Below are positions 1 to 64,000 of a DNA stretch of 64,000 bases, one piece after another. The notes beneath the pieces are model-generated. The model did no database searches and was not told the origin of the DNA. It saw only the letters and a program-made list of their open reading frames with translations. Made by a program: the position numbers and the translations under genes. Numbering within the stretch: the stretch's first letter is position 1; the number at the start of each line of letters is the position of its first letter. Location of the stretch: assembly GCF_037198315.1 (NCBI RefSeq), contig NZ_CP144913.1, forward strand, positions 1,116,001-1,180,000, written 5' to 3'. The DNA is from Janibacter sp. A1S7. Its GTDB lineage: Bacteria > Actinomycetota > Actinomycetes > Actinomycetales > Dermatophilaceae.

Positions 1-23
1 GGACCGCCCGGCTTTCGCATACC

Positions 24-39
24 GTGGGGGAGTCCCCAC
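24..39. other. Hairpin upstream of rbfA
   Basis: Arms GTGGGG (24-29) and CCCCAC (34-39) enclose a 4-nt loop. It lies between the unseen upstream gene and the rbfA ribosome binding site. It may be a weak terminator or a leader hairpin. There is no U-rich tail, so its role is uncertain. Confidence 0.35.
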
Positions 40-63
40 CCAGCCCCTCACCGGAGGTGTGCC

Positions 64-513
64 ATGGCCGACCCGGCCCGCGCCCGCAAGATCGCCGATC
101 GCATCAAGGAGCTCATCGCAGCCAACCTCGAGCAGGTCGTGAAGGACCCCGACCTCGGGTTCGTCACGATCACCGACGTCCGCGTCACCGGTGACCTCCA
201 GCACGCCTCGGCCTTCTACACCGTCTTCGGGGACGAGGCCCAGCGCGAGCGGACCGCGCAGTTGCTCGAGGCCAACCGCGGCAAGCTGCGCTCCTTCGTC
301 GGCCAGCGGTTGGGCATCCGCCTGACCCCGACGTTGGAGATCATCCCCGACGCCCTGCCGGAGAACGCCTCGCACATCGAGGACCTCCTGCGCTCGGCCA
401 AGGAGCGCGACGAGGACCTGGCCCGCACCCGCACCGACGCCCGACCGGCGGGCGAGGCCGACCCCTACCGCACGAAGGGGGACGACGAGCGGTCCCCGTC
501 CGCACCGGAGTGA
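64..513 (+). CDS. rbfA: Ribosome-binding factor A
   Basis: 149 aa cytoplasmic protein. RbfA binds the 30S subunit during late maturation of the 5' end of 16S rRNA and is needed for cold growth. The N-terminal 110 residues show the single KH-like RbfA fold, with the characteristic stretch DPDLGFVTITDVRVTGDL near residues 38-55 and the ARTRT/DARPAG tail typical of actinobacterial members. The ATG at 64 has a strong Shine-Dalgarno (GGAGGTG) 4-5 nt upstream. The stop overlaps the GTG of truB by 4 bp (GTGA), so the two are translationally coupled. The usual upstream neighbours (infB, nusA) would lie outside the window. Confidence 0.95.
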   Translation: MADPARARKIADRIKELIAANLEQVVKDPDLGFVTITDVRVTGDLQHASAFYTVFGDEAQRERTAQLLEANRGKLRSFVGQRLGIRLTPTLEIIPDALPENASHIEDLLRSAKERDEDLARTRTDARPAGEADPYRTKGDDERSPSAPE

Positions 514-1442
514 GCGACGGACTGGTCGTCGTCGACAAGCCCGCGGGCTGGTCGAGCCACGACGTCGTCGCCCGCAGCCGCCGGCTGTACGGCACCCGCA
601 AGGTCGGTCACGCGGGCACCCTCGACCCGATGGCCACAGGGGTCCTCGTGCTCGGCGTCGGCAGGGGCACCAAGCTGCTGACCTTCCTTGTCGGAGCGGA
701 CAAGGCGTACACCGCGACGATCCGTCTGGGGCAGGCGACGATCACCGACGACGCCGAGGGCGAGGTCACGGCCACCGGGGAGGTGGCCGACATCGACCGG
801 TCGGCCCTCGAGACGGCAGTCTCCCGGCTGACCGGCGACATCCAGCAGGTCCCGAGCGCCGTCAGCGCGATCAAAGTCAAGGGCGAACGCTCCTACGCCC
901 GGGTGCGGGCGGGGGAGGACGTCGACCTGCCGGCCCGTGCGGTGACGGTCTCGCGCTTCGACCTGCTCGACGTGCGCGAGGCGGACACGCAGGGTCCCGA
1001 CGGGAGCCTGGCGGTCCTCGACGTCGACGTCGAGGTGGAGGTCTCCTCGGGCACCTACGTGCGCGCGCTGGCCCGCGACCTGGGCGCGGACCTGGGCAGC
1101 CACGGCCACCTGACGGCCCTGCGTCGCAGCCGCGTCGGTGGCCTGACACTCGCGCACTCCCACACCCTCGACGCACTCACCGCCCTGCGCGACGGCGGGG
1201 CCGAGCCGGTGGACCTGCCGATGACTCCGCTGGCCGAGGCCGCCCGTGCCGCTCTGGCCCACCGCGAGGTCACCGCGGAGCAGGCCCGCTCGCTCGGCTT
1301 CGGGCAGCGGATCCCCAGTGCCGTGCCGGGGCGGGAGGAGCCGGTCGCGGCGTTCGCCCCGGACGGGGCGCTCGTCGCCGTGCTCGACGAGAGCCGTCCC
1401 ACGGCGCGTGCCCACGTCGTCTTCGCCCCGGCCAGTTCGTAG
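510..1442 (+). CDS. truB: tRNA pseudouridine(55) synthase TruB
   Basis: 310 aa. It converts U55 to pseudouridine in the T-loop of tRNAs. The N-terminal catalytic domain has VDKPAGWSSHDVV (residues 8-20) and the signature HAGTLDPMATGVL, with the catalytic aspartate at about residue 39. The C-terminal part (about 230-310) is a PUA-like RNA-binding extension. The GTG start overlaps the rbfA stop, giving an rbfA-truB-ribF operon as in many bacteria. Length is normal for the family. Confidence 0.96.
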   Translation: MSDGLVVVDKPAGWSSHDVVARSRRLYGTRKVGHAGTLDPMATGVLVLGVGRGTKLLTFLVGADKAYTATIRLGQATITDDAEGEVTATGEVADIDRSALETAVSRLTGDIQQVPSAVSAIKVKGERSYARVRAGEDVDLPARAVTVSRFDLLDVREADTQGPDGSLAVLDVDVEVEVSSGTYVRALARDLGADLGSHGHLTALRRSRVGGLTLAHSHTLDALTALRDGGAEPVDLPMTPLAEAARAALAHREVTAEQARSLGFGQRIPSAVPGREEPVAAFAPDGALVAVLDESRPTARAHVVFAPASS

Positions 1443-1453
1443 AGTGGGTCCTC

Positions 1454-2404
1454 GTGCAGCAATGGTCATCTCCGAGTGCCACCCCGTCGCAGCTGCGGCC
1501 GTGCGTGGCGACCTTCGGCAACTTCGACGGAGTGCACCGCGGTCACCGCGCGATCCTCGATGAGCTGATCCGCCAGGGTCGCGAGCGGGACCTGCCGACC
1601 GTCGTCGTCACCTTCGACCCCCACCCGGTCGAGGTGATGCATCCCGAGCGGGCGCCCGAGCTCATCGCCCCGGGCAGCCTGCGCGACGACTTCCTGCGGG
1701 AGGCGGGCATCGACGGGGTGCTCGTCCTGCCCTTCACCATGGAGTTCGCCCAGACCTCCGCCGTCGACTACATCGTCGAGACCTTCGTCACCGGTCTCGG
1801 TGCCGCCGCCCTCGTCGTCGGGGCGGACACCAAGGGCTTCGGCGCCGGCTACACCGGAGACGTCTCGCTCATCCGCGAGCTGGGGGAGGCGCACGGCTTC
1901 GACGTCGTCGTCATCGAGGACCAGGGTGACGACCAGCGCTGGTCCTCCTCCGCCGTGCGCGCCCACCTGGCCGCCGGTGAGGTCGAGGCCGCCGCCGAGA
2001 TCCTCGACCGTCCGCACCGGGTGGTCGGGACGGTCGTCCACGGCCACCACCGTGGCCGGGACCTCGGCTACCCGACCGCCAACCTGGGCACCGACACGAT
2101 CGGCCTGGTCCCGGGCCACGGGGTGTACGCCGGCTGGCTCACCCGTCTGGACCTGCCCGAGGACAGCCGGGACCGGCGTCTTCCCACGGCCATCTCCGTG
2201 GGCACCAACCCGACCTTCGACGGGCAGGTGCGCGTCGTCGAGGCCTACGTCCTCGACCGCACGGATCTCGACCTCTACGGCGAGCTGGTGGCCGTCGACT
2301 TCGTCGGCCACGTCCGGCCGACCCTGCGCTTCGACTCGATCGACGAGCTGCTCGAGGCCATGGCCCGGGACGTCGACCACACCCGCGCCCTCCTCCACCT
2401 CTGA
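1454..2404 (+). CDS. ribF: Bifunctional riboflavin kinase / FAD synthetase
   Basis: 316 aa. It makes FMN from riboflavin and then FAD from FMN. The N-terminal nucleotidyltransferase domain starts with VATFGNFDGVHRGH (about residues 18-31, the HxGH-like motif), and SSSAVR lies near residue 158. The C-terminal riboflavin kinase domain is marked by DLGYPTANLG (about 195-204) and GVYAG. The GTG start at 1454 lies 11 nt after truB. A TAGAGT hexamer 8 nt upstream of it suggests an additional promoter for a leaderless or near-leaderless message. Confidence 0.95.
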   Translation: MQQWSSPSATPSQLRPCVATFGNFDGVHRGHRAILDELIRQGRERDLPTVVVTFDPHPVEVMHPERAPELIAPGSLRDDFLREAGIDGVLVLPFTMEFAQTSAVDYIVETFVTGLGAAALVVGADTKGFGAGYTGDVSLIRELGEAHGFDVVVIEDQGDDQRWSSSAVRAHLAAGEVEAAAEILDRPHRVVGTVVHGHHRGRDLGYPTANLGTDTIGLVPGHGVYAGWLTRLDLPEDSRDRRLPTAISVGTNPTFDGQVRVVEAYVLDRTDLDLYGELVAVDFVGHVRPTLRFDSIDELLEAMARDVDHTRALLHL

Positions 2405-2423
2405 GCCGGATGTGCCCGGGCAG

Positions 2424-3668
2424 ATGCGTGCGGACGCGAACGTGCCGAGGCGGATTCGGGTGGGGCTTCGCGGCTGGGACCTCGCGACCCTGCTGCGCTC
2501 CGACCTCGTCCTCGTCGCGGCAGCGCTGACCGCGTCGGGCCTGGGCGCCCTGCTCGTGTACTCCGCGACCCGCGCCGAGGCCGGGTCGGCCTACCTCGTG
2601 CGGCACCTGCTCAACCTCGCCATCGGGCTGCTCATCGCACTGGTCGCGGTCCGGCTGGACCGCTCGCTGCTGCGGGCCCTGGCGCCGGTGGTCTACCTCG
2701 CCGGCATCGTCGGACTCGTCCTCGTGCTCACCCCCCTCGGTGTGGAGGTCAACGGTTCACGATCGTGGATCCGGGTGCCGGGCGGCTTCTCGATCCAACC
2801 CAGCGAGCTGGCGAAGGTCGCGCTCTGCGTCGCCCTGCCGATGTTGCTCGCCCCGGCCGCCGAGCGGCGGCACCGGCCCCGCCCCCGCGAGATCCTCCTC
2901 GCCGGGCTGATCACGGGGCTGCCGGTCCTGCTGGTCCTGGCGCAGCCGGATCTCGGGTCGGCACTGGTGCTCGTGGCGCTCGGGCTCGGCGTACTCGTCA
3001 TCTCGGGGGCCGGCTGGCCCTGGCTGATCGGGGTGCTCCTCGCTGGTGTCACCGCCGTGGTCGCGGCCTTCACCACCCCGGTGCTCAGCCCGTACCAGCG
3101 CGACCGGCTGACCGCCTTCCTCGACCCGGGCACGGATCCCCAGGGGATCGGCTACCAGACCCAGCAGGTGCGGGCGGCGATCTCGGGCGGTGGGTGGGGT
3201 GGCCAGGGGCTGTTCTCGGGCGAGCTGACGAGCACGGGCGCGATCCCGTTCCAGGAGACCGACTTCGTCTTCTCGGTGGCGGGGGAGGAGCTCGGCTTCG
3301 TCGGTGCGGCCTTCGTCATCGGCCTCCTGGGTCTTGTCGTGGCCCGGATCGCGCTCGCGGGCACCCGCAGCGTCGACCCCTTCGTCCAGCTCGTCTGCTG
3401 GGGTGTCGCGGCGTGGTTCGCCGTGCAGTCGGTGGAGAACATCGGGATGAACCTCGGCCTGCTTCCGGTGACGGGGCTGCCGCTGCCCTTCCTCTCCTAC
3501 GGGGGGTCCTCGATGTTCGCCTGCTGGGCGGCCATCGGCATCGTCGTCGCGGTCTCGACCGAGCGCCGTGCGAACCGGAGGACGAACGCGCACAACGGAT
3601 CTGGCGCGCGGGCACGTCCGGCGAGGCGAGTGGGTCACCAAAGGGTGAACTTGCGGACAGGTGGGTGA
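2424..3668 (+). CDS. rodA: Peptidoglycan polymerase RodA (SEDS family)
   Basis: 414 aa polytopic membrane protein with about 10-12 hydrophobic segments. SEDS proteins polymerise glycan strands from lipid II with a class B penicillin-binding protein partner. Family marks seen are VNGSRSWI, FSIQPSELAK, the aspartate-containing FQETDFVFSVAGEELG loop, and the C-terminal LPLPFLSYGGSSM. ATG 2424 is taken as the start, and an in-frame GTG at 2412 is an alternative. The open frame continues far upstream, but that part is out-of-frame ribF. RodA fits better than FtsW because of the QTQQVRAAISGGG segment and the link to the mre-type neighbourhood. No partner PBP2 or mreBCD gene is next to it. Confidence 0.9.
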   Translation: MRADANVPRRIRVGLRGWDLATLLRSDLVLVAAALTASGLGALLVYSATRAEAGSAYLVRHLLNLAIGLLIALVAVRLDRSLLRALAPVVYLAGIVGLVLVLTPLGVEVNGSRSWIRVPGGFSIQPSELAKVALCVALPMLLAPAAERRHRPRPREILLAGLITGLPVLLVLAQPDLGSALVLVALGLGVLVISGAGWPWLIGVLLAGVTAVVAAFTTPVLSPYQRDRLTAFLDPGTDPQGIGYQTQQVRAAISGGGWGGQGLFSGELTSTGAIPFQETDFVFSVAGEELGFVGAAFVIGLLGLVVARIALAGTRSVDPFVQLVCWGVAAWFAVQSVENIGMNLGLLPVTGLPLPFLSYGGSSMFACWAAIGIVVAVSTERRANRRTNAHNGSGARARPARRVGHQRVNLRTGG

Positions 3669-3729
3669 CAACCGACGTACTCGTGGGTCATGATTCGCTC
3701 ACAGACTGCCCACGAAGGAGTGGCCCACC

Positions 3730-5586
3730 GTGCCTGACACCATGCCCCGCACCCCCGCCGACGAGGCCTACGACGCCAGTGTGTTCGAGGACCGCGCCCC
3801 GAGTGTGGGTCACCTGCTGCGGCAGCGCATCGCCGACACCCCCGACAGCACCGCCTACTCCTTCCCGGCGGGCATCGCCTGGGACGAGCTGACCTGGGCG
3901 CAGCTCGGGGACCGGGTCTGGGCGCTCGCCGCCGGTCTCGTCGACCTCGGCGTCCAGCCCGAGGACCGGGTCTCCCTGGCCTCGAGCACCCGGATCGAGT
4001 GGGTGCTGGGTGACTACGCGATCATGGCCGCCGGCGCGGCCACGACGACGATCTACCCGACGTCGATCAGTGACGACGTCGCCTTCATCGTCGACAACTC
4101 CGGCTCCAAGGTCGTCATCGCCGAGGACGCGGAGCAGGTCGACAAGCTCCGTGAGGTCCGTGACGCCATCCCGGACGTGACCCACGTCGTGGTCATCGAT
4201 CCCGAGGGGGTCGACCTCGATGACTGGACGCTCACCTTCGCCGACCTCGAGGAGCGCGGCTCGGCGCTGCTCGCCTCGGACCCGGGGGTCGTCGACGCGC
4301 GGATCGACGCCACCGGACCGACGTCGCTCGCGACGATCATCTACACCTCCGGCACGACCGGCCGGCCGAAGGGCGTGCGTCTGCGGCACGCGACGTGGAC
4401 CTACCAGGGCGCGGCGATCCGGGCGACCGGCATGCTCACGGCCGAGGACGTGCACTACCTGTGGTTGCCCCTGTCCCACGTCTTCGCCAAGGTCCTGCTG
4501 CTGATCAGCACCGACGTCGGCATGCAGACCGCCGTCGACGGACGCATCGACAAGATCGTCGACAACCTGGCCGAGGTCCGACCGACCTTCATGGCGGCCG
4601 CACCACGGATCTTCGAGAAGGTCTACGGCAAGATCTCGCTGGACATGGAGGCCGAAGGGGGCGCGAAGGCCACGATCTTCACCTTCGCCTCCCAGGCCGC
4701 ACGCGACTACTCACAGGCGCTGTCCGAGGACCGCACGCCGGGGGTGGTCCTGCGTCTGAAGCACGCCATCGCCGACAAGCTCGTCTTCGCCAAGGTCCGG
4801 GAGCGCTTCGGCGGCAGGATCCGCTTCTTCATCTCCGGCTCCGCAGCGCTCAACACGGACATCGCGCACTGGTTCACCGGGGCTGGTCTGCAGATCCTCG
4901 AGGGGTATGGCCTCACCGAGACCTCGGCCGCGGCCACGGTCAACCGGCCGTACGCCCTTCGCGTCGGGTCGGTCGGCTGGCCCACCCCCCAGACGGAGAT
5001 CAGGATCGCGGACGACGGGGAGGTCCTCATCCGCGGCGAGCACGTCATGGAGGGCTACCACGACAACCCCGAGGCCACCGCCGAGGTGCTCACGGACGAC
5101 GGCTGGTTCCACTCGGGCGACATCGGCGAGATCGACGAGCGCGGCTTCGTCAAGATCACCGACCGCAAGAAGGACCTGTTCAAGACGAGCAACGGCAAGT
5201 ACGTGGCGCCCTCGCTCATCGAGTCGACCTTCAAGGGCCTGTGCCCCTATGTGGGCCAGCTGCTCGTCCACGGTGAGTCCCGCCAGTTCGTCACCGCGCT
5301 GGTCACCCTGGACGAGGAGGCCATCCAGCCCTGGGCGGAGGCGAACGGTCTCGCGGGTGCGAGCTACACCGAGATCGTCTCCTCGCTGCAGGCCCGCGAG
5401 ATGGTCCAGTCCTACATCGACGAGCTCAACGCCGGCCTCAACCGGCACGAGCAGGTCAAGAAGTTCCACATCCTGGGCCGCGACCTGTCCGTCGAGGACG
5501 GCGAGCTCACCCCGAGCCTGAAGATGCGTCGCAAGGTCGTCGCGGACAAGTTCAAGGGCGACATCGAGGAGATGTACCCGAGCTGA
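3730..5586 (+). CDS. Long-chain fatty-acid-CoA ligase (FadD15-like)
   Basis: 618 aa member of the acyl-adenylate-forming family, which activates fatty acids to acyl-CoA with ATP. The AMP-binding P-loop YTSGTTGRPKGV is at about residues 205-216. The A5-type motif GYGLTETSAA lies near 395, followed by the hinge DRKKDLFKTSNGKYVAPS near 480 that is typical of FadD15/Faa-type ligases, and the C-terminal lysine region PSLKMRRKVV. GTG 3730 follows an AAGGAG ribosome binding site. The gene sits between rodA and the TIGR03960 gene. Chain-length preference cannot be read from sequence. Confidence 0.93.
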   Translation: MPDTMPRTPADEAYDASVFEDRAPSVGHLLRQRIADTPDSTAYSFPAGIAWDELTWAQLGDRVWALAAGLVDLGVQPEDRVSLASSTRIEWVLGDYAIMAAGAATTTIYPTSISDDVAFIVDNSGSKVVIAEDAEQVDKLREVRDAIPDVTHVVVIDPEGVDLDDWTLTFADLEERGSALLASDPGVVDARIDATGPTSLATIIYTSGTTGRPKGVRLRHATWTYQGAAIRATGMLTAEDVHYLWLPLSHVFAKVLLLISTDVGMQTAVDGRIDKIVDNLAEVRPTFMAAAPRIFEKVYGKISLDMEAEGGAKATIFTFASQAARDYSQALSEDRTPGVVLRLKHAIADKLVFAKVRERFGGRIRFFISGSAALNTDIAHWFTGAGLQILEGYGLTETSAAATVNRPYALRVGSVGWPTPQTEIRIADDGEVLIRGEHVMEGYHDNPEATAEVLTDDGWFHSGDIGEIDERGFVKITDRKKDLFKTSNGKYVAPSLIESTFKGLCPYVGQLLVHGESRQFVTALVTLDEEAIQPWAEANGLAGASYTEIVSSLQAREMVQSYIDELNAGLNRHEQVKKFHILGRDLSVEDGELTPSLKMRRKVVADKFKGDIEEMYPS

Positions 5587-5595
5587 TCCGTCACC

Positions 5596-5601
5596 TACCC
5601 T
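5596..5601 (+). promoter_or_regulatory. -10 hexamer, leaderless type
   Basis: TACCCT ends 6 nt before ATG 5608. This spacing places transcription initiation at the start codon. There is no Shine-Dalgarno in front of that ATG. Confidence 0.55.
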
Positions 5602-5607
5602 TGGCCC

Positions 5608-7587
5608 ATGACCGGTGAGACGATCTACCCTGCCCTCGAGCCCCTTCTGGAGAAGGTCAGCAAGCCCATCCAGTACGTCGGCGGCGAGCTGAACTCCACG
5701 GTCAAGGACTGGCAGGTCGGCGGTCACGGCCCCGGCGGCGAGGAGCTGACCGTGCGGTGGGCGCTGATGTATCCCGACGCCTACGAGGTCGGCGTGCCCA
5801 ACCAGGGCGTGATGATCCTCTACGAGGTGCTCAACGAGCGTCCGGACGCGCTCGCTGAGCGCAGCTACGCCGTCTGGCCCGACCTGGAGGCCCTCCTGCG
5901 GGAGCACGACCTGCCGCAGTTCACCGTCGACGGGCACCGCCCGGTGGGCGACTTCGACGTCTTCGGCCTGAGCTTCTCCACCGAGCTGGGCTACACCAAC
6001 ATGCTCACCGCGCTCGACCTCGCGGGCATCCCGTTGCACAGCAGCGAACGCACCGACGAGCACCCGCTGGTCATCATGGGTGGCCACGCCTCCTTCAACC
6101 CCGAGCCGGTCGCCGACTTCGTCGACGCCGCGATCATCGGGGACGGCGAGGAGGCCGTGCTCACCGCGACCGACATCATCGGCGAGTGGAAGGCGCAGGA
6201 CCGTCCCGGCGGCCGCGTCGAGGTGCTGCGTCGCCTCGCCGCGACCGGGGGCGTCTACGTGCCGGCGTTCTACGACGTCGACTACCTGCCCGATGGGCGC
6301 ATCCAGCGCGTGGTCCCGGTCGAGTCCGGTGTGCCGTGGCGCGTGGACAAGCACACGGTGATGGACCTGGACGAGTGGCCCTACCCGAAGCAACCGCTCG
6401 TTCCCCTCGCGGAGTCCGTCCACGAGCGGATGAGCGTGGAGATCTTCCGCGGCTGTACCCGCGGCTGCCGTTTCTGCCAGGCGGGCATGATCACCCGACC
6501 GGTGCGCGAGCGCTCGATCACCGGTATCGGCGAGATGGTCGAGCAGGGCCTGCAGGCCACCGGCTTCGAGGAGGTGGGCCTGCTCTCGCTCTCCAGCGCC
6601 GACCACTCCGAGATCGGCGACGTGGCCAAGGGTCTCGCCGACCGCTACGAGGGCACCAACACCGGCCTGTCGCTGCCGAGCACGCGCGTGGACGCCTTCA
6701 ACATCGACCTGGCCAACGAGCTGACCCGCAACGGTCGCCGGTCCGGGTTGACGTTCGCTCCCGAGGGGGGCTCCGAGCGCATCCGCAAGGTGATCAACAA
6801 GATGGTCACCGAGGAGGACCTCATCCGCACCGTCTCCGCCGCCTACGGTGCGGGCTGGCGCCAGGTGAAGCTGTACTTCATGTGCGGCCTGCCGACGGAG
6901 ACCGACGACGACGTCCTGCAGATCGCCGAGGTCGCCAAGCGCGTCATCGAGACCGGCCGCGAGGTCGCCGGCCACAACGACATCCGGTGCACCGTCTCCA
7001 TCGGTGGCTTCGTGCCCAAGCCGCACACCCCCTTCCAGTGGTCGCCGCAGCTGGGCGCCGAGCAGACCGACGAGCGCCTGCACAAGCTGCGGGACGCCAT
7101 CCGGGCCGACAAGCGGTACGGCCGCTCCATCGGCTTCCGCTACCACGACGGCCGGCCGGGCATCGTCGAGGGACTGCTCTCGCGCGGTGACCGCCGCGTC
7201 GGTCGCGTCATCGAGCAGGTCTGGCGCGACGGTGGTCGTTTCGACGGCTGGAGCGAGTACTTCTCCTACGACCGCTGGATGGCCGCGGCGGAGAAGGGCT
7301 TCGAGGGAACCGGCGTCGACGTCGACTGGTTCACCACCCGTGAGCGCGAGGAGGCCGAGGTCCTGCCCTGGGACCACATCGATTCCGGCCTGGACAAGGA
7401 GTGGCTCTGGCAGGACTGGCTGGACGCCCTCGACGAGACCGAGGTCGAGGACTGCCGCTGGACGCCGTGCTTCGACTGCGGTGTCTGCCCCCAGATGGGG
7501 ACGGACATCGAGGTCGGCCCGACGGGCAAGACCCTGCTGCCGCTGACCGTCCTCGGCTCCGGCAAGGAGTCGATGGTCCGCTCCTGA
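5608..7587 (+). CDS. TIGR03960-family B12-binding-like radical SAM protein
   Basis: 659 aa. The N-terminal half resembles a cobalamin-binding-like domain (GLSFSTELGYTNML, GGHASFNPEPVADFVD). The radical SAM core carries RGCTRGCRFCQAG (CxxxCxxC) at about residues 286-296. A C-terminal Cys cluster follows (CFDCGVC near 627). The family is widespread and usually lies next to, or is fused with, the DUF2344/TIGR03936 protein, upstream of rne and rplU. The exact reaction is not established. Here the partner is at 10513-11244, separated by a dehydrogenase gene. A TACCCT -10 element supports the ATG at 5608. Confidence 0.92.
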   Translation: MTGETIYPALEPLLEKVSKPIQYVGGELNSTVKDWQVGGHGPGGEELTVRWALMYPDAYEVGVPNQGVMILYEVLNERPDALAERSYAVWPDLEALLREHDLPQFTVDGHRPVGDFDVFGLSFSTELGYTNMLTALDLAGIPLHSSERTDEHPLVIMGGHASFNPEPVADFVDAAIIGDGEEAVLTATDIIGEWKAQDRPGGRVEVLRRLAATGGVYVPAFYDVDYLPDGRIQRVVPVESGVPWRVDKHTVMDLDEWPYPKQPLVPLAESVHERMSVEIFRGCTRGCRFCQAGMITRPVRERSITGIGEMVEQGLQATGFEEVGLLSLSSADHSEIGDVAKGLADRYEGTNTGLSLPSTRVDAFNIDLANELTRNGRRSGLTFAPEGGSERIRKVINKMVTEEDLIRTVSAAYGAGWRQVKLYFMCGLPTETDDDVLQIAEVAKRVIETGREVAGHNDIRCTVSIGGFVPKPHTPFQWSPQLGAEQTDERLHKLRDAIRADKRYGRSIGFRYHDGRPGIVEGLLSRGDRRVGRVIEQVWRDGGRFDGWSEYFSYDRWMAAAEKGFEGTGVDVDWFTTREREEAEVLPWDHIDSGLDKEWLWQDWLDALDETEVEDCRWTPCFDCGVCPQMGTDIEVGPTGKTLLPLTVLGSGKESMVRS

Positions 7588-7633
7588 CGGACGGGTCCGT
7601 ACACGGGGCACGACGAAGGGGGACAATCGGTCC

Positions 7634-10501
7634 ATGAGTGCGATGACCGTCAGGCACACCGAGCTCGACGAGGCCCTGCGCCGCTCCGGGGTGGCGGATG
7701 TGCGCAGCGACCCGTTGACGGTGGGGATGTACTCCAGCGACGCGTCGCTGTACCGGATCCCGCCGCGCACCGTCGTCTTCCCCCGGGAGACCGGCGAGAT
7801 CGAGGCGACACTCGCGGTCGCCCGTGAGCTCGGCATCCCGCTGACCGCGCGCGGTGGTGGCACCTCCATCGCGGGCAACGCGATCGGCCCGGGCATCGTC
7901 ATCGACACCTCGCGGTACATGGGTCGCGTCCTCGAGGTCGACCCGGACTCGCGCACCGCGCTCGTCGAGGCCGGCGCGGTCCACGCGACCCTGCAGGCGC
8001 AGGCCCGACGCGTCGGACTGCGCTTCGGCCCCGACCCCAGCAGCCACTCGCGCTGCACCGTCGGCGGCATGATCGGCAACAACGCCTGCGGCAACCGCGC
8101 ACTCGGGTACGGCCGCACGAGCGACAACATCGTCGGCATGGACCTGCTCACCGCGGCGGGCACGCGCCTGGCCGCGACCACCGGAGTGGCGGGGGGACCC
8201 CCTTCGCTCACCGGTGACGACGCCCTGGTGGCCCGGCTGACCGACCTACGAGACGCCCACCTGGCGACGATCCGCACCGAGTTCGGCACCTTCGGGCGGC
8301 AGGTCTCCGGCTACGCCCTGGAGCACCTCGCGCCCGAGCGGGGGCTCGACATCGGACGCATGCTCGTCGGGTCCGAGGGAACCCTGGCCGTGGCGACCCA
8401 CGCCCGGGTGCGTCTCGTGGAGGACCCGCCGGAGACGGCGCTGGCCGTGCTCGGCTTCCCCGACATCTACGCCGCGGGCGACGTCGCCCACCTGCTCAAG
8501 GGCCTGGGCGCGGTCGCGGCCGAGGGCATCGACTCCCGCATCGTCGACGTCGTCCGCGTGCGGCGTGGCCCCCGCGCCGTCCCGGACCTGCCGGCGGGTG
8601 CCGCGTGGATGCTCGTCGAGGTCCCGGGCGGGGACCGGGCCGAGGCCGTCGCCGCCGCCGAACGCATCTGTCGCGAGATCGAGCCGTTCGACGCCCGCAT
8701 CGTCACCGACCCGACGCAGGCACGCGCGCTGTGGAAGATCCGCGAGGACGGCGCCGGCCTGTCCGCGCGCTCGCAGCGCGACCGTCCCGCCCACGCGGGC
8801 TGGGAGGACGCGGCCGTGCCACCGGACCGGCTCGGTGACTACCTGCGCGCCTTCGACGACCTCCTCGACGAGCACGACGTCCAGGGCCTGCCGTACGGGC
8901 ACTTCGGCGACGGCTGCCTGCACATCCGCCTCGACATCGAGTTGGACACCCCCGGCGCGCAGGAGCGGTACCGCTCGCTCGTCGAGGAGGCCGCCGACCT
9001 CGTCGCCGCCCACGGCGGATCGCTCTCGGGGGAGCACGGCGACGGGCGGGCTCGCTCGGCGCTGCTGCCGCGGATGTACGGCCCCGAGGCGATCGCGCTC
9101 TTCGGCGCGGTCAAGCACGCCTTCGACCCGACCAACCTGCTGGGTCCCGGCGTCCTCGTCGATCCGGCGCCCGTCGATGCCGACCTGCGCATCCCGGCCG
9201 CCCGCAAGGCCGCCGTGCCGCTGGCCTTCGGCTACCCGGAGGACGGGGGCGACTTCAGCCAGGCCGTCCACCGCTGCACCGGCGTCGGCAAGTGCCGTGC
9301 AGCCGGTACGTCCACGACGGTCATGTGTCCCAGCTACCAGGCGACGGGCGAGGAGAAGGACTCCACCCGCGGCCGTGCCCGGATCCTGCAGGAGATGCTC
9401 AACGGCTCCACGGACACCGGGGGCTGGCGCTCGCCCGAGGTCCACGACGCCCTCGACCTGTGCCTGTCCTGCAAGGGCTGCGCCAGCGACTGCCCGACCG
9501 GTGTCGACATGGCGACGTACAAAGCCGAGGCGCTGCACCAGACGTGGCAGGGACGCATCCGCCCCCGGAGCCACTACTCGCTCGGCCGGTTGCCGCAGCT
9601 GGCGCGGATCGCCTCGCGCGCACCACGCCTGGTCAACGCGATGACCTCGCTGCCGGGCCTGAAGAAGCTCACCCTCCCCGCCGCCGGCGTGGACCCGCGC
9701 CGCAACCTGCCCACCTTCGCGCCGGAGACCTTCCGCACCTGGGTGGAGCGCGAAGGGATGATCGCCTCGGCCGCGCAGATGGCCGGCGCCGACCACCCCG
9801 TCGCGATCTTCGTCGACTCCTTCACCGACCACTTCTCACCGCACGTCGGACGCACGACGGTGGCGCTGCTGCGGGAGGCCGGGTTCACCCCCTTCGTCCC
9901 GGCGGAGTCGTTGTGCTGCGGCCTGACCCTGATCTCCACCGGCCAGCTCGACGCAGCGAAGTCGACCCTGGCGACCGCCGTCCGCGTGCTCACCCCGGCG
10001 GTCGACGCGGGCATCCCGGTGCTGGGCATGGAGCCCAGCTGTACCGCGGCCCTGCGCCACGACCTGCCGCGGCTGGTCGACTCCGCCGCGGCGCGCACGG
10101 TCTCGACCGCCGTGCGCACGGTCGCCGAGCTGCTCGGCACGGCCATCGACGAGGGTCGGTGGAGCGCGCCCGACCTGACCGGGACCGAGGTCGTCGCCCA
10201 GCCGCACTGCCACCAGCACGCGGTGATGAGCTGGAGCGCCGACGAGGCCCTGCTCGCGCGGACCGGCGCCGCGGTCACCCGACTGGGTGGCTGCTGTGGT
10301 CTGGCCGGGAACTGGGGGGTGGAGATCGGGCACTACGACGTCTCGGTCCGGGTCGCGGAGCAGCAGCTGCTCCCGGCGATCCGGGAGGCGGCGGCGGACA
10401 CCGTCGTCCTCGCGGACGGTTTCTCCTGCCAGACCCAGATCGCCGACCTGTCCGACCGCGAGGGCGTGCACCTGGTCGAGCTGCTCGCGCGCGACGCCTA
10501 G
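7634..10501 (+). CDS. FAD-linked oxidase / Fe-S dehydrogenase (D-2-hydroxyacid type)
   Basis: 955 aa, YdiJ/D-2-hydroxyglutarate-dehydrogenase-like fusion. The N-terminal FAD-binding type 4 (PCMH) domain spans about residues 35-230 (LTARGGGTSIAGNAI, GGMIGNNACGNRALGYGR). The FAD-linked oxidase C-terminal domain spans about 250-510, with GHFGDGCLHIR and GEHGDGRARS. A 4Fe-4S ferredoxin pair follows (CTGVGKCR...CPSY; CLSCKGCASDCPTGVD) at about 545-630. CCG-type Fe-S domains are at the C-terminus (ESLCCGL, PSC, CHQHAV, GGCCGLAGNWG). It probably oxidises a D-2-hydroxyacid such as D-lactate or D-2-hydroxyglutarate and passes electrons to the respiratory chain. The substrate is inferred. Start ATG 7634 lies 6 nt after a GACAAT -10-like hexamer. 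Confidence 0.93.
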   Translation: MSAMTVRHTELDEALRRSGVADVRSDPLTVGMYSSDASLYRIPPRTVVFPRETGEIEATLAVARELGIPLTARGGGTSIAGNAIGPGIVIDTSRYMGRVLEVDPDSRTALVEAGAVHATLQAQARRVGLRFGPDPSSHSRCTVGGMIGNNACGNRALGYGRTSDNIVGMDLLTAAGTRLAATTGVAGGPPSLTGDDALVARLTDLRDAHLATIRTEFGTFGRQVSGYALEHLAPERGLDIGRMLVGSEGTLAVATHARVRLVEDPPETALAVLGFPDIYAAGDVAHLLKGLGAVAAEGIDSRIVDVVRVRRGPRAVPDLPAGAAWMLVEVPGGDRAEAVAAAERICREIEPFDARIVTDPTQARALWKIREDGAGLSARSQRDRPAHAGWEDAAVPPDRLGDYLRAFDDLLDEHDVQGLPYGHFGDGCLHIRLDIELDTPGAQERYRSLVEEAADLVAAHGGSLSGEHGDGRARSALLPRMYGPEAIALFGAVKHAFDPTNLLGPGVLVDPAPVDADLRIPAARKAAVPLAFGYPEDGGDFSQAVHRCTGVGKCRAAGTSTTVMCPSYQATGEEKDSTRGRARILQEMLNGSTDTGGWRSPEVHDALDLCLSCKGCASDCPTGVDMATYKAEALHQTWQGRIRPRSHYSLGRLPQLARIASRAPRLVNAMTSLPGLKKLTLPAAGVDPRRNLPTFAPETFRTWVEREGMIASAAQMAGADHPVAIFVDSFTDHFSPHVGRTTVALLREAGFTPFVPAESLCCGLTLISTGQLDAAKSTLATAVRVLTPAVDAGIPVLGMEPSCTAALRHDLPRLVDSAAARTVSTAVRTVAELLGTAIDEGRWSAPDLTGTEVVAQPHCHQHAVMSWSADEALLARTGAAVTRLGGCCGLAGNWGVEIGHYDVSVRVAEQQLLPAIREAAADTVVLADGFSCQTQIADLSDREGVHLVELLARDA

Positions 10502-10512
10502 GCTTGACCCCC

Positions 10513-11244
10513 ATGGCCAAGCAACGCACCCCCGACGGGCCACCCCCGCCACCTGCTGTCCAGAAGTTGCGCATCCAGTACGCCCGCCGCGGACGGCTTC
10601 GCCACTCCTCGACCCGTGACTTCGGGCGGGCGCTCGAGCGCGCGCTGCGCCGCTCCGGGGTGCCGATGGCCTACTCCGCCGGGTTCCACCCGCACCCGAA
10701 GATCTCCTACGCCAACGGGGCCGCCACGGGGGCGGCGAGCGAGGCGGAGTACTTCGAGATCTCGGTGACCGAGCAGGTCGACCCCGACGCCGTGGCCACG
10801 GCCCTGGACGAGGCACTGCCCGACGGGCTGGACATCGTCAGGGTCGTCGAGGCCCGCCCGGGGGCGCTCGCGGACCTGCTGCAGGCGAGCCGCTGGAAAC
10901 TGCGCTTCCCCGGCGTGGAGGTGGCCGACCTGGAGGTGGCCGTCGCCGGATTCCTCGCCGCGGACAGGATCGAGGTGGAGCGGATGTTCAAGCGCGGGAT
11001 GAAGTCCTACGACGCGCGCGGGCCCGTGGAGTGGGCGCGTACCGGCGTCGATGACGACGGCTGTGCGATACTGGCCATGGTCGTGCGGCACACCACACCT
11101 GCCGTTCGCCCCGACGACGTCCTCAGCGCGATCACCGCTGCCACCTCGTTCGCGCCGCCGCGGTCACCGATCGCGACCCGGTTGGCGCAGGGGATCTGGA
11201 GCAGCGAGACCGAGAGCGTGGCCGATCCACTGGCCGCCGACTGA
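10513..11244 (+). CDS. TIGR03936 / DUF2344 radical SAM-associated protein
   Basis: 243 aa. Recognised by the opening QKLRIQYARRGRLRHSSTRD, the segment RSGVPMAYSAGFHPHPKISYANG and the PGALADLLQASRW region. The family is a partner of TIGR03960 radical SAM proteins and occurs as a separate gene or a C-terminal fusion. Its own function is unknown. It lies 11 nt after the dehydrogenase and 164 nt before rne, the position usual in Actinobacteria. A TAGGCT hexamer ends 8 nt before ATG 10513. Confidence 0.9.
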   Translation: MAKQRTPDGPPPPPAVQKLRIQYARRGRLRHSSTRDFGRALERALRRSGVPMAYSAGFHPHPKISYANGAATGAASEAEYFEISVTEQVDPDAVATALDEALPDGLDIVRVVEARPGALADLLQASRWKLRFPGVEVADLEVAVAGFLAADRIEVERMFKRGMKSYDARGPVEWARTGVDDDGCAILAMVVRHTTPAVRPDDVLSAITAATSFAPPRSPIATRLAQGIWSSETESVADPLAAD

Positions 11245-11312
11245 GCCGCCGCCGGCCCCGTGGGGGTGCCGCGCACGACGCGAGCCACCTCGAGGCAACA
11301 CGGATTTGCTTC

Positions 11313-11333
11313 CGCGGGCCACCAGAGCCCGCG
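11313..11333 (+). promoter_or_regulatory. Stable hairpin in the rne leader
   Basis: Perfect 7-bp arms CGCGGGC and GCCCGCG with a 7-nt loop lie in the 164-nt leader of the RNase E gene. A second hairpin (GTGCC 11368-11372, GGCAC 11380-11384) is closer to the start codon. In enterobacteria the rne leader is an autoregulatory RNase E target. Equivalent control here is inference only. Confidence 0.45.
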
Positions 11334-11408
11334 AACGCCGCGCCAGCGGTCTGGTCGCACCCCTGAGGTGCCGGTGTGGGGCACGGCCGCCGGCGCTGGA
11401 GGTGCCGC

Positions 11409-14204
11409 ATGGCTCCCGAGCACGAGAACCCGGTCGAGGAATCGACCGAGACCACGGCCCAGGTCGGCACGAGCGACCAGCCCGACACCACCACCACCAC
11501 CGAGGACGAGCAGCCCCGGGAGCAGGCGCCCGCCGCTCCGGCTCCGGGCTTCGGGCTCCTCTTCCAGCCGCCCGCCCCCGTCCCCGCTCCGAAGCGGCGC
11601 CGGCGCGACCCCGAGCCCGACGACGAGGACGAGCAGGACTCCCGCGACGACAACGACCCGCAGCAGGGTGACGACTCGGACAACGACTCGGACAATGACT
11701 CGGACAACCAGGACGAGGGGGGTCGCAACCGGCGTCGTCGCCGAGGCGGACGCGGTCGCAACCGGTCGTCCGACTCCTCCGACGAGTCGGACTCGGCCAG
11801 CGACGGCAACGGCTCCACCGGGTCGGGCTCATCGGGCAAGGACTCCTCGAACAAGGCCTCCTCGGGCAAGGACTCCTCGAACAAGGAGTCCGCGGACGAC
11901 TCCTCGGACGACGGGGACAGCGGCTCCCACACGTCCTCCGGCGGGCGCAACCGCGGACGCGGGCGGGGTCGTGGCCGTGGCGGTGATTCATCGGGGCAGG
12001 ACGACAACTCGTCCGACAACTCCGACGACTCGTCCGACGACTCGAGCAACGACAACGACGACTCCGGCGAGGACGGTCAGTCCTCGGGCGGCTCCCGTCG
12101 CCGCCGTCGCCGCCGCCGTGGCGGTGGGGGCAACGGCAATGGTGGGGGCAACTCGGGTCAGGACGACCCGCCCGGCACCGTGACCAAGGTGCGCGAGACA
12201 CGCAACGAGCCGCAGGCCATCAAGGGCAGCACCCGTCTGGAGGCGAAGAAGCAGCGTCGCCGCGAGGGCCGCGAGGCCGGCCGGCGCCGTACGGTCATGA
12301 CCGAGGCCGAGTTCCTCGCCCGCCGCGAGAGCGTCGAGCGGGTCATGGTCGTGCGTCAGCAGGGGGACCGGACCCAGATCGGTGTCCTCGAGGACGGCGT
12401 GCTCGTCGAGCACTACGTCTCCCGGGAGACGACCTCGACGATGGTCGGCAACGTCTACCTCGGCCGCGTGCAGAACGTCCTGCCGAGCATGGAGGCCGCC
12501 TTCATCGACATCGGCAAGGGCCGCAACGCCGTGCTCTACGCCGGCGAGGTCAACTGGGAGGCACAGGGCGTCGGCAACGGCCAGCCCCGCCGTATCGAGA
12601 GTGCGCTCTCCTCCGGTGACTCGGTCCTCGTCCAGGTGACGAAGGACCCGATCGGCCACAAGGGTGCACGGTTGACCTCGCAGGTGTCCTTGCCCGGCCG
12701 CTACCTGGTGTACGTGCCCGAGGGCAACATGACCGGCATCTCGCGCAAGCTGCCCGACACGGAGCGCTCCCGCCTGAAGTCGATCCTCAAGCAGGTCGTC
12801 CCGAACAGCTCCGGGGTCATCGTGCGCACGGCCGCAGAGGGCGCCTCCGAGCAGGAGCTGACCTCCGACGTCGAGCGGCTGACGAAGGCGTGGGGCCGGA
12901 TCAGCGAGAAGTCCGAGGCCAAGATGGGCAAGAAGACCTCGGCGGGCGGCGCGCCGACGCTGCTGCACGCCGAGCCGGACATGACCGTGCGAGTCATCCG
13001 CGACATCTTCAACGAGGACTTCGCGAAGATGGTCGTCTCCGGTGACGGCGCCTGGGGCGAGATCAAGGGCTACATCGACGACGTCGCCCCCGACCTGGCC
13101 GACCGCCTCGAGAGGTGGACCGGCGACAAGGACGTCTTCGCCGAGCACCGGATCGACGAGGGGATCTCCAAGGCGATGGACCGCAAGGTCTGGCTGCCCT
13201 CGGGTGGCTCCCTGGTCATCGACCGCACCGAGGCGATGACCGTCGTCGACGTCAACACCGGCAAGTTCACCGGCTCCGGGGGAAACCTCGAGGAGACGGT
13301 GACGAAGAACAACATCGAGGCCGCCGAGGAGATCGTGCGGCAGCTGCGGCTGCGCGACATCGGGGGCATCATCGTCGTCGACTTCATCGACATGGTGCTC
13401 GAGGCCAACCGCGACCTCGTCGTCCGACGTCTGCTGGAGTGCCTCGGCCGTGACCGGACCAAGCACCAGGTCGCCGAGGTCACCTCGCTCGGCCTGGTCC
13501 AGATGACCCGCAAGCGGGTCGGCTCCGGCCTCATCGACGTCTTCTCCGAGACCTGTGAGGCCTGCAACGGACGTGGCCTCATCGTCCACAACGAGCCGGT
13601 GGCACACGACCACGGCGGCAACGGTGGCGGTTCCAACGGTGGGGGCGGCAAGTCCCGCCGCGGCCGCGGCAAGGGCGGCGGAGGCAACAACGACTCCCAG
13701 CCGAAGTCCGCACCCGAGGAGGAGAAGGACGCCAACGGGCGCACCGCGGCCCAGATCGCGGCGGCTGCCCACGCGGCGGCCGTGAAGAGCATCGCCGAGC
13801 CCGGTCCCAGCGAGGACGTGGCCACCGGTGACCCCGAGGTGAAGGCCCCGACGCCGGAGCAGTCGAAGGAGCCGGAAGTCGCCCGGCCGGCGGCGGACGA
13901 CACCACCCCGGAGCCGACGAAGGAGCCGCAGCCGGAGCCGACGAAGGAGCCGGAGCCGGCGAAGAAGCCGGCCCGTCGACGCGCCGGTCGCCGTGCGGCG
14001 TCCAGCGCGGGGGCCCCGGTGGCCCTCGAGCCCGTCGACCTGACCGCGGCCGCGCCCAGCACGAGCGCACCGCTGACCTCGATCGCGGGCGAGAGCGGGG
14101 CCGCCCCGACGACCCCGGTGGCCGACCCTCCGGCCGAGCCGGCCACGCCGCCACGTCGCAAGCGCAAGCGAGTCACCAGCGAGGCGGGGCCACCCCAGGC
14201 CTGA
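11409..14204 (+). CDS. rne: Ribonuclease E/G
   Basis: 931 aa endoribonuclease for mRNA decay and rRNA/tRNA processing. The catalytic core is central (about residues 300-735). It contains an S1 RNA-binding domain (GNVYLGRVQNVLPSMEAAFIDIG near 350-372), DNase I-like metal sites in VVDVNTGKFTG (about 612-622) and GGIIVVDFIDM (about 650-660), and the zinc-link motif CEACNGRG near 716. It is flanked on both sides by disordered regions. The N-terminal one (about 300 aa) is acidic and Ser/Asp-rich with RGRGRGRG and polyarginine patches. The C-terminal one is Pro/Glu/Lys-rich and ends in RRKRKRV. This layout is typical of actinobacterial RNase E. The ATG at 11409 has GGAGG 6 nt upstream, and an earlier in-frame GTG at 11376 lacks one. 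Confidence 0.93.
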   Translation: MAPEHENPVEESTETTAQVGTSDQPDTTTTTEDEQPREQAPAAPAPGFGLLFQPPAPVPAPKRRRRDPEPDDEDEQDSRDDNDPQQGDDSDNDSDNDSDNQDEGGRNRRRRRGGRGRNRSSDSSDESDSASDGNGSTGSGSSGKDSSNKASSGKDSSNKESADDSSDDGDSGSHTSSGGRNRGRGRGRGRGGDSSGQDDNSSDNSDDSSDDSSNDNDDSGEDGQSSGGSRRRRRRRRGGGGNGNGGGNSGQDDPPGTVTKVRETRNEPQAIKGSTRLEAKKQRRREGREAGRRRTVMTEAEFLARRESVERVMVVRQQGDRTQIGVLEDGVLVEHYVSRETTSTMVGNVYLGRVQNVLPSMEAAFIDIGKGRNAVLYAGEVNWEAQGVGNGQPRRIESALSSGDSVLVQVTKDPIGHKGARLTSQVSLPGRYLVYVPEGNMTGISRKLPDTERSRLKSILKQVVPNSSGVIVRTAAEGASEQELTSDVERLTKAWGRISEKSEAKMGKKTSAGGAPTLLHAEPDMTVRVIRDIFNEDFAKMVVSGDGAWGEIKGYIDDVAPDLADRLERWTGDKDVFAEHRIDEGISKAMDRKVWLPSGGSLVIDRTEAMTVVDVNTGKFTGSGGNLEETVTKNNIEAAEEIVRQLRLRDIGGIIVVDFIDMVLEANRDLVVRRLLECLGRDRTKHQVAEVTSLGLVQMTRKRVGSGLIDVFSETCEACNGRGLIVHNEPVAHDHGGNGGGSNGGGGKSRRGRGKGGGGNNDSQPKSAPEEEKDANGRTAAQIAAAAHAAAVKSIAEPGPSEDVATGDPEVKAPTPEQSKEPEVARPAADDTTPEPTKEPQPEPTKEPEPAKKPARRRAGRRAASSAGAPVALEPVDLTAAAPSTSAPLTSIAGESGAAPTTPVADPPAEPATPPRRKRKRVTSEAGPPQA
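11832..11886 (+). repeat. 30-bp tandem repeat inside rne
   Basis: Two copies of a 25-bp perfect core (11832-11856 and 11862-11886, period 30) encode Ser-Gly-Lys-Asp-Ser-Ser-Asn-Lys units in the disordered N-terminal arm. Shorter ACTCGGACAA repeats precede it near 11677-11708. They probably vary in copy number between strains. Confidence 0.7.
13909..13968 (+). repeat. PEPTKEP repeat region in rne C-terminal arm
   Basis: Near-identical 24-bp units encode Pro-Glu-Pro-Thr-Lys-Glu-Pro motifs in the disordered tail of RNase E, a likely docking or extended linker segment. Confidence 0.6.
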
Positions 14205-14239
14205 TCCCCCTTCGCCCCGGGTGCCCGGCCGGACTTTCT

Positions 14240-14276
14240 CCGGGTTCGCAGGGGTTTCATACTCCGGCGAACCCGG
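14240..14276 (+). terminator. Inverted repeat after rne
   Basis: Perfect 9-bp arms CCGGGTTCG (14240-14248) and CGAACCCGG (14268-14276) surround a 19-nt loop, 36 nt after the rne stop. There is no U-tract, so it may be a factor-dependent terminator or an mRNA 3'-end stabiliser. Confidence 0.4.
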
Positions 14277-14322
14277 GGATTACCGGGTGACCCGATATTC
14301 GTGGGGCGCACGTGGTCGCGTT

Positions 14323-14352
14323 TTGCGGGCCGAGGGCCCTCGACGGTAGTCT
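14323..14352 (+). promoter_or_regulatory. Putative sigma-70-type promoter for rplU-rpmA
   Basis: TTGCGG (14323-14328), an 18-bp spacer and TAGTCT (14347-14352) lie about 110 nt before rplU. The leader that follows contains a hairpin GTGCC/GGCAC at 14386-14399. An L21 autoregulatory leader is possible, but no known family is recognised. Confidence 0.4.
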
Positions 14353-14459
14353 CTATCCTTGGTGCGCCCACCGTGTGGACGCTTCGTGCCCGTGGGCACG
14401 CGGATTGTTTGCCGGTCAGACCAGAGCGAGTGCGCCAGTAACGAAAGTGAGTTCCACTG

Positions 14460-14768
14460 ATGTACGCGATCGTTCGCGCGGGTGGCCGCCAGGAGAAGGT
14501 CTCCGTCGGCGACACCATCACCATCAACTCGATCAAGGGCAAGGCCGGCGACAGCGTTGACCTGAAGCCGATCCTCCTCGTGGACGGCTCGACCGTGACC
14601 AGCGATGTCGACGCGCTGGCCAAGGCCTCCGTGGCCGCCGAGGTCGTCGGGGACGCCAAGGGCCCCAAGATCGTCATCACCCGGTACAAGAACAAGACCG
14701 GTTACCGCCGTCGCCAAGGTCACCGTCAGCCGCTGACCCAGCTGAAGATCACCGACATCAAGGCCTGA
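14460..14768 (+). CDS. rplU: 50S ribosomal protein L21
   Basis: 102 aa. L21 binds 23S rRNA with L20. The opening [18 protein letters not shown] and the C-terminal [20 protein letters not shown] are diagnostic. The ATG overlaps the end of an AGTGAGTTCCACTG stretch. rpmA follows after 28 nt, the invariant rplU-rpmA pair upstream of obgE. Confidence 0.98.
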
Positions 14769-14796
14769 GCCTTCCCGAGAGTTAGGAACCACTGAC

Positions 14797-15060
14797 ATGG
14801 CATCCAAGAAGGGTGTGTCCTCGACCAAGAACGGTCGCGACTCCAATTCCCAGCGCCTCGGCGTGAAGCGCTTCGGTGGCGAGGTCATCGGCACCGGTCA
14901 GATCATCGTCCGCCAGCGCGGCACCCACTTCCACCCCGGCGACAACGTCGGTCGCGGCGGTGACGACACGCTGTTCGCCCTCGCCGACGGCGAGGTGCAG
15001 TTCGGCTCCAAGCGTGGCCGCAAGACCGTGAGCATCATCCCGGCGGGTACCGCCGGCTGA
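14797..15060 (+). CDS. rpmA: 50S ribosomal protein L27
   Basis: 87 aa. L27 reaches towards the peptidyl-transferase centre with its N-terminus. The sequence begins [28 protein letters not shown] and has the core [14 protein letters not shown]. There is no Firmicute-type cleaved N-terminal extension. It is followed by a strong hairpin at 15079-15117. Confidence 0.98.
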
Positions 15061-15078
15061 CGCGGGATCACTGCGTGA

Positions 15079-15117
15079 GGCGAAGGGGGCGGGTCGACTC
15101 GACCTGCCCCCTTCGCC
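15079..15117 (+). terminator. Strong hairpin between rpmA and obgE
   Basis: 19-nt arms 15079-15097 and 15099-15117 pair with a single G-U wobble around a tiny loop. Both arms contain the CGAAGGGGG/CCCCCTTCG word that is frequent in this window. It lacks a U-tail, as is common in high-GC actinobacteria. It probably attenuates read-through from the ribosomal genes into obgE. Confidence 0.7.
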
Positions 15118-15154
15118 GTCCCATCCGAATGCCCGAAGAAGAAGAGGTGAGGTC

Positions 15155-16666
15155 GTGACGACCTTCGTTGACCGGGTCACCCTGCATGTCGAGGCCGGCA
15201 AGGGTGGCCACGGGGTCGCGTCCGTGCACCGCGAGAAGTTCAAGCCGCTCGGTGGCCCCGACGGGGGCAACGGCGGTCACGGCGGCGACGTCGTGCTCGT
15301 CGTCGACCCGCAGGTGACGACCCTCCTCGACTACCACCGCAACCCCCACCGCCGCGCGACCAACGGCGCCCCCGGTGCCGGTGACGAGAAGAACGGCGCC
15401 AACGGCGAGGACCTCGTCCTGCGCGTGCCCGAGGGCACCGTCGTGACCAATGGCCAGGGCGACGTCCTGGTCGACCTCGTCGGCGCCGAGGCACGCTTCG
15501 TCGTGGCCACGGGCGGCCGTGGTGGCCTCGGCAACCGGGCGCTGGCCAGCCGTCGCCGCAAGGCACCCGGCTTCGCGCTGCTCGGCGAGCCCGGCGAGGC
15601 CACCGATGTCGTGCTCGAGCTGAAGTCGCTCGCCGACGTCGCCCTCATCGGTTTCCCCAGCGCGGGCAAGTCCTCGCTCGTCTCGGTCCTCTCGGCGGCC
15701 AAGCCGAAGATCGCCGACTACCCCTTCACCACCCTCGTGCCCAACCTCGGGGTGGTCACCGCCGGCGACATGCGCTACACCGTCGCCGACGTGCCCGGCC
15801 TCATCCCGGGGGCGAGCGAAGGGCGGGGGCTGGGTCTGGAGTTCCTGCGCCACGTCGAGCGCTGCTCGGTGCTCGTCCACGTGATCGACTGCGCGACCCT
15901 CGAGCCGGGCCGCGACCCGATGACCGACCTCGACGTCATCGAGGAGGAGTTGTCGGCCTACGTCGCCGACGACACCCTTGGTGGTCTCCCGCTGTCGCAG
16001 CGCACCCGCATCGTCGTGCTGAACAAGGCCGACGTCCCCGAGGCCCGGGAGCTCGCCGAGATGGTCAAGCCCGACCTCGAGGAGCGGGGCATCGAGGTCT
16101 TCATCGTCTCGGCCGTGGCCCACCAGGGCCTGAAGGAGCTCACCTTCGCCATGGCACGGCACGTGCTCGAGGCGCGGGCCGAGGTCGCAGCCGGCGAGAC
16201 GACACCGCAGCGGGTCGTGCTGCGCCCCAAGGCCATCGACGACTCCGGCTTCGTCGTGCGCCGGGAGATGACGTCCGAGGGAGAGGTCTTCCGGGTCATC
16301 GGCGCCAAGGTCACCCGCTGGGTGCACCAGACCGACTTCGCCAACGACGAGGCGATCGGCTACCTCTCCGACCGACTCAACCGGGCCGGCGTGGAGGACG
16401 AGCTGACCAGGGCCGGTGCCGTCGCCGGGTCCACGGTGCTCATCGGCCCCGAGGACAACGCCGTGGTCTTCGACTGGGAGCCCACCCTCGTCGGTGGTGC
16501 CGAGTTGCTCGGTGGCCGCGGGCAGGACCTGCGCCTGGACGAGAACACCCGCCGCACCACCAGCGAGCGCCGGGAGGAGTTCCACGCACGCAAGGACGCC
16601 CAGAGCGCCGCGCGCGAGGAGCTGCGCGCCGAGCGGGAGTCCGGTCACTGGGTCGAGGGCGAGTGA
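15155..16666 (+). CDS. obgE: Obg/CgtA GTPase
   Basis: 503 aa ribosome-associated GTPase involved in 50S maturation and stress control. The Gly-rich Obg domain spans residues 1-160 ([16 protein letters not shown]). The G domain has G1 [10 protein letters not shown] near 167, [18 protein letters not shown] and [10 protein letters not shown]-terminal OCT domain follows at about 345-430, then a charged actinobacterial tail. The GTG start at 15155 has GAGGTGAGG just upstream. The stop overlaps the proB start by one base. Confidence 0.96.
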
Positions 16667-17787
16667 TGTCCGACGGCGCTCGGCGGGCGGTGGCCGACGC
16701 GCGACGCCTCGTGGTCAAGGTCGGTTCGTCCTCCCTGACGAGCGCTGCCGGGGGAGAGCTCGACGTCGCGCGGCTGACCGCGCTGGTCAACGCGCTCGCC
16801 GTGCGCCACGGTGACGGCACCGAGGTCGTGCTCGTCTCCTCGGGTGCGATCGCCGCGGGCATCTCCCCGCTGGGGATGAGCACCCGTCCACGTGACCTGG
16901 CCCGCCAGCAGGCCGCGGCCAGCGTCGGGCAGGGCGTGCTGCTGTCCGCCTACGACGCGGCCTTCGGTCGGCACGGACACACGATCGGCCAGGTGCTGCT
17001 CACCGTCGACGACGTCACCCGGCGCACGCACTACACCAATGCCCGCCGCACCCTGGACTCGCTGCTCGGGCTCGGGGTCGTGCCGATCGTCAACGAGAAC
17101 GACACCGTCGCCACCGACGAGATCCGCTTCGGCGACAACGACCGGCTGGCGGCGCTCGTCGCCCAGCTGATCCGCGCCGACGCCCTCGTGCTGCTCACGG
17201 ACGTCGACGCGCTGTACACCGCCTCACCGAGCGACCCGGACGCCGAGCGGGTCCCCGTCGTGCGGGAGCCGGGCGAGCTGGCGCGGATCTCCATCGGGGG
17301 CACCGGGTCGGCCGTCGGCTCGGGTGGCATGATCACCAAGGTCGAGGCGGCGACGATCGCGCACGCCGCGTGCATCCCGACGGTGCTCACCTGCGCCGAG
17401 CAGGTCTCCGAGGCGATCGCCGGCGAGGACGTCGGCACGGTCTTCCTCCCGGGGGAGCGCTCCCGCGGTTCACGGGGCCTGTGGCTGGCCTACGCGACCT
17501 CGCCCCGTGGCTCGGTGCAGATCGACGCGGGGGCCGTCACCGCCCTTCGCGAGCGGGGCCGGTCACTGCTCCCGGCCGGGATCACCGGGGTGACCGGCTC
17601 CTTCACCGACGGCGACCCGATCGACGTCATCGGACCCGACGGCGTGGTCATCGCCCGTGGTCTGGTCAACTACACCTCCGGTGAGCTGCCGCACCTCCTG
17701 GGCCGCTCGACCAAGGAGCTCGCCGAGGCCATCGGCCCGCAGTACGAGCGCGAGGTCATCCACCGGGACCACCTCGCCATCCTCTAG
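16666..17787 (+). CDS. proB: Glutamate 5-kinase
   Basis: 373 aa, the first step of proline synthesis (L-glutamate to glutamyl-5-phosphate). An amino-acid kinase domain (VVKVGSSSLTS at about 14-24; SSGAIAAG; NENDTVATDEIRFGDND) is followed by a C-terminal PUA domain (about 285-370). The ATG at 16666 shares its A with the obgE stop TGA, so the genes are coupled. A GTG one codon earlier is less likely. proA lies 0.9 kb downstream, after the convergent pdxY gene. Confidence 0.96.
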   Translation: MSDGARRAVADARRLVVKVGSSSLTSAAGGELDVARLTALVNALAVRHGDGTEVVLVSSGAIAAGISPLGMSTRPRDLARQQAAASVGQGVLLSAYDAAFGRHGHTIGQVLLTVDDVTRRTHYTNARRTLDSLLGLGVVPIVNENDTVATDEIRFGDNDRLAALVAQLIRADALVLLTDVDALYTASPSDPDAERVPVVREPGELARISIGGTGSAVGSGGMITKVEAATIAHAACIPTVLTCAEQVSEAIAGEDVGTVFLPGERSRGSRGLWLAYATSPRGSVQIDAGAVTALRERGRSLLPAGITGVTGSFTDGDPIDVIGPDGVVIARGLVNYTSGELPHLLGRSTKELAEAIGPQYEREVIHRDHLAIL

Positions 17788-17792
17788 GTGCC

Positions 17793-18659
17793 TCAGCGCA
17801 CCCGGGTGACCTCGAACTGCATCCGTGGGTCGGCGTAGACCTCCTGCGCCTGGACGATCTGCAGCTCGCGCCGGCCGGAGTCGTGCGTCGTGCGCAGCAG
17901 GTCGAAGACCGAGGAGACCGTCCGGCCGAGCGCCTCCGGCAGCGAGTGCGTGCGCACCCAGTGGCTGGTGAAGAGGGCGGCGGTGACGTCACCCGAGCCG
18001 TTGGCCTTCAGCGGAAGGTGCGGCGTCTGCACGATCCACGCCTCGTCGTCGTGGCAGGCGAGCATCTCGATGGTGCCCTCCGGACGGTCCGGCCGCAGCA
18101 CGGAGGTCACGAGGATGGTGCTCGGCCCGATCTCGCGGGCCCGGTCGACCGAGGCGAGGGTCTCGTCGAGCGTGTGCGGCTGCGTGTCGGTGAGATACCC
18201 CAGCTCGAACTGGTTCGGGGTGATCAGGTCCGCCTTCGGGGCGACCTTCTCGCGCAGCAGCACCGGGATCGACTCGTGGACGAAGCAGCCGGACGCCTCG
18301 TTGCCCATCACCGGGTCGCAGGCGTAGATCGCCTCGGGGTTGACTGCCTTGACCTTGGCGACGGCCTCGAGGATCGTCGCGCCGATGCCCTCGCCGCCCT
18401 GGTAGCCGGACAGGACCGCATCGATCTCGCCGAAGGCCTCGCGCTCACCGATACCGGTGATGACGTCGGCGACGTCCGCCGGGTCCATCAGCGGCCCGCG
18501 CCAGGCGCCGTAGCCGGTGTGGTTGGAGAAGTTCACGGTGTTGACCGGCCACACCTCGACCCCGAGACGCTGCATCGGGAAGACGGACGCGGAGTTGCCG
18601 ACGTGTCCGTAGGCGACATGGGACTGGATGGACAGGATCGTCGTGGTCACTCGCGCCAT
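17793..18659 (-). CDS. pdxY: Pyridoxal kinase
   Basis: 288 aa, ribokinase-like fold. It phosphorylates pyridoxal to PLP in the salvage pathway. Seen are [26 protein letters not shown] at the N-terminus, [18 protein letters not shown] and the anion-hole/catalytic [11 protein letters not shown] near residue 228. The ATG at 18659 matches the usual family N-terminus, while an in-frame ATG 30 nt upstream would add ten atypical residues. It is convergent with proB (5-nt gap) and divergent from proA, splitting the usual proBA order. Confidence 0.94.
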
Positions 18660-18703
18660 TCTTCCACTGCCCACCTCCCGGACCGTCATCGGCGGGGGAG
18701 GGG

Positions 18704-18725
18704 ATGCCTCCTACTGTGGAGGCAT
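18704..18725. promoter_or_regulatory. Palindrome enclosing the proA -10 element and start
   Basis: Perfect 8-bp arms ATGCCTCC (18704-18711) and GGAGGCAT (18718-18725) flank TACTGT. TACTGT fits a TANNNT -10 hexamer exactly 6 nt before ATG 18724. It could be a protein operator over a leaderless promoter, or an RNA hairpin hiding the start codon if transcription begins upstream. Confidence 0.5.
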
Positions 18726-19989
18726 GACCGACAGCACCTGCGTAGTCCGTGATCTGGCGCAGCGGGGCCGCGTCGCCTCCCGCCGCCTCGCGCTGCTCAC
18801 CCGCGCCGAGAAGGACGCGGCCCTGCTCGCCCTCGCCGACGCCCTCGACGCCGCCACCGAGGACGTCGTCGCCGCCAACGGCGAGGACCTGGCGCGGGGA
18901 CGCGAAGGGGGGATAGCCCCCGGTCTGCTCGACCGCCTGACCCTGGATGCGGACCGCATCGCCGCCGTCGCGCAGGCGCTGCGGGACGTGGCCGCGCTGC
19001 CCGACCCGGTGGGTGAGGTCGTGCGCGGATCGACCCTGGCCAACGGCCTGCAGATCCGCCAGGTGCGCGTGCCGATGGGTGTCGTCGGGATGATCTACGA
19101 GGCCCGGCCCAATGTCACCGTCGACGCGGCCGGCCTCGGCCTGAAGTCGGGCAATGCGATGATCCTGCGCGGCGGCTCCGCCGCGGCGAGCACCAATCGC
19201 GCCCTCGTGACCGCCCTGCGCTCCGCGCTCGACGGCCACGGACTGCCGCAGGACGCCGTCCAGCTCCTCGAGGGCGACCACGACGCGGTCAAGGCGCTGA
19301 TGACGGCCCGCGGGCTCGTCGACCTGCTCATCCCGCGCGGGGGAGCCGGTCTCATCCGGGCCGTCGTCACCGAGTCGACCGTGCCCGTGATCGAGACCGG
19401 CGTCGGCAACTGCCACGTCTACGTCGACGCCGCCGCCGACCGGGCCAAGGCCCTGGCGATCACGCTCAACGCCAAGACCCACCGGCCGAGTGTGTGCAAC
19501 GCCGCCGAGTCGCTGCTGGTGCATGCCGGTATCGCCGCGACCTTCCTGCCGGCGGCACTGGCCGACCTGGCGGCGGCGGGCGTGACGCTCCACGGCGACG
19601 AGCGTGTCGTCGCCCTGGCTCCCGAGGGTGTCGAGGTCCGGCCGGCCACCGACGAGGACCACGACTGCGAGTACCTCGCGATGGAGATGTCGGTCGCGGT
19701 CGTCGACGACGTGGACGGCGCGATGGAGCACGTGCGTCGCCACGGCTCGGGGCACACCGAGGCGATCGTCACCGAGGACCGGGCCGCCGCTCGCCGGTGG
19801 ACCGCAGAGGTCGATGCGGCGGCCGTGCTCGTCAACGCCTCGACGCGATTCACCGACGGTGGGCAGTTCGGCTTCGGCGCCGAGATCGGCATCTCGACGC
19901 AGAAGCTGCACGCCCGCGGTCCGATGGCGCTGCCGGAGCTGACGACGACGAAGTGGGTCGTCGAGGGCGACGGGCAGGTCCGCGGCTGA
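18724..19989 (+). CDS. proA: Glutamate-5-semialdehyde dehydrogenase (gamma-glutamyl phosphate reductase)
   Basis: 421 aa, the second step of proline synthesis, NADPH-dependent. Aldehyde-dehydrogenase fold with [23 protein letters not shown] near 115, the [13 protein letters not shown] loop, and the catalytic Cys in [12 protein letters not shown] near 258. The [25 protein letters not shown] signature is at the C-terminus. The start ATG 18724 is supported by a -10 hexamer 6 nt upstream. A strong terminator hairpin follows. Confidence 0.96.
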
Positions 19990-20003
19990 TCCGAGCGGAC
20001 GCA

Positions 20004-20041
20004 GGACGAGGGCCCTCCCGGTACGGGGAGGGCCCTCGTCC
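20004..20041 (+). terminator. Terminator of proA
   Basis: 16-bp perfect stem GGACGAGGGCCCTCCC (20004-20019) / 20026-20041 with a 6-nt loop starts 14 nt after the proA stop. No U-tract follows. Confidence 0.75.
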
Positions 20042-20449
20042 GCTGTGCGCGTCACGACCCTGCGGCGACAGGCAGCACGACGTCGCGGGATGAGCCGCCA
20101 CGTCGCGGTGACACGTGGACCAGGAGGCGCCGACGCAGCGGTCGCCACGGCCTGCGCGGTGTGGCCCGAGCAGGCATGCTGACGTCGTTATCCCTGTGGT
20201 CCTGTGGTCGTACGCCCCCTCGGGAGCGGTGATTACGACCGCGGTGTGAGGACTGTTCTACGCTGCGGCGGCGCCCGGTGGCAAGGGATGGGGCGCTCGA
20301 TCGGCGAACGGCCGTCCCGGGCGGTGGTGTCCACAGGGACACCGTGTTTCCCTCGTGGTCATCCACATGCCTGTGGAGGAATGCGGTGGACAAACTCTGC
20401 CGGGTGACGCGGGCACCAGCACGCCTCGTCGGGCCGGTAGGATGGAGGC
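20042..20449. other. 408-nt gene-free region with DnaA-box-like sites
   Basis: No convincing gene is seen between the proA terminator and the 80-aa membrane protein gene. The region holds near-matches to the DnaA box TT(A/G)TCCACA: 20327-20335, 20359-20367 and, on the minus strand, 20385-20393 (one mismatch each). A weaker one is at 20188-20196. A 7-bp inverted repeat lies at 20326-20343. A 41-codon Arg-rich minus frame (20052-20177) is probably spurious. Confidence 0.45.
20438..20443 (+). promoter_or_regulatory. -10 hexamer, leaderless type
   Basis: TAGGAT ends 6 nt before ATG 20450. It is the likely promoter of the 20450-nadD-rsfS-phosphatase operon. Confidence 0.6.
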
Positions 20450-20692
20450 ATGCTGAGCATCGTTGTCCCACTTCTCGCCGGGGCCGAGACCCACGTCGAG
20501 CTGCCGGTCCCGCCCTTCGTCTACGGCCTGTTGTCCTTGGTCGTCTTCGCGATGATGCTTGCGGCCCTCTTCGCCTTCCGTCAGGCCGCGACCAAGCTGG
20601 CCCGCCCGGAGAACACCGTCGTGCACGAGCCCACGGACCCCTATGAGGGTCACGGCGTCTACGGTCACGGCGACGACGAGGCCCACCACTGA
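20450..20692 (+). CDS. Small single-pass membrane protein upstream of nadD
   Basis: 80 aa of unknown function. One hydrophobic helix (about residues 22-44, [20 protein letters not shown]) is preceded by a short outside segment. A polar tail rich in Glu, Asp, Gly and His ([18 protein letters not shown]) could bind metal. The TAGGAT -10 element 6 nt before the ATG points to a leaderless mRNA. The gene touches nadD (possible CTGA overlap), so it is probably co-transcribed. I recognise it only as a small conserved actinobacterial hypothetical; the link to NAD synthesis is positional. Confidence 0.75.
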
Positions 20693-21291
20693 GCAAGCGC
20701 CCCCGGCGGGTGGGCGTGATGGGTGGGACCTTCGACCCCATCCACCACGGCCACCTCGTGGCAGCCAGCGAGGTCCAGGCGCGCTTCGACCTCGACGAGG
20801 TCGTCTTCGTGCCCACCGGCAAGCCGTGGCAGAAGGCGCACTCGGCGGTCTCCTCGGCCGAGCACCGCTACCTGATGACGGTGGTCGCCACGGCGTCCAA
20901 CCCGCGCTTCACCGTCAGCCGGGTGGACATCGACCGTGGGGGACCGACGTACACGATCGACACCCTGCGCGACCTGCACGCGCAGCGACCGGACGACGAG
21001 TTGTTCTTCATCACCGGCGCCGATGCCCTCGCGCAGATCCTGTCGTGGAAGGACATCGAGGAGCTGTGGGAGCTGGGGCACTTCATCGGCGTCACCCGCC
21101 CCGGCTACCACCTCAGCGAGTCGGGACTGCCGCAGGACCGGGTGACGTTGCAGGAGGTGCCGGCGATGGCGATCTCCTCCACCGACTGCCGCGCACGCGT
21201 CGCCGACGGCGAGCCGGTCTGGTACCTGGTGCCGGACGGCGTCGTGCAGTACATCAGCAAGTACCAGCTCTACACCGACGACCGGAAGTGA
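20689..21291 (+). CDS. nadD: Nicotinate-nucleotide adenylyltransferase
   Basis: About 193-200 aa. It converts NaMN to deamido-[21 protein letters not shown] carries the (H/T)xGH nucleotidyltransferase motif, and SSTDCRARV near the C-terminus is the ISSTxxR signature. The start is uncertain. A GTG at 20710 leaves only three residues before the first beta strand and has no ribosome binding site. The upstream in-frame residues SKRPRRV look native and lead to CTG 20689, which overlaps the preceding stop (CTGA). I give the longer form, with 20710 as the conservative alternative. Confidence 0.9.
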
Positions 21292-21301
21292 CCGACAGAC
21301 C

Positions 21302-21691
21302 GTGGTAGCCACCCAAGAGGCCATCGACCTCGCCACCATCGCGGCCCGGGCCGCCCATGACAAGCTCGCGACGAGCATCACCGGACTCGACGTGTCCGGG
21401 CAGATGCCGCTGACCGACATCTTCCTCATCATCTCCGCGGACAACGAGCGCCAGGTGCAGGCGATCGTCGATGCGGTCGAGGAGGACCTGCGGGAGAAGG
21501 CCCGGGCCAAGCCGTTGCGCCGAGAGGGCAACGGCCCCGGCCGGTGGGTCCTGCTCGACTTCGGCGACATCATCGTGCACGCCCAGCACGACGAGGAGCG
21601 CGACTTCTACGACCTCGAGCGCCTGTGGCGCGACTGCCCGCACCTCGACCTCGGCGTCGTCGGTTCGCAGCAGGCGCAGGGCGGTCGGTGA
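21302..21691 (+). CDS. rsfS: Ribosome silencing factor RsfS
   Basis: 129 aa. RsfS binds L14 and blocks subunit joining under nutrient limitation. Family features seen are the early helix, the DIFLIISADNERQVQAIVDAV stretch, and WVLLDFGDIIVHAQHDEERDFYDLERLW. The GTG at 21302 lies 10 nt after nadD and the stop overlaps the next GTG (GTGA), so nadD-rsfS-phosphatase form a tight operon, as in most Actinobacteria. Confidence 0.95.
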   Translation: MVATQEAIDLATIAARAAHDKLATSITGLDVSGQMPLTDIFLIISADNERQVQAIVDAVEEDLREKARAKPLRREGNGPGRWVLLDFGDIIVHAQHDEERDFYDLERLWRDCPHLDLGVVGSQQAQGGR

Positions 21692-22386
21692 GCGAGCTGA
21701 CCCGCTCCCTCGCTGCCGAGGCCGCCACCGGCACGGCGACGAAGGGGGAGCCCCGCCGCCTCGTCGTGCTGCGGCACGGCCAGACCGTCTCCAACGCCCA
21801 GGGGATCTGGCAGGGCCAGCTCGACCACGAGCTGTCCGACCTGGGCCACCAGCAGGCGCGCGCCGCTGCCGTGGCGATCTCCTCCCTTCGCCCCTCGCGG
21901 GTGGTCTCCTCGGACCTCTCCCGGGCCCACGTCACCGCACAGGAGGTCGCGGCTGCCAGCGGCGACCTCGAGGTGCGGGTCGACGAGCGCTGGCGGGAGA
22001 TCCACGCCGGTGGCTGGCAGGGCCTGACGGCCGACCAGGTGTACTCGCAGTACCCGCAGGACGCCGAGAAGCTGATCAGCGGTGAGGACTTCAAGCGCGG
22101 CGGCCACGGGGAGTCCCTCGCGGACGTCGCCCGGCGCACGCGTCAGGCCCTGGACGGGCTGCTCGCGACCATGGACCCGCAGGAGTGCGTCGTCATCACC
22201 ACGCACGGCGTCACCGGCCGCTGCCTCGTCGCCGAGCTCGTCGGCCTCGACCAGTCGTTGGCCTGGCGCGTGCTCGGGGGCTTCGGCAACTGCCACTGGG
22301 CGGTCGTCGAGGAGGCCGGCACCACCGGCACCGGCCGCAGCAGCTGGCGCATCACGCAGTGGAATGCCTCCGCGGAGGGGGTCTGA
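21688..22386 (+). CDS. Histidine phosphatase family protein (phosphoglycerate-mutase-like)
   Basis: 232 aa. The branch-1 histidine phosphatase motif LRHGQTVSN has its catalytic His at residue 30. ERWREIHAGGWQG and the second catalytic region VVITTHGVTGRC follow. The GTG start overlaps rsfS. The substrate is unknown; in Actinobacteria this nadD-rsfS partner is often labelled phosphoglycerate mutase or glucosyl-3-phosphoglycerate phosphatase-like, which cannot be confirmed here. Confidence 0.88.
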   Translation: MSELTRSLAAEAATGTATKGEPRRLVVLRHGQTVSNAQGIWQGQLDHELSDLGHQQARAAAVAISSLRPSRVVSSDLSRAHVTAQEVAAASGDLEVRVDERWREIHAGGWQGLTADQVYSQYPQDAEKLISGEDFKRGGHGESLADVARRTRQALDGLLATMDPQECVVITTHGVTGRCLVAELVGLDQSLAWRVLGGFGNCHWAVVEEAGTTGTGRSSWRITQWNASAEGV

Positions 22387-22457
22387 CCCACGATTTGGTG
22401 AACGGCGGGTTCGTCGGGTTAAACTCTCGCAGTCCCCTTCACCGGGGAAACCCACTC

Positions 22458-22530
22458 GGGGCTGTGGCGCAGCTGGTAGCGCACCTCCATGGCATGGAGG
22501 GGGTCAGGGGTTCGAGTCCCCTCAGCTCCA
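22458..22530 (+). tRNA. tRNA-Ala (anticodon GGC)
   Basis: 73 nt and a complete cloverleaf. The acceptor GGGGCTG pairs with CAGCTCC (one G-T pair), the D-stem is GCGC/GCGC, and the anticodon stem CCTCC/GGAGG has loop ATGGCAT. The T-arm is AGGGG-TTCGAGT-CCCCT and the discriminator base is A. CCA is not encoded. A terminator hairpin follows 10 nt later. Confidence 0.97.
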
Positions 22531-22540
22531 CCCAGTGGTA

Positions 22541-22572
22541 CGAAGGCCCGGACCGGTCGGTCCGGGCCTTCG
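22541..22572 (+). terminator. Terminator after tRNA-Ala
   Basis: 14-bp perfect stem (arms 22541-22554 and 22559-22572) with loop GGTC, followed by TCGTTACC. The same stretch contains the -10 hexamer of the next gene. Confidence 0.75.
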
Positions 22573-22576
22573 TCGT

Positions 22577-22582
22577 TACCGT
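22577..22582 (+). promoter_or_regulatory. -10 hexamer, leaderless type
   Basis: TACCGT ends 6 nt before ATG 22589 of the DUF488 gene and lies just behind the tRNA terminator. Confidence 0.5.
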
Positions 22583-22588
22583 GGGTCC

Positions 22589-23131
22589 ATGACGACGATC
22601 CACACGATCGGCCACTCAACGCGGCCGATCGAGGAGTTCATCGAGCTGCTGACGGAGCAGGGCGTCACGCGGGTCGTGGACATCCGGACGGTGCCCAAGT
22701 CCCGCCACAACCCCCAGTACTGGGGCGATGCGCTGGAGGCCTCGCTGGCAGGGGCCGGCTTGGGCTACTCCTACGTCAAGGCGCTCGGCGGGCTGCGGCC
22801 CAAGCACCCGGACTCGCCCAACACCGCCTGGCGCAACGACTCCTTCCGCAACTACGCGGACCACATGCTCACGCAGGAGTTCCACTCGGGGCTCGAGGAG
22901 CTGATCGCCCTTGCGCAGGAGGACTCCTGCGCGATCATGTGCGCCGAGGCGGTGCCGTGGCGCTGCCACCGGCGCCTGGTCGCCGACGCCCTGCTCGTGC
23001 GCGGGTACACCGTGCTGGAGATCATCTCCTCGGCGCCGCCGAAGGAGCACCGCCTGACCCCCTTCGCCGTGGTCGACGGGACGCGGGTGACCTACCCCGG
23101 TACCGACGAGGAGGGGTCGGCAGCGGAGTGA
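22589..23131 (+). CDS. DUF488 domain-containing protein
   Basis: 180 aa. DUF488 features seen are TIHTIGHSTRPIEEFIELL at the N-terminus, VVDIRTVPKSRHNPQY near residue 33, and CAEAVPWRCHRRLVADAL near 118, whose conserved Cys residues may form a catalytic or redox site. The biochemical function is not established for the family. The frame is open upstream, but the ATG at 22589 gives the native N-terminus and has a TACCGT -10 element 6 nt before it. Confidence 0.88.
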   Translation: MTTIHTIGHSTRPIEEFIELLTEQGVTRVVDIRTVPKSRHNPQYWGDALEASLAGAGLGYSYVKALGGLRPKHPDSPNTAWRNDSFRNYADHMLTQEFHSGLEELIALAQEDSCAIMCAEAVPWRCHRRLVADALLVRGYTVLEIISSAPPKEHRLTPFAVVDGTRVTYPGTDEEGSAAE

Positions 23132-23134
23132 GGC

Positions 23135-23710
23135 TCAGCGCGCCTGCGAGTGGTACTCGTGGTTGGGGACCATGCCCAGCGCGCTGGAGACTCGGTTGGT
23201 CATGTTGAACATGCCGATGACCTGGACCGCCTCGAGGATCTCGTGCTCGTCCATGCCGGCCGCGCGCATCGGCTCCAGGTCGCCCTCGTCGACCGATCCG
23301 GGTGCGCGGGTGAGCAGCTCGGCGTACTCGGCCATCGCCTGCTGGCGCTCGTCCAGCTCGGCCTGGCGCCAGTTGACCGCGACGAGGTCGGACGTCACCG
23401 GGTCGCCGGAGTGCTCGCGCAGGGCGGCCCCGTGGGAGACGGCGCAGTAGGTGCAGCGGTTGATCCCGCTGACGACGACGGCGATGAGCTCGCGCTCGGC
23501 GTTGGTCAGGTGACCCTCCTTGTTGACCAAGAGGTTGAAGTACTTCCACCACGCCTCGAACTGGGCGCCGTTGAGGGCCTGCGCGCGGAAGACGTTGGGG
23601 ATGAAGCCGAAGGCCTCCCGGGACTTCTCCCACAGTCGCTGGACGCCCTCGGGGACGTCCTCGACGCCCGGGACACGGAGGAAGGAGATCGGTCGCTGCT
23701 GTTCACTCAT
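23135..23710 (-). CDS. Peroxidase-related AhpD-like protein (carboxymuconolactone decarboxylase fold)
   Basis: 191 aa, all-helical AhpD-like fold. The redox motif CTYCAVSHG (CxxCxxxH) lies near residue 87, and the opening [37 protein letters not shown] is typical of the peroxidase-related (TIGR01926-like) subgroup. It probably reduces peroxides or a partner protein using its Cys pair. Convergent with DUF488 and divergent from the cupin gene. A TAGGTT hexamer lies 6 nt upstream of its ATG. Confidence 0.88.
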
Positions 23711-23716
23711 GACGGC

Positions 23717-23722
23717 AACCTA
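23717..23722 (-). promoter_or_regulatory. -10 hexamer, leaderless type
   Basis: On the minus strand TAGGTT ends 6 nt before the ATG at 23710 of the AhpD-like gene. Confidence 0.55.
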
Positions 23723-23817
23723 CTCTGCTCACGGATCGAAATTTTTACATCTCACTTGGTGAAAAACATGGCCCGGTCACTAGGCTGGTCCCAACGGCCC
23801 CCACCGAAGGAGATGTC

Positions 23818-24156
23818 ATGGAGTCGCTGTCCCTGACCGAGCTGACGCACGAGCACCTGGCCAAGGCCCACGCCAGCAGTGCCGGCCGCAGTGCCATCAC
23901 CGTCCACGGCCGCCACGACTACGTCATGCGCCAGACGCTCGTCGCGCTGATCGAGGGTGAGACGCTCGCTCCCCACGACAGCCCGCAGGAGGCGACGCTG
24001 CACGTCCTCTCCGGCAGGGTGCGCCTGGACACCGGCGAGGAGACCTGGGAGGGCGGCGCCGGTGAGCTGCTCGTCATCCCACCGCAGCGCCATGACCTGC
24101 TCGCTCTGGAGGACTCCGCGGTGCTGCTCAGCGTCGGCACCGGCAGCAACACCTGA
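23818..24156 (+). CDS. Small cupin-domain protein
   Basis: 112 aa single-cupin barrel. HDSPQEATLHVLSGRVRLD and GELLVIPPQRHDLLALEDSAVLL correspond to the two cupin motifs, but the first retains only part of the usual metal-binding His set. It may be a sensor or enzyme of small-molecule metabolism. A good ribosome binding site (GAAGGAGATG) precedes the ATG. It is followed after 2 nt by the next membrane protein gene, so the two form an operon. Confidence 0.82.
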   Translation: MESLSLTELTHEHLAKAHASSAGRSAITVHGRHDYVMRQTLVALIEGETLAPHDSPQEATLHVLSGRVRLDTGEETWEGGAGELLVIPPQRHDLLALEDSAVLLSVGTGSNT

Positions 24157-24158
24157 GG

Positions 24159-24614
24159 ATGGGCACGCCCGGCTCGACCGTGGTGGCCCCCGGCCCGGCG
24201 ATGGTCGGCCTGGGCGGCGTCGCCGTCGTGCTCGGTGGCCTCGTCGCGGCCGTCACCGGCCCCCTCGGCTGGGCGAAGGGGAGCTGGGCCGCGGCCTACC
24301 TCGTGCTCGTGCTCGGGGTGGCCCAGTACTCCATGGGACGGCTGCGTCCGGCAGGTCCACGACCCGCGCGCCCGGGCTGGGTCCAGCTGGGGGCCTGGAA
24401 TCTCGGCAGCCTGATGGTCCTCGGCGGCACCCTCGCCTCGACACCGCTGCTCGTCGACCTGGGGTCGGTGCTGCTCGTCGTCGCGCTCGGGCTCGCGCTG
24501 CTCACCCCGGTGCCCGCCGGACGCGCCCCGGTCGCTCTGCTCTACCGAGCCCTGCTGCTCGTGCTCGCCGTGAGCATCCCGGTGGGCGTCGTGCTCTCCC
24601 ACCTGCGCACCTGA
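24159..24614 (+). CDS. Hypothetical integral membrane protein (4 TM)
   Basis: 151 aa. Four hydrophobic segments lie at roughly residues 14-34, 43-59, 77-112 and 126-147. There are no motifs that identify a function. It starts 2 nt after the cupin stop and is convergent with the DUF2871-like gene. Its length and topology resemble small actinobacterial membrane proteins of unknown role. Confidence 0.72.
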   Translation: MGTPGSTVVAPGPAMVGLGGVAVVLGGLVAAVTGPLGWAKGSWAAAYLVLVLGVAQYSMGRLRPAGPRPARPGWVQLGAWNLGSLMVLGGTLASTPLLVDLGSVLLVVALGLALLTPVPAGRAPVALLYRALLLVLAVSIPVGVVLSHLRT

Positions 24615-24623
24615 GCGGTCCGC

Positions 24624-25070
24624 TCAGGCGGCGACGAGCTCGTGGGGCTCGGCGCTGGACTCGCGGGTGACCGCACGGCGCAGCAGGACGAAGAGCAGCA
24701 CCATGCCGGCCGTGAGGAAGATGTGTCCCAGGCCGGCGATCCCGGCGATCATCGCGCTCGACTCCTTGCCCAGGACGGTCAGCGAGCCGTGCCAGATGAG
24801 CGTCCCGGAGGTGAGGACCACGCCGGCGTTGTAGACCCGGAAGAACCAGGAGAAGAGCCGGCCGCTGGCGGAGAGGGTGAAGAGCTTCTCCAGGGCCAGG
24901 ACGATGAGCAGCACGATGAACCCGAGGGTCAGCAGGTGCGTGTGGGCCAGGCCGAGCTGGGTGAACGCGCCCTCGGGGAAGTCATTGGCCTGGGTGAACT
25001 CCCGGTAGAACAGGCCGGAGGTGACGCCGAGGACCATGTAGAGGAAGGCGGCGTTGAGGAGCTTGGTCAT
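24624..25070 (-). CDS. DUF2871-like membrane protein
   Basis: 148 aa with four transmembrane helices. MTKLLNAAFLYMVLGVTSGLFYREFT, the LGLAHTHLLTLGFIVLLIVLALEKLF segment and YNAGVVLTSGTLIWHG match what I recall of the DUF2871 family. The conserved His residues resemble haem-copper-oxidase-like helices, but no activity is known. The ATG at 25070 is chosen over one 54 nt upstream because the extra residues are hydrophilic and unlike the family. Confidence 0.75.
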   Translation of the reverse strand: MTKLLNAAFLYMVLGVTSGLFYREFTQANDFPEGAFTQLGLAHTHLLTLGFIVLLIVLALEKLFTLSASGRLFSWFFRVYNAGVVLTSGTLIWHGSLTVLGKESSAMIAGIAGLGHIFLTAGMVLLFVLLRRAVTRESSAEPHELVAA

Positions 25071-25175
25071 GGAGGGGGCCCTTTCGATGCGCGGGGTGTC
25101 GGTGTGTTTCCGTGTGCCATCCATGGCACCACCGGGCGACCCCTGCCGACATCGCGCAGAAGGTGGGACCTGCGA

Positions 25176-26099
25176 TCAACCTTTCGGTGGAGCCTCCTGC
25201 AGGCCCAGCAGGCGGGCGGCGTTGTCGTGCAGCACTCCTCGCGCCCAGTCGTCCCCGAGGCCGAGGGTGATGACGGCATCCACCGCCTCGAGGTACGGGT
25301 AGGGGATGTTGGGGAAGTCGGAGCCGAAGAGCACCCGGTCGCCCAGGGCCAGCAGGTCGTCCCGACGGTCGGTGGGGAAGGGGGTGACCTCCTCGGTGAA
25401 GGCCGTGAACGCCATCGTCGTGTCGAGGTGGACGCGCGGGTACCGGGCGCAGATGTCGAGGAACTCCCCGTAGTCGGGCATGCCCATGTGCGCGATGACG
25501 AGGGTCAGGTCGGGATGGCGGGCCAGCAGATCGCGCACCGCCTGCGGACCGGTGAAGGTCCCGGGCGCGGGGCCGTTGCCGGCGTGCGTGATGATCGGTG
25601 TGCCCGCCTCCTCCAGCACGGTCCACACGTCCTCGAGCAGGGGGTCGGCCATGTCGTAGTCGCCGACCTGGACGTGCACCTTGAACAGCTGCGTCCCGCT
25701 CGCGATCGCGCGGCGCACCTCGTCGGCGGCACCCGGCTCGGGGTAGAAGGTCGCCGAGCGCAGCACGTCCCGGTGGGCGTCGGCGAAGTCGCCGGACCAC
25801 GCGTTGAGCCACGCGGCCATGCCGGCTTTGTGCGGGTAGTTCAGCGATGGGAAGGCGCGCACACCGAGCGATCGCAGCGTCTCGACGCGCTCCGCCTGGC
25901 TGGTGCGATAGGCGATCGGCCAGGGCCGGCCGATGAGCGGCCCGGCCGAGTCGAAGTACGCCCACACCTTGTCCAGCACGCGTTGGGGCATGAAGTGCGT
26001 GTGCACGTCGATGATCGCGGGCAGGCGGAGGGAGTCCAGCCGTTCCCTGAGCTGTGCGGCCTCGTCGGCCGGAGGCGCGCATGTCGTCGGGGCGTCCAT
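25176..26099 (-). CDS. Amidohydrolase family 2 protein
   Basis: 307 aa TIM-barrel metal-dependent hydrolase of the amidohydrolase-2 (ACMSD-like) type. Metal ligands are visible as IIDVHTHF (HxH at about residue 33), FKVHVQVG, ITHAGNG near 172, IAHMGM near 202, and FGSDFPNIPYPY near 268. The substrate is unknown; this family includes decarboxylases of aromatic acids. The promoter element TAGGGT lies 6 nt before the ATG. Confidence 0.86.
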   Translation of the reverse strand: MDAPTTCAPPADEAAQLRERLDSLRLPAIIDVHTHFMPQRVLDKVWAYFDSAGPLIGRPWPIAYRTSQAERVETLRSLGVRAFPSLNYPHKAGMAAWLNAWSGDFADAHRDVLRSATFYPEPGAADEVRRAIASGTQLFKVHVQVGDYDMADPLLEDVWTVLEEAGTPIITHAGNGPAPGTFTGPQAVRDLLARHPDLTLVIAHMGMPDYGEFLDICARYPRVHLDTTMAFTAFTEEVTPFPTDRRDDLLALGDRVLFGSDFPNIPYPYLEAVDAVITLGLGDDWARGVLHDNAARLLGLQEAPPKG

Positions 26100-26105
26100 G
26101 ACGCC

Positions 26106-26111
26106 ACCCTA
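26106..26111 (-). promoter_or_regulatory. -10 hexamer, leaderless type
   Basis: On the minus strand TAGGGT ends 6 nt before ATG 26099 of the amidohydrolase gene. Confidence 0.55.
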
Positions 26112-26223
26112 GGAGTCAGCGGGGACCACGCGGCGGGGGGTTAGTGAGGTCCCGGTCTCATGACCGGCTGGCAGTCGTTACGCTGACGCAGTCACATGCC
26201 GCACTCTGGGGGGAGGACCACCC

Positions 26224-27261
26224 GTGATCTGCACCGTCAGCACCATCAAGGACTCCGTCGCCAACGTCACCCGCTTCGTCGAGGGAAATCTGGCGGCCGG
26301 GGCGGACCATCTCTTCGTCTTCGCCGAGGGTGGCGACCGGGACGTGCTGACCCGTCTCGAGGAGCACCCGCACGTCACGGTCGTCGACGCCGATGCGATG
26401 AGTCGTCGGGTCGCCCAGCCGGACAACCTCAACACCCGGCAGACGATCAACGCCAACCGGATCAACTGGCTGCTCGCCGACCTGGACAGTGCCGAGTGGC
26501 TCTTCCACCTCGATGGCGACGAGATTCTGGACATCGACAAGGGACGCCTCCTCGCACTCGGCCCCGACGTCGAGACGGTTCGTCTGCTCCCCAAGGAGTC
26601 GGTCAGCTCCTCGGAACCCGGATACGGCGGTTACTTCAAACGACTGCTGTCGAATGAGGAGCTCGCGCTGCTGACGCTCTTCGGTGTCATCGATGAAGCA
26701 TTCAACAGCGTCTACTTCCACGGGCACGTCTCGGGGAAGGTGGGACTGCGCCCCTCGAGGAGGCACGGGGTGCACATCCACGATGTCAGCCTGATCGGGC
26801 AGGAGGGCTCGACAGAGGATTTCCGGGCGGACTGGCTGCACCTCCTCCACTACGACTCGGTCAGCCCCGAGGAGTACCTGCGCAAGTGGACCGTCAACTC
26901 GGCCGGGACACCGCACAACTTCCGCGGTCGGAGAAAGCTGATCCACGCAGCGATGAGTGGTTTGGTGAAGAACGAGCAGATCGACGAGGCCGAGAAGCGC
27001 GACTACATGCTCGAGATCTACCGGCGCGAGATCGAGGACGACGCCCCCTCGCTGCAGAAGTTCGGGCTGCTTGAGACGGTCGAACCCCGGCACCACAGTC
27101 CCGGCTCCTTCACCCGGCAGGAGTCGGATGCGATCACTGCGGTGCTGCCGAGGCTGCTCGAGGCCGAGCCGCGCTACTTCCAGCCACGCAGGACCGAGTA
27201 CGACCCGGCAGAGCTGATGACCACGATCCACGCGGGTGCGTCGTCTCGTCATCCCCGCTGA
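26224..27261 (+). CDS. Glycosyltransferase family 2-like protein
   Basis: 345 aa. The N-terminal GT-A-like fold has TVSTIKDSVANVTRFVEGNLAAGADHLFVF and the metal/nucleotide-sugar motif FHLDGDEIL near residue 98, as in the Glyco_tranf_2_4 group. It probably transfers a sugar to a cell-surface polymer. Base usage is a little more A/T-rich than that of its neighbours and it stands alone between an amidohydrolase and leuS, so recent acquisition is possible. The GTG at 26224 has a strong GGGGGGAGGA Shine-Dalgarno. Confidence 0.8.
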   Translation: MICTVSTIKDSVANVTRFVEGNLAAGADHLFVFAEGGDRDVLTRLEEHPHVTVVDADAMSRRVAQPDNLNTRQTINANRINWLLADLDSAEWLFHLDGDEILDIDKGRLLALGPDVETVRLLPKESVSSSEPGYGGYFKRLLSNEELALLTLFGVIDEAFNSVYFHGHVSGKVGLRPSRRHGVHIHDVSLIGQEGSTEDFRADWLHLLHYDSVSPEEYLRKWTVNSAGTPHNFRGRRKLIHAAMSGLVKNEQIDEAEKRDYMLEIYRREIEDDAPSLQKFGLLETVEPRHHSPGSFTRQESDAITAVLPRLLEAEPRYFQPRRTEYDPAELMTTIHAGASSRHPR

Positions 27262-27349
27262 TGCGCCCCGTTCCCGAGCGGTGCTCAAGGGCACCCGGAC
27301 GGGCAAGTACTCTGGCCGGTGAGCATCGACCCCGGGAGACACAGCACTG

Positions 27350-30271
<2,922 letters not shown>

Positions 30272-30278
30272 CTCGGCC

Positions 30279-31319
30279 CTACTGCTCCCGCGGTGTGATC
30301 CGCGCGTTCGGCAGCGGCGGCGCGGGCAGCGGGTCGGGCTGGTCCGTCGGGAAGGTGCCGAACTGCGGGTACTCGGTCCCGTCGGCATACCTGCCGGAGT
30401 CGGCGGCCGACAGGGCGATCGGGAACTCCTCGGCACCGATCTCGGTCTGCCAGGCCTGCCGGTGGGCGACGATCTCGTCGTGGCTGCGGCCGACGAAGTT
30501 CCACCACATGACGAGCTTCTCGCCGAAGGGCCGTCCGCCGATGAGGATCGCGCGGACCGGCTCGTCCCCGGCCTCCAGGCGGATCGTCCCGGGGCCGCCC
30601 TCGGGCAGGTGGGCGAGCTCGGTCGGGGCGACCGGCTGCCGGTGGCCGTCGACGACCAGCGTCAGGTCGCCGGAGTCGACGAGGACGCCGTGCTCGAAGT
30701 CGGTGTCGACCGGGATCTCGACGGCCTCGCCGGCGCGGACGTCCACCTGTGCGGCCAGCGCGTCGACGCGGGTGCGCACCGGTGAGGTGATGTCGGCGCA
30801 GGTGCCGATGTAGGTCATGATCTCGCCGCCCGGGACATCGGCCCGCTCGGCGACGTGGTGCTGCGAGCCGGGCGCCGAGTATCGCGTCGCGTCCGGCAGC
30901 GCGTACCAGAGCTGGATCCCGTGCAGGGTGGTCGTGTCGGAGGAGGAGAACTCCGAGTGCGACACCCCGGTGCCGGCGATCATCAGGTTGACCTCGGCGG
31001 GGCGCACGACGTTGGCGAAGTCCGTGGAGTCGACGTGCTCGATCCGCCCCTCGAACAGCAGCGTCACCGTCGCCAGGCCGGTGTGCGGGTGGCGCGGCAC
31101 GGACATGCCGCCGCTGGTGGCGACGTCATCGGGACCGAAGTGGTCGACGAAGCACCACGGCCCGATGAGGCTGCGCTTGCGTTGGGGCAGGGTGCGGCGC
31201 ACCCTCATCGCCCGCGGGCCGCCGAGGGGGACCTCGCGGGCGGTGATGATGTCGATGGCCTCGGCGCAGGTGACGTGCTCCGCCTGATACTCGCTCGGGT
31301 CGATCTCGGTGTTGCTCAT
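30279..31319 (-). CDS. Pirin family protein
   Basis: 346 aa bicupin. Pirin metal ligands are visible in VPRHPHTGLATVTLLFEG (HxH near residue 77), GVSHSE near 119 and the C-terminal half with HLPEGGPG. Bacterial pirins include quercetinase-like dioxygenases and redox regulators. The last part carries FGEKLVMWWNFVGRSHDEI, usual for the family. It starts 7 nt after the AhpD-like gene, with a GGAGGTGAGGAG ribosome binding site inside the end of that gene, so the two form an operon. Confidence 0.92.
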   Translation of the reverse strand: MSNTEIDPSEYQAEHVTCAEAIDIITAREVPLGGPRAMRVRRTLPQRKRSLIGPWCFVDHFGPDDVATSGGMSVPRHPHTGLATVTLLFEGRIEHVDSTDFANVVRPAEVNLMIAGTGVSHSEFSSSDTTTLHGIQLWYALPDATRYSAPGSQHHVAERADVPGGEIMTYIGTCADITSPVRTRVDALAAQVDVRAGEAVEIPVDTDFEHGVLVDSGDLTLVVDGHRQPVAPTELAHLPEGGPGTIRLEAGDEPVRAILIGGRPFGEKLVMWWNFVGRSHDEIVAHRQAWQTEIGAEEFPIALSAADSGRYADGTEYPQFGTFPTDQPDPLPAPPLPNARITPREQ

Positions 31320-31326
31320 CGGCTCC

Positions 31327-31794
31327 TCACCTCCGGGGTTTGACGGGGTGCTCGGACAGGATGGACACGCGGTTGAAGGCGTTCATCGTCACGGCCGCCC
31401 ACTCCACGGCCGTGAAGGCCTCGTTCCCGAGGACGTCGTGAGCGGACCGTAGCGCGGCCCGGCGCGCGTCGACGTCGGGGAGAGTCGTGGTGACCTCGGC
31501 GACCTCGAGCACCGCGCACTCGACGACGTCGAAGAGCGTGGACTCCCGCCACGAGGGCAGCTGCGCGAGGCGTTGGCTCGTGGCGCCGGCCTCCTCGGCC
31601 ATCCGCGTGTGCATGTCCAGGCAGAACGAGCAGCGGTTGATCTGCGAGATCCGCACGTTCATCAGCTCGAGTGTCTGGCGTTCGAAGCCGGCGGCCTCGG
31701 CAACGGTGCTGACCTGCTGGGCCATGGCGTTCATCGCCTTCCACACCGCTGGGTCGGATCGGTCGAGGAAGGGCAGACGGTCACTGTTCGACAT
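31327..31794 (-). CDS. AhpD-like carboxymuconolactone decarboxylase family protein
   Basis: 155 aa helical protein with the redox motif CSFCLDMHT (CxxCxxxH) near residue 55 and the preceding NVRISQINR. Probable alkylhydroperoxidase activity. It is the first gene of a two-gene minus-strand operon with pirin. The promoter hexamer TAGCCT is 6 nt upstream of the ATG. A second AhpD-like gene is at 23135-23710. Confidence 0.9.
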   Translation of the reverse strand: MSNSDRLPFLDRSDPAVWKAMNAMAQQVSTVAEAAGFERQTLELMNVRISQINRCSFCLDMHTRMAEEAGATSQRLAQLPSWRESTLFDVVECAVLEVAEVTTTLPDVDARRAALRSAHDVLGNEAFTAVEWAAVTMNAFNRVSILSEHPVKPRR

Positions 31795-31800
31795 GTCCGC

Positions 31801-31806
31801 AGGCTA
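31801..31806 (-). promoter_or_regulatory. -10 hexamer, leaderless type
   Basis: On the minus strand TAGCCT ends 6 nt before ATG 31794 of the AhpD-pirin operon. Confidence 0.55.
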
Positions 31807-31836
31807 GCCCGACCCGCCGACTGTGTCGCTCCTCGG

Positions 31837-31842
31837 TATCCT
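31837..31842 (+). promoter_or_regulatory. -10 hexamer, leaderless type
   Basis: TATCCT ends 6 nt before GTG 31849 of the degV-like gene. Only about 30 nt separate it from the divergent AhpD promoter. Confidence 0.6.
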
Positions 31843-31848
31843 CACCTC

Positions 31849-32706
31849 GTGAGCATCGCCGTCGTCACCGACTCCACCGCGTCGCTGACCGAGGACCATC
31901 GCGACCAGCACGGGATCGTCGTCGTGCCCCTGCACGTGCTCGTCGACGGTGTCGAGCGCTCCGAGGGCGAGGGCGCCGACCCCGAGTGGGTCGAGGACGC
32001 GCTGCGCGCCAAGGCGGACATCAGCACCTCCCGGCCGACTCCGGCGGCGTTCCTGCAGGCATACCAGGAGGCGGCGAAGGGGGGTGCTGACGCGATCATC
32101 TCGGTGCACCTGAGCGGGCACCTGTCGGGCACGGCCGATTCGGCCCGCTCGGCGGCGCCCGAGTCCCCGGTGCCGGTGCACGTCGTCGACTCCCAGTTGA
32201 TCGGGATGGGCCTGGGCTTCGCCGCGATCGGTGCCGCACGGGATGCGCGCGCCGGCCGTGACGTCGCGGACGTCGTCGAGCGACTCGAGCGCCGCTGCGC
32301 GGCATCGTCCGTGCGGCTGGTCGTGCACAGCCTCGACCGGCTGCGTCGCGGGGGCCGCATCGGTGGCGCGCGGGCGCTGCTCGGGTCGGCCCTGGCGATG
32401 AAACCCGTCCTGCACGTGGTCGACGGGGAGGTCCAGCCGTTGGAGCGGGTGCGTACCGCGAGCAGGGCGATCGCCCGACTGCAGGCCCTGACCGAGGCCG
32501 ACTGCGGCGAGCTGCCCGAGTGGGCCGACGGCGCCGACGTCGCCATCCACCACATCGACGCGGCCGAGCGGGCCGAGCTGCTGGCCGCGAATCTCGCGGA
32601 GCACATCGACGGCGACGTCGACCTGACGACCCTCAGCGCCGTCGTCGCCGCGCACGTCGGTCTGGGAACCGTCGGCGTCGCCGTCAGCCCGCGCCCGCGC
32701 GACTGA
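31849..32706 (+). CDS. DegV family fatty-acid-binding protein
   Basis: 285 aa. DegV/FakB fold, a fatty-acid-binding protein that in other bacteria presents fatty acids to a kinase. Markers seen are VVTDSTASLTEDHRDQHGI, ISTSRPTPAAFLQAYQEA (near 56-74), ISVHLSGHLSGTADSAR and VVDSQLIGMGLGFAA. No fakA partner is adjacent. The open frame extends upstream, but GTG 31849 is the family N-terminus and has a TATCCT element 6 nt before it. It sits upstream of comEA, which is common in Actinobacteria. Confidence 0.92.
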   Translation: MSIAVVTDSTASLTEDHRDQHGIVVVPLHVLVDGVERSEGEGADPEWVEDALRAKADISTSRPTPAAFLQAYQEAAKGGADAIISVHLSGHLSGTADSARSAAPESPVPVHVVDSQLIGMGLGFAAIGAARDARAGRDVADVVERLERRCAASSVRLVVHSLDRLRRGGRIGGARALLGSALAMKPVLHVVDGEVQPLERVRTASRAIARLQALTEADCGELPEWADGADVAIHHIDAAERAELLAANLAEHIDGDVDLTTLSAVVAAHVGLGTVGVAVSPRPRD

Positions 32707-32786
32707 CCCCGCCTCCACAACCACGGCCGGCCGACCGACCGGTCCACAGCGAACCAGGACACCGACCGGGCCGGCCCGGATCTGCC

Positions 32787-32792
32787 TAGCGT
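32787..32792 (+). promoter_or_regulatory. -10 hexamer, leaderless type
   Basis: TAGCGT ends 7 nt before ATG 32800 of comEA. Confidence 0.5.
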
Positions 32793-32799
32793 CACGGGC

Positions 32800-33600
32800 A
32801 TGAGCCCACGTGCCAGCGAACCGTCCGCCAGGGTCGCCGAGATCCTCGACCAGCAGGACCCTGCGGTGCTCGAGTTGCCCTCGAGCGTGGCGACCGGCCG
32901 CTACTCGGTCAGTCGCCAGGCGGTCATCGGCGTCGCCCTCGTCGTCGCGCTGGTGGTGGCCGTGCTCGGTGGCCGCTACCTCCTGGCCCGTGGGGATGCT
33001 GCGCCCGAGCCGGTCGCGGCGGTGGCGACCGAGGGGGACGACGGCGCCTTCGACGGCGCGGACGGTCAGGACCAGGGCCCCGCCCCGGCGCCATCCGACG
33101 GCGCGATCGCGGGCGCGTCCGACCGGGGCGGCGCAGCCGCCGAGTCGTCCGCCGAGCCCGACGTCACCGTCCACGTCGTCGGCGAGGTCGAGAGCCCGGG
33201 GATCGTCTCGCTGCCCGGGGGCTCACGCGTGGTCGATGCGCTTGAGGACGCGGGCGGCGAGACCGGTCAGGCCGACCTGACCGGCGTCAACCTCGCCCGC
33301 GAGCTCGTCGACGGCGAGCAGGTCGTCGTGCCCAAGCCGGGGGAGACCCCGGTCGCGGCGGCTCCTGCGGCCGGCGCGGGCGGCCCCGGGGGTCCGGCGT
33401 CGCCTGATGCGCCGGTCGACCTCAACACCGCCGACCTGGCCACGCTGGAGACGCTGCCGGGTGTCGGTCCGGTCCTGGCGCAGCGGATCATGGACTGGCG
33501 CCGCGAGCACGGGCAGTTCGTCGCCGTCGAGGAGCTCGGCGAGGTCAGTGGCATCGGTGACAAGACCTACGCGCAGCTCGCTCCGAAGGTCACCGTGTGA
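32800..33600 (+). CDS. comEA: Competence DNA-binding protein ComEA
   Basis: 266 aa. A cytoplasmic N-terminus is followed by one transmembrane helix (about residues 47-66) and an Asp/Ala/Pro-rich linker. A SLBB-like domain spans about 125-180 (VTVHVVGEVESPGIVSLPGGSRVVDAL). A C-terminal helix-hairpin-helix domain (VDLNTADLATLETLPGVGPVLAQRIMDWR) binds incoming DNA at the cell surface. It overlaps comEC by 4 bp (GTGA). Confidence 0.94.
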   Translation: MSPRASEPSARVAEILDQQDPAVLELPSSVATGRYSVSRQAVIGVALVVALVVAVLGGRYLLARGDAAPEPVAAVATEGDDGAFDGADGQDQGPAPAPSDGAIAGASDRGGAAAESSAEPDVTVHVVGEVESPGIVSLPGGSRVVDALEDAGGETGQADLTGVNLARELVDGEQVVVPKPGETPVAAAPAAGAGGPGGPASPDAPVDLNTADLATLETLPGVGPVLAQRIMDWRREHGQFVAVEELGEVSGIGDKTYAQLAPKVTV

Positions 33601-35990
33601 CGCCCACGCAGCAGGTGCTCGACCTGCGGCTGCTGCTGCCGTGCCTGACCGCGTGGGCGGTCGGGGCGTGGGCGCTGTCCTGGCCGGGCTCACTGCGGGC
33701 GAAGGGGGCTGCCGCCGCCGTCGTGCTCCTGACCGGTCTGCTGGTGGCCGGGGTGCGGTACCGCGGTCGGCACGCTCGGCCGTCCTGGCGACGCGACGGG
33801 CCCGGCGTGCTCGCGCTCACCCTCGTCGCGCTGCTGCTCGTCCTCGGGTCATCGGCCGCGCACGAGTGGCGCCGTCAGCTCGGACCCGTCCACGAGCTCG
33901 CCGAGCGCGGCGCGATGGTCCGGGCGGAGGGGGTGGTCCTGACCGAGCCGAGGGTCCGGGCCGGCCGGCCCACGGGCGACGACGGCAGCGATGCTCCGCG
34001 GCAGGCCTCACTGCGGGTCCGGCTGGAGAGCGTCACCTCGCGCGGGCAGAGGTCGTCGGTGCACGCGCCGGTCTTCGTCCGGGGTGATGCGTCGTGGGCC
34101 GAGGTCGGCTGGCACGACCGGATCGAGCTGACCGGCACGCTCGCACCCGCCGGCCGCGCGGACCCGCAGGTCGCGCAGCTCAGCCCTCGTGGCCCGCCCC
34201 GGCCGGTGGGGAAGCGCTCGGCCGTGCGGGCGGCCGCCGAGCACCTGCGCAGCGGGATGCGCGAGGCGGTCGACCCCCTTCCGGGCGATGCTCGCGCCCT
34301 GCTGCCTGCCCTGGTCATCGGGGACACGTCGATGACGCCGCAGCAGCTGACCGACGACATGCTCGTCACCGGGATGAGCCACCTGTCGGCGGTGAGCGGG
34401 TCCAACGTCGCCGTCGTGCTCGCGGCGCTCGTCGGAGCCTGCCGGGTGGGTGGACTGCCGCGACGGTGGCGACCGTGGGTGGCCGGTGCAGGGCTGGCCT
34501 TCTTCGTCATCCTGGCCCGACCGGAACCCAGTGTCATCCGGGCCGCGATGATGGGGGCCATCGGGCTGCTGGGGATGAGCACGTCCCGTCGTGGAGCCGG
34601 CACGCCGGTGCTGTGCGCGAGCGTCCTGATCCTGCTGGCCCTCGACCCGTGGCTCGCCCGCTCCTACGGCTTCGTGCTGTCGACGCTCGCCACCCTCGGG
34701 CTGCTGCTCTTCGTGCGTCCGTGGTCGGCGGCGATCAACGCCCACCTGCCCCGGCAGCTGCACCTGGTCGGACCGGCGGTCGCGATCCCGCTGGCGGCCC
34801 AGCTCGTCTGTGGCCCGGTCATCGTCCTCCTCCAGGGCAATGTCAGTCTCATCGCCGTCGTGGCCAACCTCGTGGCCGCCCCCTTCGTTGCCCCGGCCAC
34901 CGTGCTGGGCGTGAGCGCGGCACTCGTCGCGGTCGTGAGCACGACGGTGGCGACGCTCGTCGGGTGGGTGGGCACCCCCTTCGCGCTGGTCATCGCGTGG
35001 ACCGCTCGGGTGTCCGCGGACGTCCCCGGCGGCACTCTGCCGTGGCCGGACGGCGCGCCCGGTGCGCTGCTGCTCGCCGTCCTGACGGCCCTGGGGATCC
35101 TCACCGGACCGTGGCTGCTGCACCGGGCCCGGGCGAGCCCCCTCGTGGCCCTGGGGTTGGTCACCGTACTCGCGGCCGGGACGGTCCCGTCCCGCAGCCC
35201 CGGCTGGCCACCACCGGGGTGGCGACTCGTCGCGTGCGATGTCGGTCAGGGCGACGGGCTGGTCATCGCCTCGGGCCGGGGGAGGGCGGTCCTCGTGGAC
35301 GCCGGACCGGAGGACGGGGACATCGACGCGTGCCTCGACCGGCTCGGGGTGCGTGCCCTCGATGCCGTGGTCCTCACGCACTTCCACGAGGACCACGTCG
35401 CGGGCCTCGAGGAAGCGATCGACGGTCGCGAGGTCGGCACCCTCCTGGTCACTCCCGTGGCCGAGCCGGCATGGGCCGCCCGGCAGGTCCGGGAGATCGC
35501 TGCAGAGCACCGGATCCCGGTGCGCACCGTGGTGGCGGGCGACCGCTTCGAGCTCGGTGGGGTGAGCGCGACGGCTTGGTGGCCGGCGCGGCCGGTCGCC
35601 GGTGGGTCGGAGGCGAACAACGCCAGCATCGTGCTGCACGTGCGCTCCGGACAGATCGACGCGTTGCTCCTGGGGGATGTCGAGCGCGAGGCCGGCCACG
35701 CACTGCTGCTCGCCCTGCGTCGTGACCCGGCGATGGCGGCGGCTGCCGCCGGACTCGAGGTGCTGAAGATGCCCCACCACGGGTCGAGCAACTTCGAGGA
35801 GGCCTTCCTGGACGAGGTCGACGCGCCCGTGGCCCTGATCAGCGTCGGTGCCGACAACGACTACGGACATCCCACGCCCTCAGCGCTGACCTGGGCTACC
35901 CGACACGCCTCCCGGGTCCTGCGCACCGACACCGATGGCGACATCGCCGTCCTCGACGGGCCCGCCGTGGTCACCGAGGACGGCGGGTGA
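33597..35990 (+). CDS. comEC: ComEC/Rec2 family DNA-uptake channel
   Basis: 797 aa. About ten transmembrane segments form the Competence domain (residues about 215-500, MSHLSAVSGSNVAVVLAAL). A C-terminal metallo-beta-lactamase-like domain follows, with LTHFHEDHVAGL near 595 and MPHHGSSNF near 727. Its proposed job is transport of a single DNA strand and/or degradation of the other strand. The GTG start at 33597 is coupled to comEA. The usual downstream holA gene is absent; a LysR regulator follows instead. Confidence 0.94.
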   Translation: MTPTQQVLDLRLLLPCLTAWAVGAWALSWPGSLRAKGAAAAVVLLTGLLVAGVRYRGRHARPSWRRDGPGVLALTLVALLLVLGSSAAHEWRRQLGPVHELAERGAMVRAEGVVLTEPRVRAGRPTGDDGSDAPRQASLRVRLESVTSRGQRSSVHAPVFVRGDASWAEVGWHDRIELTGTLAPAGRADPQVAQLSPRGPPRPVGKRSAVRAAAEHLRSGMREAVDPLPGDARALLPALVIGDTSMTPQQLTDDMLVTGMSHLSAVSGSNVAVVLAALVGACRVGGLPRRWRPWVAGAGLAFFVILARPEPSVIRAAMMGAIGLLGMSTSRRGAGTPVLCASVLILLALDPWLARSYGFVLSTLATLGLLLFVRPWSAAINAHLPRQLHLVGPAVAIPLAAQLVCGPVIVLLQGNVSLIAVVANLVAAPFVAPATVLGVSAALVAVVSTTVATLVGWVGTPFALVIAWTARVSADVPGGTLPWPDGAPGALLLAVLTALGILTGPWLLHRARASPLVALGLVTVLAAGTVPSRSPGWPPPGWRLVACDVGQGDGLVIASGRGRAVLVDAGPEDGDIDACLDRLGVRALDAVVLTHFHEDHVAGLEEAIDGREVGTLLVTPVAEPAWAARQVREIAAEHRIPVRTVVAGDRFELGGVSATAWWPARPVAGGSEANNASIVLHVRSGQIDALLLGDVEREAGHALLLALRRDPAMAAAAAGLEVLKMPHHGSSNFEEAFLDEVDAPVALISVGADNDYGHPTPSALTWATRHASRVLRTDTDGDIAVLDGPAVVTEDGG

Positions 35991-36016
35991 TGTCGTGCAG
36001 CACCGAGCGGGACGAC

Positions 36017-36937
36017 TCAGACGGACGCGGGGCTGGCCGACGCGGCGGAGGCGACGAGTGCCTCGAGGGTGGCGGCGACGGCCGGCACCTTGAGCAGGTC
36101 CTCGGTCGTGACCGCGTGGATCCGGCGGTGGCTCGTCGGGTCGAGCGGACGGATGACGACGTCGGGGTTGGACGTCGCCGCGCGGATGAGGTCGGGGATC
36201 AGGGCGACCCCGAGCCCGGCGGCGACGAAGCCCTGGACCGCGACGTAGTCCTCGGTCTCGAAGGCGACCTTGGGCGCGAACCCCGCGTTGTTGGCGATCT
36301 GCAGCAGGTGGCCGCGGCAGCGTGGGCAGCCGGCAATCCAGTCCTCGTCGGTCAGGTCGGTCATCGAGACGACCTCGTGGCCCGAGAGTGCGTGGTCGCG
36401 GGGGAGGGCGACGCGCACCTCCTCCTCGAGCAGGGGGTTCACGGCGAAGCCATCGAGGTCCTCACCGCGGGCGATGTCGCTGCCGTCGTAGGAGAAGGCA
36501 ACCGCGAGGTCGACCTCACCGGAGCGCAGCGCGGCGATCGACTCGGGCGGCTCGGCCTCGGCGAACTGCACCGACAGGTCCGGGTACTGCCCGCGCACCG
36601 CGGCCAGCGCGCGGGGCACGAGCGTGACCGAGGAGGACGGGAAGGCCATCAGGCGCACCCGACCGGAGCGCAGCCCGGCGATCGCGGCGACCTCCTCCTC
36701 GGCGGCCTCGAGCGCGGCGAGCACCGGGGCGGCGTGGCGGGCCAGGACGGTGCCGGCCTCGGTCAGACGCACGGAGCGACCGACCTTCTCGACGAGCACG
36801 GTGCCGGTGCGCTGCTCCAGGCGCTTGACCATCTGGGACACGGCCGGTTGCGAGTAGCCGAGGGCGAGAGCGGCAGCCGTGAAACTGCCCTCCTCGGCGA
36901 TGGCGCGCATCACGCGCAGCCCTGCGGCGTCGATCAT
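36017..36937 (-). CDS. LysR-type transcriptional regulator
   Basis: 306 aa. Winged HTH at the N-terminus (LRVMRAIAEEGSFTAAALALGYSQPAVSQMVKRLEQRTGTVL), then a LysR substrate-binding domain (about 90-295). ALPRDHAL and CPRCRGHLLQ lie in the effector domain. It is divergent from the sirtuin gene with only 60 nt between starts, so it may regulate that gene and itself. It also converges on comEC. The ligand is unknown. Confidence 0.92.
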   Translation of the reverse strand: MIDAAGLRVMRAIAEEGSFTAAALALGYSQPAVSQMVKRLEQRTGTVLVEKVGRSVRLTEAGTVLARHAAPVLAALEAAEEEVAAIAGLRSGRVRLMAFPSSSVTLVPRALAAVRGQYPDLSVQFAEAEPPESIAALRSGEVDLAVAFSYDGSDIARGEDLDGFAVNPLLEEEVRVALPRDHALSGHEVVSMTDLTDEDWIAGCPRCRGHLLQIANNAGFAPKVAFETEDYVAVQGFVAAGLGVALIPDLIRAATSNPDVVIRPLDPTSHRRIHAVTTEDLLKVPAVAATLEALVASAASASPASV

Positions 36938-36943
36938 GCCGCC

Positions 36944-36949
36944 ATGCTA
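36944..36949 (-). promoter_or_regulatory. -10 hexamer, leaderless type
   Basis: On the minus strand TAGCAT ends 6 nt before ATG 36937 of the LysR gene. Confidence 0.55.
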
Positions 36950-36985
36950 AGCCGTGGGTGGTGGATGAACCGTCCGGCCTCGTCG

Positions 36986-36991
36986 CATACT
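36986..36991 (+). promoter_or_regulatory. -10 hexamer, leaderless type
   Basis: CATACT ends 6 nt before GTG 36998 of the sirtuin gene and supports that start over ATG 36965. Confidence 0.45.
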
Positions 36992-36997
36992 GGACGA

Positions 36998-37828
36998 GTG
37001 ATCGAGGACATCGCCCGCGTGCTGTCGGCGGGACCCGCGCTGGTGCTCACGGGCGCCGGCATGTCCACGGACTCCGGCATCCCCGACTATCGCGGCCCCG
37101 ACGGGCAGCGGAAGGTCACCCCGATGCACCTCTCGGAGTTCGTCGGCAGCAGCGAGGCACGACGACGCTACTGGGCGCGCAGTTTCGTCGGCTGGCGCCG
37201 CTTCCACGCCGCACGGCCCAACGCGTCGCACCACGCCGTCACACGGTTGCAGGAGCTGGGTGCCGTGGGGCCGCTGATCACGCAGAACGTCGATGGTCTG
37301 CACCAGGCCGCCGGCACCCGCGACGTCGTCGAGCTGCACGGCAACCTCGTCCAGGTCCTCTGCCTGACCTGCGACGCCCGGGTGGACCGCCGCGTCCTGG
37401 ACGAGCGGATGGCCGCGGAGAACCCCGGCTTCGACGTGGACAGTGACGAGATCCGCCCCGACGGTGACGTGCGGCTCGACGCGGTCGACGTCGAGCGGTT
37501 CAGGACCCCGATCTGCACCTCGTGCGGGCAGGACACACTCAAGCCGGACGTCGTCTTCTTCGGGGGAGCGGTGGACAAGCCGAGGGTCCAGCACTGCTTC
37601 GACCTGACCGACCGGGCCCCGAGCCTGCTCGTGCTCGGTAGCTCGCTGCAGGTGATGTCCGGGCTGCGCTTCGTGCGCCGGGCCGCCAAGCAGGGCATCC
37701 CGGTCGCGCTGATCACGCGGGGGCCCAGTCGTGGTGACGACCTCGTCGACCACCGCGTCGACGGAGAGCTGGCCGACTCCCTTCGCGTCCTGACGCAGTC
37801 CGTGGACCGGCTGGCCGCGAGCGCCTGA
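36998..37828 (+). CDS. Sir2-family NAD-dependent protein deacetylase
   Basis: 276 aa. NAD-binding GAGMSTDSGIPDYRG is near residues 19-33, TQNVDGLHQAAG near 95, and the catalytic His is in VELHGNLVQVLC. Two zinc-binding pairs are CLTC and CTSC (about 123-175), and GSSLQVMSG is near 220. It removes acyl groups from lysines. The start is chosen from the CATACT hexamer 6 nt upstream; ATG 36965 would add eleven residues. It shares a divergent promoter region with the LysR gene. Confidence 0.93.
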   Translation: MIEDIARVLSAGPALVLTGAGMSTDSGIPDYRGPDGQRKVTPMHLSEFVGSSEARRRYWARSFVGWRRFHAARPNASHHAVTRLQELGAVGPLITQNVDGLHQAAGTRDVVELHGNLVQVLCLTCDARVDRRVLDERMAAENPGFDVDSDEIRPDGDVRLDAVDVERFRTPICTSCGQDTLKPDVVFFGGAVDKPRVQHCFDLTDRAPSLLVLGSSLQVMSGLRFVRRAAKQGIPVALITRGPSRGDDLVDHRVDGELADSLRVLTQSVDRLAASA

Positions 37829-37836
37829 GGAGGGTC

Positions 37837-38265
37837 TCAGCGGAGCGCGACCTTGACGATCTCCGGGTCGGGGTTGGTGTGCACCTCGTCGCCGATCCGC
37901 ACCGTCGGCACGGTCTCGTTTCCTCCGTTGACCGAGCGGACGAAGGCGGCCGCGTCGTCGTCCGCCCAGATGCTGACCCAGGTGGCCCGGTCCTTGTCCT
38001 TGCCCAGGGCGCCGCGCAGGCGCAGGCAGAACATGCAGCCCGGACGCCAATAGATGACGACCGGGTAGTCGCTGCGCCGGGAGTCGACCTCGGCGTGACC
38101 GGGACCGCCCCTGCCGTTGAGCGGTGAGAGCCACCAGGCGACGACGAGGGCACCGACGCACAGCACGAAGTTCGATGAGTCGTCGCTGCGTACCCCCTGG
38201 ACGGCGAGGGCAACGCCCGCGAGCAGCAGAACCAGTGCGGACGTCCATCTACCCATGCCGTCCAT
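37837..38265 (-). CDS. Membrane-anchored glutaredoxin/mycoredoxin-like protein
   Basis: 142 aa. Two N-terminal hydrophobic helices (about 9-24 and 31-46) are followed by a thioredoxin-fold glutaredoxin domain with the active site RPGCMFCLRLR (CxxC near residue 77) and the cis-Pro segment ETVPTVRIGDEV. In Actinobacteria such proteins use mycothiol. It starts 6 nt after lexA on the same strand, so it is probably SOS-linked through read-through. Confidence 0.88.
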   Translation of the reverse strand: MDGMGRWTSALVLLLAGVALAVQGVRSDDSSNFVLCVGALVVAWWLSPLNGRGGPGHAEVDSRRSDYPVVIYWRPGCMFCLRLRGALGKDKDRATWVSIWADDDAAAFVRSVNGGNETVPTVRIGDEVHTNPDPEIVKVALR

Positions 38266-38271
38266 TGTCCC

Positions 38272-39078
38272 TCAGAGACTGCGCAGGACCGCCGTCACCT
38301 TGCCGAGGATGGTCGCGGCGTCGCCGTCGATCGGGTCGAAGGCCGAGTTGTGGGGGAGCAGCCAGACGTGGCCGTCCGTGCGCTTGAAGGTCTTGACCGT
38401 CGCCTCGTTGTCGAGCATGGCTGCGACGATGTCGCCGTTGTCGGCCTGCGGCTGCTGGCGCACCACGACCCAGTCGCCGTCGCAGATGGCCGCGTCCACC
38501 ATCGAGTCGCCGACGACCTTCAGCAGGAAGAGAGAGCCCTCGCCGACGATCTGCTTCGGCAGCGGGAAGACGTCGTCGACGAGCTCCTCGGCGGTGATCG
38601 GCACGCCGGCGGCGATCTCACCCAGCACCGGCACATAGCTGGCCTCGGGACGCTCGTCGCCGGAACCGGTGATGTCGACGACCTCGTCGTCGGCGGTGGC
38701 GCCACCCCGCATCCCGGCGAAGTCGGCGGTGTCGGCGATGACGGCATCGGCGTCCGCGTCGGGGGAGATCACCTCGATCGCCCGGGGGCGGTTGGGGTCG
38801 CGGCGCAGGTAGCCCTTGCGTTCCAGGGAGGAGAGCTGGTGGGCGACCGAGCTGGGGCTGGTCAGGCCGACGAGCTGCCCGATCTCACGCAGGCTCGGCG
38901 GGTAGCCGCGGGTCGCGACGGCGGTGCGGATGACCTCGAGCACCTTGCGCTGACGGGCGGTCAGGCTCTCGCCGTTGTCCCGGTCGGGCAGGTGGTGAAC
39001 AGTGCTGCCGACGCTGCCGGTGGTGTCCGCACTCTCTCCTGCGCCCCTGCTGGTGCCGTTGCTGCTGCCCTTGCTCAT
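38272..39078 (-). CDS. lexA: SOS repressor LexA
   Basis: 268 aa. A 35-residue Ser/Gly-rich N-terminal extension precedes the winged HTH ([33 protein letters not shown]). The self-cleavage site is the Ala-Gly in GEIAAGVPI, followed by the serine of [11 protein letters not shown] and the lysine of ATVKTFKR. RecA filament-stimulated autocleavage induces the SOS response. Two LexA boxes lie in the intergenic region shared with the LysM gene. The start ATG has GGAAGGG upstream. Confidence 0.97.
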
Positions 39079-39168
39079 CTCGACCCTTCCGTCCGTGTCA
39101 CCAGCGTTGTCGGTGGTCGCTGGTCAACTTCTCGGTAGTGGAGACAGTAGGACGATCGAACAGGTATT

Positions 39169-39184
39169 TCAAACATGTGTTCGA
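39169..39184. promoter_or_regulatory. LexA box (SOS box) upstream of lexA
   Basis: TCAAACATGTGTTCGA matches the actinobacterial consensus TCGAAC-N4-GTTCGA with one mismatch. It is 91 bp from the lexA start and suited to autoregulation. Confidence 0.85.
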
Positions 39185-39238
39185 GCGTGTTGTTGATCTT
39201 CTTCGAACATCCGTGCTAGACATCGTACAGACGTTCTA

Positions 39239-39254
39239 TCGAACACCGGTTCGA
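39239..39254. promoter_or_regulatory. Perfect LexA box upstream of the LysM gene
   Basis: TCGAACACCGGTTCGA is a perfect palindromic match, 25 bp before ATG 39280. LexA bound here would block the divergent LysM gene. Confidence 0.92.
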
Positions 39255-39279
39255 CAGGACACGCCACGAGGAGGACCAG

Positions 39280-39669
39280 ATGACCGCACTCACCGTCACC
39301 CACGGCGCGCCGACTGGTGTGCCCGCATCCCGACCGGCCCGCACCCGCCACCTCGTCTCCGTCCCCACGGGCGAGGCGGTCACCGCCCCGACGAAGGGGG
39401 CGGTCCGCCTGACCCGTCGCGGTCGCCTAACGATGACGCTGTCGACCCTGGCGCTCGCCTCGGTCACCGGTGCGGGCGTGGCCTTCGGTGGTGGCGCGGC
39501 GGCCCCGGAGCAGGTCACCGTCGAGGCGGGCCAGACGCTGACCGCGATCGCCGCGGCCGAGATGACGGGCGTGCCGACCGATGACGCGATCAGCGCGATC
39601 CGGCAGGCCAATGACCTGGCCACGAGCCACGTCCACGCGGGGCAGACCCTGGTCATCCCCGCCTCCTGA
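39280..39669 (+). CDS. LysM-domain protein, ChiZ/Rv2719c-like SOS cell-division factor
   Basis: 129 aa. A cytoplasmic N-terminus is followed by one transmembrane helix (about residues 50-67, MTLSTLALASVTGAGVAF) and a periplasmic/wall LysM domain (VTVEAGQTLTAIAAAEM...IRQANDLATSHVHAGQTLVIP). Divergence from lexA, a perfect LexA box and a LysM domain match the arrangement of mycobacterial Rv2719c (ChiZ) and corynebacterial DivS, which restrain division during DNA damage. That role is inferred from position and architecture. The ribosome binding site GAGGAGG is clear. Confidence 0.87.
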   Translation: MTALTVTHGAPTGVPASRPARTRHLVSVPTGEAVTAPTKGAVRLTRRGRLTMTLSTLALASVTGAGVAFGGGAAAPEQVTVEAGQTLTAIAAAEMTGVPTDDAISAIRQANDLATSHVHAGQTLVIPAS

Positions 39670-39706
39670 GGAGCTTCCCGGGCCCATCGACCCAGCCCGG
39701 GCCGGC

Positions 39707-39741
39707 CGTCGGCCACCTCCGTCTCCCGGAGGTGGCCGACG
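39707..39741 (+). terminator. Terminator of the LysM gene
   Basis: 15-bp perfect stem (39707-39721 with 39727-39741) and a 5-nt loop lie 37 nt after the stop codon. Confidence 0.75.
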
Positions 39742-39887
39742 TGCGTGTGAGGGGGTCGAGCGGGTGGGGCAGCAGGCGTGTCGGCGAGTCGATCCCCGGT
39801 ATTCCGGCCGTGTGCGCGGGGGCGTGACCGCTCACCGACGGCGGCATGTCGGGGACTTGCATCCATTGGGTCACAGGGGTCTAATAG

Positions 39888-39903
39888 TCACTACATCTAG
39901 TGG
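39888..39903. promoter_or_regulatory. NrdR box 1
   Basis: TCACTACATCTAGTGG fits the NrdR palindrome ACACWATATATWGTGT closely. It overlaps the region just after a TAATAG -10-like hexamer (39882-39887). Confidence 0.8.
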
Positions 39904-39919
39904 TTACACAGATGTCATT

Positions 39920-39935
39920 CGTCCACATCTAGTAC
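39920..39935. promoter_or_regulatory. NrdR box 2
   Basis: CGTCCACATCTAGTAC shares the CACATCTAGT core with box 1. The centres are 32 bp apart, three helical turns, the spacing usual for paired NrdR sites. Confidence 0.72.
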
Positions 39936-40035
39936 ACAGGATGAGGCGAGTTCTCCACAGGAATCGGGGAATCGTCCCCATCCCGTCCACCGTTTCATCC
40001 ACAGGCACACCTGACGCACAGAGGGGGTCGAGACA

Positions 40036-40509
40036 ATGCACTGCCCGTTCTGCCGGCACACCGACTCCCGGGTCATCGACAGCCGGACCACCGACGACGG
40101 GAGCGCCATCCGACGCCGTCGTCAGTGCCCGGAGTGCTCGCGGCGCTTCACCACGCTGGAGAGCGCGAGCCTGTCGGTGACCAAGCGGTCGGGGGCCGCC
40201 GAGCCGTTCAGCCGGGCCAAGGTGCTCGCCGGTGTCCGCAAGGCCTGCCAGGGCCGACCGGTCACCGAGGACCAGCTCGCCCTCCTCGCCCAGCGCGTGG
40301 AGGAGAGCATCCGCTCGCAGGGCAGCGCCGAGATCGATGCCCACGAGGTGGGCACGGCGATCCTGCCGCCCCTGCGAGAGCTCGACGAGGTCGCGTACCT
40401 GCGCTTCGCGTCCGTCTACCAGGCCTTCGACTCGCTCGAGGACTTCGAGACGGCCATCGGCGCACTGCGCCGGGAGCACGCGCCCTCGACCGCGAGCAGT
40501 ACCCCCTAG
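40036..40509 (+). CDS. nrdR: Transcriptional repressor NrdR
   Basis: 157 aa. The N-terminal zinc ribbon has [17 protein letters not shown] and [12 protein letters not shown] (two CxxC pairs). An ATP-cone domain spans about residues 46-136 ([29 protein letters not shown]). It senses ATP/dATP and represses ribonucleotide reductase genes. Two NrdR boxes upstream imply autoregulation of nrdR-nrdJ. nrdJ follows after 127 nt. Confidence 0.97.
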
Positions 40510-40512
40510 TTC

Positions 40513-40548
40513 CCGGGTACCGGTAGCGAGTGGGCTGTCGGTACCCGG
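40513..40548 (+). terminator. Hairpin between nrdR and nrdJ
   Basis: Perfect 10-bp arms CCGGGTACCG (40513-40522) and CGGTACCCGG (40539-40548) surround a 16-nt loop starting 4 nt after the nrdR stop. It may partially terminate transcription or set the nrdR:nrdJ ratio. No cobalamin riboswitch is seen, as expected for a B12-requiring enzyme. Confidence 0.5.
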
Positions 40549-40636
40549 TGACACCGTGATGAGCAGCCGACCACCTGCACAGACCAACCCCACGCAGTAG
40601 AAGAACCGTCCAGACACGGATCGAGGAGAGAAGAGC

Positions 40637-43525
40637 ATGACCGAGACCGCCGGAAAGTCCAGCGCACGTCGCGGCTCCCGCACCAAGGGGCTGACGATCG
40701 AGCGCATCCACACCACTGAGGGCGTGCACCCGTACGACGAGGTGACGTGGGAGACGCGCGACGTCGTCCAGCAGAACTGGAAGACCGGCGCGACGATCTT
40801 CGAGCAGCGCGGCGTCGAGTTCCCCGAGTTCTGGTCGCTGAACGCCTCGACGATCGTGACGACGAAGTACTTCCGTGGCGCACTGGGGACCCCGCAGCGC
40901 GAGACCGGGCTGAAGCAGCTGATCGACCGCGTCGTGCTCACCTACGTCAAGGCGGGCAAGGACAACGGGTACTTCGCCACGGACGCCGACGCCGAGATCT
41001 TCGAGCACGAGCTGACCTACGCCCTGCTCCACCAGATCTTCAGCTTCAACTCCCCGGTGTGGTTCAACGTCGGCACCCAGAGCCCGCAGCAGGTCAGCGC
41101 GTGCTTCATCCTCTCCGTCGACGACTCCATGGACTCGATCCTGGGGTGGTACAAGGAGGAGGGCTTCATCTTCAAGGGCGGCTCCGGCGCCGGCCTGAAC
41201 CTCTCCCGCATCCGCTCCTCCAAGGAGCTGCTCTCCTCCGGTGGCACCGCCTCCGGCCCGGTCTCCTTCATGCGTGGTGCCGATGCCTCCGCCGGCACGA
41301 TCAAGTCCGGTGGCGCGACTCGTCGTGCGGCGAAGATGGTCGTCCTGGACGTCGACCACCCGGACATCGAGGAGTTCGTCGAGACCAAGGCCAAGGAGGA
41401 GCACAAGATCCGTGCCCTGCGGGACGCCGGCTTCGACATGGACCTCGGCGGCGCGGACATCACCTCCGTGCAGTACCAGAACGCGAACAACTCGGTGCGC
41501 GTCAACGACGAGTTCATGCGCGCGGTCGAGGACGGGACCGAGTTCGGGCTGAAGTCGCGCACCGACGGCTCGGTCATCGAGAGCGTCGACGCCCGCGAGC
41601 TGATGGGCAAGATCGCCCAGGCGGCGTGGGAGTGCGCCGACCCGGGCATCCAGTACGACGACACGATCAACGACTGGCACACCAACCCCGAGTCGGGTCG
41701 GATCACCGCGTCGAACCCGTGCAGCGAGTACATGTCCCTGGACAACTCCTCCTGCAACCTCGCGTCGCTGAACCTGCTGAAGTTCCTGGGCGACGACGAC
41801 ACCTTCGACGCCGAGCGCTTCCAGAAGGTCGCCGAGCTGGTCATCACCGCGATGGACATCTCGATCTGCTTCGCGGACTTCCCGACCGAGGCCATCGGTG
41901 ACACCACGCGTGACTTCCGCCAGCTGGGCATCGGCTACGCCAACCTCGGCGCGCTGCTCATGGCGACCGGTCACGGCTACGACTCCGACGGTGGTCGTTC
42001 CCTCGCGGCGTCGATCACCTCGCTGCTCACCGGTGCCTCCTACAAGCGCTCCGCCGAGCTCGCCGGCATCGTCGGTCCGTACAACGGTTACGCCCGCAAC
42101 GCCGACGCGCACAAGCGCGTCATGCGCAAGCACCAGGCGGCCAACGACGAGATCCGCCCGCTGCACACGATGGACCGCTCGATCCAGAAGGTGGCCACCA
42201 AGGCCTGGGACGCGGTCGTGAAGGTCGGCGAGAAGAACGGTTACCGCAACGCCCAGGCCTCGGTGCTCGCCCCGACCGGGACCATCGGCTTCATGATGGA
42301 CTGCGACACCACCGGCATCGAGCCGGACTTCTCGCTGGTGAAGTTCAAGAAGCTCGTCGGTGGCGGCTCCATGCAGATCGTCAACCTGACCATCCCGCGT
42401 GCGCTGAAACTGCTCGGCTACACCGAGGAGACCTCCGAGGCGATCGTCGAGTACATCGCCGACAAGGGTCACGTCATCGACGCCCCGGGGCTGAAGCCGG
42501 AGCACTACGAGGTCTTCGACACCGCGATGGGGCAGCGCGCCATCGCCCCGATGGGTCACGTGCGGATGATGGCTGCGGTGCAGCCCTTCCTCTCCGGTGC
42601 GATCTCCAAGACGGTCAACCTGCCGGAGAGCGCCACGGTCGAGGAGATCGCGGACGTCTACTCGCAGGGGTGGAAGCTCGGCCTGAAGGCCCTGGCGGTC
42701 TACCGCGACAACTGCAAGGTCGGTCAGCCGCTGTCCGATGGTGGGTCGACGGCGAAGGGGGTCAAGGCCGACGCCGAGGCCGCTGCCGCCGGGGCCGAGA
42801 AGGTCATCGAGTACCGCCCGCTGCGTCGTCGCCTCCCGAAGCGTCGCGCCTCGCAGACCACGAGCTTCGCCGTCGGTGGGGCCGAGGGGTACCTGACCTC
42901 GGGCACCTACGAGGACGGTGAGCTGGGCGAGATCTTCCTGAAGTTCGGCAAGCAGGGCTCGACCCTGGCCGGCCTGATGGATGCCTTCTCGATCGCGATC
43001 TCGATCGCCCTGCAGCACGGTGTGCCGCTGGAGACCTACGTCGAGAAGTTCACCAACCTGCGCTTCGAGCCGGCCGGTATGACCGACGACCCGGACGTGC
43101 GGATGGCGCAGTCGATCATGGACTACGTCTTCCGTCGCCTGGCGCTGGACTACCTGGACTTCGACACCCGGTCCTTCATGGGCATCCACACCGCGGACGA
43201 GCGCTCACGCCAGCTGGAGACCGGCTCGTACGCACCGTCGTCCTCCGACGACGACGAGGACTACGACGACGAGTCCTACAGCCAGACCGTGGCCACCAAG
43301 GAGACCCGACCGGTAGCCAAGGAGGAGTCGAGCGACACCTCCGGTGCCAGCAGCGCCTCCGCCCGTGAGGCCGACGCGACGGTCCACTCCTCGGCCGAGC
43401 TGATGGAGAAGTTCCAGGGCAAGGCCTCGGACGCCCCGATGTGCATGACCTGCGGGACCAAGATGCGCCCCGCCGGCTCCTGCTACGTCTGCGAGGGTTG
43501 CGGCTCGACCAGTGGGTGCAGCTGA
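40637..43525 (+). CDS. nrdJ: Adenosylcobalamin-dependent (class II) ribonucleotide reductase
   Basis: 962 aa. It reduces ribonucleotides to deoxyribonucleotides using B12. The N-terminal extension resembles an ATP-cone-less lead region. Catalytic-barrel motifs are FSFNSPVWFNVGT, SACFILSVDDSMDSILG, the FKGGSGAGLNLSRIR loop and NPCSEYMSLDNSSCNLASLN (active-site Cys and Glu). The C-terminal redox tail CMTCGTKMRPAGSCYVCEGCGSTSGCS carries paired cysteines that may bind zinc. The ribosome binding site is GAGGAGAGAAG. Confidence 0.96.
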   Translation: MTETAGKSSARRGSRTKGLTIERIHTTEGVHPYDEVTWETRDVVQQNWKTGATIFEQRGVEFPEFWSLNASTIVTTKYFRGALGTPQRETGLKQLIDRVVLTYVKAGKDNGYFATDADAEIFEHELTYALLHQIFSFNSPVWFNVGTQSPQQVSACFILSVDDSMDSILGWYKEEGFIFKGGSGAGLNLSRIRSSKELLSSGGTASGPVSFMRGADASAGTIKSGGATRRAAKMVVLDVDHPDIEEFVETKAKEEHKIRALRDAGFDMDLGGADITSVQYQNANNSVRVNDEFMRAVEDGTEFGLKSRTDGSVIESVDARELMGKIAQAAWECADPGIQYDDTINDWHTNPESGRITASNPCSEYMSLDNSSCNLASLNLLKFLGDDDTFDAERFQKVAELVITAMDISICFADFPTEAIGDTTRDFRQLGIGYANLGALLMATGHGYDSDGGRSLAASITSLLTGASYKRSAELAGIVGPYNGYARNADAHKRVMRKHQAANDEIRPLHTMDRSIQKVATKAWDAVVKVGEKNGYRNAQASVLAPTGTIGFMMDCDTTGIEPDFSLVKFKKLVGGGSMQIVNLTIPRALKLLGYTEETSEAIVEYIADKGHVIDAPGLKPEHYEVFDTAMGQRAIAPMGHVRMMAAVQPFLSGAISKTVNLPESATVEEIADVYSQGWKLGLKALAVYRDNCKVGQPLSDGGSTAKGVKADAEAAAAGAEKVIEYRPLRRRLPKRRASQTTSFAVGGAEGYLTSGTYEDGELGEIFLKFGKQGSTLAGLMDAFSIAISIALQHGVPLETYVEKFTNLRFEPAGMTDDPDVRMAQSIMDYVFRRLALDYLDFDTRSFMGIHTADERSRQLETGSYAPSSSDDDEDYDDESYSQTVATKETRPVAKEESSDTSGASSASAREADATVHSSAELMEKFQGKASDAPMCMTCGTKMRPAGSCYVCEGCGSTSGCS

Positions 43526-43544
43526 TCTGCTGACTGAATGAGCA

Positions 43545-43589
43545 GGAGGGCGGCACCTATGGTGCCGCCCTCCCTGCTTTTCTGTCTTC
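43545..43589 (+). terminator. Intrinsic terminator of nrdJ
   Basis: 13-bp perfect stem (43545-43557 with 43561-43573), loop TAT, then a T-rich run TTTTCTGTCTTCT. It is the clearest Rho-independent terminator in the window and marks the left edge of the accessory region. Confidence 0.88.
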
Positions 43590-43616
43590 TCGTGCCAGTA
43601 AGTCGCCCGGTTGTCG

Positions 43617-43632
43617 CACTAACCATCTAGTG
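43617..43632. promoter_or_regulatory. Palindrome upstream of the PD-(D/E)XK-like gene
   Basis: CACTA-ACCATC-TAGTG lies 34 nt before the gene start, in the expected promoter zone. Its half-sites equal those of NrdR box 1, but the spacer is 2 nt longer. It may be an operator of unknown regulator. Confidence 0.35.
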
Positions 43633-43665
43633 TCCCTCTTACGAGCGATTGTCGGGGAGGGCATC

Positions 43666-45081
43666 ATGAGCGAAGAGACTTGGCACCAGGCACGACTCAT
43701 CCCTACGTCAGGGATTAATGGCGCAGAAGAGCAAGAACGGCGGGCGACATCTGCGCTCCTTGCGGTGATGTCGTCTGTCCGTGAGTTCGGTCAGACCGTC
43801 ACCAAGCCGCTCGGTGCTCCCTCCGGGAAGGTCGAAACGTTCATCGAGGTCCCCTTCGAGCTGGGCGAGCAACGGCTCTTCCCCGATGGACTCATCCGGG
43901 TCTCGCGGGGGAAGACGAACTGGACGGCCTTGGTTGAGGTGAAAACGGGAAACAATGACCTAGCCACTGAGCAGTTGGAGAACTATCTCGATATTGCCCG
44001 CGAGCAGGGCTACGACGCGGTGGTGACGATCTCGAACCAGATCCCTGCGATCGCCGGGCAGCATCCGACGAAGGTCGATGGCCGCAAGTTGCGGAAGGTC
44101 GCGCTCCACCACTTGTCGTGGTCGAGAATCCTCTGCGACGCAGTCATGCAGAAGGAATACCGCGGAGTGGCAGATCCAGACCAGGCATGGATCCTCGGAG
44201 AACTAATTAGGTACCTCGAACACCCAAAGTCCGGAGCCCTGGAGTTTAACGATATGGGTGGCAGCTGGGTGGCGGTACGACAGGCGGTATCGGCTGGGAC
44301 GTTACGAGCCACAGACAAGGGAGTCCCGGATGTAGTTGCGCGATGGGACGCTCTGCTGCGCTTCGTGAGTCTCCAGTTGGGACGGGATCTGGGCGAAGAA
44401 GTAACGCCTGTTCTGTCGCGCAAGGAGCAGAGGGACCCGGCGCTTCGCGCTCAGAACGTGTCGAACACACTCGCGAGCGACTCTGTCCTCATGGGCTCCA
44501 TTCGAATTCCTAACGCCGCGGGCCCCATCGTTGTGACTGCAGATTTGCGAGCGGGACAGATTACGTGCCATGTGGATATTTCGGCGCCTGGTGCAGGTCG
44601 CCCTGCGACGCGTGTGAAGTGGCTGACTCGGCAGATCCCAGACGCCCGCGAATCTCTCCGTCTCGAAGCGTTCGTCGCCCGGTCCAGAGGGGCAAGTGCC
44701 GCAGAACTGCTGGGCGCGGTCCGTCAGAAGCCTGACGCTCTGATTCAGGATCCAGCAAAGGAACTCAAGACTTTTAGAGTTGCCATGACCGTAGTGATGG
44801 GATCGAAGCGAGGTCGGGGCCGGGGCGCCTTCATCGACACAGTGCTGGACGCAGTCAACGAGTTCTATCGGGAAGTCTTGCAGTTCCTGAAAGTGTGGCG
44901 GGCATCGCCCCCCAAGATGCGCGAACTTCCAGACGCTAGTTTTGAGCCTGATCGACTTTCGTCAACAGCGTTGTCTTCACAGGACGGCACAGACGATGTG
45001 CGTTCTCCTGTCTCCGGCCGACCAGCGCCTGAGGCGCCAGCCGACGCCAACAACTACGAAGCAGCCGCCGCGGAGATGTAG
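43666..45081 (+). CDS. PD-(D/E)XK nuclease-like protein of unknown function
   Basis: 471 aa. Residues about 50-135 look like a PD-(D/E)XK fold: FPDG with Asp74, 16 residues, then VEVK (Glu91, Lys93) and a following helix QLENYLDIAREQGYDAVV. The rest is not recognised, and the tail is disordered. The ATG at 43666 follows GGGGAGGG; an in-frame start 36 nt upstream lacks a ribosome binding site. The DNA is more A/T-rich than nearby housekeeping genes. Its 3' end overlaps the convergent helicase gene by 28 bp. It may belong to the same defence- or damage-related module; enzymatic activity is inference. Confidence 0.75.
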   Translation: MSEETWHQARLIPTSGINGAEEQERRATSALLAVMSSVREFGQTVTKPLGAPSGKVETFIEVPFELGEQRLFPDGLIRVSRGKTNWTALVEVKTGNNDLATEQLENYLDIAREQGYDAVVTISNQIPAIAGQHPTKVDGRKLRKVALHHLSWSRILCDAVMQKEYRGVADPDQAWILGELIRYLEHPKSGALEFNDMGGSWVAVRQAVSAGTLRATDKGVPDVVARWDALLRFVSLQLGRDLGEEVTPVLSRKEQRDPALRAQNVSNTLASDSVLMGSIRIPNAAGPIVVTADLRAGQITCHVDISAPGAGRPATRVKWLTRQIPDARESLRLEAFVARSRGASAAELLGAVRQKPDALIQDPAKELKTFRVAMTVVMGSKRGRGRGAFIDTVLDAVNEFYREVLQFLKVWRASPPKMRELPDASFEPDRLSSTALSSQDGTDDVRSPVSGRPAPEAPADANNYEAAAAEM

Positions 45082-48000
45082 ATGCTCTGGGGGAGGGGGT
45101 GGTGCAGACGCCAGGTGAAGGCGATCGGACGCTCTCCCTTGTGGCTGACGTACGACGCCGGCCCGAGGAAGACGTACGGTGCACCGCCACCGAAGTCGTT
45201 GACCTTGCTGTCACGCGCGAACAGCAAGATGTGGGACCCCTGAACTTCGTGATTGATGTACCGCTGCCCGGTGGCAGATCGGACTGATGTGCTGGATTGC
45301 GACTCCCAGTGGAACAGCTCGGGGCTGATCGCGTAGTCCCGGTACATCGTCGTCGGCGAGTAGTCAGCCTCGGACTTCTTGAAGGTGACGAAGAAGGCGT
45401 CAGAGTCGATCTCCTGCGAGTGCAGGACACCTTCTCGGAAGCTGTTGGGCGCACGGCCACCGAGTGAGGCGTAGCGGAGCGCCGCGACGGCCTCCTCCCG
45501 CGTGTAGCGAGCGTGCACCTGCAGTGGCAGGGTGCCGAGGCCGCCGGTGAGAGGCCGCGTGACGTGAGTGGCGTGGTCCAGGCCGAGCTGAATGACCTGG
45601 CGAAGGTCCTCGCGAACGTTGGGCTCATCCCGTAGAGCACGAAGTCCGGCGTCATAAGTCGTGAAGCCTCCGCCGCCTGTCCACAGCGAGAAGAAGAGCA
45701 TCCGGCCGAACTCCTGCATACGTGGGCTGGCTGCACCGTAGGTAGGCGCCTCCTCGCTGAGCCACGTGAGGTACGCCTGCGCTCGCTCGGGATCGTCCAC
45801 GTGGGAGAAGGCTCGAGCACGCTTTAAGAGCAACGGTTCCTGCGGACCTTCTGGCGCCGTTGGCAGGTGCGCATCGCGTCGTAGGCGTGTCCAGGAGCGG
45901 TCGGCTCGGATGATGTCCGCAAGGTCCACTCCGGTCTCGTGGAGGTAGGTCGCGAGACTGTCCGTGGGGTGGTTGCGCAACTCGGTTGCCAGGACCTTCC
46001 ATCGAGTCGCTAGCTGGCCCTTGAGGTTGTCGAGAACGACGTCCTGGGTCTGCTCATCGAGGATGATCTGACAACCGGACGGCAAGAAGGGAAAGCCCTT
46101 GTCGACCTGGTCGGCCAGACCCTTCCTGGTGGTGCCGGTCAGGGCCCGGAACCGGTCAGCGAACCGGAATGACTTGTTCTGGTGACCAACGAAGTCCAGG
46201 GCCGTAAGCACCGCTTTGTCATCCGCTCTGCGCAGTCCGCGCCCGAGTTGCTGCAAGAAGATCGTCGCTGACTCGGTGGGGCGGAGGAAAAGGACAGTGT
46301 CGACGGATGGCACGTCGACCCCTTCGTTGAACATGTCGACGGTGAAGACGACCGCTACCCGTCCTGCGCGCAGGTCCGAAAGTGCCTGCGCGCGATCGGC
46401 GCTGCCGGGATGACTCGTCACAGCCACCGCGGCAATGCCCGCGTTGGTGAACACTCTCGACATGTACTCGGCGTGTGCGACCGACACGCAGAACCCGAGC
46501 GCCTTCATGCGGCGAGGAGAGGTGATCTTGTCGCGGATTGCGCGCAGAATCAGCGCAGCGCGCGCGTCGTTGCCGGTGTAGACCTTCTCCAGCTCATCCG
46601 TGTCGTACGCACCTCGCTTCCAGGTGATGGCGCTGAGGTCGGTACCGTCCGAGATGCCGAAGTAGTGGAAGGGAGACAGCAGCTCCGACGCCAACGCGTC
46701 CCACAGGCGAAGTTCAGCAGCGATACGGCCATCGAAGAACGTCTGAGCGACGTCGGTGCCGTCGGCTCGCTCGGGTGTAGCGGTCAACCCCAGCAACTCA
46801 GAGGGTTGGAGGTGCTCGAGGATGTTGCGGTAGGTCCGAGCCTGCGCGTGGTGAAACTCATCGATGACCACAACCTCGAAGTGGCCGGCCGGAATGTTGG
46901 TCACACCGTAGGAGTTGAGCGACTGCACCGACGCGAAGACATGCTCCCACCGCTCGGGCCGAGTCCCGCCGACATAGAGCTCGCCGAAGTCTTGATTGCG
47001 GAGTACTTCGCGGTACGTTCGCAGACTCTGCGTCAGGATCTCCTGACGATGAGCGACGAAGAGAAGTCGCGGCCATCGCCCGTCGCGCTGGTATAGACGT
47101 CGATAGTCCAGAGCCGCCAGCACGGTCTTGCCTGTGCCGGTAGCGGCGACGACAAGGTTGCGGTGACGATCATGAACGATACGTTCGACGTCGAGGGACT
47201 CGAGCATCTCGGCCTGATAGGGGAAGGGCTGGACGTCGAGCCCGGATATCGAAATCGTGACTTGGTCCGGCTTCGTGCCGCCTCCTGACGCGAGCGCCAG
47301 AGCGTCGTCGAGTCGGTCTCGGTCACGCTCCGGGTCGTAGTCTTCGAAGGAGGTGTCGTTCCAGTACGTCTCGAATGTCGCCTCGAACTTGTGCATAAGT
47401 GCAGGCGTCGCGACGGCAGAGAGTCGGACGTTCCACTCAACGCCATCGAGCAAAGCTGCGCGCGAGAGATTGGAGGAGCCGACGTACGCAGTGTTGAAGC
47501 CCGTTCGTCGATTGAACAACCAGGCCTTGGCATGGAGCCGCGTGCGGAGTGAGTCGTACTGGATCTTCACCTGAGCGCCGAACTCGCTCACCAGACGATC
47601 CAACGCCTGGCGTTCAGTTGCTCCCATGTAGGTCGTGGTGATGACTCGCAGGGGGATCCCGCGATCACGCAATCGACGAAGCTGAGGTTCGAGCAGGCGG
47701 AGGCCGTACCACTTCACGAAGGCGATGAGCAGATCGACGGAGTCGGCAGTCTCCAGCTCGGCCCGCAGTTCAGAGCCCAGACTTGGTTCACCGATCGAGT
47801 TCGTCAGGAGCGCCGCATCGGACAAGGGAGTGGACGGACGGTCTGGCGCGACGTACTCCACTCCGGGTCCAGCCGGTCGGTGAAGGAAATGGAGCTGACG
47901 GCTACCGGATCCCAACAGGTCGGTCTCATTCCCTAGTTGAGCCAGGATGCGATTGACGAGGGCACGCCTGTGTACCGGGTCCTTCTCATCTCGCAGCGCG

Positions 48001-48167
48001 CGCTCGACAGCATGACGCACGTGACGTGCCAAAACGTGTGGTTCGTCGCCACTGTCCACGTCGTAGATCAGGCGAGTGTCGTCGGGTCGTTCAGCGAGCA
48101 GCTTCTCGAGTCGAGCAGTCAGCAGGGACTCGTACATGCCCTCAGGGAGCGCGTCATTGAACGTCAC
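45054..48167 (-). CDS. PLD-nuclease / SF2 helicase / DUF3427 protein
   Basis: 1037 aa. The phospholipase-D-type nuclease domain (about residues 120-270) has one HKD set: LHAKAWLF (His212, Lys214) and GSSNLS at 230. The SF2 helicase (about 310-660) has Walker A ATGTGKT 342-348, DEFH 436-439, LTATPER 461-467 and motif VI QQLGRGLRR 639-647. The C-terminal DUF3427 spans about 770-1030. Such PLD-helicase-DUF3427 proteins are often found in defence islands. Start GTG 48167 overlaps the Nudix stop (GTGA), so the two are translationally coupled; the longer open frame upstream is Nudix out of frame. Confidence 0.88.
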   Translation of the reverse strand: MTFNDALPEGMYESLLTARLEKLLAERPDDTRLIYDVDSGDEPHVLARHVRHAVERALRDEKDPVHRRALVNRILAQLGNETDLLGSGSRQLHFLHRPAGPGVEYVAPDRPSTPLSDAALLTNSIGEPSLGSELRAELETADSVDLLIAFVKWYGLRLLEPQLRRLRDRGIPLRVITTTYMGATERQALDRLVSEFGAQVKIQYDSLRTRLHAKAWLFNRRTGFNTAYVGSSNLSRAALLDGVEWNVRLSAVATPALMHKFEATFETYWNDTSFEDYDPERDRDRLDDALALASGGGTKPDQVTISISGLDVQPFPYQAEMLESLDVERIVHDRHRNLVVAATGTGKTVLAALDYRRLYQRDGRWPRLLFVAHRQEILTQSLRTYREVLRNQDFGELYVGGTRPERWEHVFASVQSLNSYGVTNIPAGHFEVVVIDEFHHAQARTYRNILEHLQPSELLGLTATPERADGTDVAQTFFDGRIAAELRLWDALASELLSPFHYFGISDGTDLSAITWKRGAYDTDELEKVYTGNDARAALILRAIRDKITSPRRMKALGFCVSVAHAEYMSRVFTNAGIAAVAVTSHPGSADRAQALSDLRAGRVAVVFTVDMFNEGVDVPSVDTVLFLRPTESATIFLQQLGRGLRRADDKAVLTALDFVGHQNKSFRFADRFRALTGTTRKGLADQVDKGFPFLPSGCQIILDEQTQDVVLDNLKGQLATRWKVLATELRNHPTDSLATYLHETGVDLADIIRADRSWTRLRRDAHLPTAPEGPQEPLLLKRARAFSHVDDPERAQAYLTWLSEEAPTYGAASPRMQEFGRMLFFSLWTGGGGFTTYDAGLRALRDEPNVREDLRQVIQLGLDHATHVTRPLTGGLGTLPLQVHARYTREEAVAALRYASLGGRAPNSFREGVLHSQEIDSDAFFVTFKKSEADYSPTTMYRDYAISPELFHWESQSSTSVRSATGQRYINHEVQGSHILLFARDSKVNDFGGGAPYVFLGPASYVSHKGERPIAFTWRLHHPLPQSIYISAAAAS

Positions 48168-48613
48168 GGGTGGAGCTTGCCAGTGACAGGGGACATCCCG
48201 CCGATGGTCGCCGTGATTCGATATACGTACGTCGCCTGAATCAGTTGGACCGCCGGGATATCCGCTGGTGCCCAATCGAGTTGCGACAGCGCTGCTGCTG
48301 GCAGCCACCGCACCGCTTGGTGCTCAGTGAGCTCAGGCTCGCCATTCAGGAGTTGGCAGTAGAAGGTCGTCAGCGTGATCGTTGCGAAGTCGTACTCATG
48401 CTGCGTCGTCGTGATCCGGTCACCGACCGAGATCTGACAACCCAACTCCTCGGTGACCTCACGCTCGAGTGCCTCTGCTGGCGTTTCGTCGGTCTCGACC
48501 TTCCCACCAGGAAACTCCCACAATCCAGCGAGGGGACCGGTTGCTCGCTGGGCGCACAGGATCCGGTGATCAGAGACGATGACCGCACCAACCACGTCGA
48601 TTGACTTCTTCAT
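48164..48613 (-). CDS. Nudix hydrolase (MutT-like)
   Basis: 149 aa. A complete Nudix box runs from GGKVETDETPAEA through REVTEELG (GX5EX7REUXEEXGU, about residues 36-58), with an N-terminal VVGAVIVSDHRILCAQR strand as in 8-oxo-dGTP diphosphatases. It may clean oxidised or modified nucleotides, or make/degrade a nucleotide signal for the downstream helicase. First gene of a two-gene operon. The ribosome binding site GAAGGGA precedes the ATG. Confidence 0.9.
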   Translation of the reverse strand: MKKSIDVVGAVIVSDHRILCAQRATGPLAGLWEFPGGKVETDETPAEALEREVTEELGCQISVGDRITTTQHEYDFATITLTTFYCQLLNGEPELTEHQAVRWLPAAALSQLDWAPADIPAVQLIQATYVYRITATIGGMSPVTGKLHP

Positions 48614-48644
48614 AGATCCCTTCGCACGCGCGCTGGTAACGAGC

Positions 48645-48761
48645 CTAGAGCGTTCCCGTCGCCCAGTTGGCCATCAGCTCAGCGGTGGACTGGGGCGGCT
48701 CCGCCACGCTATAGACAGACCCGTCGAAGCTGAACTGATCTCCGATTCTCAGGTCGGTCAT
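48645..48761 (-). CDS. Possible 38-aa small protein
   Basis: The frame encodes MTDLRIGDQFSFDGSVYSV then a short acidic/polar end (AEPPQSTAELMANWATGTL). Composition is protein-like rather than Arg/Pro-rich antisense noise. GGAGACGAGG lies about 5-14 nt before the ATG. It sits alone between the Nudix and HNH promoters. Function unknown; coding status uncertain. Confidence 0.4.
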   Translation of the reverse strand: MTDLRIGDQFSFDGSVYSVAEPPQSTAELMANWATGTL

Positions 48762-48872
48762 CAAGACCTCGTCTCCACGAGGCGGACGGCCGTCTCTCAC
48801 TCCCTCGCCGCAGTTGGCTCCACCCTGGTGCTCTGGACGATCCGACGCCACAGCGCTGTCAGTGGCCACTGC

Positions 48873-48878
48873 CATACT
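48873..48878 (+). promoter_or_regulatory. -10 hexamer of the HNH gene
   Basis: CATACT ends 7 nt before ATG 48886 and touches the first base of the LexA box, so LexA would cover the transcription start. Confidence 0.5.
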
Positions 48879-48893
48879 CGAACACATGTTCGA
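48878..48893. promoter_or_regulatory. Perfect LexA box over the start codon of the HNH gene
   Basis: TCGAACACATGTTCGA fits TCGAAC-N4-GTTCGA exactly. The ATG at 48886-48888 lies inside it, and the second half-site encodes the Phe-Asp of the protein start Met-Phe-Asp. Confidence 0.88.
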
Positions 48894-50556
48894 CGAAGAG
48901 CTGACCATGGTGGAAGAGTCCTTCCAAGGACTGGGCAACGCCCGCAAGAGGGTGAGCGCGCGAGGCGGGCGAGCCGACGAGCAGACGCTGACGCAGGTCC
49001 TCGAGACCACGGAGCGACTCAGACGGGCGGCCGATGCCCTGGAGCTGTCGGTGATTGGGCACGCCGTGCGCTGGGGTGAGGAGCGCGGTCCGGACGGGAT
49101 CCACCGCGCCGTCCACCTCCGCGAGGGCGAGGTCGCCGAGTTTGCTGTCGAAGCCGTCGGAGTCACCTTGCGAGCCAGCACGTACGAGGCCCGAGATCGG
49201 TGCGACCTCGCCGCCCGCGCAGTCACCGACCTGCACGAGCTCGCCGACCTGATCGCCGACGGTCGGCTGCGGGAGCGGGCCATGGGCGTCGTCGCCAAGG
49301 AGACCCGCCTGGCCGAGGCACATGCCGTCGCGGCCGTGGTCGAGCACCTCCTCGCCCCGATGCGCGGCCGGCCCGAGTCGATCCGCATCGTCGAGCTGGA
49401 GGAGCGCGAGATCCGCAAGGCCTGCCGTCGCATCCTCCAGCGGGCCCAGCCCGACCTGCTGGACGGCGAGAGCAGGCGCAACCGCCGCGAGCAGCTGAAT
49501 GCCCGCTTCAGCGCCGGGCCAGTCGGCACCACCGACCTCCACGCGACCCTCCCCAGTGAGGTCGGACTGGCGCTCAAGTGCGCCATCGACGAGGCCGCCA
49601 CGCAGCGCCTCGTGGACGAGCCCGACCTCACCGCCGGAGCGGCCCGCGCGTGGGGCCTGGCCGACCTCGCCCTGCGCGGCGTTGAGCTCAGCACTCAGGT
49701 CAGGATCGGCATCCCCGTCATCACCTCAGCGGCCTCCCGTCTCGCGTTCGCCCCCGACGAAGGGGGCGAAACTCCCCACCGGGACCACCCCGGGACGACG
49801 ATCGGTGAGGATCTCCACGGTCCCACCGCGCGCGAGGGGCGACTCGTCACCGGTGAGGGCGCTGATGCAGTCGATGTCCTCGCCGAGGAGTGGGCGGGAG
49901 ACGCCGTCACCTCCCAGGTCCCGGCAACGTTCGGCCCGGACGGGGCGCCGACCTGGATCAGTGGGTGCGACATCCCCGGCGTCGGCTACATCCCACCGGA
50001 CGCCGTGGCGGCCATCGTCAGCAACCTCGAGACGAGAGTCTCCCGGGCCCTCCTCGACGCCCGCACCGGAACCCTCGTCGAGACCTCGAACCCGCGCTAC
50101 GTCATCACCGACTCGATGCGCGAGTTCGTTGCCGCCCGCGACGAAGTCTGTCGCATGTGGGGCTGCAACCGGCGGGTCCGCGCGAGCGGGCTCGAGCACG
50201 GCGCCGACCTCGACCACGCCACCCCCTGGCCCGCTGGCGCCTCCACCCCGGCCAACCTCTCCGGGCTGTGCCGCCACCACCACCGGCTCAAGCACTCCGA
50301 CCGGTGGACCCACCGCCAGGGTGCGGACGGCACCTCCGAGTGGATCAGTCCGGGCGGTGTTGCGGCGATGACCTTCCCTGCCCAGTGGATCCACACGGAG
50401 GAGGATGAGGACTCGCCCCATTCAGAGGGGGCGAAGGAGAGCGGCGTTATCTGCGACCTCGACAAGGAGCACGCGCAGGCCTACGCGGCTCTGCGGTCGG
50501 AGAGTCTGGTCAGTATCGGGGGGCCGCAGGAGGCGTCGGCCGAGCCTCCCTTCTAA
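48886..50556 (+). CDS. DUF222 / HNH endonuclease (13E12-like family)
   Basis: 556 aa. The DUF222 helical domain spans about residues 1-330. A C-terminal HNH domain follows: CRMWGCNRRVRASGLEHGADLDHATPW then NLSGLCRHHHRLKH (about 420-475). This architecture equals the 13E12 repeat family of mycobacteria, several members of which are LexA-controlled. Here a perfect LexA box covers the start. ATG 48886 is preferred because a CATACT -10 lies 7 nt upstream; ATG 48907, with GAAGAG before it, is an alternative. Substrate unknown; possibly a damage-induced nuclease or a mobile-type endonuclease. Confidence 0.87.
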   Translation: MFDEELTMVEESFQGLGNARKRVSARGGRADEQTLTQVLETTERLRRAADALELSVIGHAVRWGEERGPDGIHRAVHLREGEVAEFAVEAVGVTLRASTYEARDRCDLAARAVTDLHELADLIADGRLRERAMGVVAKETRLAEAHAVAAVVEHLLAPMRGRPESIRIVELEEREIRKACRRILQRAQPDLLDGESRRNRREQLNARFSAGPVGTTDLHATLPSEVGLALKCAIDEAATQRLVDEPDLTAGAARAWGLADLALRGVELSTQVRIGIPVITSAASRLAFAPDEGGETPHRDHPGTTIGEDLHGPTAREGRLVTGEGADAVDVLAEEWAGDAVTSQVPATFGPDGAPTWISGCDIPGVGYIPPDAVAAIVSNLETRVSRALLDARTGTLVETSNPRYVITDSMREFVAARDEVCRMWGCNRRVRASGLEHGADLDHATPWPAGASTPANLSGLCRHHHRLKHSDRWTHRQGADGTSEWISPGGVAAMTFPAQWIHTEEDEDSPHSEGAKESGVICDLDKEHAQAYAALRSESLVSIGGPQEASAEPPF

Positions 50557-50563
50557 CACTCCC

Positions 50564-50587
50564 TTCGCCCCCTGTGGAGGGGGCGAA
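50564..50587 (+). terminator. Terminator after the HNH gene
   Basis: 9-bp arms TTCGCCCCC (50564-50572) and GGGGGCGAA (50579-50587) with loop TGTGGA, 7 nt after the stop. It may serve the convergent lipoprotein gene as well. Confidence 0.6.
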
Positions 50588-50605
50588 AGGAGCATCAGCC
50601 AGCCG

Positions 50606-51387
50606 CTAGTCCGACTCCATGTTGGTGACAGTCGCGCGGGCGGCCTTCTCCAGGGCGTCCGAGTCAGCCGCTCCTCCAATCGTCGCCTGGGACAAGGTGA
50701 CAAGGTTGTGGCCAGCGCGAATTATGACCATGTCGAGGCCGACTGTCATTTCGTCGGCTGTTCCAGCCATCCGGATCGCAGCGGACTCTTCACCCAGGTT
50801 CGGGAACGACAGGCTGGAGATCTTGAAGGTCGTCGTCGTCCCGTCCTCGGTCGAGGTGATCTCCGAGCAGGTCGAGAGAGCGTCCAAAGCCTTCTCGAAA
50901 CTGTCCTCGGGAACCTCGTCGGCGAACGAGCTGATCTCCACCCAAGGAAGGGGCCAAGCATTCCCGCGGTGTACGTCTGGGACGCCTCCCCGGTAGGTTC
51001 CTGGTCCTGTTCTTCCGAGAGGTCGTCCATGATCGTCTGGCACTCGGCCGGCTCGATCGACTCATCGGATTCGGCGTCGGACTCCGATTCGTCATTGAGA
51101 GTGTTCTCGGGATCCACGCTCCACCCGGTGGGGAGCGCAGAGACAGGCGGAAGGGCCGCCTTGGCCTCCTCACTCGATAGTTTCTGGCCGACAGAGTCCA
51201 GCTCGACCTCTTCGGTCTCTCCGGTCTGTGAGCTGTCCTCTGTAGCGCTCTCCCCAGCGTCAGCAGAGGACTCGCCGACGGTTCCCGCTCGATCCGGTGG
51301 AGAGTCACTGCAGCCAGCGAGCGTGAGTGCACCCACCAGGGCTGCCGCGCTGAAGTGAAGTGGAATGCGTCGGCTGGTTCTGGTCAT
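50606..51387 (-). pseudogene. Frameshifted lipoprotein with PknH-like sensor domain
   Basis: Read from 51387, the frame gives a signal peptide with lipobox LAGC (Cys near residue 25), an acidic Ser/Glu/Asp linker and LPTGWSVDPENTLNDES...CQTIMDDL. It then runs into an Arg-rich nonsense tail after GMLGPFLGW near 50945. The -1 frame continues naturally as WVEISSFADEVPEDSFEKAL...NMESD to a stop at 50606. One extra C in the GGCCCC run would restore a single protein of about 260 aa resembling extracellular PknH/LppH-type sensor domains. This is either a real disruption, phase variation, or a sequencing error. Confidence 0.75.
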
Positions 51388-51452
51388 GTGGCTTGACTCC
51401 CGATGGCAGCGGTGGCGTGGATGTTGGGCAGGTGAACGTCTGCGCGATGAAC

Positions 51453-52259
51453 TCAGTCGAGAAGGGTGAGGCCGGACAGTGCGATGTGGACGTCGGTGCT
51501 CGCCGGGGTGAGGCCTTCAGTGAACGAGTCGATGGACACTGACGCCTTGCCCCCCGCCGGGACAAAGTTCAGGAACGTGAAGTCCCCACCGATGATCTTG
51601 TCGCTCTTGTCCCGATAGATCGCGACGGCTTGGAGGTCCTTGAGATCCTTGGTGAAGGGGGACTCGACGGTTGCTGTCGTCTTGAGTCCGCCGAATTCCT
51701 GAGCCCGAGTGTTCACCTTGGATACCTTGAAGTTGGCTGGTTCGCCCTCGAGCGGCTCCGACTGCCCGGGCATGGCCTGGACGGTCATCTTGTTGACGTT
51801 GTTTGCGTCGTAGAGGTAGTCACCAAAAGCGACTGAGGTCCCCGGGAGAACTGCGGTCAGGTAGTCCTCGTGGGTGTCGACCACCGTGCCGCTGGAATCC
51901 GTGAAACTGATCTGGACCTGAGCGTTCGTGGCGATCGCGCTACCCGAGTTCTTGATGACGACCCCGAATGTCACCCCGGGCTCTCCGTACTCGCCCCCAT
52001 CGAGCTGGGTGAACCCGTAGTCGACCACCTTCAGTTCAGCTGCGGCCGCGTCAGCCGCGTCTGCCTTTTCGGTTTCCTCGGCTTCCTCAACCTCGGCGGA
52101 GCTGCTCTCGGACTCCTGGGCCTCGCCAGAAACCACTTCGGACTGTGGATCCCCGTCGGTGGAGGCCAGCTCGGAGACTGCGCCGCAGGCAGTGCCGAAG
52201 GTCAGGGTGGTGAGGGCGAGGACTGCGACTTTGGAGGGGGTCGCTCGTGTCATGGTCAT
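51453..52259 (-). CDS. Secreted lipoprotein with FxLyD-like domain
   Basis: About 268 aa. The signal peptide ends in LTFGTACG (lipobox-like, Cys near residue 25). An acidic Glu/Ser/Ala-rich linker (about 40-75) follows, then a beta-rich domain VDYGFTQLDGGEYGEPGVTFGVVIKNSG...VQISFTDSSGTVV typical of FxLyD-like extracellular modules. Likely anchored on the outer face of the membrane. Function unknown. It stands 65 nt upstream of the other (frameshifted) lipoprotein on the same strand; the two share linker style and may be functionally paired. The start among three nearby ATGs is uncertain. Confidence 0.75.
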   Translation of the reverse strand: MTMTRATPSKVAVLALTTLTFGTACGAVSELASTDGDPQSEVVSGEAQESESSSAEVEEAEETEKADAADAAAAELKVVDYGFTQLDGGEYGEPGVTFGVVIKNSGSAIATNAQVQISFTDSSGTVVDTHEDYLTAVLPGTSVAFGDYLYDANNVNKMTVQAMPGQSEPLEGEPANFKVSKVNTRAQEFGGLKTTATVESPFTKDLKDLQAVAIYRDKSDKIIGGDFTFLNFVPAGGKASVSIDSFTEGLTPASTDVHIALSGLTLLD

Positions 52260-52359
52260 GCGCCAAAGGTGCATTCATTGCATGGCAGATTCCATGAATT
52301 CCCAACAACCGTAAGGGATTCGTTGTACTGCACGCCTACGTGAGAAGACCGACTCCGAA

Positions 52360-52365
52360 TATCTT
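52360..52365 (+). promoter_or_regulatory. -10 hexamer, leaderless type
   Basis: TATCTT ends 6 nt before ATG 52372 of the NERD-helicase gene. Confidence 0.55.
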
Positions 52366-52371
52366 CGGCAC

Positions 52372-54084
52372 ATGGCACCGCAGCTGATTCCGCAGGACCC
52401 ACGCTTCACGACCGAGTCCGAGCAGGTGGTGTGGGAGCGGCTGCGTGACTCCCTTCGCCCCGAGGACACGCTCATCGCGAACCTGCGGCTGACCGACAGC
52501 CGCAAGGACCACGAGGCAGACCTCGTCCTCGTCCTGCCCGACGCGGGCGTCGTGGTCGTGGAGGTCAAGGGCGGCAAAGTGCGCATCGAGGACGGAGCGT
52601 GGAGCACCGTGCGTCGCGGCAAGCGGGTGCCGATTCACCCGGTCGACCAGGCGCGTGAGTCCCGATACGCCATCCGGCAGTACGTCGAGTCCGACCGGCG
52701 GTGGGCCGACTCGTCCCGGACCCGGGTTCGCTTCGCGCACGCGGTCGTCACCCCCTTCGTCGGTCTTGGTCAGGACTTCGACCTCCCCGACTGCCCCCGA
52801 TGGATGATCCACGACAAGCACGACATGCCGGACCTCGCTCGCCGGCTGGCCGACATCCCCATCGGACTGGAGAACAACCGTCGCATCCCGACCGACGACG
52901 ACTGCGCGGTCATCGTCGACATCCTCACCGCCCGCGGCACCGACGCCGTCCCGTCCGTCGCCGATGAGGCCGACGAGCGCCAGCACCGCGCCGACCGCCT
53001 CACCGAGGAGCAGAGCCAGATCCTGCGCGTCACCCGTCTGCTGCGTCGCGTCGAGATCCGCGGCGGGGCCGGCAGCGGCAAGACCGTCCTCGCCCTCACC
53101 CAGGCCCGCCAGCTGGCTGCCGGGCGCGACGGACGTCCCGCCGAGCGCGTCGCGCTGCTGTGCTACTCGATCGGCCTGGCCACCCACTTCACGCGCGAGG
53201 TCGCGACCTGGCCACACCGCCAGCGCCCCTCGTTCGTCGGGACCTTCGAGGACCTCGCCAACCTCTGGGGGGTGCCCTCCGGTTCCCGCGACGACCCGGA
53301 CTACTGGGAGGAGACCCTGCCGGCCCTGATGGCCGAGCGCGCGGCCGAGCTGGCGCCGGGGGAGCGCTACGACTCCTTCGTCGTCGACGAGGCGCAGGAC
53401 TTCGCCGAGTCGTGGTGGCGCCCGCTCATCGCTGCGCTCACCGACGAGAGCGACGGGGGCCTGTTCATCTACTCCGACGAGAACCAGCGCCTGTTCAACC
53501 GATTCGGCCGGCCCCCGGTCCCGCTCGTGCCCCTCGTCCTGGACCACAACCTGCGCAACACCAAGCAGATCGCGGAGGTCTTCAAACCGCTGGCGCCACT
53601 ACGGATGCGGCTCGAGGGCGGCGACGGCCCGGACGTCACCTTCGTCCCCACCAGCGCCGATGACGCGGTCGGCACAGCCGACGACCAGGTCGACCTGCTC
53701 ATCGACGAGGGGTGGGAGCCCGGGCACATCGCGCTGCTGACCACCGGCCACCGCCACCCCGTGCAGGTCGAGCGCCAGGAGGAGCTCGGGCAGGACGGGT
53801 ACTGGCGCACCTTCTGGGAGGACGAGGACGTCTTCTTCGGCCACGTGCTGGGGGCGAAGGGGATGGAGCGTCGCGTCGTCGTGCTGTCCGTCAACGAGGA
53901 CGGCACCCGGGAGCGCTTCCGTGAGCGACTCTACGTCGGCCTCTCCCGGGCCACCGACCGGCTCGTCGTCGTAGGTGACCCGGACACCATCACGCACGCC
54001 GGCGACGAGGTCTCGCGCATCCTCGTCGACGCCGCGAGTACAGTCGGCGCCACATCAGGGGACGAGGAGAGCAGGGGATCATGA
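52372..54084 (+). CDS. NERD-domain / UvrD-like helicase protein
   Basis: 570 aa. The N-terminal NERD nuclease-related domain (about 15-130) has DHEADLVLVLPDAGVVVVEVKGG, a PD-(D/E)XK-like core with Glu64 and Lys66. A superfamily-1 helicase follows: Walker A GGAGSGKT (231-238), VVDEAQDF near 341, FIYSDENQ, DHNLRNT near 386, GAKGMERRVVVLS and LYVGLSRATDRL near 520. It probably processes DNA in repair or defence. The stop overlaps the next gene by 4 bp (ATGA). Confidence 0.88.
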   Translation: MAPQLIPQDPRFTTESEQVVWERLRDSLRPEDTLIANLRLTDSRKDHEADLVLVLPDAGVVVVEVKGGKVRIEDGAWSTVRRGKRVPIHPVDQARESRYAIRQYVESDRRWADSSRTRVRFAHAVVTPFVGLGQDFDLPDCPRWMIHDKHDMPDLARRLADIPIGLENNRRIPTDDDCAVIVDILTARGTDAVPSVADEADERQHRADRLTEEQSQILRVTRLLRRVEIRGGAGSGKTVLALTQARQLAAGRDGRPAERVALLCYSIGLATHFTREVATWPHRQRPSFVGTFEDLANLWGVPSGSRDDPDYWEETLPALMAERAAELAPGERYDSFVVDEAQDFAESWWRPLIAALTDESDGGLFIYSDENQRLFNRFGRPPVPLVPLVLDHNLRNTKQIAEVFKPLAPLRMRLEGGDGPDVTFVPTSADDAVGTADDQVDLLIDEGWEPGHIALLTTGHRHPVQVERQEELGQDGYWRTFWEDEDVFFGHVLGAKGMERRVVVLSVNEDGTRERFRERLYVGLSRATDRLVVVGDPDTITHAGDEVSRILVDAASTVGATSGDEESRGS

Positions 54085-54536
54085 ACGAGCACCCGCCGGG
54101 TTGGTACGACCACGAGGGCGAACGTCGCTACTGGGACGGGCAGCAGTGGACGCACTCCACGTCCGTGCCACCGGGCCCCGCCCCGGGCGCCCCGCCGCAG
54201 GGCCAGGTGATGCCCTACGGGCAGCAGAGTGGCTCCGGGGGCCAGCCGCCCCCCTTCGCTCCCGGTGTGATGCCCGCCGCGCGCAAGGAGCCGGCGTTGT
54301 CGTTGTTGGCATCCTTCTTCATCCCCGGGCTCGGGGAGATGATCAACGGCGACGTCGGGATCGGGGTGGCCTTCCTCAGCGCCTACGTCGGCGGCTGGGT
54401 CCTGGTCGTCTGCCTGGGCTGGATCCTCATCGGCTTCATCGGTCTCCCGATCGCCCTCGGCGCCTGGATCTGGTCGATGATCGACTCCTACCAGGGCGCG
54501 GTGAGGGTCAACCAGAGGAACGGCTACCCCGGCTGA
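54081..54536 (+). CDS. DUF2510 membrane protein
   Basis: 151 aa. The N-terminal DUF2510 motif PPGWYDHEGERRYWDGQQWT (residues 5-24) is followed by a Pro/Gly/Gln-rich linker and two or three transmembrane segments (about 72-140) with FIPGLGEMINGDVGIGVAF, resembling TM2-type domains. Function unknown; DUF2510 may bind surface or envelope components. The ATGA overlap with the NERD-helicase gene implies co-translation, an unusual pairing of a DNA enzyme with a membrane protein. Confidence 0.82.
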   Translation: MNEHPPGWYDHEGERRYWDGQQWTHSTSVPPGPAPGAPPQGQVMPYGQQSGSGGQPPPFAPGVMPAARKEPALSLLASFFIPGLGEMINGDVGIGVAFLSAYVGGWVLVVCLGWILIGFIGLPIALGAWIWSMIDSYQGAVRVNQRNGYPG

Positions 54537-54551
54537 CTCGGGGAGCGGCCC

Positions 54552-55925
<1,374 letters not shown>

Positions 55926-56078
55926 GGAACTTGACTCCTGGGTGCTCGGGGTGGGGCACGGACGGCAGCCGTCAAGGGTGGACGACGTGCCGCACATCAC
56001 ACTACCTGCGCTGTCTGGGCGAGGAGGTGGTCCCCGAGGTGCTGGGTCCCACGCACCGCGTGGGCGGAAGTGCTTCCC

Positions 56079-56435
56079 TCAGGTCGATTTCCCCAAGGCA
56101 TCGAGCAGGGTGGGGATCCGACGCTCCAAGGCGGCGAACACCAAGCGATCATCCACCTTGTCGTAGTGATGGGTGATGAGGTTGCGCATGCGGGCGAGAG
56201 CGATCCAGTCGACGGAGTCGTGAGCCTGCTTGAAGTCTGCCGGCAACTTCTCGGCCACCGTCGCCACCTGGATGAGGATGTGCCGACCGCTGTTACGCAG
56301 CACCCGACCTTGTGAGCTGTCGGCGAGATAGGCGTCGATACCGAGGCTCACCGTGTAGGCAGCGTCACCGCCGAACATGGACAAGTCATCGAGTCGACGC
56401 TGAACGCGTGCACCGTCGTCCGGGTTGGCGGTCAC
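56079..56435 (-). CDS. HepT-like ribonuclease toxin (DUF86)
   Basis: 118 aa HEPN-fold protein. The RX4HXY catalytic motif is exact: Arg84, His89, Tyr91 in RMRNLITHHY. HEPN toxins cleave RNA; in MntA-HepT systems the antitoxin silences the toxin by adding AMP residues to the Tyr of this motif. It starts inside the stop of the upstream mntA-like gene (ATGA), the usual operon order. Toxicity is inferred from family. Confidence 0.9.
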   Translation of the reverse strand: MTANPDDGARVQRRLDDLSMFGGDAAYTVSLGIDAYLADSSQGRVLRNSGRHILIQVATVAEKLPADFKQAHDSVDWIALARMRNLITHHYDKVDDRLVFAALERRIPTLLDALGKST

Positions 56436-56890
56436 AGTGCAACAGCCTCGATGGCTCCGCTGCCCGTGACCACCCCGCGCATCCGGGCGTCGACCAAGTC
56501 CACCGGAAAGGTGAGCAGGGCCGAGAGCTCGGCCTCCAGCGTCAGCAGGTCGACGATGTCGTGTCGATCAGTGAAGTCCACCATCAAGTCGATGTCGGAG
56601 TCGGTACGATCGCAGCCACGCGCCACGGACCCGAACACCGTGGGCTCCGGAAGACCCGCACGGGCGAAGATGTCGCGAACCTGCTGGCGTCGTGCGGCCA
56701 GCGCCACCGAGGGGCGCATCGCCACAGCGTCATCGATCGCTGCCCGCGACGGTTGCGACGGGTGCCGCCGCCCCGACTCGATTGCGGCGATCAACGGTTG
56801 CTTGACCCCGGACGCCTGGGCGAGGTCCCGTTGCGACATGCCGAGAATCGCGCGTCGCCCGCGCAGGAAGCGTGTGTAGTCGTTGGCCAT
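56432..56890 (-). CDS. HTH-MntA antitoxin (XRE HTH + minimal nucleotidyltransferase)
   Basis: 152 aa fusion. Residues 5-60 form an XRE/Cro helix-turn-helix (GMSQRDLAQASGVKQPLIAAIESG). Residues 75-150 form a minimal nucleotidyltransferase with FGSVARG (86-92) and SDIDLMVDF (Asp99 and Asp101). MntA-type enzymes AMPylate HepT. The fused HTH probably binds the perfect palindrome 9 nt upstream. ATG 56890 is supported by TATCAT 6 nt before it. Confidence 0.9.
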   Translation of the reverse strand: MANDYTRFLRGRRAILGMSQRDLAQASGVKQPLIAAIESGRRHPSQPSRAAIDDAVAMRPSVALAARRQQVRDIFARAGLPEPTVFGSVARGCDRTDSDIDLMVDFTDRHDIVDLLTLEAELSALLTFPVDLVDARMRGVVTGSGAIEAVAL

Positions 56891-56896
56891 GCCCCC

Positions 56897-56902
56897 ATGA
56901 TA
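56897..56902 (-). promoter_or_regulatory. -10 hexamer of the toxin-antitoxin operon
   Basis: On the minus strand TATCAT ends 6 nt before ATG 56890. Its first four bases lie in the distal arm of the operator palindrome. Confidence 0.6.
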
Positions 56903-56917
56903 ACGCGCCGCGTTATC
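56899..56917. promoter_or_regulatory. Operator palindrome of the mntA-hepT operon
   Basis: GATAACGCG-C-CGCGTTATC is a perfect 9-bp inverted repeat around one base. It overlaps the -10 hexamer and is well placed for repression by the fused HTH domain. Confidence 0.8.
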
Positions 56918-56930
56918 GAAGGTCGTTCCA

Positions 56931-56944
56931 ACAGTGGCCACTGT
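56931..56944. promoter_or_regulatory. Second palindrome, divergent side
   Basis: ACAGTGGCCACTGT is a perfect 14-bp palindrome 47 bp before ATG 56991. Its sequence differs from the toxin-antitoxin operator, so it may be bound by another regulator. Confidence 0.4.
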
Positions 56945-56990
56945 GGAAAACCTGGCGGTGGCAACGGCCGATGTGGCCATGATGAAGGGC

Positions 56991-57422
56991 ATGACATTCC
57001 AAGATCTGCCCAGCGACTGGCCCACCCGCTCCCTGACCGACACCGACATCGCCCCCGACATCGTCGACCTCGTCGTGCGCGAGAGCGACCGCGAGGGAGG
57101 GTGCCTGAGCATCCTGCTGTGCGGTGACGGTGACCGACTGCTGCAACCCGTCGCGATCACCGACCTCGACGACGAGCCGCACCTGCGGCGGCGGGAGGTC
57201 TTCGACACCTTCCTCGGGAGCTTCGGCGAGATGCTCAGCGGGATCGTCGTCGCCGTCGGCCGCCCCCGCGGCCACGAGCCCGACGACGAGGCCCGCGCGT
57301 GGCACGAGGCGGCGATCGCCTCCTGTCGCGAGCACGGCGTCCCGCTGCTGGGCACCTACCTGGCCACCGTCCACGGCGTTGTTGAGATGCCGCAGTGGGA
57401 GGAGCTGCGCGCGGCGGGATGA
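56991..57422 (+). CDS. Conserved hypothetical protein
   Basis: 143 aa soluble alpha/beta protein that I do not recognise as a named family. It opens MTFQDLPSDWPTRSLTDTDI, and has central beta strands CLSILLCGDGDRLLQPVAITDL and GIVVAVGRPRGHEPDDEARAWHEAAIASC. No catalytic motif is evident. The start is chosen from CATGAT 7 nt upstream, in the same pattern as neighbouring genes; ATGs at 56979 and 56982 are alternatives. It is divergent from the mntA-hepT operon. Confidence 0.75.
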   Translation: MTFQDLPSDWPTRSLTDTDIAPDIVDLVVRESDREGGCLSILLCGDGDRLLQPVAITDLDDEPHLRRREVFDTFLGSFGEMLSGIVVAVGRPRGHEPDDEARAWHEAAIASCREHGVPLLGTYLATVHGVVEMPQWEELRAAG

Positions 57423-57473
57423 CCTCGAGGCTCCTCGCTGGCGCTCGTCGCACCTCGATCATCGGTGATGGAG

Positions 57474-58979
57474 CTAGAGCAGATCGTTGATCTGCTCGGC
57501 GATCGCGGCGCCGATCGCGGCGGCGAAGCCCTCCGGGTCCTCGTGCGCGGCCGGCTCCTCCGGGACGATGACATCCACCAAGCCGTCCTCGAGCATCTGC
57601 TGGGCACCCACCCGCTGGCGCGCGGCGAGCAGGGGGGCGTGGTCGGTGTCCTTGAAGAGGATGGCGCTCGCGCCCTCGGGGGGCAGCGGCGACAACCATG
57701 CCTTGCTCGAGGCGATGACCCGACGAGCGGGCAGCATCGCCAGGGCGCCACCGCCGGTGCCCTCCCCGAGCAGCACCGAGACGCTCGGGACGGTCAGAGC
57801 GGTCATGTCCGCGATCGAGCGGGCGATCTCGCCGGCCAGCGCGCCCTCCTCCGCGTGCGGGGAGAGATCCGCGCCGGGGGTGTCGATGACGGTGACCAGG
57901 GGCAACCCCAGCTCGGTGGCCATGACCATCCCGCGCCGCGCCTCACGCAACGCGGCCGGGCCCATCGACTCGGCGACCTGGTAGCGCCGATCCTGCCCGA
58001 CGAGCACGCACGGACGCCCACCGAAGGAGGCCAGCGCCAGCATCACGCCCTTGTCCGACTCCCCGTACCCCGTGCCGTTGAGCGGGATGACGTCGTCCGC
58101 GGCGTACCGCAGCAGCTCGCGCACACCGGGGCGGTCCTCCCGTCGCGTCACCGTGATCGCCGACCAGAGATCGTCGATCTCCTCCTGCGTCGGCTCCGGC
58201 CGGGAGACGAAGGGGCTGATCTGCCAGACCGGGTCCTCACCCTCCGCGGCCGGGGAGCCGGGGGAGGCATCCCGGGCCACGGGATGCGCGTGCCGCTCGG
58301 TGGTCGCCGACAGCAGCGTCAGTGCCCGGGCGGCGATCCCGGCGAGCTGGTCGGTGGGCACGACGGCGTCGACGATGCCCTTGTCGACAAGGTTCTCCGC
58401 GAGCTGCACGCCCGACGGGAAGGGCTCGCCGTTGACCGTCTCGTAGACGACCGGGCCGAGGAAGCCGATCAGCGCCTCCGGCTCGGCGATCGTCATGTGC
58501 CCCAAGGACCCCCACGACGCGAAGACCCCACCGGTCGTGGGGTGACGCAGGTAGACCAGGTAGGGCAGACCGGCCGCCTTGTGCGCGACGACGGCCGCGG
58601 AGATGTCGACCATCGTCACGAAGGCGGGCGTGCCCTCCTGCATGCGCGTGCCACCACTCGCGGTCGCGGCGACCAGCGGCAGACGCTCGGTCGTGGCCCG
58701 CCGGACCGCGGCGACGATCCGCCCGGCGGCGGCGCGGCCGATGGAGCCCCCGAGGAAGCGGAACTCACCGACGATCAGGGCGACGTCGTGCCCGTGGATC
58801 CGGGCGGACCCGGTGATCACCGACTCGTCCGTGCCGGCCCGCTCGGCGGCACGCTCGAGCGAGGCGAGGTAGGTCTCGTCCAGGCCGGCGAGATCGAGGG
58901 GCTCGTCCCAGGAGACGAAGGTGCCTGCGTCGACGACCGTGTCGATCATTTCGTGGGCAGTCAGGCGAGCGGAACTCAT
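57474..58979 (-). CDS. Acyl-CoA carboxylase carboxyltransferase (fused beta-alpha, AccD/AccA-like)
   Basis: 501 aa. Two crotonase-like halves. The beta-type half has EFRFLGGSIGRAAAGRIVAAVRRA and ASGGTRMQEGTPAFVTMV...TTGGVFASWGSLG (about 75-160). The alpha-type half has VIDTPGADLSPHAEEGALAGEIARSIADM and LLGEGTGGGALAMLPA (about 360-420). It transfers CO2 from biotin to acetyl-CoA or propionyl-CoA. No biotin carrier gene is adjacent. A CAGGAT hexamer lies 6 nt before the ATG. It lacks the N-terminal zinc ribbon of E. coli AccD. Confidence 0.92.
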   Translation of the reverse strand: MSSARLTAHEMIDTVVDAGTFVSWDEPLDLAGLDETYLASLERAAERAGTDESVITGSARIHGHDVALIVGEFRFLGGSIGRAAAGRIVAAVRRATTERLPLVAATASGGTRMQEGTPAFVTMVDISAAVVAHKAAGLPYLVYLRHPTTGGVFASWGSLGHMTIAEPEALIGFLGPVVYETVNGEPFPSGVQLAENLVDKGIVDAVVPTDQLAGIAARALTLLSATTERHAHPVARDASPGSPAAEGEDPVWQISPFVSRPEPTQEEIDDLWSAITVTRREDRPGVRELLRYAADDVIPLNGTGYGESDKGVMLALASFGGRPCVLVGQDRRYQVAESMGPAALREARRGMVMATELGLPLVTVIDTPGADLSPHAEEGALAGEIARSIADMTALTVPSVSVLLGEGTGGGALAMLPARRVIASSKAWLSPLPPEGASAILFKDTDHAPLLAARQRVGAQQMLEDGLVDVIVPEEPAAHEDPEGFAAAIGAAIAEQINDLL

Positions 58980-59008
58980 GCCGTGATCCTGCCAGTCGCC
59001 GCGCTGGG

Positions 59009-59014
59009 TACTCT
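59009..59014 (+). promoter_or_regulatory. -10 hexamer, leaderless type
   Basis: TACTCT ends 6 nt before GTG 59021. Confidence 0.55.
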
Positions 59015-59020
59015 TGCGCC

Positions 59021-59389
59021 GTGCTTGTGCCCTTGACCACTGCCGTGATCGTGGCCGTCGGCGTGCTCGCGGTGATGGCTCTGGTCTACATGATCGTCGA
59101 CCGCCTCGTCGACGACGGGATGCTGCTCGTCACCGCGATCGTCGAGCTCTCCCTGCTCGTCCTGGCGGTCGTCAGCGCGTTCGCACAGGCCCGGGTCACC
59201 GGGACCGGGCAGGGCGCGACGATGCTCGCCTACGCCCTGACCCTGCCGCTCATCCCGCCGGTCGTCGTCTTCATCGCGCTGAAGGAGAAGACCCGCTGGG
59301 CCATGGGCGTGGTCATCGCCGGTGCCTTCACCGTCGGCGTCATGGCCTACCGCATCCTGCAGATCTGGAACCTCCATGGCCCCGTCTGA
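59021..59389 (+). CDS. Hypothetical membrane protein (4 TM)
   Basis: 122 aa. Four hydrophobic helices lie at about residues 4-26, 33-54, 68-86 and 94-116. There are no charged catalytic motifs. Its end overlaps the next membrane protein gene by 14 bp, so the two are probably co-expressed and may interact. Divergent from the carboxyltransferase gene. Confidence 0.7.
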   Translation: MLVPLTTAVIVAVGVLAVMALVYMIVDRLVDDGMLLVTAIVELSLLVLAVVSAFAQARVTGTGQGATMLAYALTLPLIPPVVVFIALKEKTRWAMGVVIAGAFTVGVMAYRILQIWNLHGPV

Positions 59390-59804
59390 GGTGCGCACCG
59401 GCACCGGACCGGGCCGCGTCGTCGTCGCCGTGTACGCCGTGCTCGCGCTCGCCGCGACCGGCCGCTCGATCCTGCAGGTGACCGAGTACTTCGACCGGGC
59501 ACCCCTGGCCTACGTGCTCTCCTCGCTCGCGGCCGTGATCTACATCGTCGCGACCATCGCCCTGGCGAAGGGGGGTGCCACCGGCGCCCGCATCGCCACC
59601 GGCGCGATCCTCGTCGAGGCGATCGGGGTGCTCACCGTGGGCACCCTGTCCTACCTGGCGCCCGAGCTCTTCCCGGACAAGACCGTCTGGTCCCACTACG
59701 GCTCCGGTTACGGCTACGCGCCGCTCGTCCTCCCCTTCGTGGGGCTGTGGTGGATCCGCCGGGTCCGTCGGGTCCAGCGCGCCCGCCGCGGCGCGGGGGA
59801 GTGA
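59376..59804 (+). CDS. Hypothetical membrane protein (4 TM)
   Basis: 142 aa with about four transmembrane segments (about 13-31, 40-60, 69-91, 110-127). A long extracytoplasmic loop FPDKTVWSHYGSGYGYAPL and a basic cytoplasmic end RRVRRVQRARRG are seen. ATG 59376 lies inside the upstream gene. Function unknown. Confidence 0.7.
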   Translation: MAPSEVRTGTGPGRVVVAVYAVLALAATGRSILQVTEYFDRAPLAYVLSSLAAVIYIVATIALAKGGATGARIATGAILVEAIGVLTVGTLSYLAPELFPDKTVWSHYGSGYGYAPLVLPFVGLWWIRRVRRVQRARRGAGE

Positions 59805-59879
59805 CGGGGGCCACCCCCTTCGCCCGGGAGGTGAGACACCCACCCACCCGCGCGGAGCCGTTGTCTATGCTCCGTGGCA

Positions 59880-59960
59880 GGTCTTGAGTGCCAGTGTCCA
59901 AGCCCCGGCTTGCTGGCCGGCAACCCTCCTCCGCGGTGGGGTGCCCCGGGAGACGACCAG
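59880..59960 (+). ncRNA. SAM-IV-type riboswitch
   Basis: The segment has the conserved core TGAGTGCCAG, AAGCCCCGGCTTGCTGGCC, GGCAACCCTCC, CGCGGTGGGGTGCCCCGGG and the closing GACCAGG. GGTC at 59880-59883 pairs with GACC at 59955-59958 as P1. This matches the SAM-IV class of Actinobacteria that controls met genes. It should switch off metY when S-adenosylmethionine is plentiful. It ends about 50 nt before the start codon. Confidence 0.88.
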
Positions 59961-60010
59961 GGACGTGGCGACCGCCACGCTCAAGCGCGCACCACACCAG
60001 GAGCACAGAC

Positions 60011-61330
60011 ATGTCCGACCCGTCCACGTGGAGCTTCGAGACCAAGCAGATCCACGCCGGCCAGGCTCCCGACCCGACGACCGGCTCGCGGGCACTGCCG
60101 ATCCACCAGACGACGTCCTTCGTCTTCCCCGACACCGAGACCGCGAAGAACCGCTTCGCGCTCTCCGAGCTCGGCCCGATCTACACCCGGATCACCAACC
60201 CGACGCAGGAGGCGGTCGAGAACAAGATCGCCGCGCTCGAGGGGGGTGTCGGTGCCCTGCTCGTCTCGTCCGGCATGTCCGCGACCTCGATGGCGCTGAT
60301 GAACGTCGCCGAGGCCGGTGACCACATCGTCGCCAGCGCTGCGCTCTACGGCGGGACGATCAACCTCTTCCAGCACACGCTGCCGAAGTTCGGCATCGAG
60401 GTGACCCTCGTGGAGGACCCGGGCGACCTCGAGCAGTGGAAGGCCGCCGTCAAGCCGAACACGAAGGCCTTCTTCGGCGAGACCATCGGCAACCCGAAGG
60501 ACGTCGTGCTGGACGTCGCCGGGATCGCGGGGGTCGCGCACGAGGCGGGCGTGCCGCTGGTCGTCGACAACACCATCGCCACCCCGTACAACCTGCGTCC
60601 GATCGAGCACGGCGCGGACATCGTCGTGCACTCCGCGACGAAGTTCCTCGGCGGTCACGGCACCTCGATCGCCGGCGTCATCGTCGACGGCGGGTCGTTC
60701 GACTTCGCCGCCGACCCGGAGAAGTTCCCGGGCTTCAACCAGCCGGACGAGAGCTACCACGGCCTGCGCTACGGCCCGGACCTCGGCGTGGGCGGCGCCC
60801 TGGGGGCCAACCTCGCCTTCATCCTCAAGGCACGGGTGCAGCTGCTGCGCGACCTCGGCCAGGCCGTCTCGCCGTTCAACGCCTTCCTCATCGGGACGGG
60901 CATCGAGACGCTCAGCCTGCGGATGGAGCGGCACCTGGCGAACACCGCGACGGTCGTCGACTTCCTCGGTGGTCACGCGCAGGTCGAGAAGGTCATCTGG
61001 GCCTCGCTGCCGACCAGCGCCAGCCACGAGACCGCGAAGAAGTACACGCCGAAGGGAGCCGGCTCGATCATCTCCTTCGAGATCGCCGGTGGCCTCGAGG
61101 CGGGCCGGAAGTTCGTCGAGGGACTGACCCTGCACAGCCACCTGGCCAACATCGGTGACGTGCGCTCTCTGGTCATCCACCCCGCCTCGACGACCCACTC
61201 GCAGGGCCCGGAGGAGGACCGCCTCGCCGCGGGCGTCACCCCCGGCCTGGTGCGACTGTCCGTCGGCCTGGAGAACCCCGACGACATCATCGCCGACCTC
61301 GAGGAGGGCTTCGCCGCCGCGACGGCCTGA
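60011..61330 (+). CDS. metY: O-acetylhomoserine aminocarboxypropyltransferase (sulfhydrylase)
   Basis: 439 aa PLP enzyme of the Cys/Met metabolism family. It makes homocysteine from O-acetylhomoserine and sulfide. Seen are TKQIHAGQAPDPTTGSRALPIHQTTSFVF, SGMSATSMALMNVAEAGDHIVAS, the PLP lysine in VVHSATKFLGGHGTSIAG near residue 208, and LRYGPDLGVGG. ATG 60011 follows the riboswitch. A strong terminator follows the stop codon. Confidence 0.95.
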   Translation: MSDPSTWSFETKQIHAGQAPDPTTGSRALPIHQTTSFVFPDTETAKNRFALSELGPIYTRITNPTQEAVENKIAALEGGVGALLVSSGMSATSMALMNVAEAGDHIVASAALYGGTINLFQHTLPKFGIEVTLVEDPGDLEQWKAAVKPNTKAFFGETIGNPKDVVLDVAGIAGVAHEAGVPLVVDNTIATPYNLRPIEHGADIVVHSATKFLGGHGTSIAGVIVDGGSFDFAADPEKFPGFNQPDESYHGLRYGPDLGVGGALGANLAFILKARVQLLRDLGQAVSPFNAFLIGTGIETLSLRMERHLANTATVVDFLGGHAQVEKVIWASLPTSASHETAKKYTPKGAGSIISFEIAGGLEAGRKFVEGLTLHSHLANIGDVRSLVIHPASTTHSQGPEEDRLAAGVTPGLVRLSVGLENPDDIIADLEEGFAAATA

Positions 61331-61344
61331 CCCTCGAAGCACCC

Positions 61345-61384
61345 CGCCGCGGGGCCTGTGGAGAAGTCCACGGGCCCCGCGGCG
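61345..61384 (+). terminator. Terminator of metY
   Basis: 18-bp stem with one T-G pair (61345-61362 with 61367-61384), a GAAG tetraloop and then TTGTTGTC. Confidence 0.82.
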
Positions 61385-61392
61385 TTGTTGTC

Positions 61393-61398
61393 TAGCGT
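61393..61398 (+). promoter_or_regulatory. -10 hexamer, leaderless type
   Basis: TAGCGT ends 7 nt before ATG 61406, directly behind the metY terminator. Confidence 0.55.
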
Positions 61399-61405
61399 TG
61401 CCGAC

Positions 61406-61702
61406 ATGGGTGGCTACGGGATCTCGATCGACGGTGACGGCATCGCCCAGCTCGGCGATCGCCTCGGGAGCATCGCCGACCTGCTGGAGGAGGCGGCGGC
61501 GCGCACGTCCGAGCTGGCCGTCTACGGGTTCCCGTCCGGCACCGGCGAGCGCGCCATGGACGGCGTTCTCGGTGACCAGGAGCTGGTCCGGGTCGAGGTG
61601 TGCGACCGGCTGCGTGCACTGCGCGAGCTGGCCCACCAGGCCGGTGACTGCTTCATCAGCACCGAGCAGCTGATCGACCGGCGATTCCGGGGAGCCTCCT
61701 GA
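61406..61702 (+). CDS. Small WXG100-like helical protein
   Basis: 98 aa. Two long amphipathic helices (IAQLGDRLGSIADLLEEAAARTSEL and QELVRVEVCDRLRALRELAHQAGDCF) flank a turn VYGFPSGTGER, the layout of ESX/WXG100 proteins, but the Trp of the WXG turn is absent. Its stop shares one base with the next start (TGATG). It is probably the small partner of the larger T7SS-like protein. No ESX core genes are visible in the window. Confidence 0.68.
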   Translation: MGGYGISIDGDGIAQLGDRLGSIADLLEEAAARTSELAVYGFPSGTGERAMDGVLGDQELVRVEVCDRLRALRELAHQAGDCFISTEQLIDRRFRGAS

Positions 61703-62859
61703 TGGCGCTGCAGTTCTTCCGCACGGAGCTCGGCGACCCGGACCGGATCCGGGCCGAGGCACGGAGGTTGGCTGCCCGGGCGGCGGCCCTGCGGGAGGCG
61801 GCCGCACGGTTGCACGAGGTCTCGACGAAGGGAGTGTGGGAGTCCCCCTCGGGCGTGGCCTTCGCCGAGCAGGTCGGTGAGGTCCCGCAGACCCTGCAGC
61901 ATCTCGCGACCACGCTGGAGGAGAGCGCGCAGGTGATCGCGCCCTACGCCGACCTGCTCGCCGAGTCGCAGCGGGTGATGACCAGGGAGCGCGCGGCCTA
62001 CGACCACCACGTCGAGGAGTCGAACCGGCTCGCTGCGCAACGGGCGGGCATGTCGCCCGAGGACCCCGACTACGCACGGGTCGACCGGCAGTGGCGCGAC
62101 GCGGCCGACCAGCGGGAGTTCGCCAAACGGCGCTACCAGAGCGAGGGGGAGCAGGCGACGCTCGACGAGGAGACCATGGCGCGGCGGCTCGACGACCTCG
62201 CCTCGAGCTCGACCGACCCGTGGGGCTACGACCTCTTCGAGGGGCTGAGTGCTCTGGGTCGCAGCGGTGCCGTCGACAACCTCGCCATCGACGTCGTGCC
62301 GGTCCTGCGACCGATCGGGCTGCTGCAGTTCGCGGACCCGATCGGCACGCTCGGCCTGCGTGCGCTCTACGACCAGGGCAGCTACTCGGGCGCCGGGAAG
62401 GCAGCGTGGCAGGCCCTGCGCAACGTGGTGAAGGTCCCCGTGGGCGCCGGCGCCACGGCCGACCAGGCGGTGCGGAGAACCAGACGCGCGAGTGAGACGG
62501 CCGCGGCGAAGGCTCGCCACGGCAACCCCGTCCGAGCGTCCGGGAGCGCACCGAAGCGCCTGCGGCACAAGGCCGGGGCCAGGGCCAAGCAGACGACGGC
62601 AGGAGCGAGGGTCCGCGCCGCACACGCTGCCCGGGACGCCTTCGACGACGCCACCGGCATCCGACTGATCACCAACATGACCTCCGACTGGGCGGCGATC
62701 GCCGGGGCGGGCCACGTGACCACGGGCGTGCACGTCCTGAAGTACTCCGTGGCCTCAGCGGACAAGGTCGACAGCACGATCCGGACCGCCCGGACGACCG
62801 GCCAGACGATCAGGAACCGCCGGAAGCCACCCGGTGGAGGTGGACGCGCCGACGACTGA
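61702..62859 (+). CDS. Putative type VII secretion-linked protein (T7SS signal-like N-terminus)
   Basis: 385 aa. The N-terminal 110 residues are helical and Ala/Glu-rich with a WXG-like turn (STKGVWESPSGVAFAEQV at about 41-58), as in actinobacterial polymorphic toxins. A middle region (about 130-240) has DVVPVLRPIGLLQFADPIGTLGLRALYDQG. The C-terminal third is Ala/Arg/Lys-rich without a recognised toxin motif. Tightly linked to the preceding WXG-like gene. No obvious immunity gene follows; the next gene is an acetyltransferase. Confidence 0.65.
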   Translation: MALQFFRTELGDPDRIRAEARRLAARAAALREAAARLHEVSTKGVWESPSGVAFAEQVGEVPQTLQHLATTLEESAQVIAPYADLLAESQRVMTRERAAYDHHVEESNRLAAQRAGMSPEDPDYARVDRQWRDAADQREFAKRRYQSEGEQATLDEETMARRLDDLASSSTDPWGYDLFEGLSALGRSGAVDNLAIDVVPVLRPIGLLQFADPIGTLGLRALYDQGSYSGAGKAAWQALRNVVKVPVGAGATADQAVRRTRRASETAAAKARHGNPVRASGSAPKRLRHKAGARAKQTTAGARVRAAHAARDAFDDATGIRLITNMTSDWAAIAGAGHVTTGVHVLKYSVASADKVDSTIRTARTTGQTIRNRRKPPGGGGRADD

Positions 62860-62925
62860 CCAGCGAGTCGGTAGCCACACGAAAAGACATTGCCCGAGCG
62901 GCCCCGAGGGCGCAGGATCGGCTGC

Positions 62926-64000
62926 ATGACCTCAGACGCGCACGCCCCGAGCCCCGTCGCCGTGCGCCGGGTCGACCCGGACAACGCCGCCGAGCTCGAC
63001 GCCGTCCTCGACATGGACCAGCTCGTCTGGGCCGACGACCTGCGCACCCCGCGCTCCCAGGCGCTGGCCGACACCCCCGGCCGGGCCGCGTGGATCGCCT
63101 CGATCGACGGCGAGGACGCCGGTATCGCCGCCTCCTGGGACGTCGAGCTGTCGATCCCCGCGGGAGGTGGGGGTGCCTCCCTTCGACCGGTCGAGGGCCT
63201 GACCTGGGTCGGCGTGCACCCCGACCACCGACGCCGGGGCGTGCTCACTGCGCTCATCCGTGAGCACCTCCGCTGGACCCGGGACGAGCAGGGTCGCTCG
63301 ATCAGCGTCCTCAAGGCCTCCGAGCCGGGGATCTACGGCCGCTTCGGCTACGGCGTGACCAGCTCGACGGTGATGTCCTCCTTCGGGCGCGGCACGACCT
63401 TCGACGCGCCGCCCGCGGTCCGGCAGGTCGCCGACACGACCACCCTGCGTACCACCACGGCGGGCCCCGAGCAGGGGAGGCGCTGGCACCAGCTGGCGAG
63501 GACGTGCGCCCGCACCGGCGCCGGACACATCGTGCGCAGCCTGCCGGACTGCGAGCGGCTGCTCGTCGACCACCCCGAGAGCCGAGGGCCCCGCGAGCCC
63601 GCCCGGCTGCTGTGGGCCACCCGGGACGGCCACGACGTCGGCGCCGCGCACTTCCACCGCACGCCGACGTGGACGCACGGGAAGCCGGACGGCACCGTCG
63701 GCGTCTTCTTCCTCATCTCCACCGACGCGGGCGCGCGGCTGGCGATCGCCGAGCGTCTCGTCGACATCGACCTGATGGGCACCACCGAGTACTGGGTGGC
63801 TCCCGACGACGCCCTCGCGCTGTGGCTGCCCTCGCCCCGGTCCGTCGGAGGCAGCGGGATGGCCGACAACCTCTGGCTGCGGCTCGTGGACCTGCCGGTC
63901 GCGGTCACCGAGCGCGGTCACGCCGCCGACCTGGACGTCGTGGTGGAGGTGCGGGACAGGATCCTGACGGACAACACCGGCACCTGGCGCTGGAGCGCCA
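62926..64000 (+). CDS. Eis-like GNAT acetyltransferase (truncated by window end)
   Basis: 358 codons are visible and no stop is reached before 64000. The N-terminal GNAT domain shows the acetyl-CoA loop VGVHPDHRRRGVLTALIREHL (about residues 90-110) and SEPGIYGRFGYGV. A second GNAT-like domain with WVAPDDALALWLP follows. The layout matches Eis-type enhanced intracellular survival N-acetyltransferases, which acetylate amines including aminoglycosides. Substrate unknown. A CAGGAT hexamer lies 7 nt before ATG 62926. Confidence 0.85.
   Translation, partial: MTSDAHAPSPVAVRRVDPDNAAELDAVLDMDQLVWADDLRTPRSQALADTPGRAAWIASIDGEDAGIAASWDVELSIPAGGGGASLRPVEGLTWVGVHPDHRRRGVLTALIREHLRWTRDEQGRSISVLKASEPGIYGRFGYGVTSSTVMSSFGRGTTFDAPPAVRQVADTTTLRTTTAGPEQGRRWHQLARTCARTGAGHIVRSLPDCERLLVDHPESRGPREPARLLWATRDGHDVGAAHFHRTPTWTHGKPDGTVGVFFLISTDAGARLAIAERLVDIDLMGTTEYWVAPDDALALWLPSPRSVGGSGMADNLWLRLVDLPVAVTERGHAADLDVVVEVRDRILTDNTGTWRWSA

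Follow-up and report, generated by a model that had tools for sequence, protein, structure and literature searches.

A Nudix hydrolase gene paired with the gene of a SauUSI-like restriction enzyme in Janibacter sp. A1S7: a possible safeguard against self-restriction

Introduction

Why a putative restriction enzyme for modified DNA is encoded together with a nucleotide hydrolase is the question raised by a locus in the genome of Janibacter sp. A1S7. Type IV restriction enzymes are not known to come with a protecting methyltransferase, and it is usually assumed that their hosts simply do not methylate. In the window analyzed here, the whole stretch of 64,000 nucleotides, a preliminary description had recognized a candidate defense or repair module consisting of a MutT-like Nudix gene, a PLD-helicase-DUF3427 gene and, tail to tail with the latter, a gene for a possible accessory nuclease.

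Results and discussion

Layout and borders of the locus

The three open reading frames of this block are real and occupy the positions given in Table 1. The Nudix/enzyme pair is located at a restriction hotspot downstream of nrdJ, and the terminator described in front of the block was confirmed as a hairpin of 13 pairs, 11 of them GC. The GTGA overlap between the Nudix gene and the enzyme gene is present as well and possibly serves translational coupling. Since the distance from the Nudix stop to the start of the enzyme ORF differs among congeners (-7 in L154 and L155; +53 and +55 in L152 and L153), the overlap is not conserved. The genes of the 471-aa protein and the enzyme overlap by 28 bp at their ends. 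The reported A/T-richness of the block holds in comparison to the 7.5 kb to its left (GC 0.60–0.65 vs 0.655–0.727), but the GC content is about equally low at 50.5–52.5 kb. Structured RNAs were not detected at gathering thresholds within positions 40000–55000, and a sigma-70-like promoter at the pair was rejected, as only two sites were detected, both at 50.7 kb.

Table 1. Features of the locus, with positions in the window.
Feature	Position	Strand	Basis
Nudix hydrolase, 149 aa, PADLOC PDC-S07 family, NudG/MutT2 class	48164..48613	-	Profile matches, Asp118
Predicted modification-dependent restriction enzyme of the SauUSI-like type, 1037 aa, built of PLD nuclease, SF2 ATPase, coupler and SRA/DUF3427	45054..48167	-	
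PLD nuclease domain, residues 162-269 of the 1037-aa enzyme	47361..47684	-	Pfam PLDc_2
SF2 helicase-like ATPase, residues 312-646 of the 1037-aa enzyme	46230..47234	-	
DUF3427/SRA target-recognition domain, residues 843-1031 of the 1037-aa enzyme	45075..45641	-	
GTGA, in which the stop of the Nudix gene overlaps the GTG start of the enzyme gene	48164..48167	-	
Intrinsic terminator 3' of nrdJ, left edge of the variable site	43545..43573	+	
Likely PD-(D/E)XK-like protein, 471 aa, neighbor judged outside the module	43666..45081	+	

The large protein

Pfam confirmed the PLD, SF2 helicase and DUF3427 regions of the 1037-aa protein (PLDc_2 37.5 bits; ResIII 117.7; Helicase_C 44.6; DUF3427 87.6). They lie on a single chain in the order PLD nuclease, SF2 ATPase and DUF3427/SRA, which is demanded by the definition of SauUSI-type Type IV enzymes, and the PADLOC profile mREase_IV matched with 1230 bits. 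SauUSI (7clg) was also the top fold match of the structural model (E 5e-35, 949 columns), with a low TM (0.27–0.31) due to the loosely placed domains of the model (pTM 0.43).

The histidine previously assigned to the HKD motif, H212, forms the HxK motif together with K214; both correspond to H119 and K121 of SauUSI, and H212, K214, N233 and E244 are invariant across 18 aligned sequences. The Walker A lysine, given before as Lys348, is K347 in the numbering of the 1037-aa protein, and the ATPase motif DEFHH is found at residues 436–440. In the SRA domain, D944 and W954 match D858 and W868 of SauUSI. Among the six named SauUSI residues of the methylcytosine pocket, three are identical and one isoleucine is exchanged for valine; Y831 and M829 are replaced by V914 and E912, which makes it uncertain which modified base is read. 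The large protein thus looks like a SauUSI-like enzyme against incoming methylated DNA, and this likeness, together with the hotspot site, supports the proposed defense role as a prediction.

The Nudix protein

The 149-aa protein matched the Pfam NUDIX family with 71.5 bits, its Nudix box starting at residue 37, and the PADLOC profile PDC-S07 with 179 bits over residues 1–127. It scored 108.6 bits against the NudG model and 79.9 bits against the MutT model TIGR00586; as the NudG score remains below the NCBIfam cut-off of 156, the protein is a relative and not an equivalog. Residue 118 is Asp, likewise in NudG, and Asn in E. coli MutT; we take this Asp to be the reader of cytosine. It was ruled out as a marker of restriction-linked Nudix proteins, since it also occurs in 20 of 20 control MutT2-like proteins and is therefore no mark of a special role. 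The characterized relatives NudG and MutT2 prefer 5-methyl-dCTP; for NudG, the available text of PMC5158307 gives kcat/Km values, in one unit, of 1,300 for 5-methyl-dCTP and 47 for CTP. Class and Asp118 support the earlier idea of nucleotide clean-up as a prediction, and nothing supporting a nucleotide signal, also suggested before, was found among the neighbors read or scanned.

The 471-aa neighbor

In the 471-aa protein, P73-D74, E91, K93 and Q103 are invariant in 22 of 22 aligned sequences, in line with the postulated PD-(D/E)XK core, but Pfam gave only a sub-threshold VRR_NUC match and the best Foldseek match, MspJI, was weak (E 1.4e-3), so that this assignment is likely but not proven. 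That the protein acts as the accessory nuclease of a three-gene system appears highly improbable. In the window, and likewise in J. corallicola (72.6% identical), its gene lies tail to tail with the enzyme gene, yet no match was present anywhere in the genomes of three of the five pair carriers of the same genus (G055, G061, G064), whose enzymes are 90%, 77% and 94% identical and two of which have the pair at the same site as in the window. As congeners with a 90–94% identical enzyme lack it, the 471-aa gene does not belong to the module. Its family occurs in 30 of 186 genomes and adjoins a SauUSI-like gene in only two of them (the copy in G168 is located at a contig end), and five copies elsewhere have no neighboring gene in common. 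The three-gene module was consequently rejected.

Linkage of the Nudix gene to SauUSI-like genes

The coupling of Nudix and enzyme genes had been called strict. Seen from the Nudix gene, this mostly holds: in the family sample of 186 genomes, 9 of 13 strict Nudix genes adjoin a SauUSI-like gene (by chance, roughly 0.003 would be expected if a genome has 3,300 genes), and in the phylum sample of 396 genomes the same applies to 7 of the 10 Nudix genes with at least 150 bits. In the latter, all 36 other Nudix genes with at least 130 bits were examined (9 with at least 150 bits, 27 below; a few end at contig ends), and none of the 27 weaker members and none of 20 controls (98.8–106.2 bits; 12 matches in between were left out) had a SauUSI-like neighbor. 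The strict Nudix genes L158, L160, L161 (contig end 777 bases off) and L235 have no restriction neighbor, and L232 faces a DUF4143/AAA_14 gene in convergent orientation.

Coupling also holds for SauUSI proper in Actinomycetota (6/6, which are all such genes in the 396 genomes, and 3/3), but not for the window's own subfamily, in which it was rejected as seen from the restriction enzyme: a Nudix partner was found in 2 of 80 loci (best 80 of 241 relatives, Nudix-box pattern search only, four of the loci with <600 bases upstream) and, within the phylum sample, in 1 of 31. In the family sample, 9 of the 64 carriers of SauUSI-like genes have a partner Nudix and 55 do not. According to the tree, members of the window's subfamily gained their Nudix partner separately; because the SauUSI-proper rows of this tree were chosen mainly by their Nudix, the 12/12 among them is not a frequency. 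Both codirectional and convergent pairs occur, the latter in five Actinomycetota. On plasmids, 3 of 13 SauUSI-like loci inspected starting from the enzyme include a Nudix gene, and the ten others comprise L298, which is near SauUSI proper by profile score. Of 23 records, ten were taken from the enzyme side, H25, H27 and H28 are the same records as H3, H1 and H4, and H11, H15–H17, H23 and H29–H33 were left out.

Other nucleases next to the same Nudix family

Apart from SauUSI-like genes, the Nudix family has other nuclease partners. In G525, McrB-like and McrC genes belong to the same gene run as the Nudix gene; a further member precedes an MrcB_N-HNH gene; viral contigs and Priestia contain members that overlap an HNH gene of the mREase_IV type; and in Paenibacillus the Nudix is fused C-terminally to an HNH nuclease. 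It also adjoins Eco57I-type and Type I genes. From the enzyme side, seven of eight HNH loci (8 of 59 records, three Priestia rows being judged from the listing) have no Nudix gene. All 76 Nudix loci of viral contigs were scanned for a SauUSI-like enzyme, with one match (L307). The first 14 were examined gene by gene; among these, neighbors were scanned for nine with Pfam and for eight with PADLOC.

Methyltransferases and MutT2-like genes

Genes for m5C methyltransferases are scarce in carriers of SauUSI-like genes (22/64 vs 76/122, p 0.0004), also within the window's genus (0/5 vs 8/11, p 0.026; both Fisher, phylogeny-uncorrected). The genome of the window gave no PF00145 match and is thus a host without C5-methyltransferase; the paired genomes G031 and G173 each possess a PF00145 methyltransferase. 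At the site of the pair, the other large inserts all contain a C5-methyltransferase gene (5/5). An effect of Nudix presence on the methyltransferase content of the carriers was rejected (2/9 vs 20/55, p 0.71, Fisher, phylogeny-uncorrected). The same applies to a NudG-class enzyme in every carrier, for which only a trend was observed (50/64 vs 78/122, p 0.066, phylogeny-uncorrected); 14 of 64 carriers have neither a partner Nudix nor a MutT2-like gene at E < 1e-20, and 18 at 1e-22.

Possible function of the pair

With about even chances, the Nudix protein removes 5-methyl-dCTP and thereby protects the host DNA against the cell's own restriction enzyme. Judged by family and conserved residues, the C-terminal SRA domain would read modified cytosine in incoming DNA, and the enzyme would translocate with ATP and cut with its PLD domain. 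By homology, the Nudix protein may hydrolyze 5-methyl-dCTP, and perhaps also 5-hydroxymethyl-dCTP, to the monophosphate. Such triphosphates could originate from salvage of shredded methylated invader DNA or from phage enzymes and, once polymerized, would leave the host chromosome carrying the target mark. By cleaning the pool, the Nudix protein would fill the self-protection part of the methyltransferase in ordinary restriction-modification. The evidence for such a guard comes from sequence comparison and comprises the enzyme family, the pairing, its recurrence with unrelated modification-directed nucleases, the fusion and the finding that carriers seldom have m5C methyltransferases. As most relatives in the window's subfamily (and 55/64 carriers overall) have no partner Nudix, this guard is not obligatory.

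Homology and linkage fit equally well with an offensive partner, which would destroy 5-hydroxymethyl- or 5-methyl-dCTP of phages and block full modification of their DNA, so that phages are caught in a double bind with the SauUSI-like enzyme; SauUSI cuts m5C and hm5C DNA alike, as stated in the accessible part of PMC3874153. This reading is rather unlikely, as blocked modification would spare the phage DNA from the adjoining nuclease. No sequence feature was found which separates it from the guard. It is also unlikely that the Nudix protein is a replaceable housekeeping pyrophosphatase for CTP/dCTP or oxidized nucleotides, which hitch-hikes in defense islands and maybe replaces a missing MutT2. 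MutT2-like genes do tend to mutual exclusion with strict Nudix genes (present in 2/13 strict-Nudix genomes vs 115/173), the Nudix copies L158 and L160 persist at a syntenic site although the restriction gene is missing, and the Type I and Eco57I-like neighbors fit as well. However, the exclusion may reflect genus-level phylogeny, and hitch-hiking hardly explains recurrent adjacency to unrelated modification-directed nucleases, in more than one arrangement and with a fusion. Nudix enzymes generally act on many nucleotide signals, and the protein might make or degrade a signal gating the nuclease. This is very improbable: no signal synthase was found among the neighbors read or scanned, the protein belongs to the NudG/MutT2 class, and SauUSI is active alone in vivo and in vitro (PMC3874153, same part).

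Beyond this locus, we tentatively suggest, at somewhat less than even chances, that self-protection by a nucleotide-pool sanitizer in place of a DNA methyltransferase is general in modification-dependent restriction, one Nudix lineage having been recruited repeatedly by unrelated nucleases that read modifications (SauUSI, HNH mREase_IV, McrBC, MrcB_N-HNH), as neighbor or fused, as an antitoxin removing 5-methyl-dCTP ahead of any marking of the host genome. If true, a pool-cleaning partner would explain how Type IV enzymes are tolerated while methylated DNA is recycled, and PDC-S07 would gain a function. If the guard model is true, deletion of the Nudix gene would be an easy handle on autoimmunity by modification-dependent restriction.

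Comparison with known systems

The adjacency of Nudix and SauUSI genes has been published before, and no stated function for it was found in the literature searched. In Streptococcus, MutT homologues adjoin SauUSI homologues (PMC7641849, Fig. 9 legend); in its available passages, this report proposes no function and draws no link to McrBC, an HNH nuclease or a fusion. In an S. aureus record, the Nudix gene is likewise located directly upstream, and the solved Nudix structure 5x1x is, by eye, identical to this protein over residues 1–126. The window enzyme shares domain order, HxK motif and ATPase with SauUSI, and D858, W868 and F841 of the SRA domain are kept, with I842 as V. Unlike SauUSI, it belongs to a separate deep clade, has, judged by the alignment offset, ~90 extra N-terminal residues and differs at Y831 and M829.

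PADLOC lists PDC-S07, whose profile the window Nudix matches, as a candidate single-gene phage defense (see also PMC12813430, ... suis), whereas it appears here as a recurrent partner of modification-directed nucleases. The nearest characterized class, also with Asp at 118, comprises E. coli NudG (Orf135) and mycobacterial MutT2, which are taken as housekeeping enzymes; the window Nudix is restriction-linked and below the NudG equivalog cut-off. Plasmids of L. curvatus, H. canadensis and L. plantarum carry genes annotated as '(deoxy)nucleoside triphosphate pyrophosphohydrolase' and 'DEAD/DEAH box helicase' in the same two-gene order as the window. In contrast to the window, a MazG-like gene (PF12643) lies downstream on the L. 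plantarum plasmid, and a gene annotated as 'nucleotide pyrophosphohydrolase' is found nearby in L. fermentum and P. aryabhattai.

A SauUSI-type enzyme with a Nudix neighbour

ORFs were found at all three gene positions claimed in the preliminary description; the genome is a single contig of 3.36 Mb. By its sequence and predicted fold, the 1037-aa protein is a SauUSI-type modification-dependent restriction enzyme. It scored 1230 bits with the PADLOC profile mREase_IV, its residues 120-667 match the sequence of SauUSI (PDB 7clg; E 8.6e-78), and a fold search with its predicted model (mean pLDDT 69, pTM 0.43) returned the same structure over 949 columns (E 5e-35). In the alignment, H212 and K214 are the counterparts of H119 and K121 of SauUSI.

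The adjoining Nudix protein is a member of PADLOC PDC-S07 (179 bits). With the NCBIfam models it is nearer to NudG (108.6 bits, cut-off of 156 not reached) than to MutT (79.9 bits), and among solved structures it comes nearest to the CTP pyrophosphohydrolase 5x1x, to NudG and to MutT2. Over residues 1-126, 5x1x is identical by eye to the S. aureus Nudix protein adjoining SauUSI. In the accessible parts of the literature, 5-methyl-dCTP is given as the preferred substrate of NudG and MutT2. At position 118, 20/20 SauUSI partners of the set share Asp with NudG, where E. coli MutT has Asn; Asp118 also occurs in 20/20 control proteins. In the family sample, a restriction-linked Nudix and a MutT2-like gene are seldom present in one genome (2/13 versus 115/173, uncorrected for kinship).

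Features and loci associated with the Nudix and SauUSI-like genes and the site after nrdJ
Feature	Location	Strand	Remarks
471-aa protein	window, 43666-45081	+	
1037-aa SauUSI-like protein	window, 45054-48167	-	
149-aa Nudix protein	window, 48164-48613	-	
Gap after nrdJ	window, 43526-48613; loci L283-L292		
580-aa ORF	window, 48814-50556	+	
570-aa protein, NERD and UvrD-like helicase	window, 52372-54084	+	PADLOC RTasNERD-Hel, 103 bits
Natural HNH-Nudix fusion	L378, 3593-5056		Paenibacillus polymyxa plasmid pSb31l; 487 aa, single chain
MazG-like gene directly after restriction gene	L189, 8316-8636		PF12643 match
MazG-like gene directly after restriction gene	L190, 8437-8748		annotation
MazG-like gene directly after restriction gene	L192, 6656-6985		annotation
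Nudix beside SauUSI-like gene, family sample	window, L152, L153, L154, L155, L156, L157, L159, L162		
Nudix codirectional with SauUSI-like gene, Actinomycetota sample	window, L228		
Nudix convergent with SauUSI-like gene, Actinomycetota sample	L229, L230, L231, L233, L234		

Extent of the coupling

The strict coupling to a Nudix gene that had been suggested largely holds when seen from the Nudix and, in Actinomycetota, for SauUSI proper, but not for the enzyme subfamily of the window. Among 186 family genomes, 13 Nudix members reached at least 152 bits, the next score being 106, and a SauUSI-like gene adjoins nine of them. At loci L158 and L160 the Nudix occupies the same site as in L157 and the restriction gene is missing, at L161 no restriction gene was seen up to the contig end, and in genome G090 the Nudix contains an in-frame stop and a restriction-gene fragment lies 18 kb away. 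Among 396 Actinomycetota genomes, seven of 10 members with at least 150 bits adjoin a SauUSI-like gene. In G525, an McrB-like AAA gene, McrC and a gene weakly matching NucS_C precede the Nudix on the same strand, and a protein showing a weak SRA match is convergent with the Nudix; in G423 a DUF4143/AAA_14 protein is convergent with the Nudix, and in G212 no restriction neighbour was seen in the surrounding genes. SauUSI-like neighbours were found for 0/27 weaker members (130-149 bits) and 0/20 control Nudix proteins (98.8-106.2 bits).

Seen from the enzyme, a Nudix accompanies 6/6 SauUSI-proper genes (≥569 bits) in the 396 genomes, but only 1/31 enzymes of the window's subfamily; it was present beside two of the best 80 of 241 close relatives. 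In a 43-enzyme tree, the Nudix-associated enzymes of the window genus (five rows) and of G091 fall on separate branches of a subfamily whose other members in the set are without Nudix. From this side, the Nudix is also missing in 10/13 plasmid SauUSI-like loci read and in 7/8 HNH loci fetched.

In the Nudix tree, the Nudix proteins of the window genome, G064 and G055 group with that of G173, the partner of a SauUSI-proper enzyme, and not with those of their congeners G054 and G061, although these five genomes have restriction enzymes of a single clade. Comparison of both trees points to a possible partner exchange, read from a short alignment with modest support.

Outside Actinomycetota, 10 plasmid records contained the Nudix (E<1e-20); neighbours were read in nine, the tenth, a second L. 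amylolyticus record, being excluded from the counts. A SauUSI-like gene lies beside the Nudix in 5/9 records, and in those of S. aureus and L. fermentum this gene is in pieces. In one record each, the Nudix is followed by an MrcB_N-HNH gene, is followed by an Eco57I-type gene, or overlaps an HNH gene that matches mREase_IV (76 bits); in the Selenomonas record a DUF262 gene is the third downstream. Such an overlap with an HNH gene (mREase_IV, 70-86 bits) also occurs in the viral contigs L303, L308, L310 and L314, with a weak SRA match in L308 and a weak DUF3427 match in L303. Viral contig L307 shows the order SauUSI-like gene, Nudix, HNH_4 gene, and in L312 the Nudix has a Type I HsdR gene on one side and a gene weakly matching HTH on the other. 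In the P. polymyxa fusion, HNH covers residues 303-353 and Nudix residues 360-482; its Nudix part scored 138 bits with the profile of the restriction-linked family (controls 71-102).

Three loci have a MazG-like gene directly after the restriction gene (Table). DCTPP1, a relative of the MazG-like fold, which is unrelated to Nudix, also acts on 5-methyl-dCTP (PMC10742078, accessible part), and the MazG-like gene is perhaps a second pool-cleaning partner.

The site after nrdJ and the methyltransferases

The gap after nrdJ is a restriction and defence hotspot in the genus. It contains the pair in the window genome, G064, G055 and G054. The distance from nrdJ to the next shared gene is about 2 kb in G060, G063, G057 and G059 and about 1.3 kb in G052. 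Larger inserts occur in five of the ten other congeners fetched (G053, G056, G058, G062 and G066), and all five include a C5-cytosine methyltransferase; further cargo includes DISARM-like DrmA, MzaC and DndH-like genes. The sequence of G061 breaks at a contig end near the site, and no nrdJ match was found in the genome of G065. Because it holds the pair in some congeners and C5-methyltransferase inserts in others, this one slot houses either m5C makers or m5C breakers.

Methyltransferases of family PF00145, which may include enzymes making marks that the restriction enzyme does not read, were found in 22/64 SauUSI-like carriers versus 76/122 non-carriers (Fisher p 0.0004) and, within the window genus, in 0/5 versus 8/11 (p 0.026), both uncorrected for kinship. 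The 64 carriers are G031, G067, G173 and 61 genomes with the window's enzyme subfamily, including G050 (two pieces), G124 (one stop) and G028 (40% identity).

To the right of the pair, a Pfam scan assigned no family to the 580-aa ORF, the C-terminal stretch of which looks HNH-like, of the 13E12/DUF222 type. The 570-aa protein has a match in 9/13 congener loci around the site, with or without the module.

Of the four nrdJ sites with the pair, only those of the window genome and G054 also carry the 471-aa gene. The invariant residues of its product (P73-D74, E91, K93 and Q103 in the alignment) and weak fold matches of its model (pLDDT 72.5) to MspJI, EcoT38I and BamHI support a restriction-like nuclease. 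Its proposed role as an accessory nuclease was not sustained: a SauUSI-like gene adjoins it in two of the 30/186 genomes in which it was found, and five further copies have no neighbouring gene in common. A protein search returned at least 6,340 relatives (E<0.001). The gene is treated as independent of the pair.

Comparison with known systems

SauUSI uses ATP to cleave DNA containing m5C and hm5C (PMC3874153 and PMC7913695, accessible parts). Six of its SRA residues are named in the accessible part of PMC7913695 (D858, W868, F841, I842, Y831 and M829). The first three are retained in the 1037-aa protein and I842 is replaced by V, whereas V914 and E912 stand in place of Y831 and M829, respectively; V at the Y831 position is common to 31/31 sequences of the window's subfamily in the set. 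Because these residues are partly kept and Y831 and M829 are replaced, the target is likely a modified cytosine, though the precise modification read is possibly not the same as for SauUSI.

A guard role of the Nudix, which would remove 5-methyl-dCTP and spare the host DNA from its own restriction enzyme, was not found proposed together with type IV or modification-dependent restriction or McrBC in the accessible parts of the openly licensed literature. The arrangement itself is in print for Streptococcus, where MutT homologues adjoin SauUSI homologues according to a figure legend (PMC7641849), and for S. suis, where the accessible part of PMC12813430 reports that RM type IV accompanies PDC-S07 in 23/23 cases.
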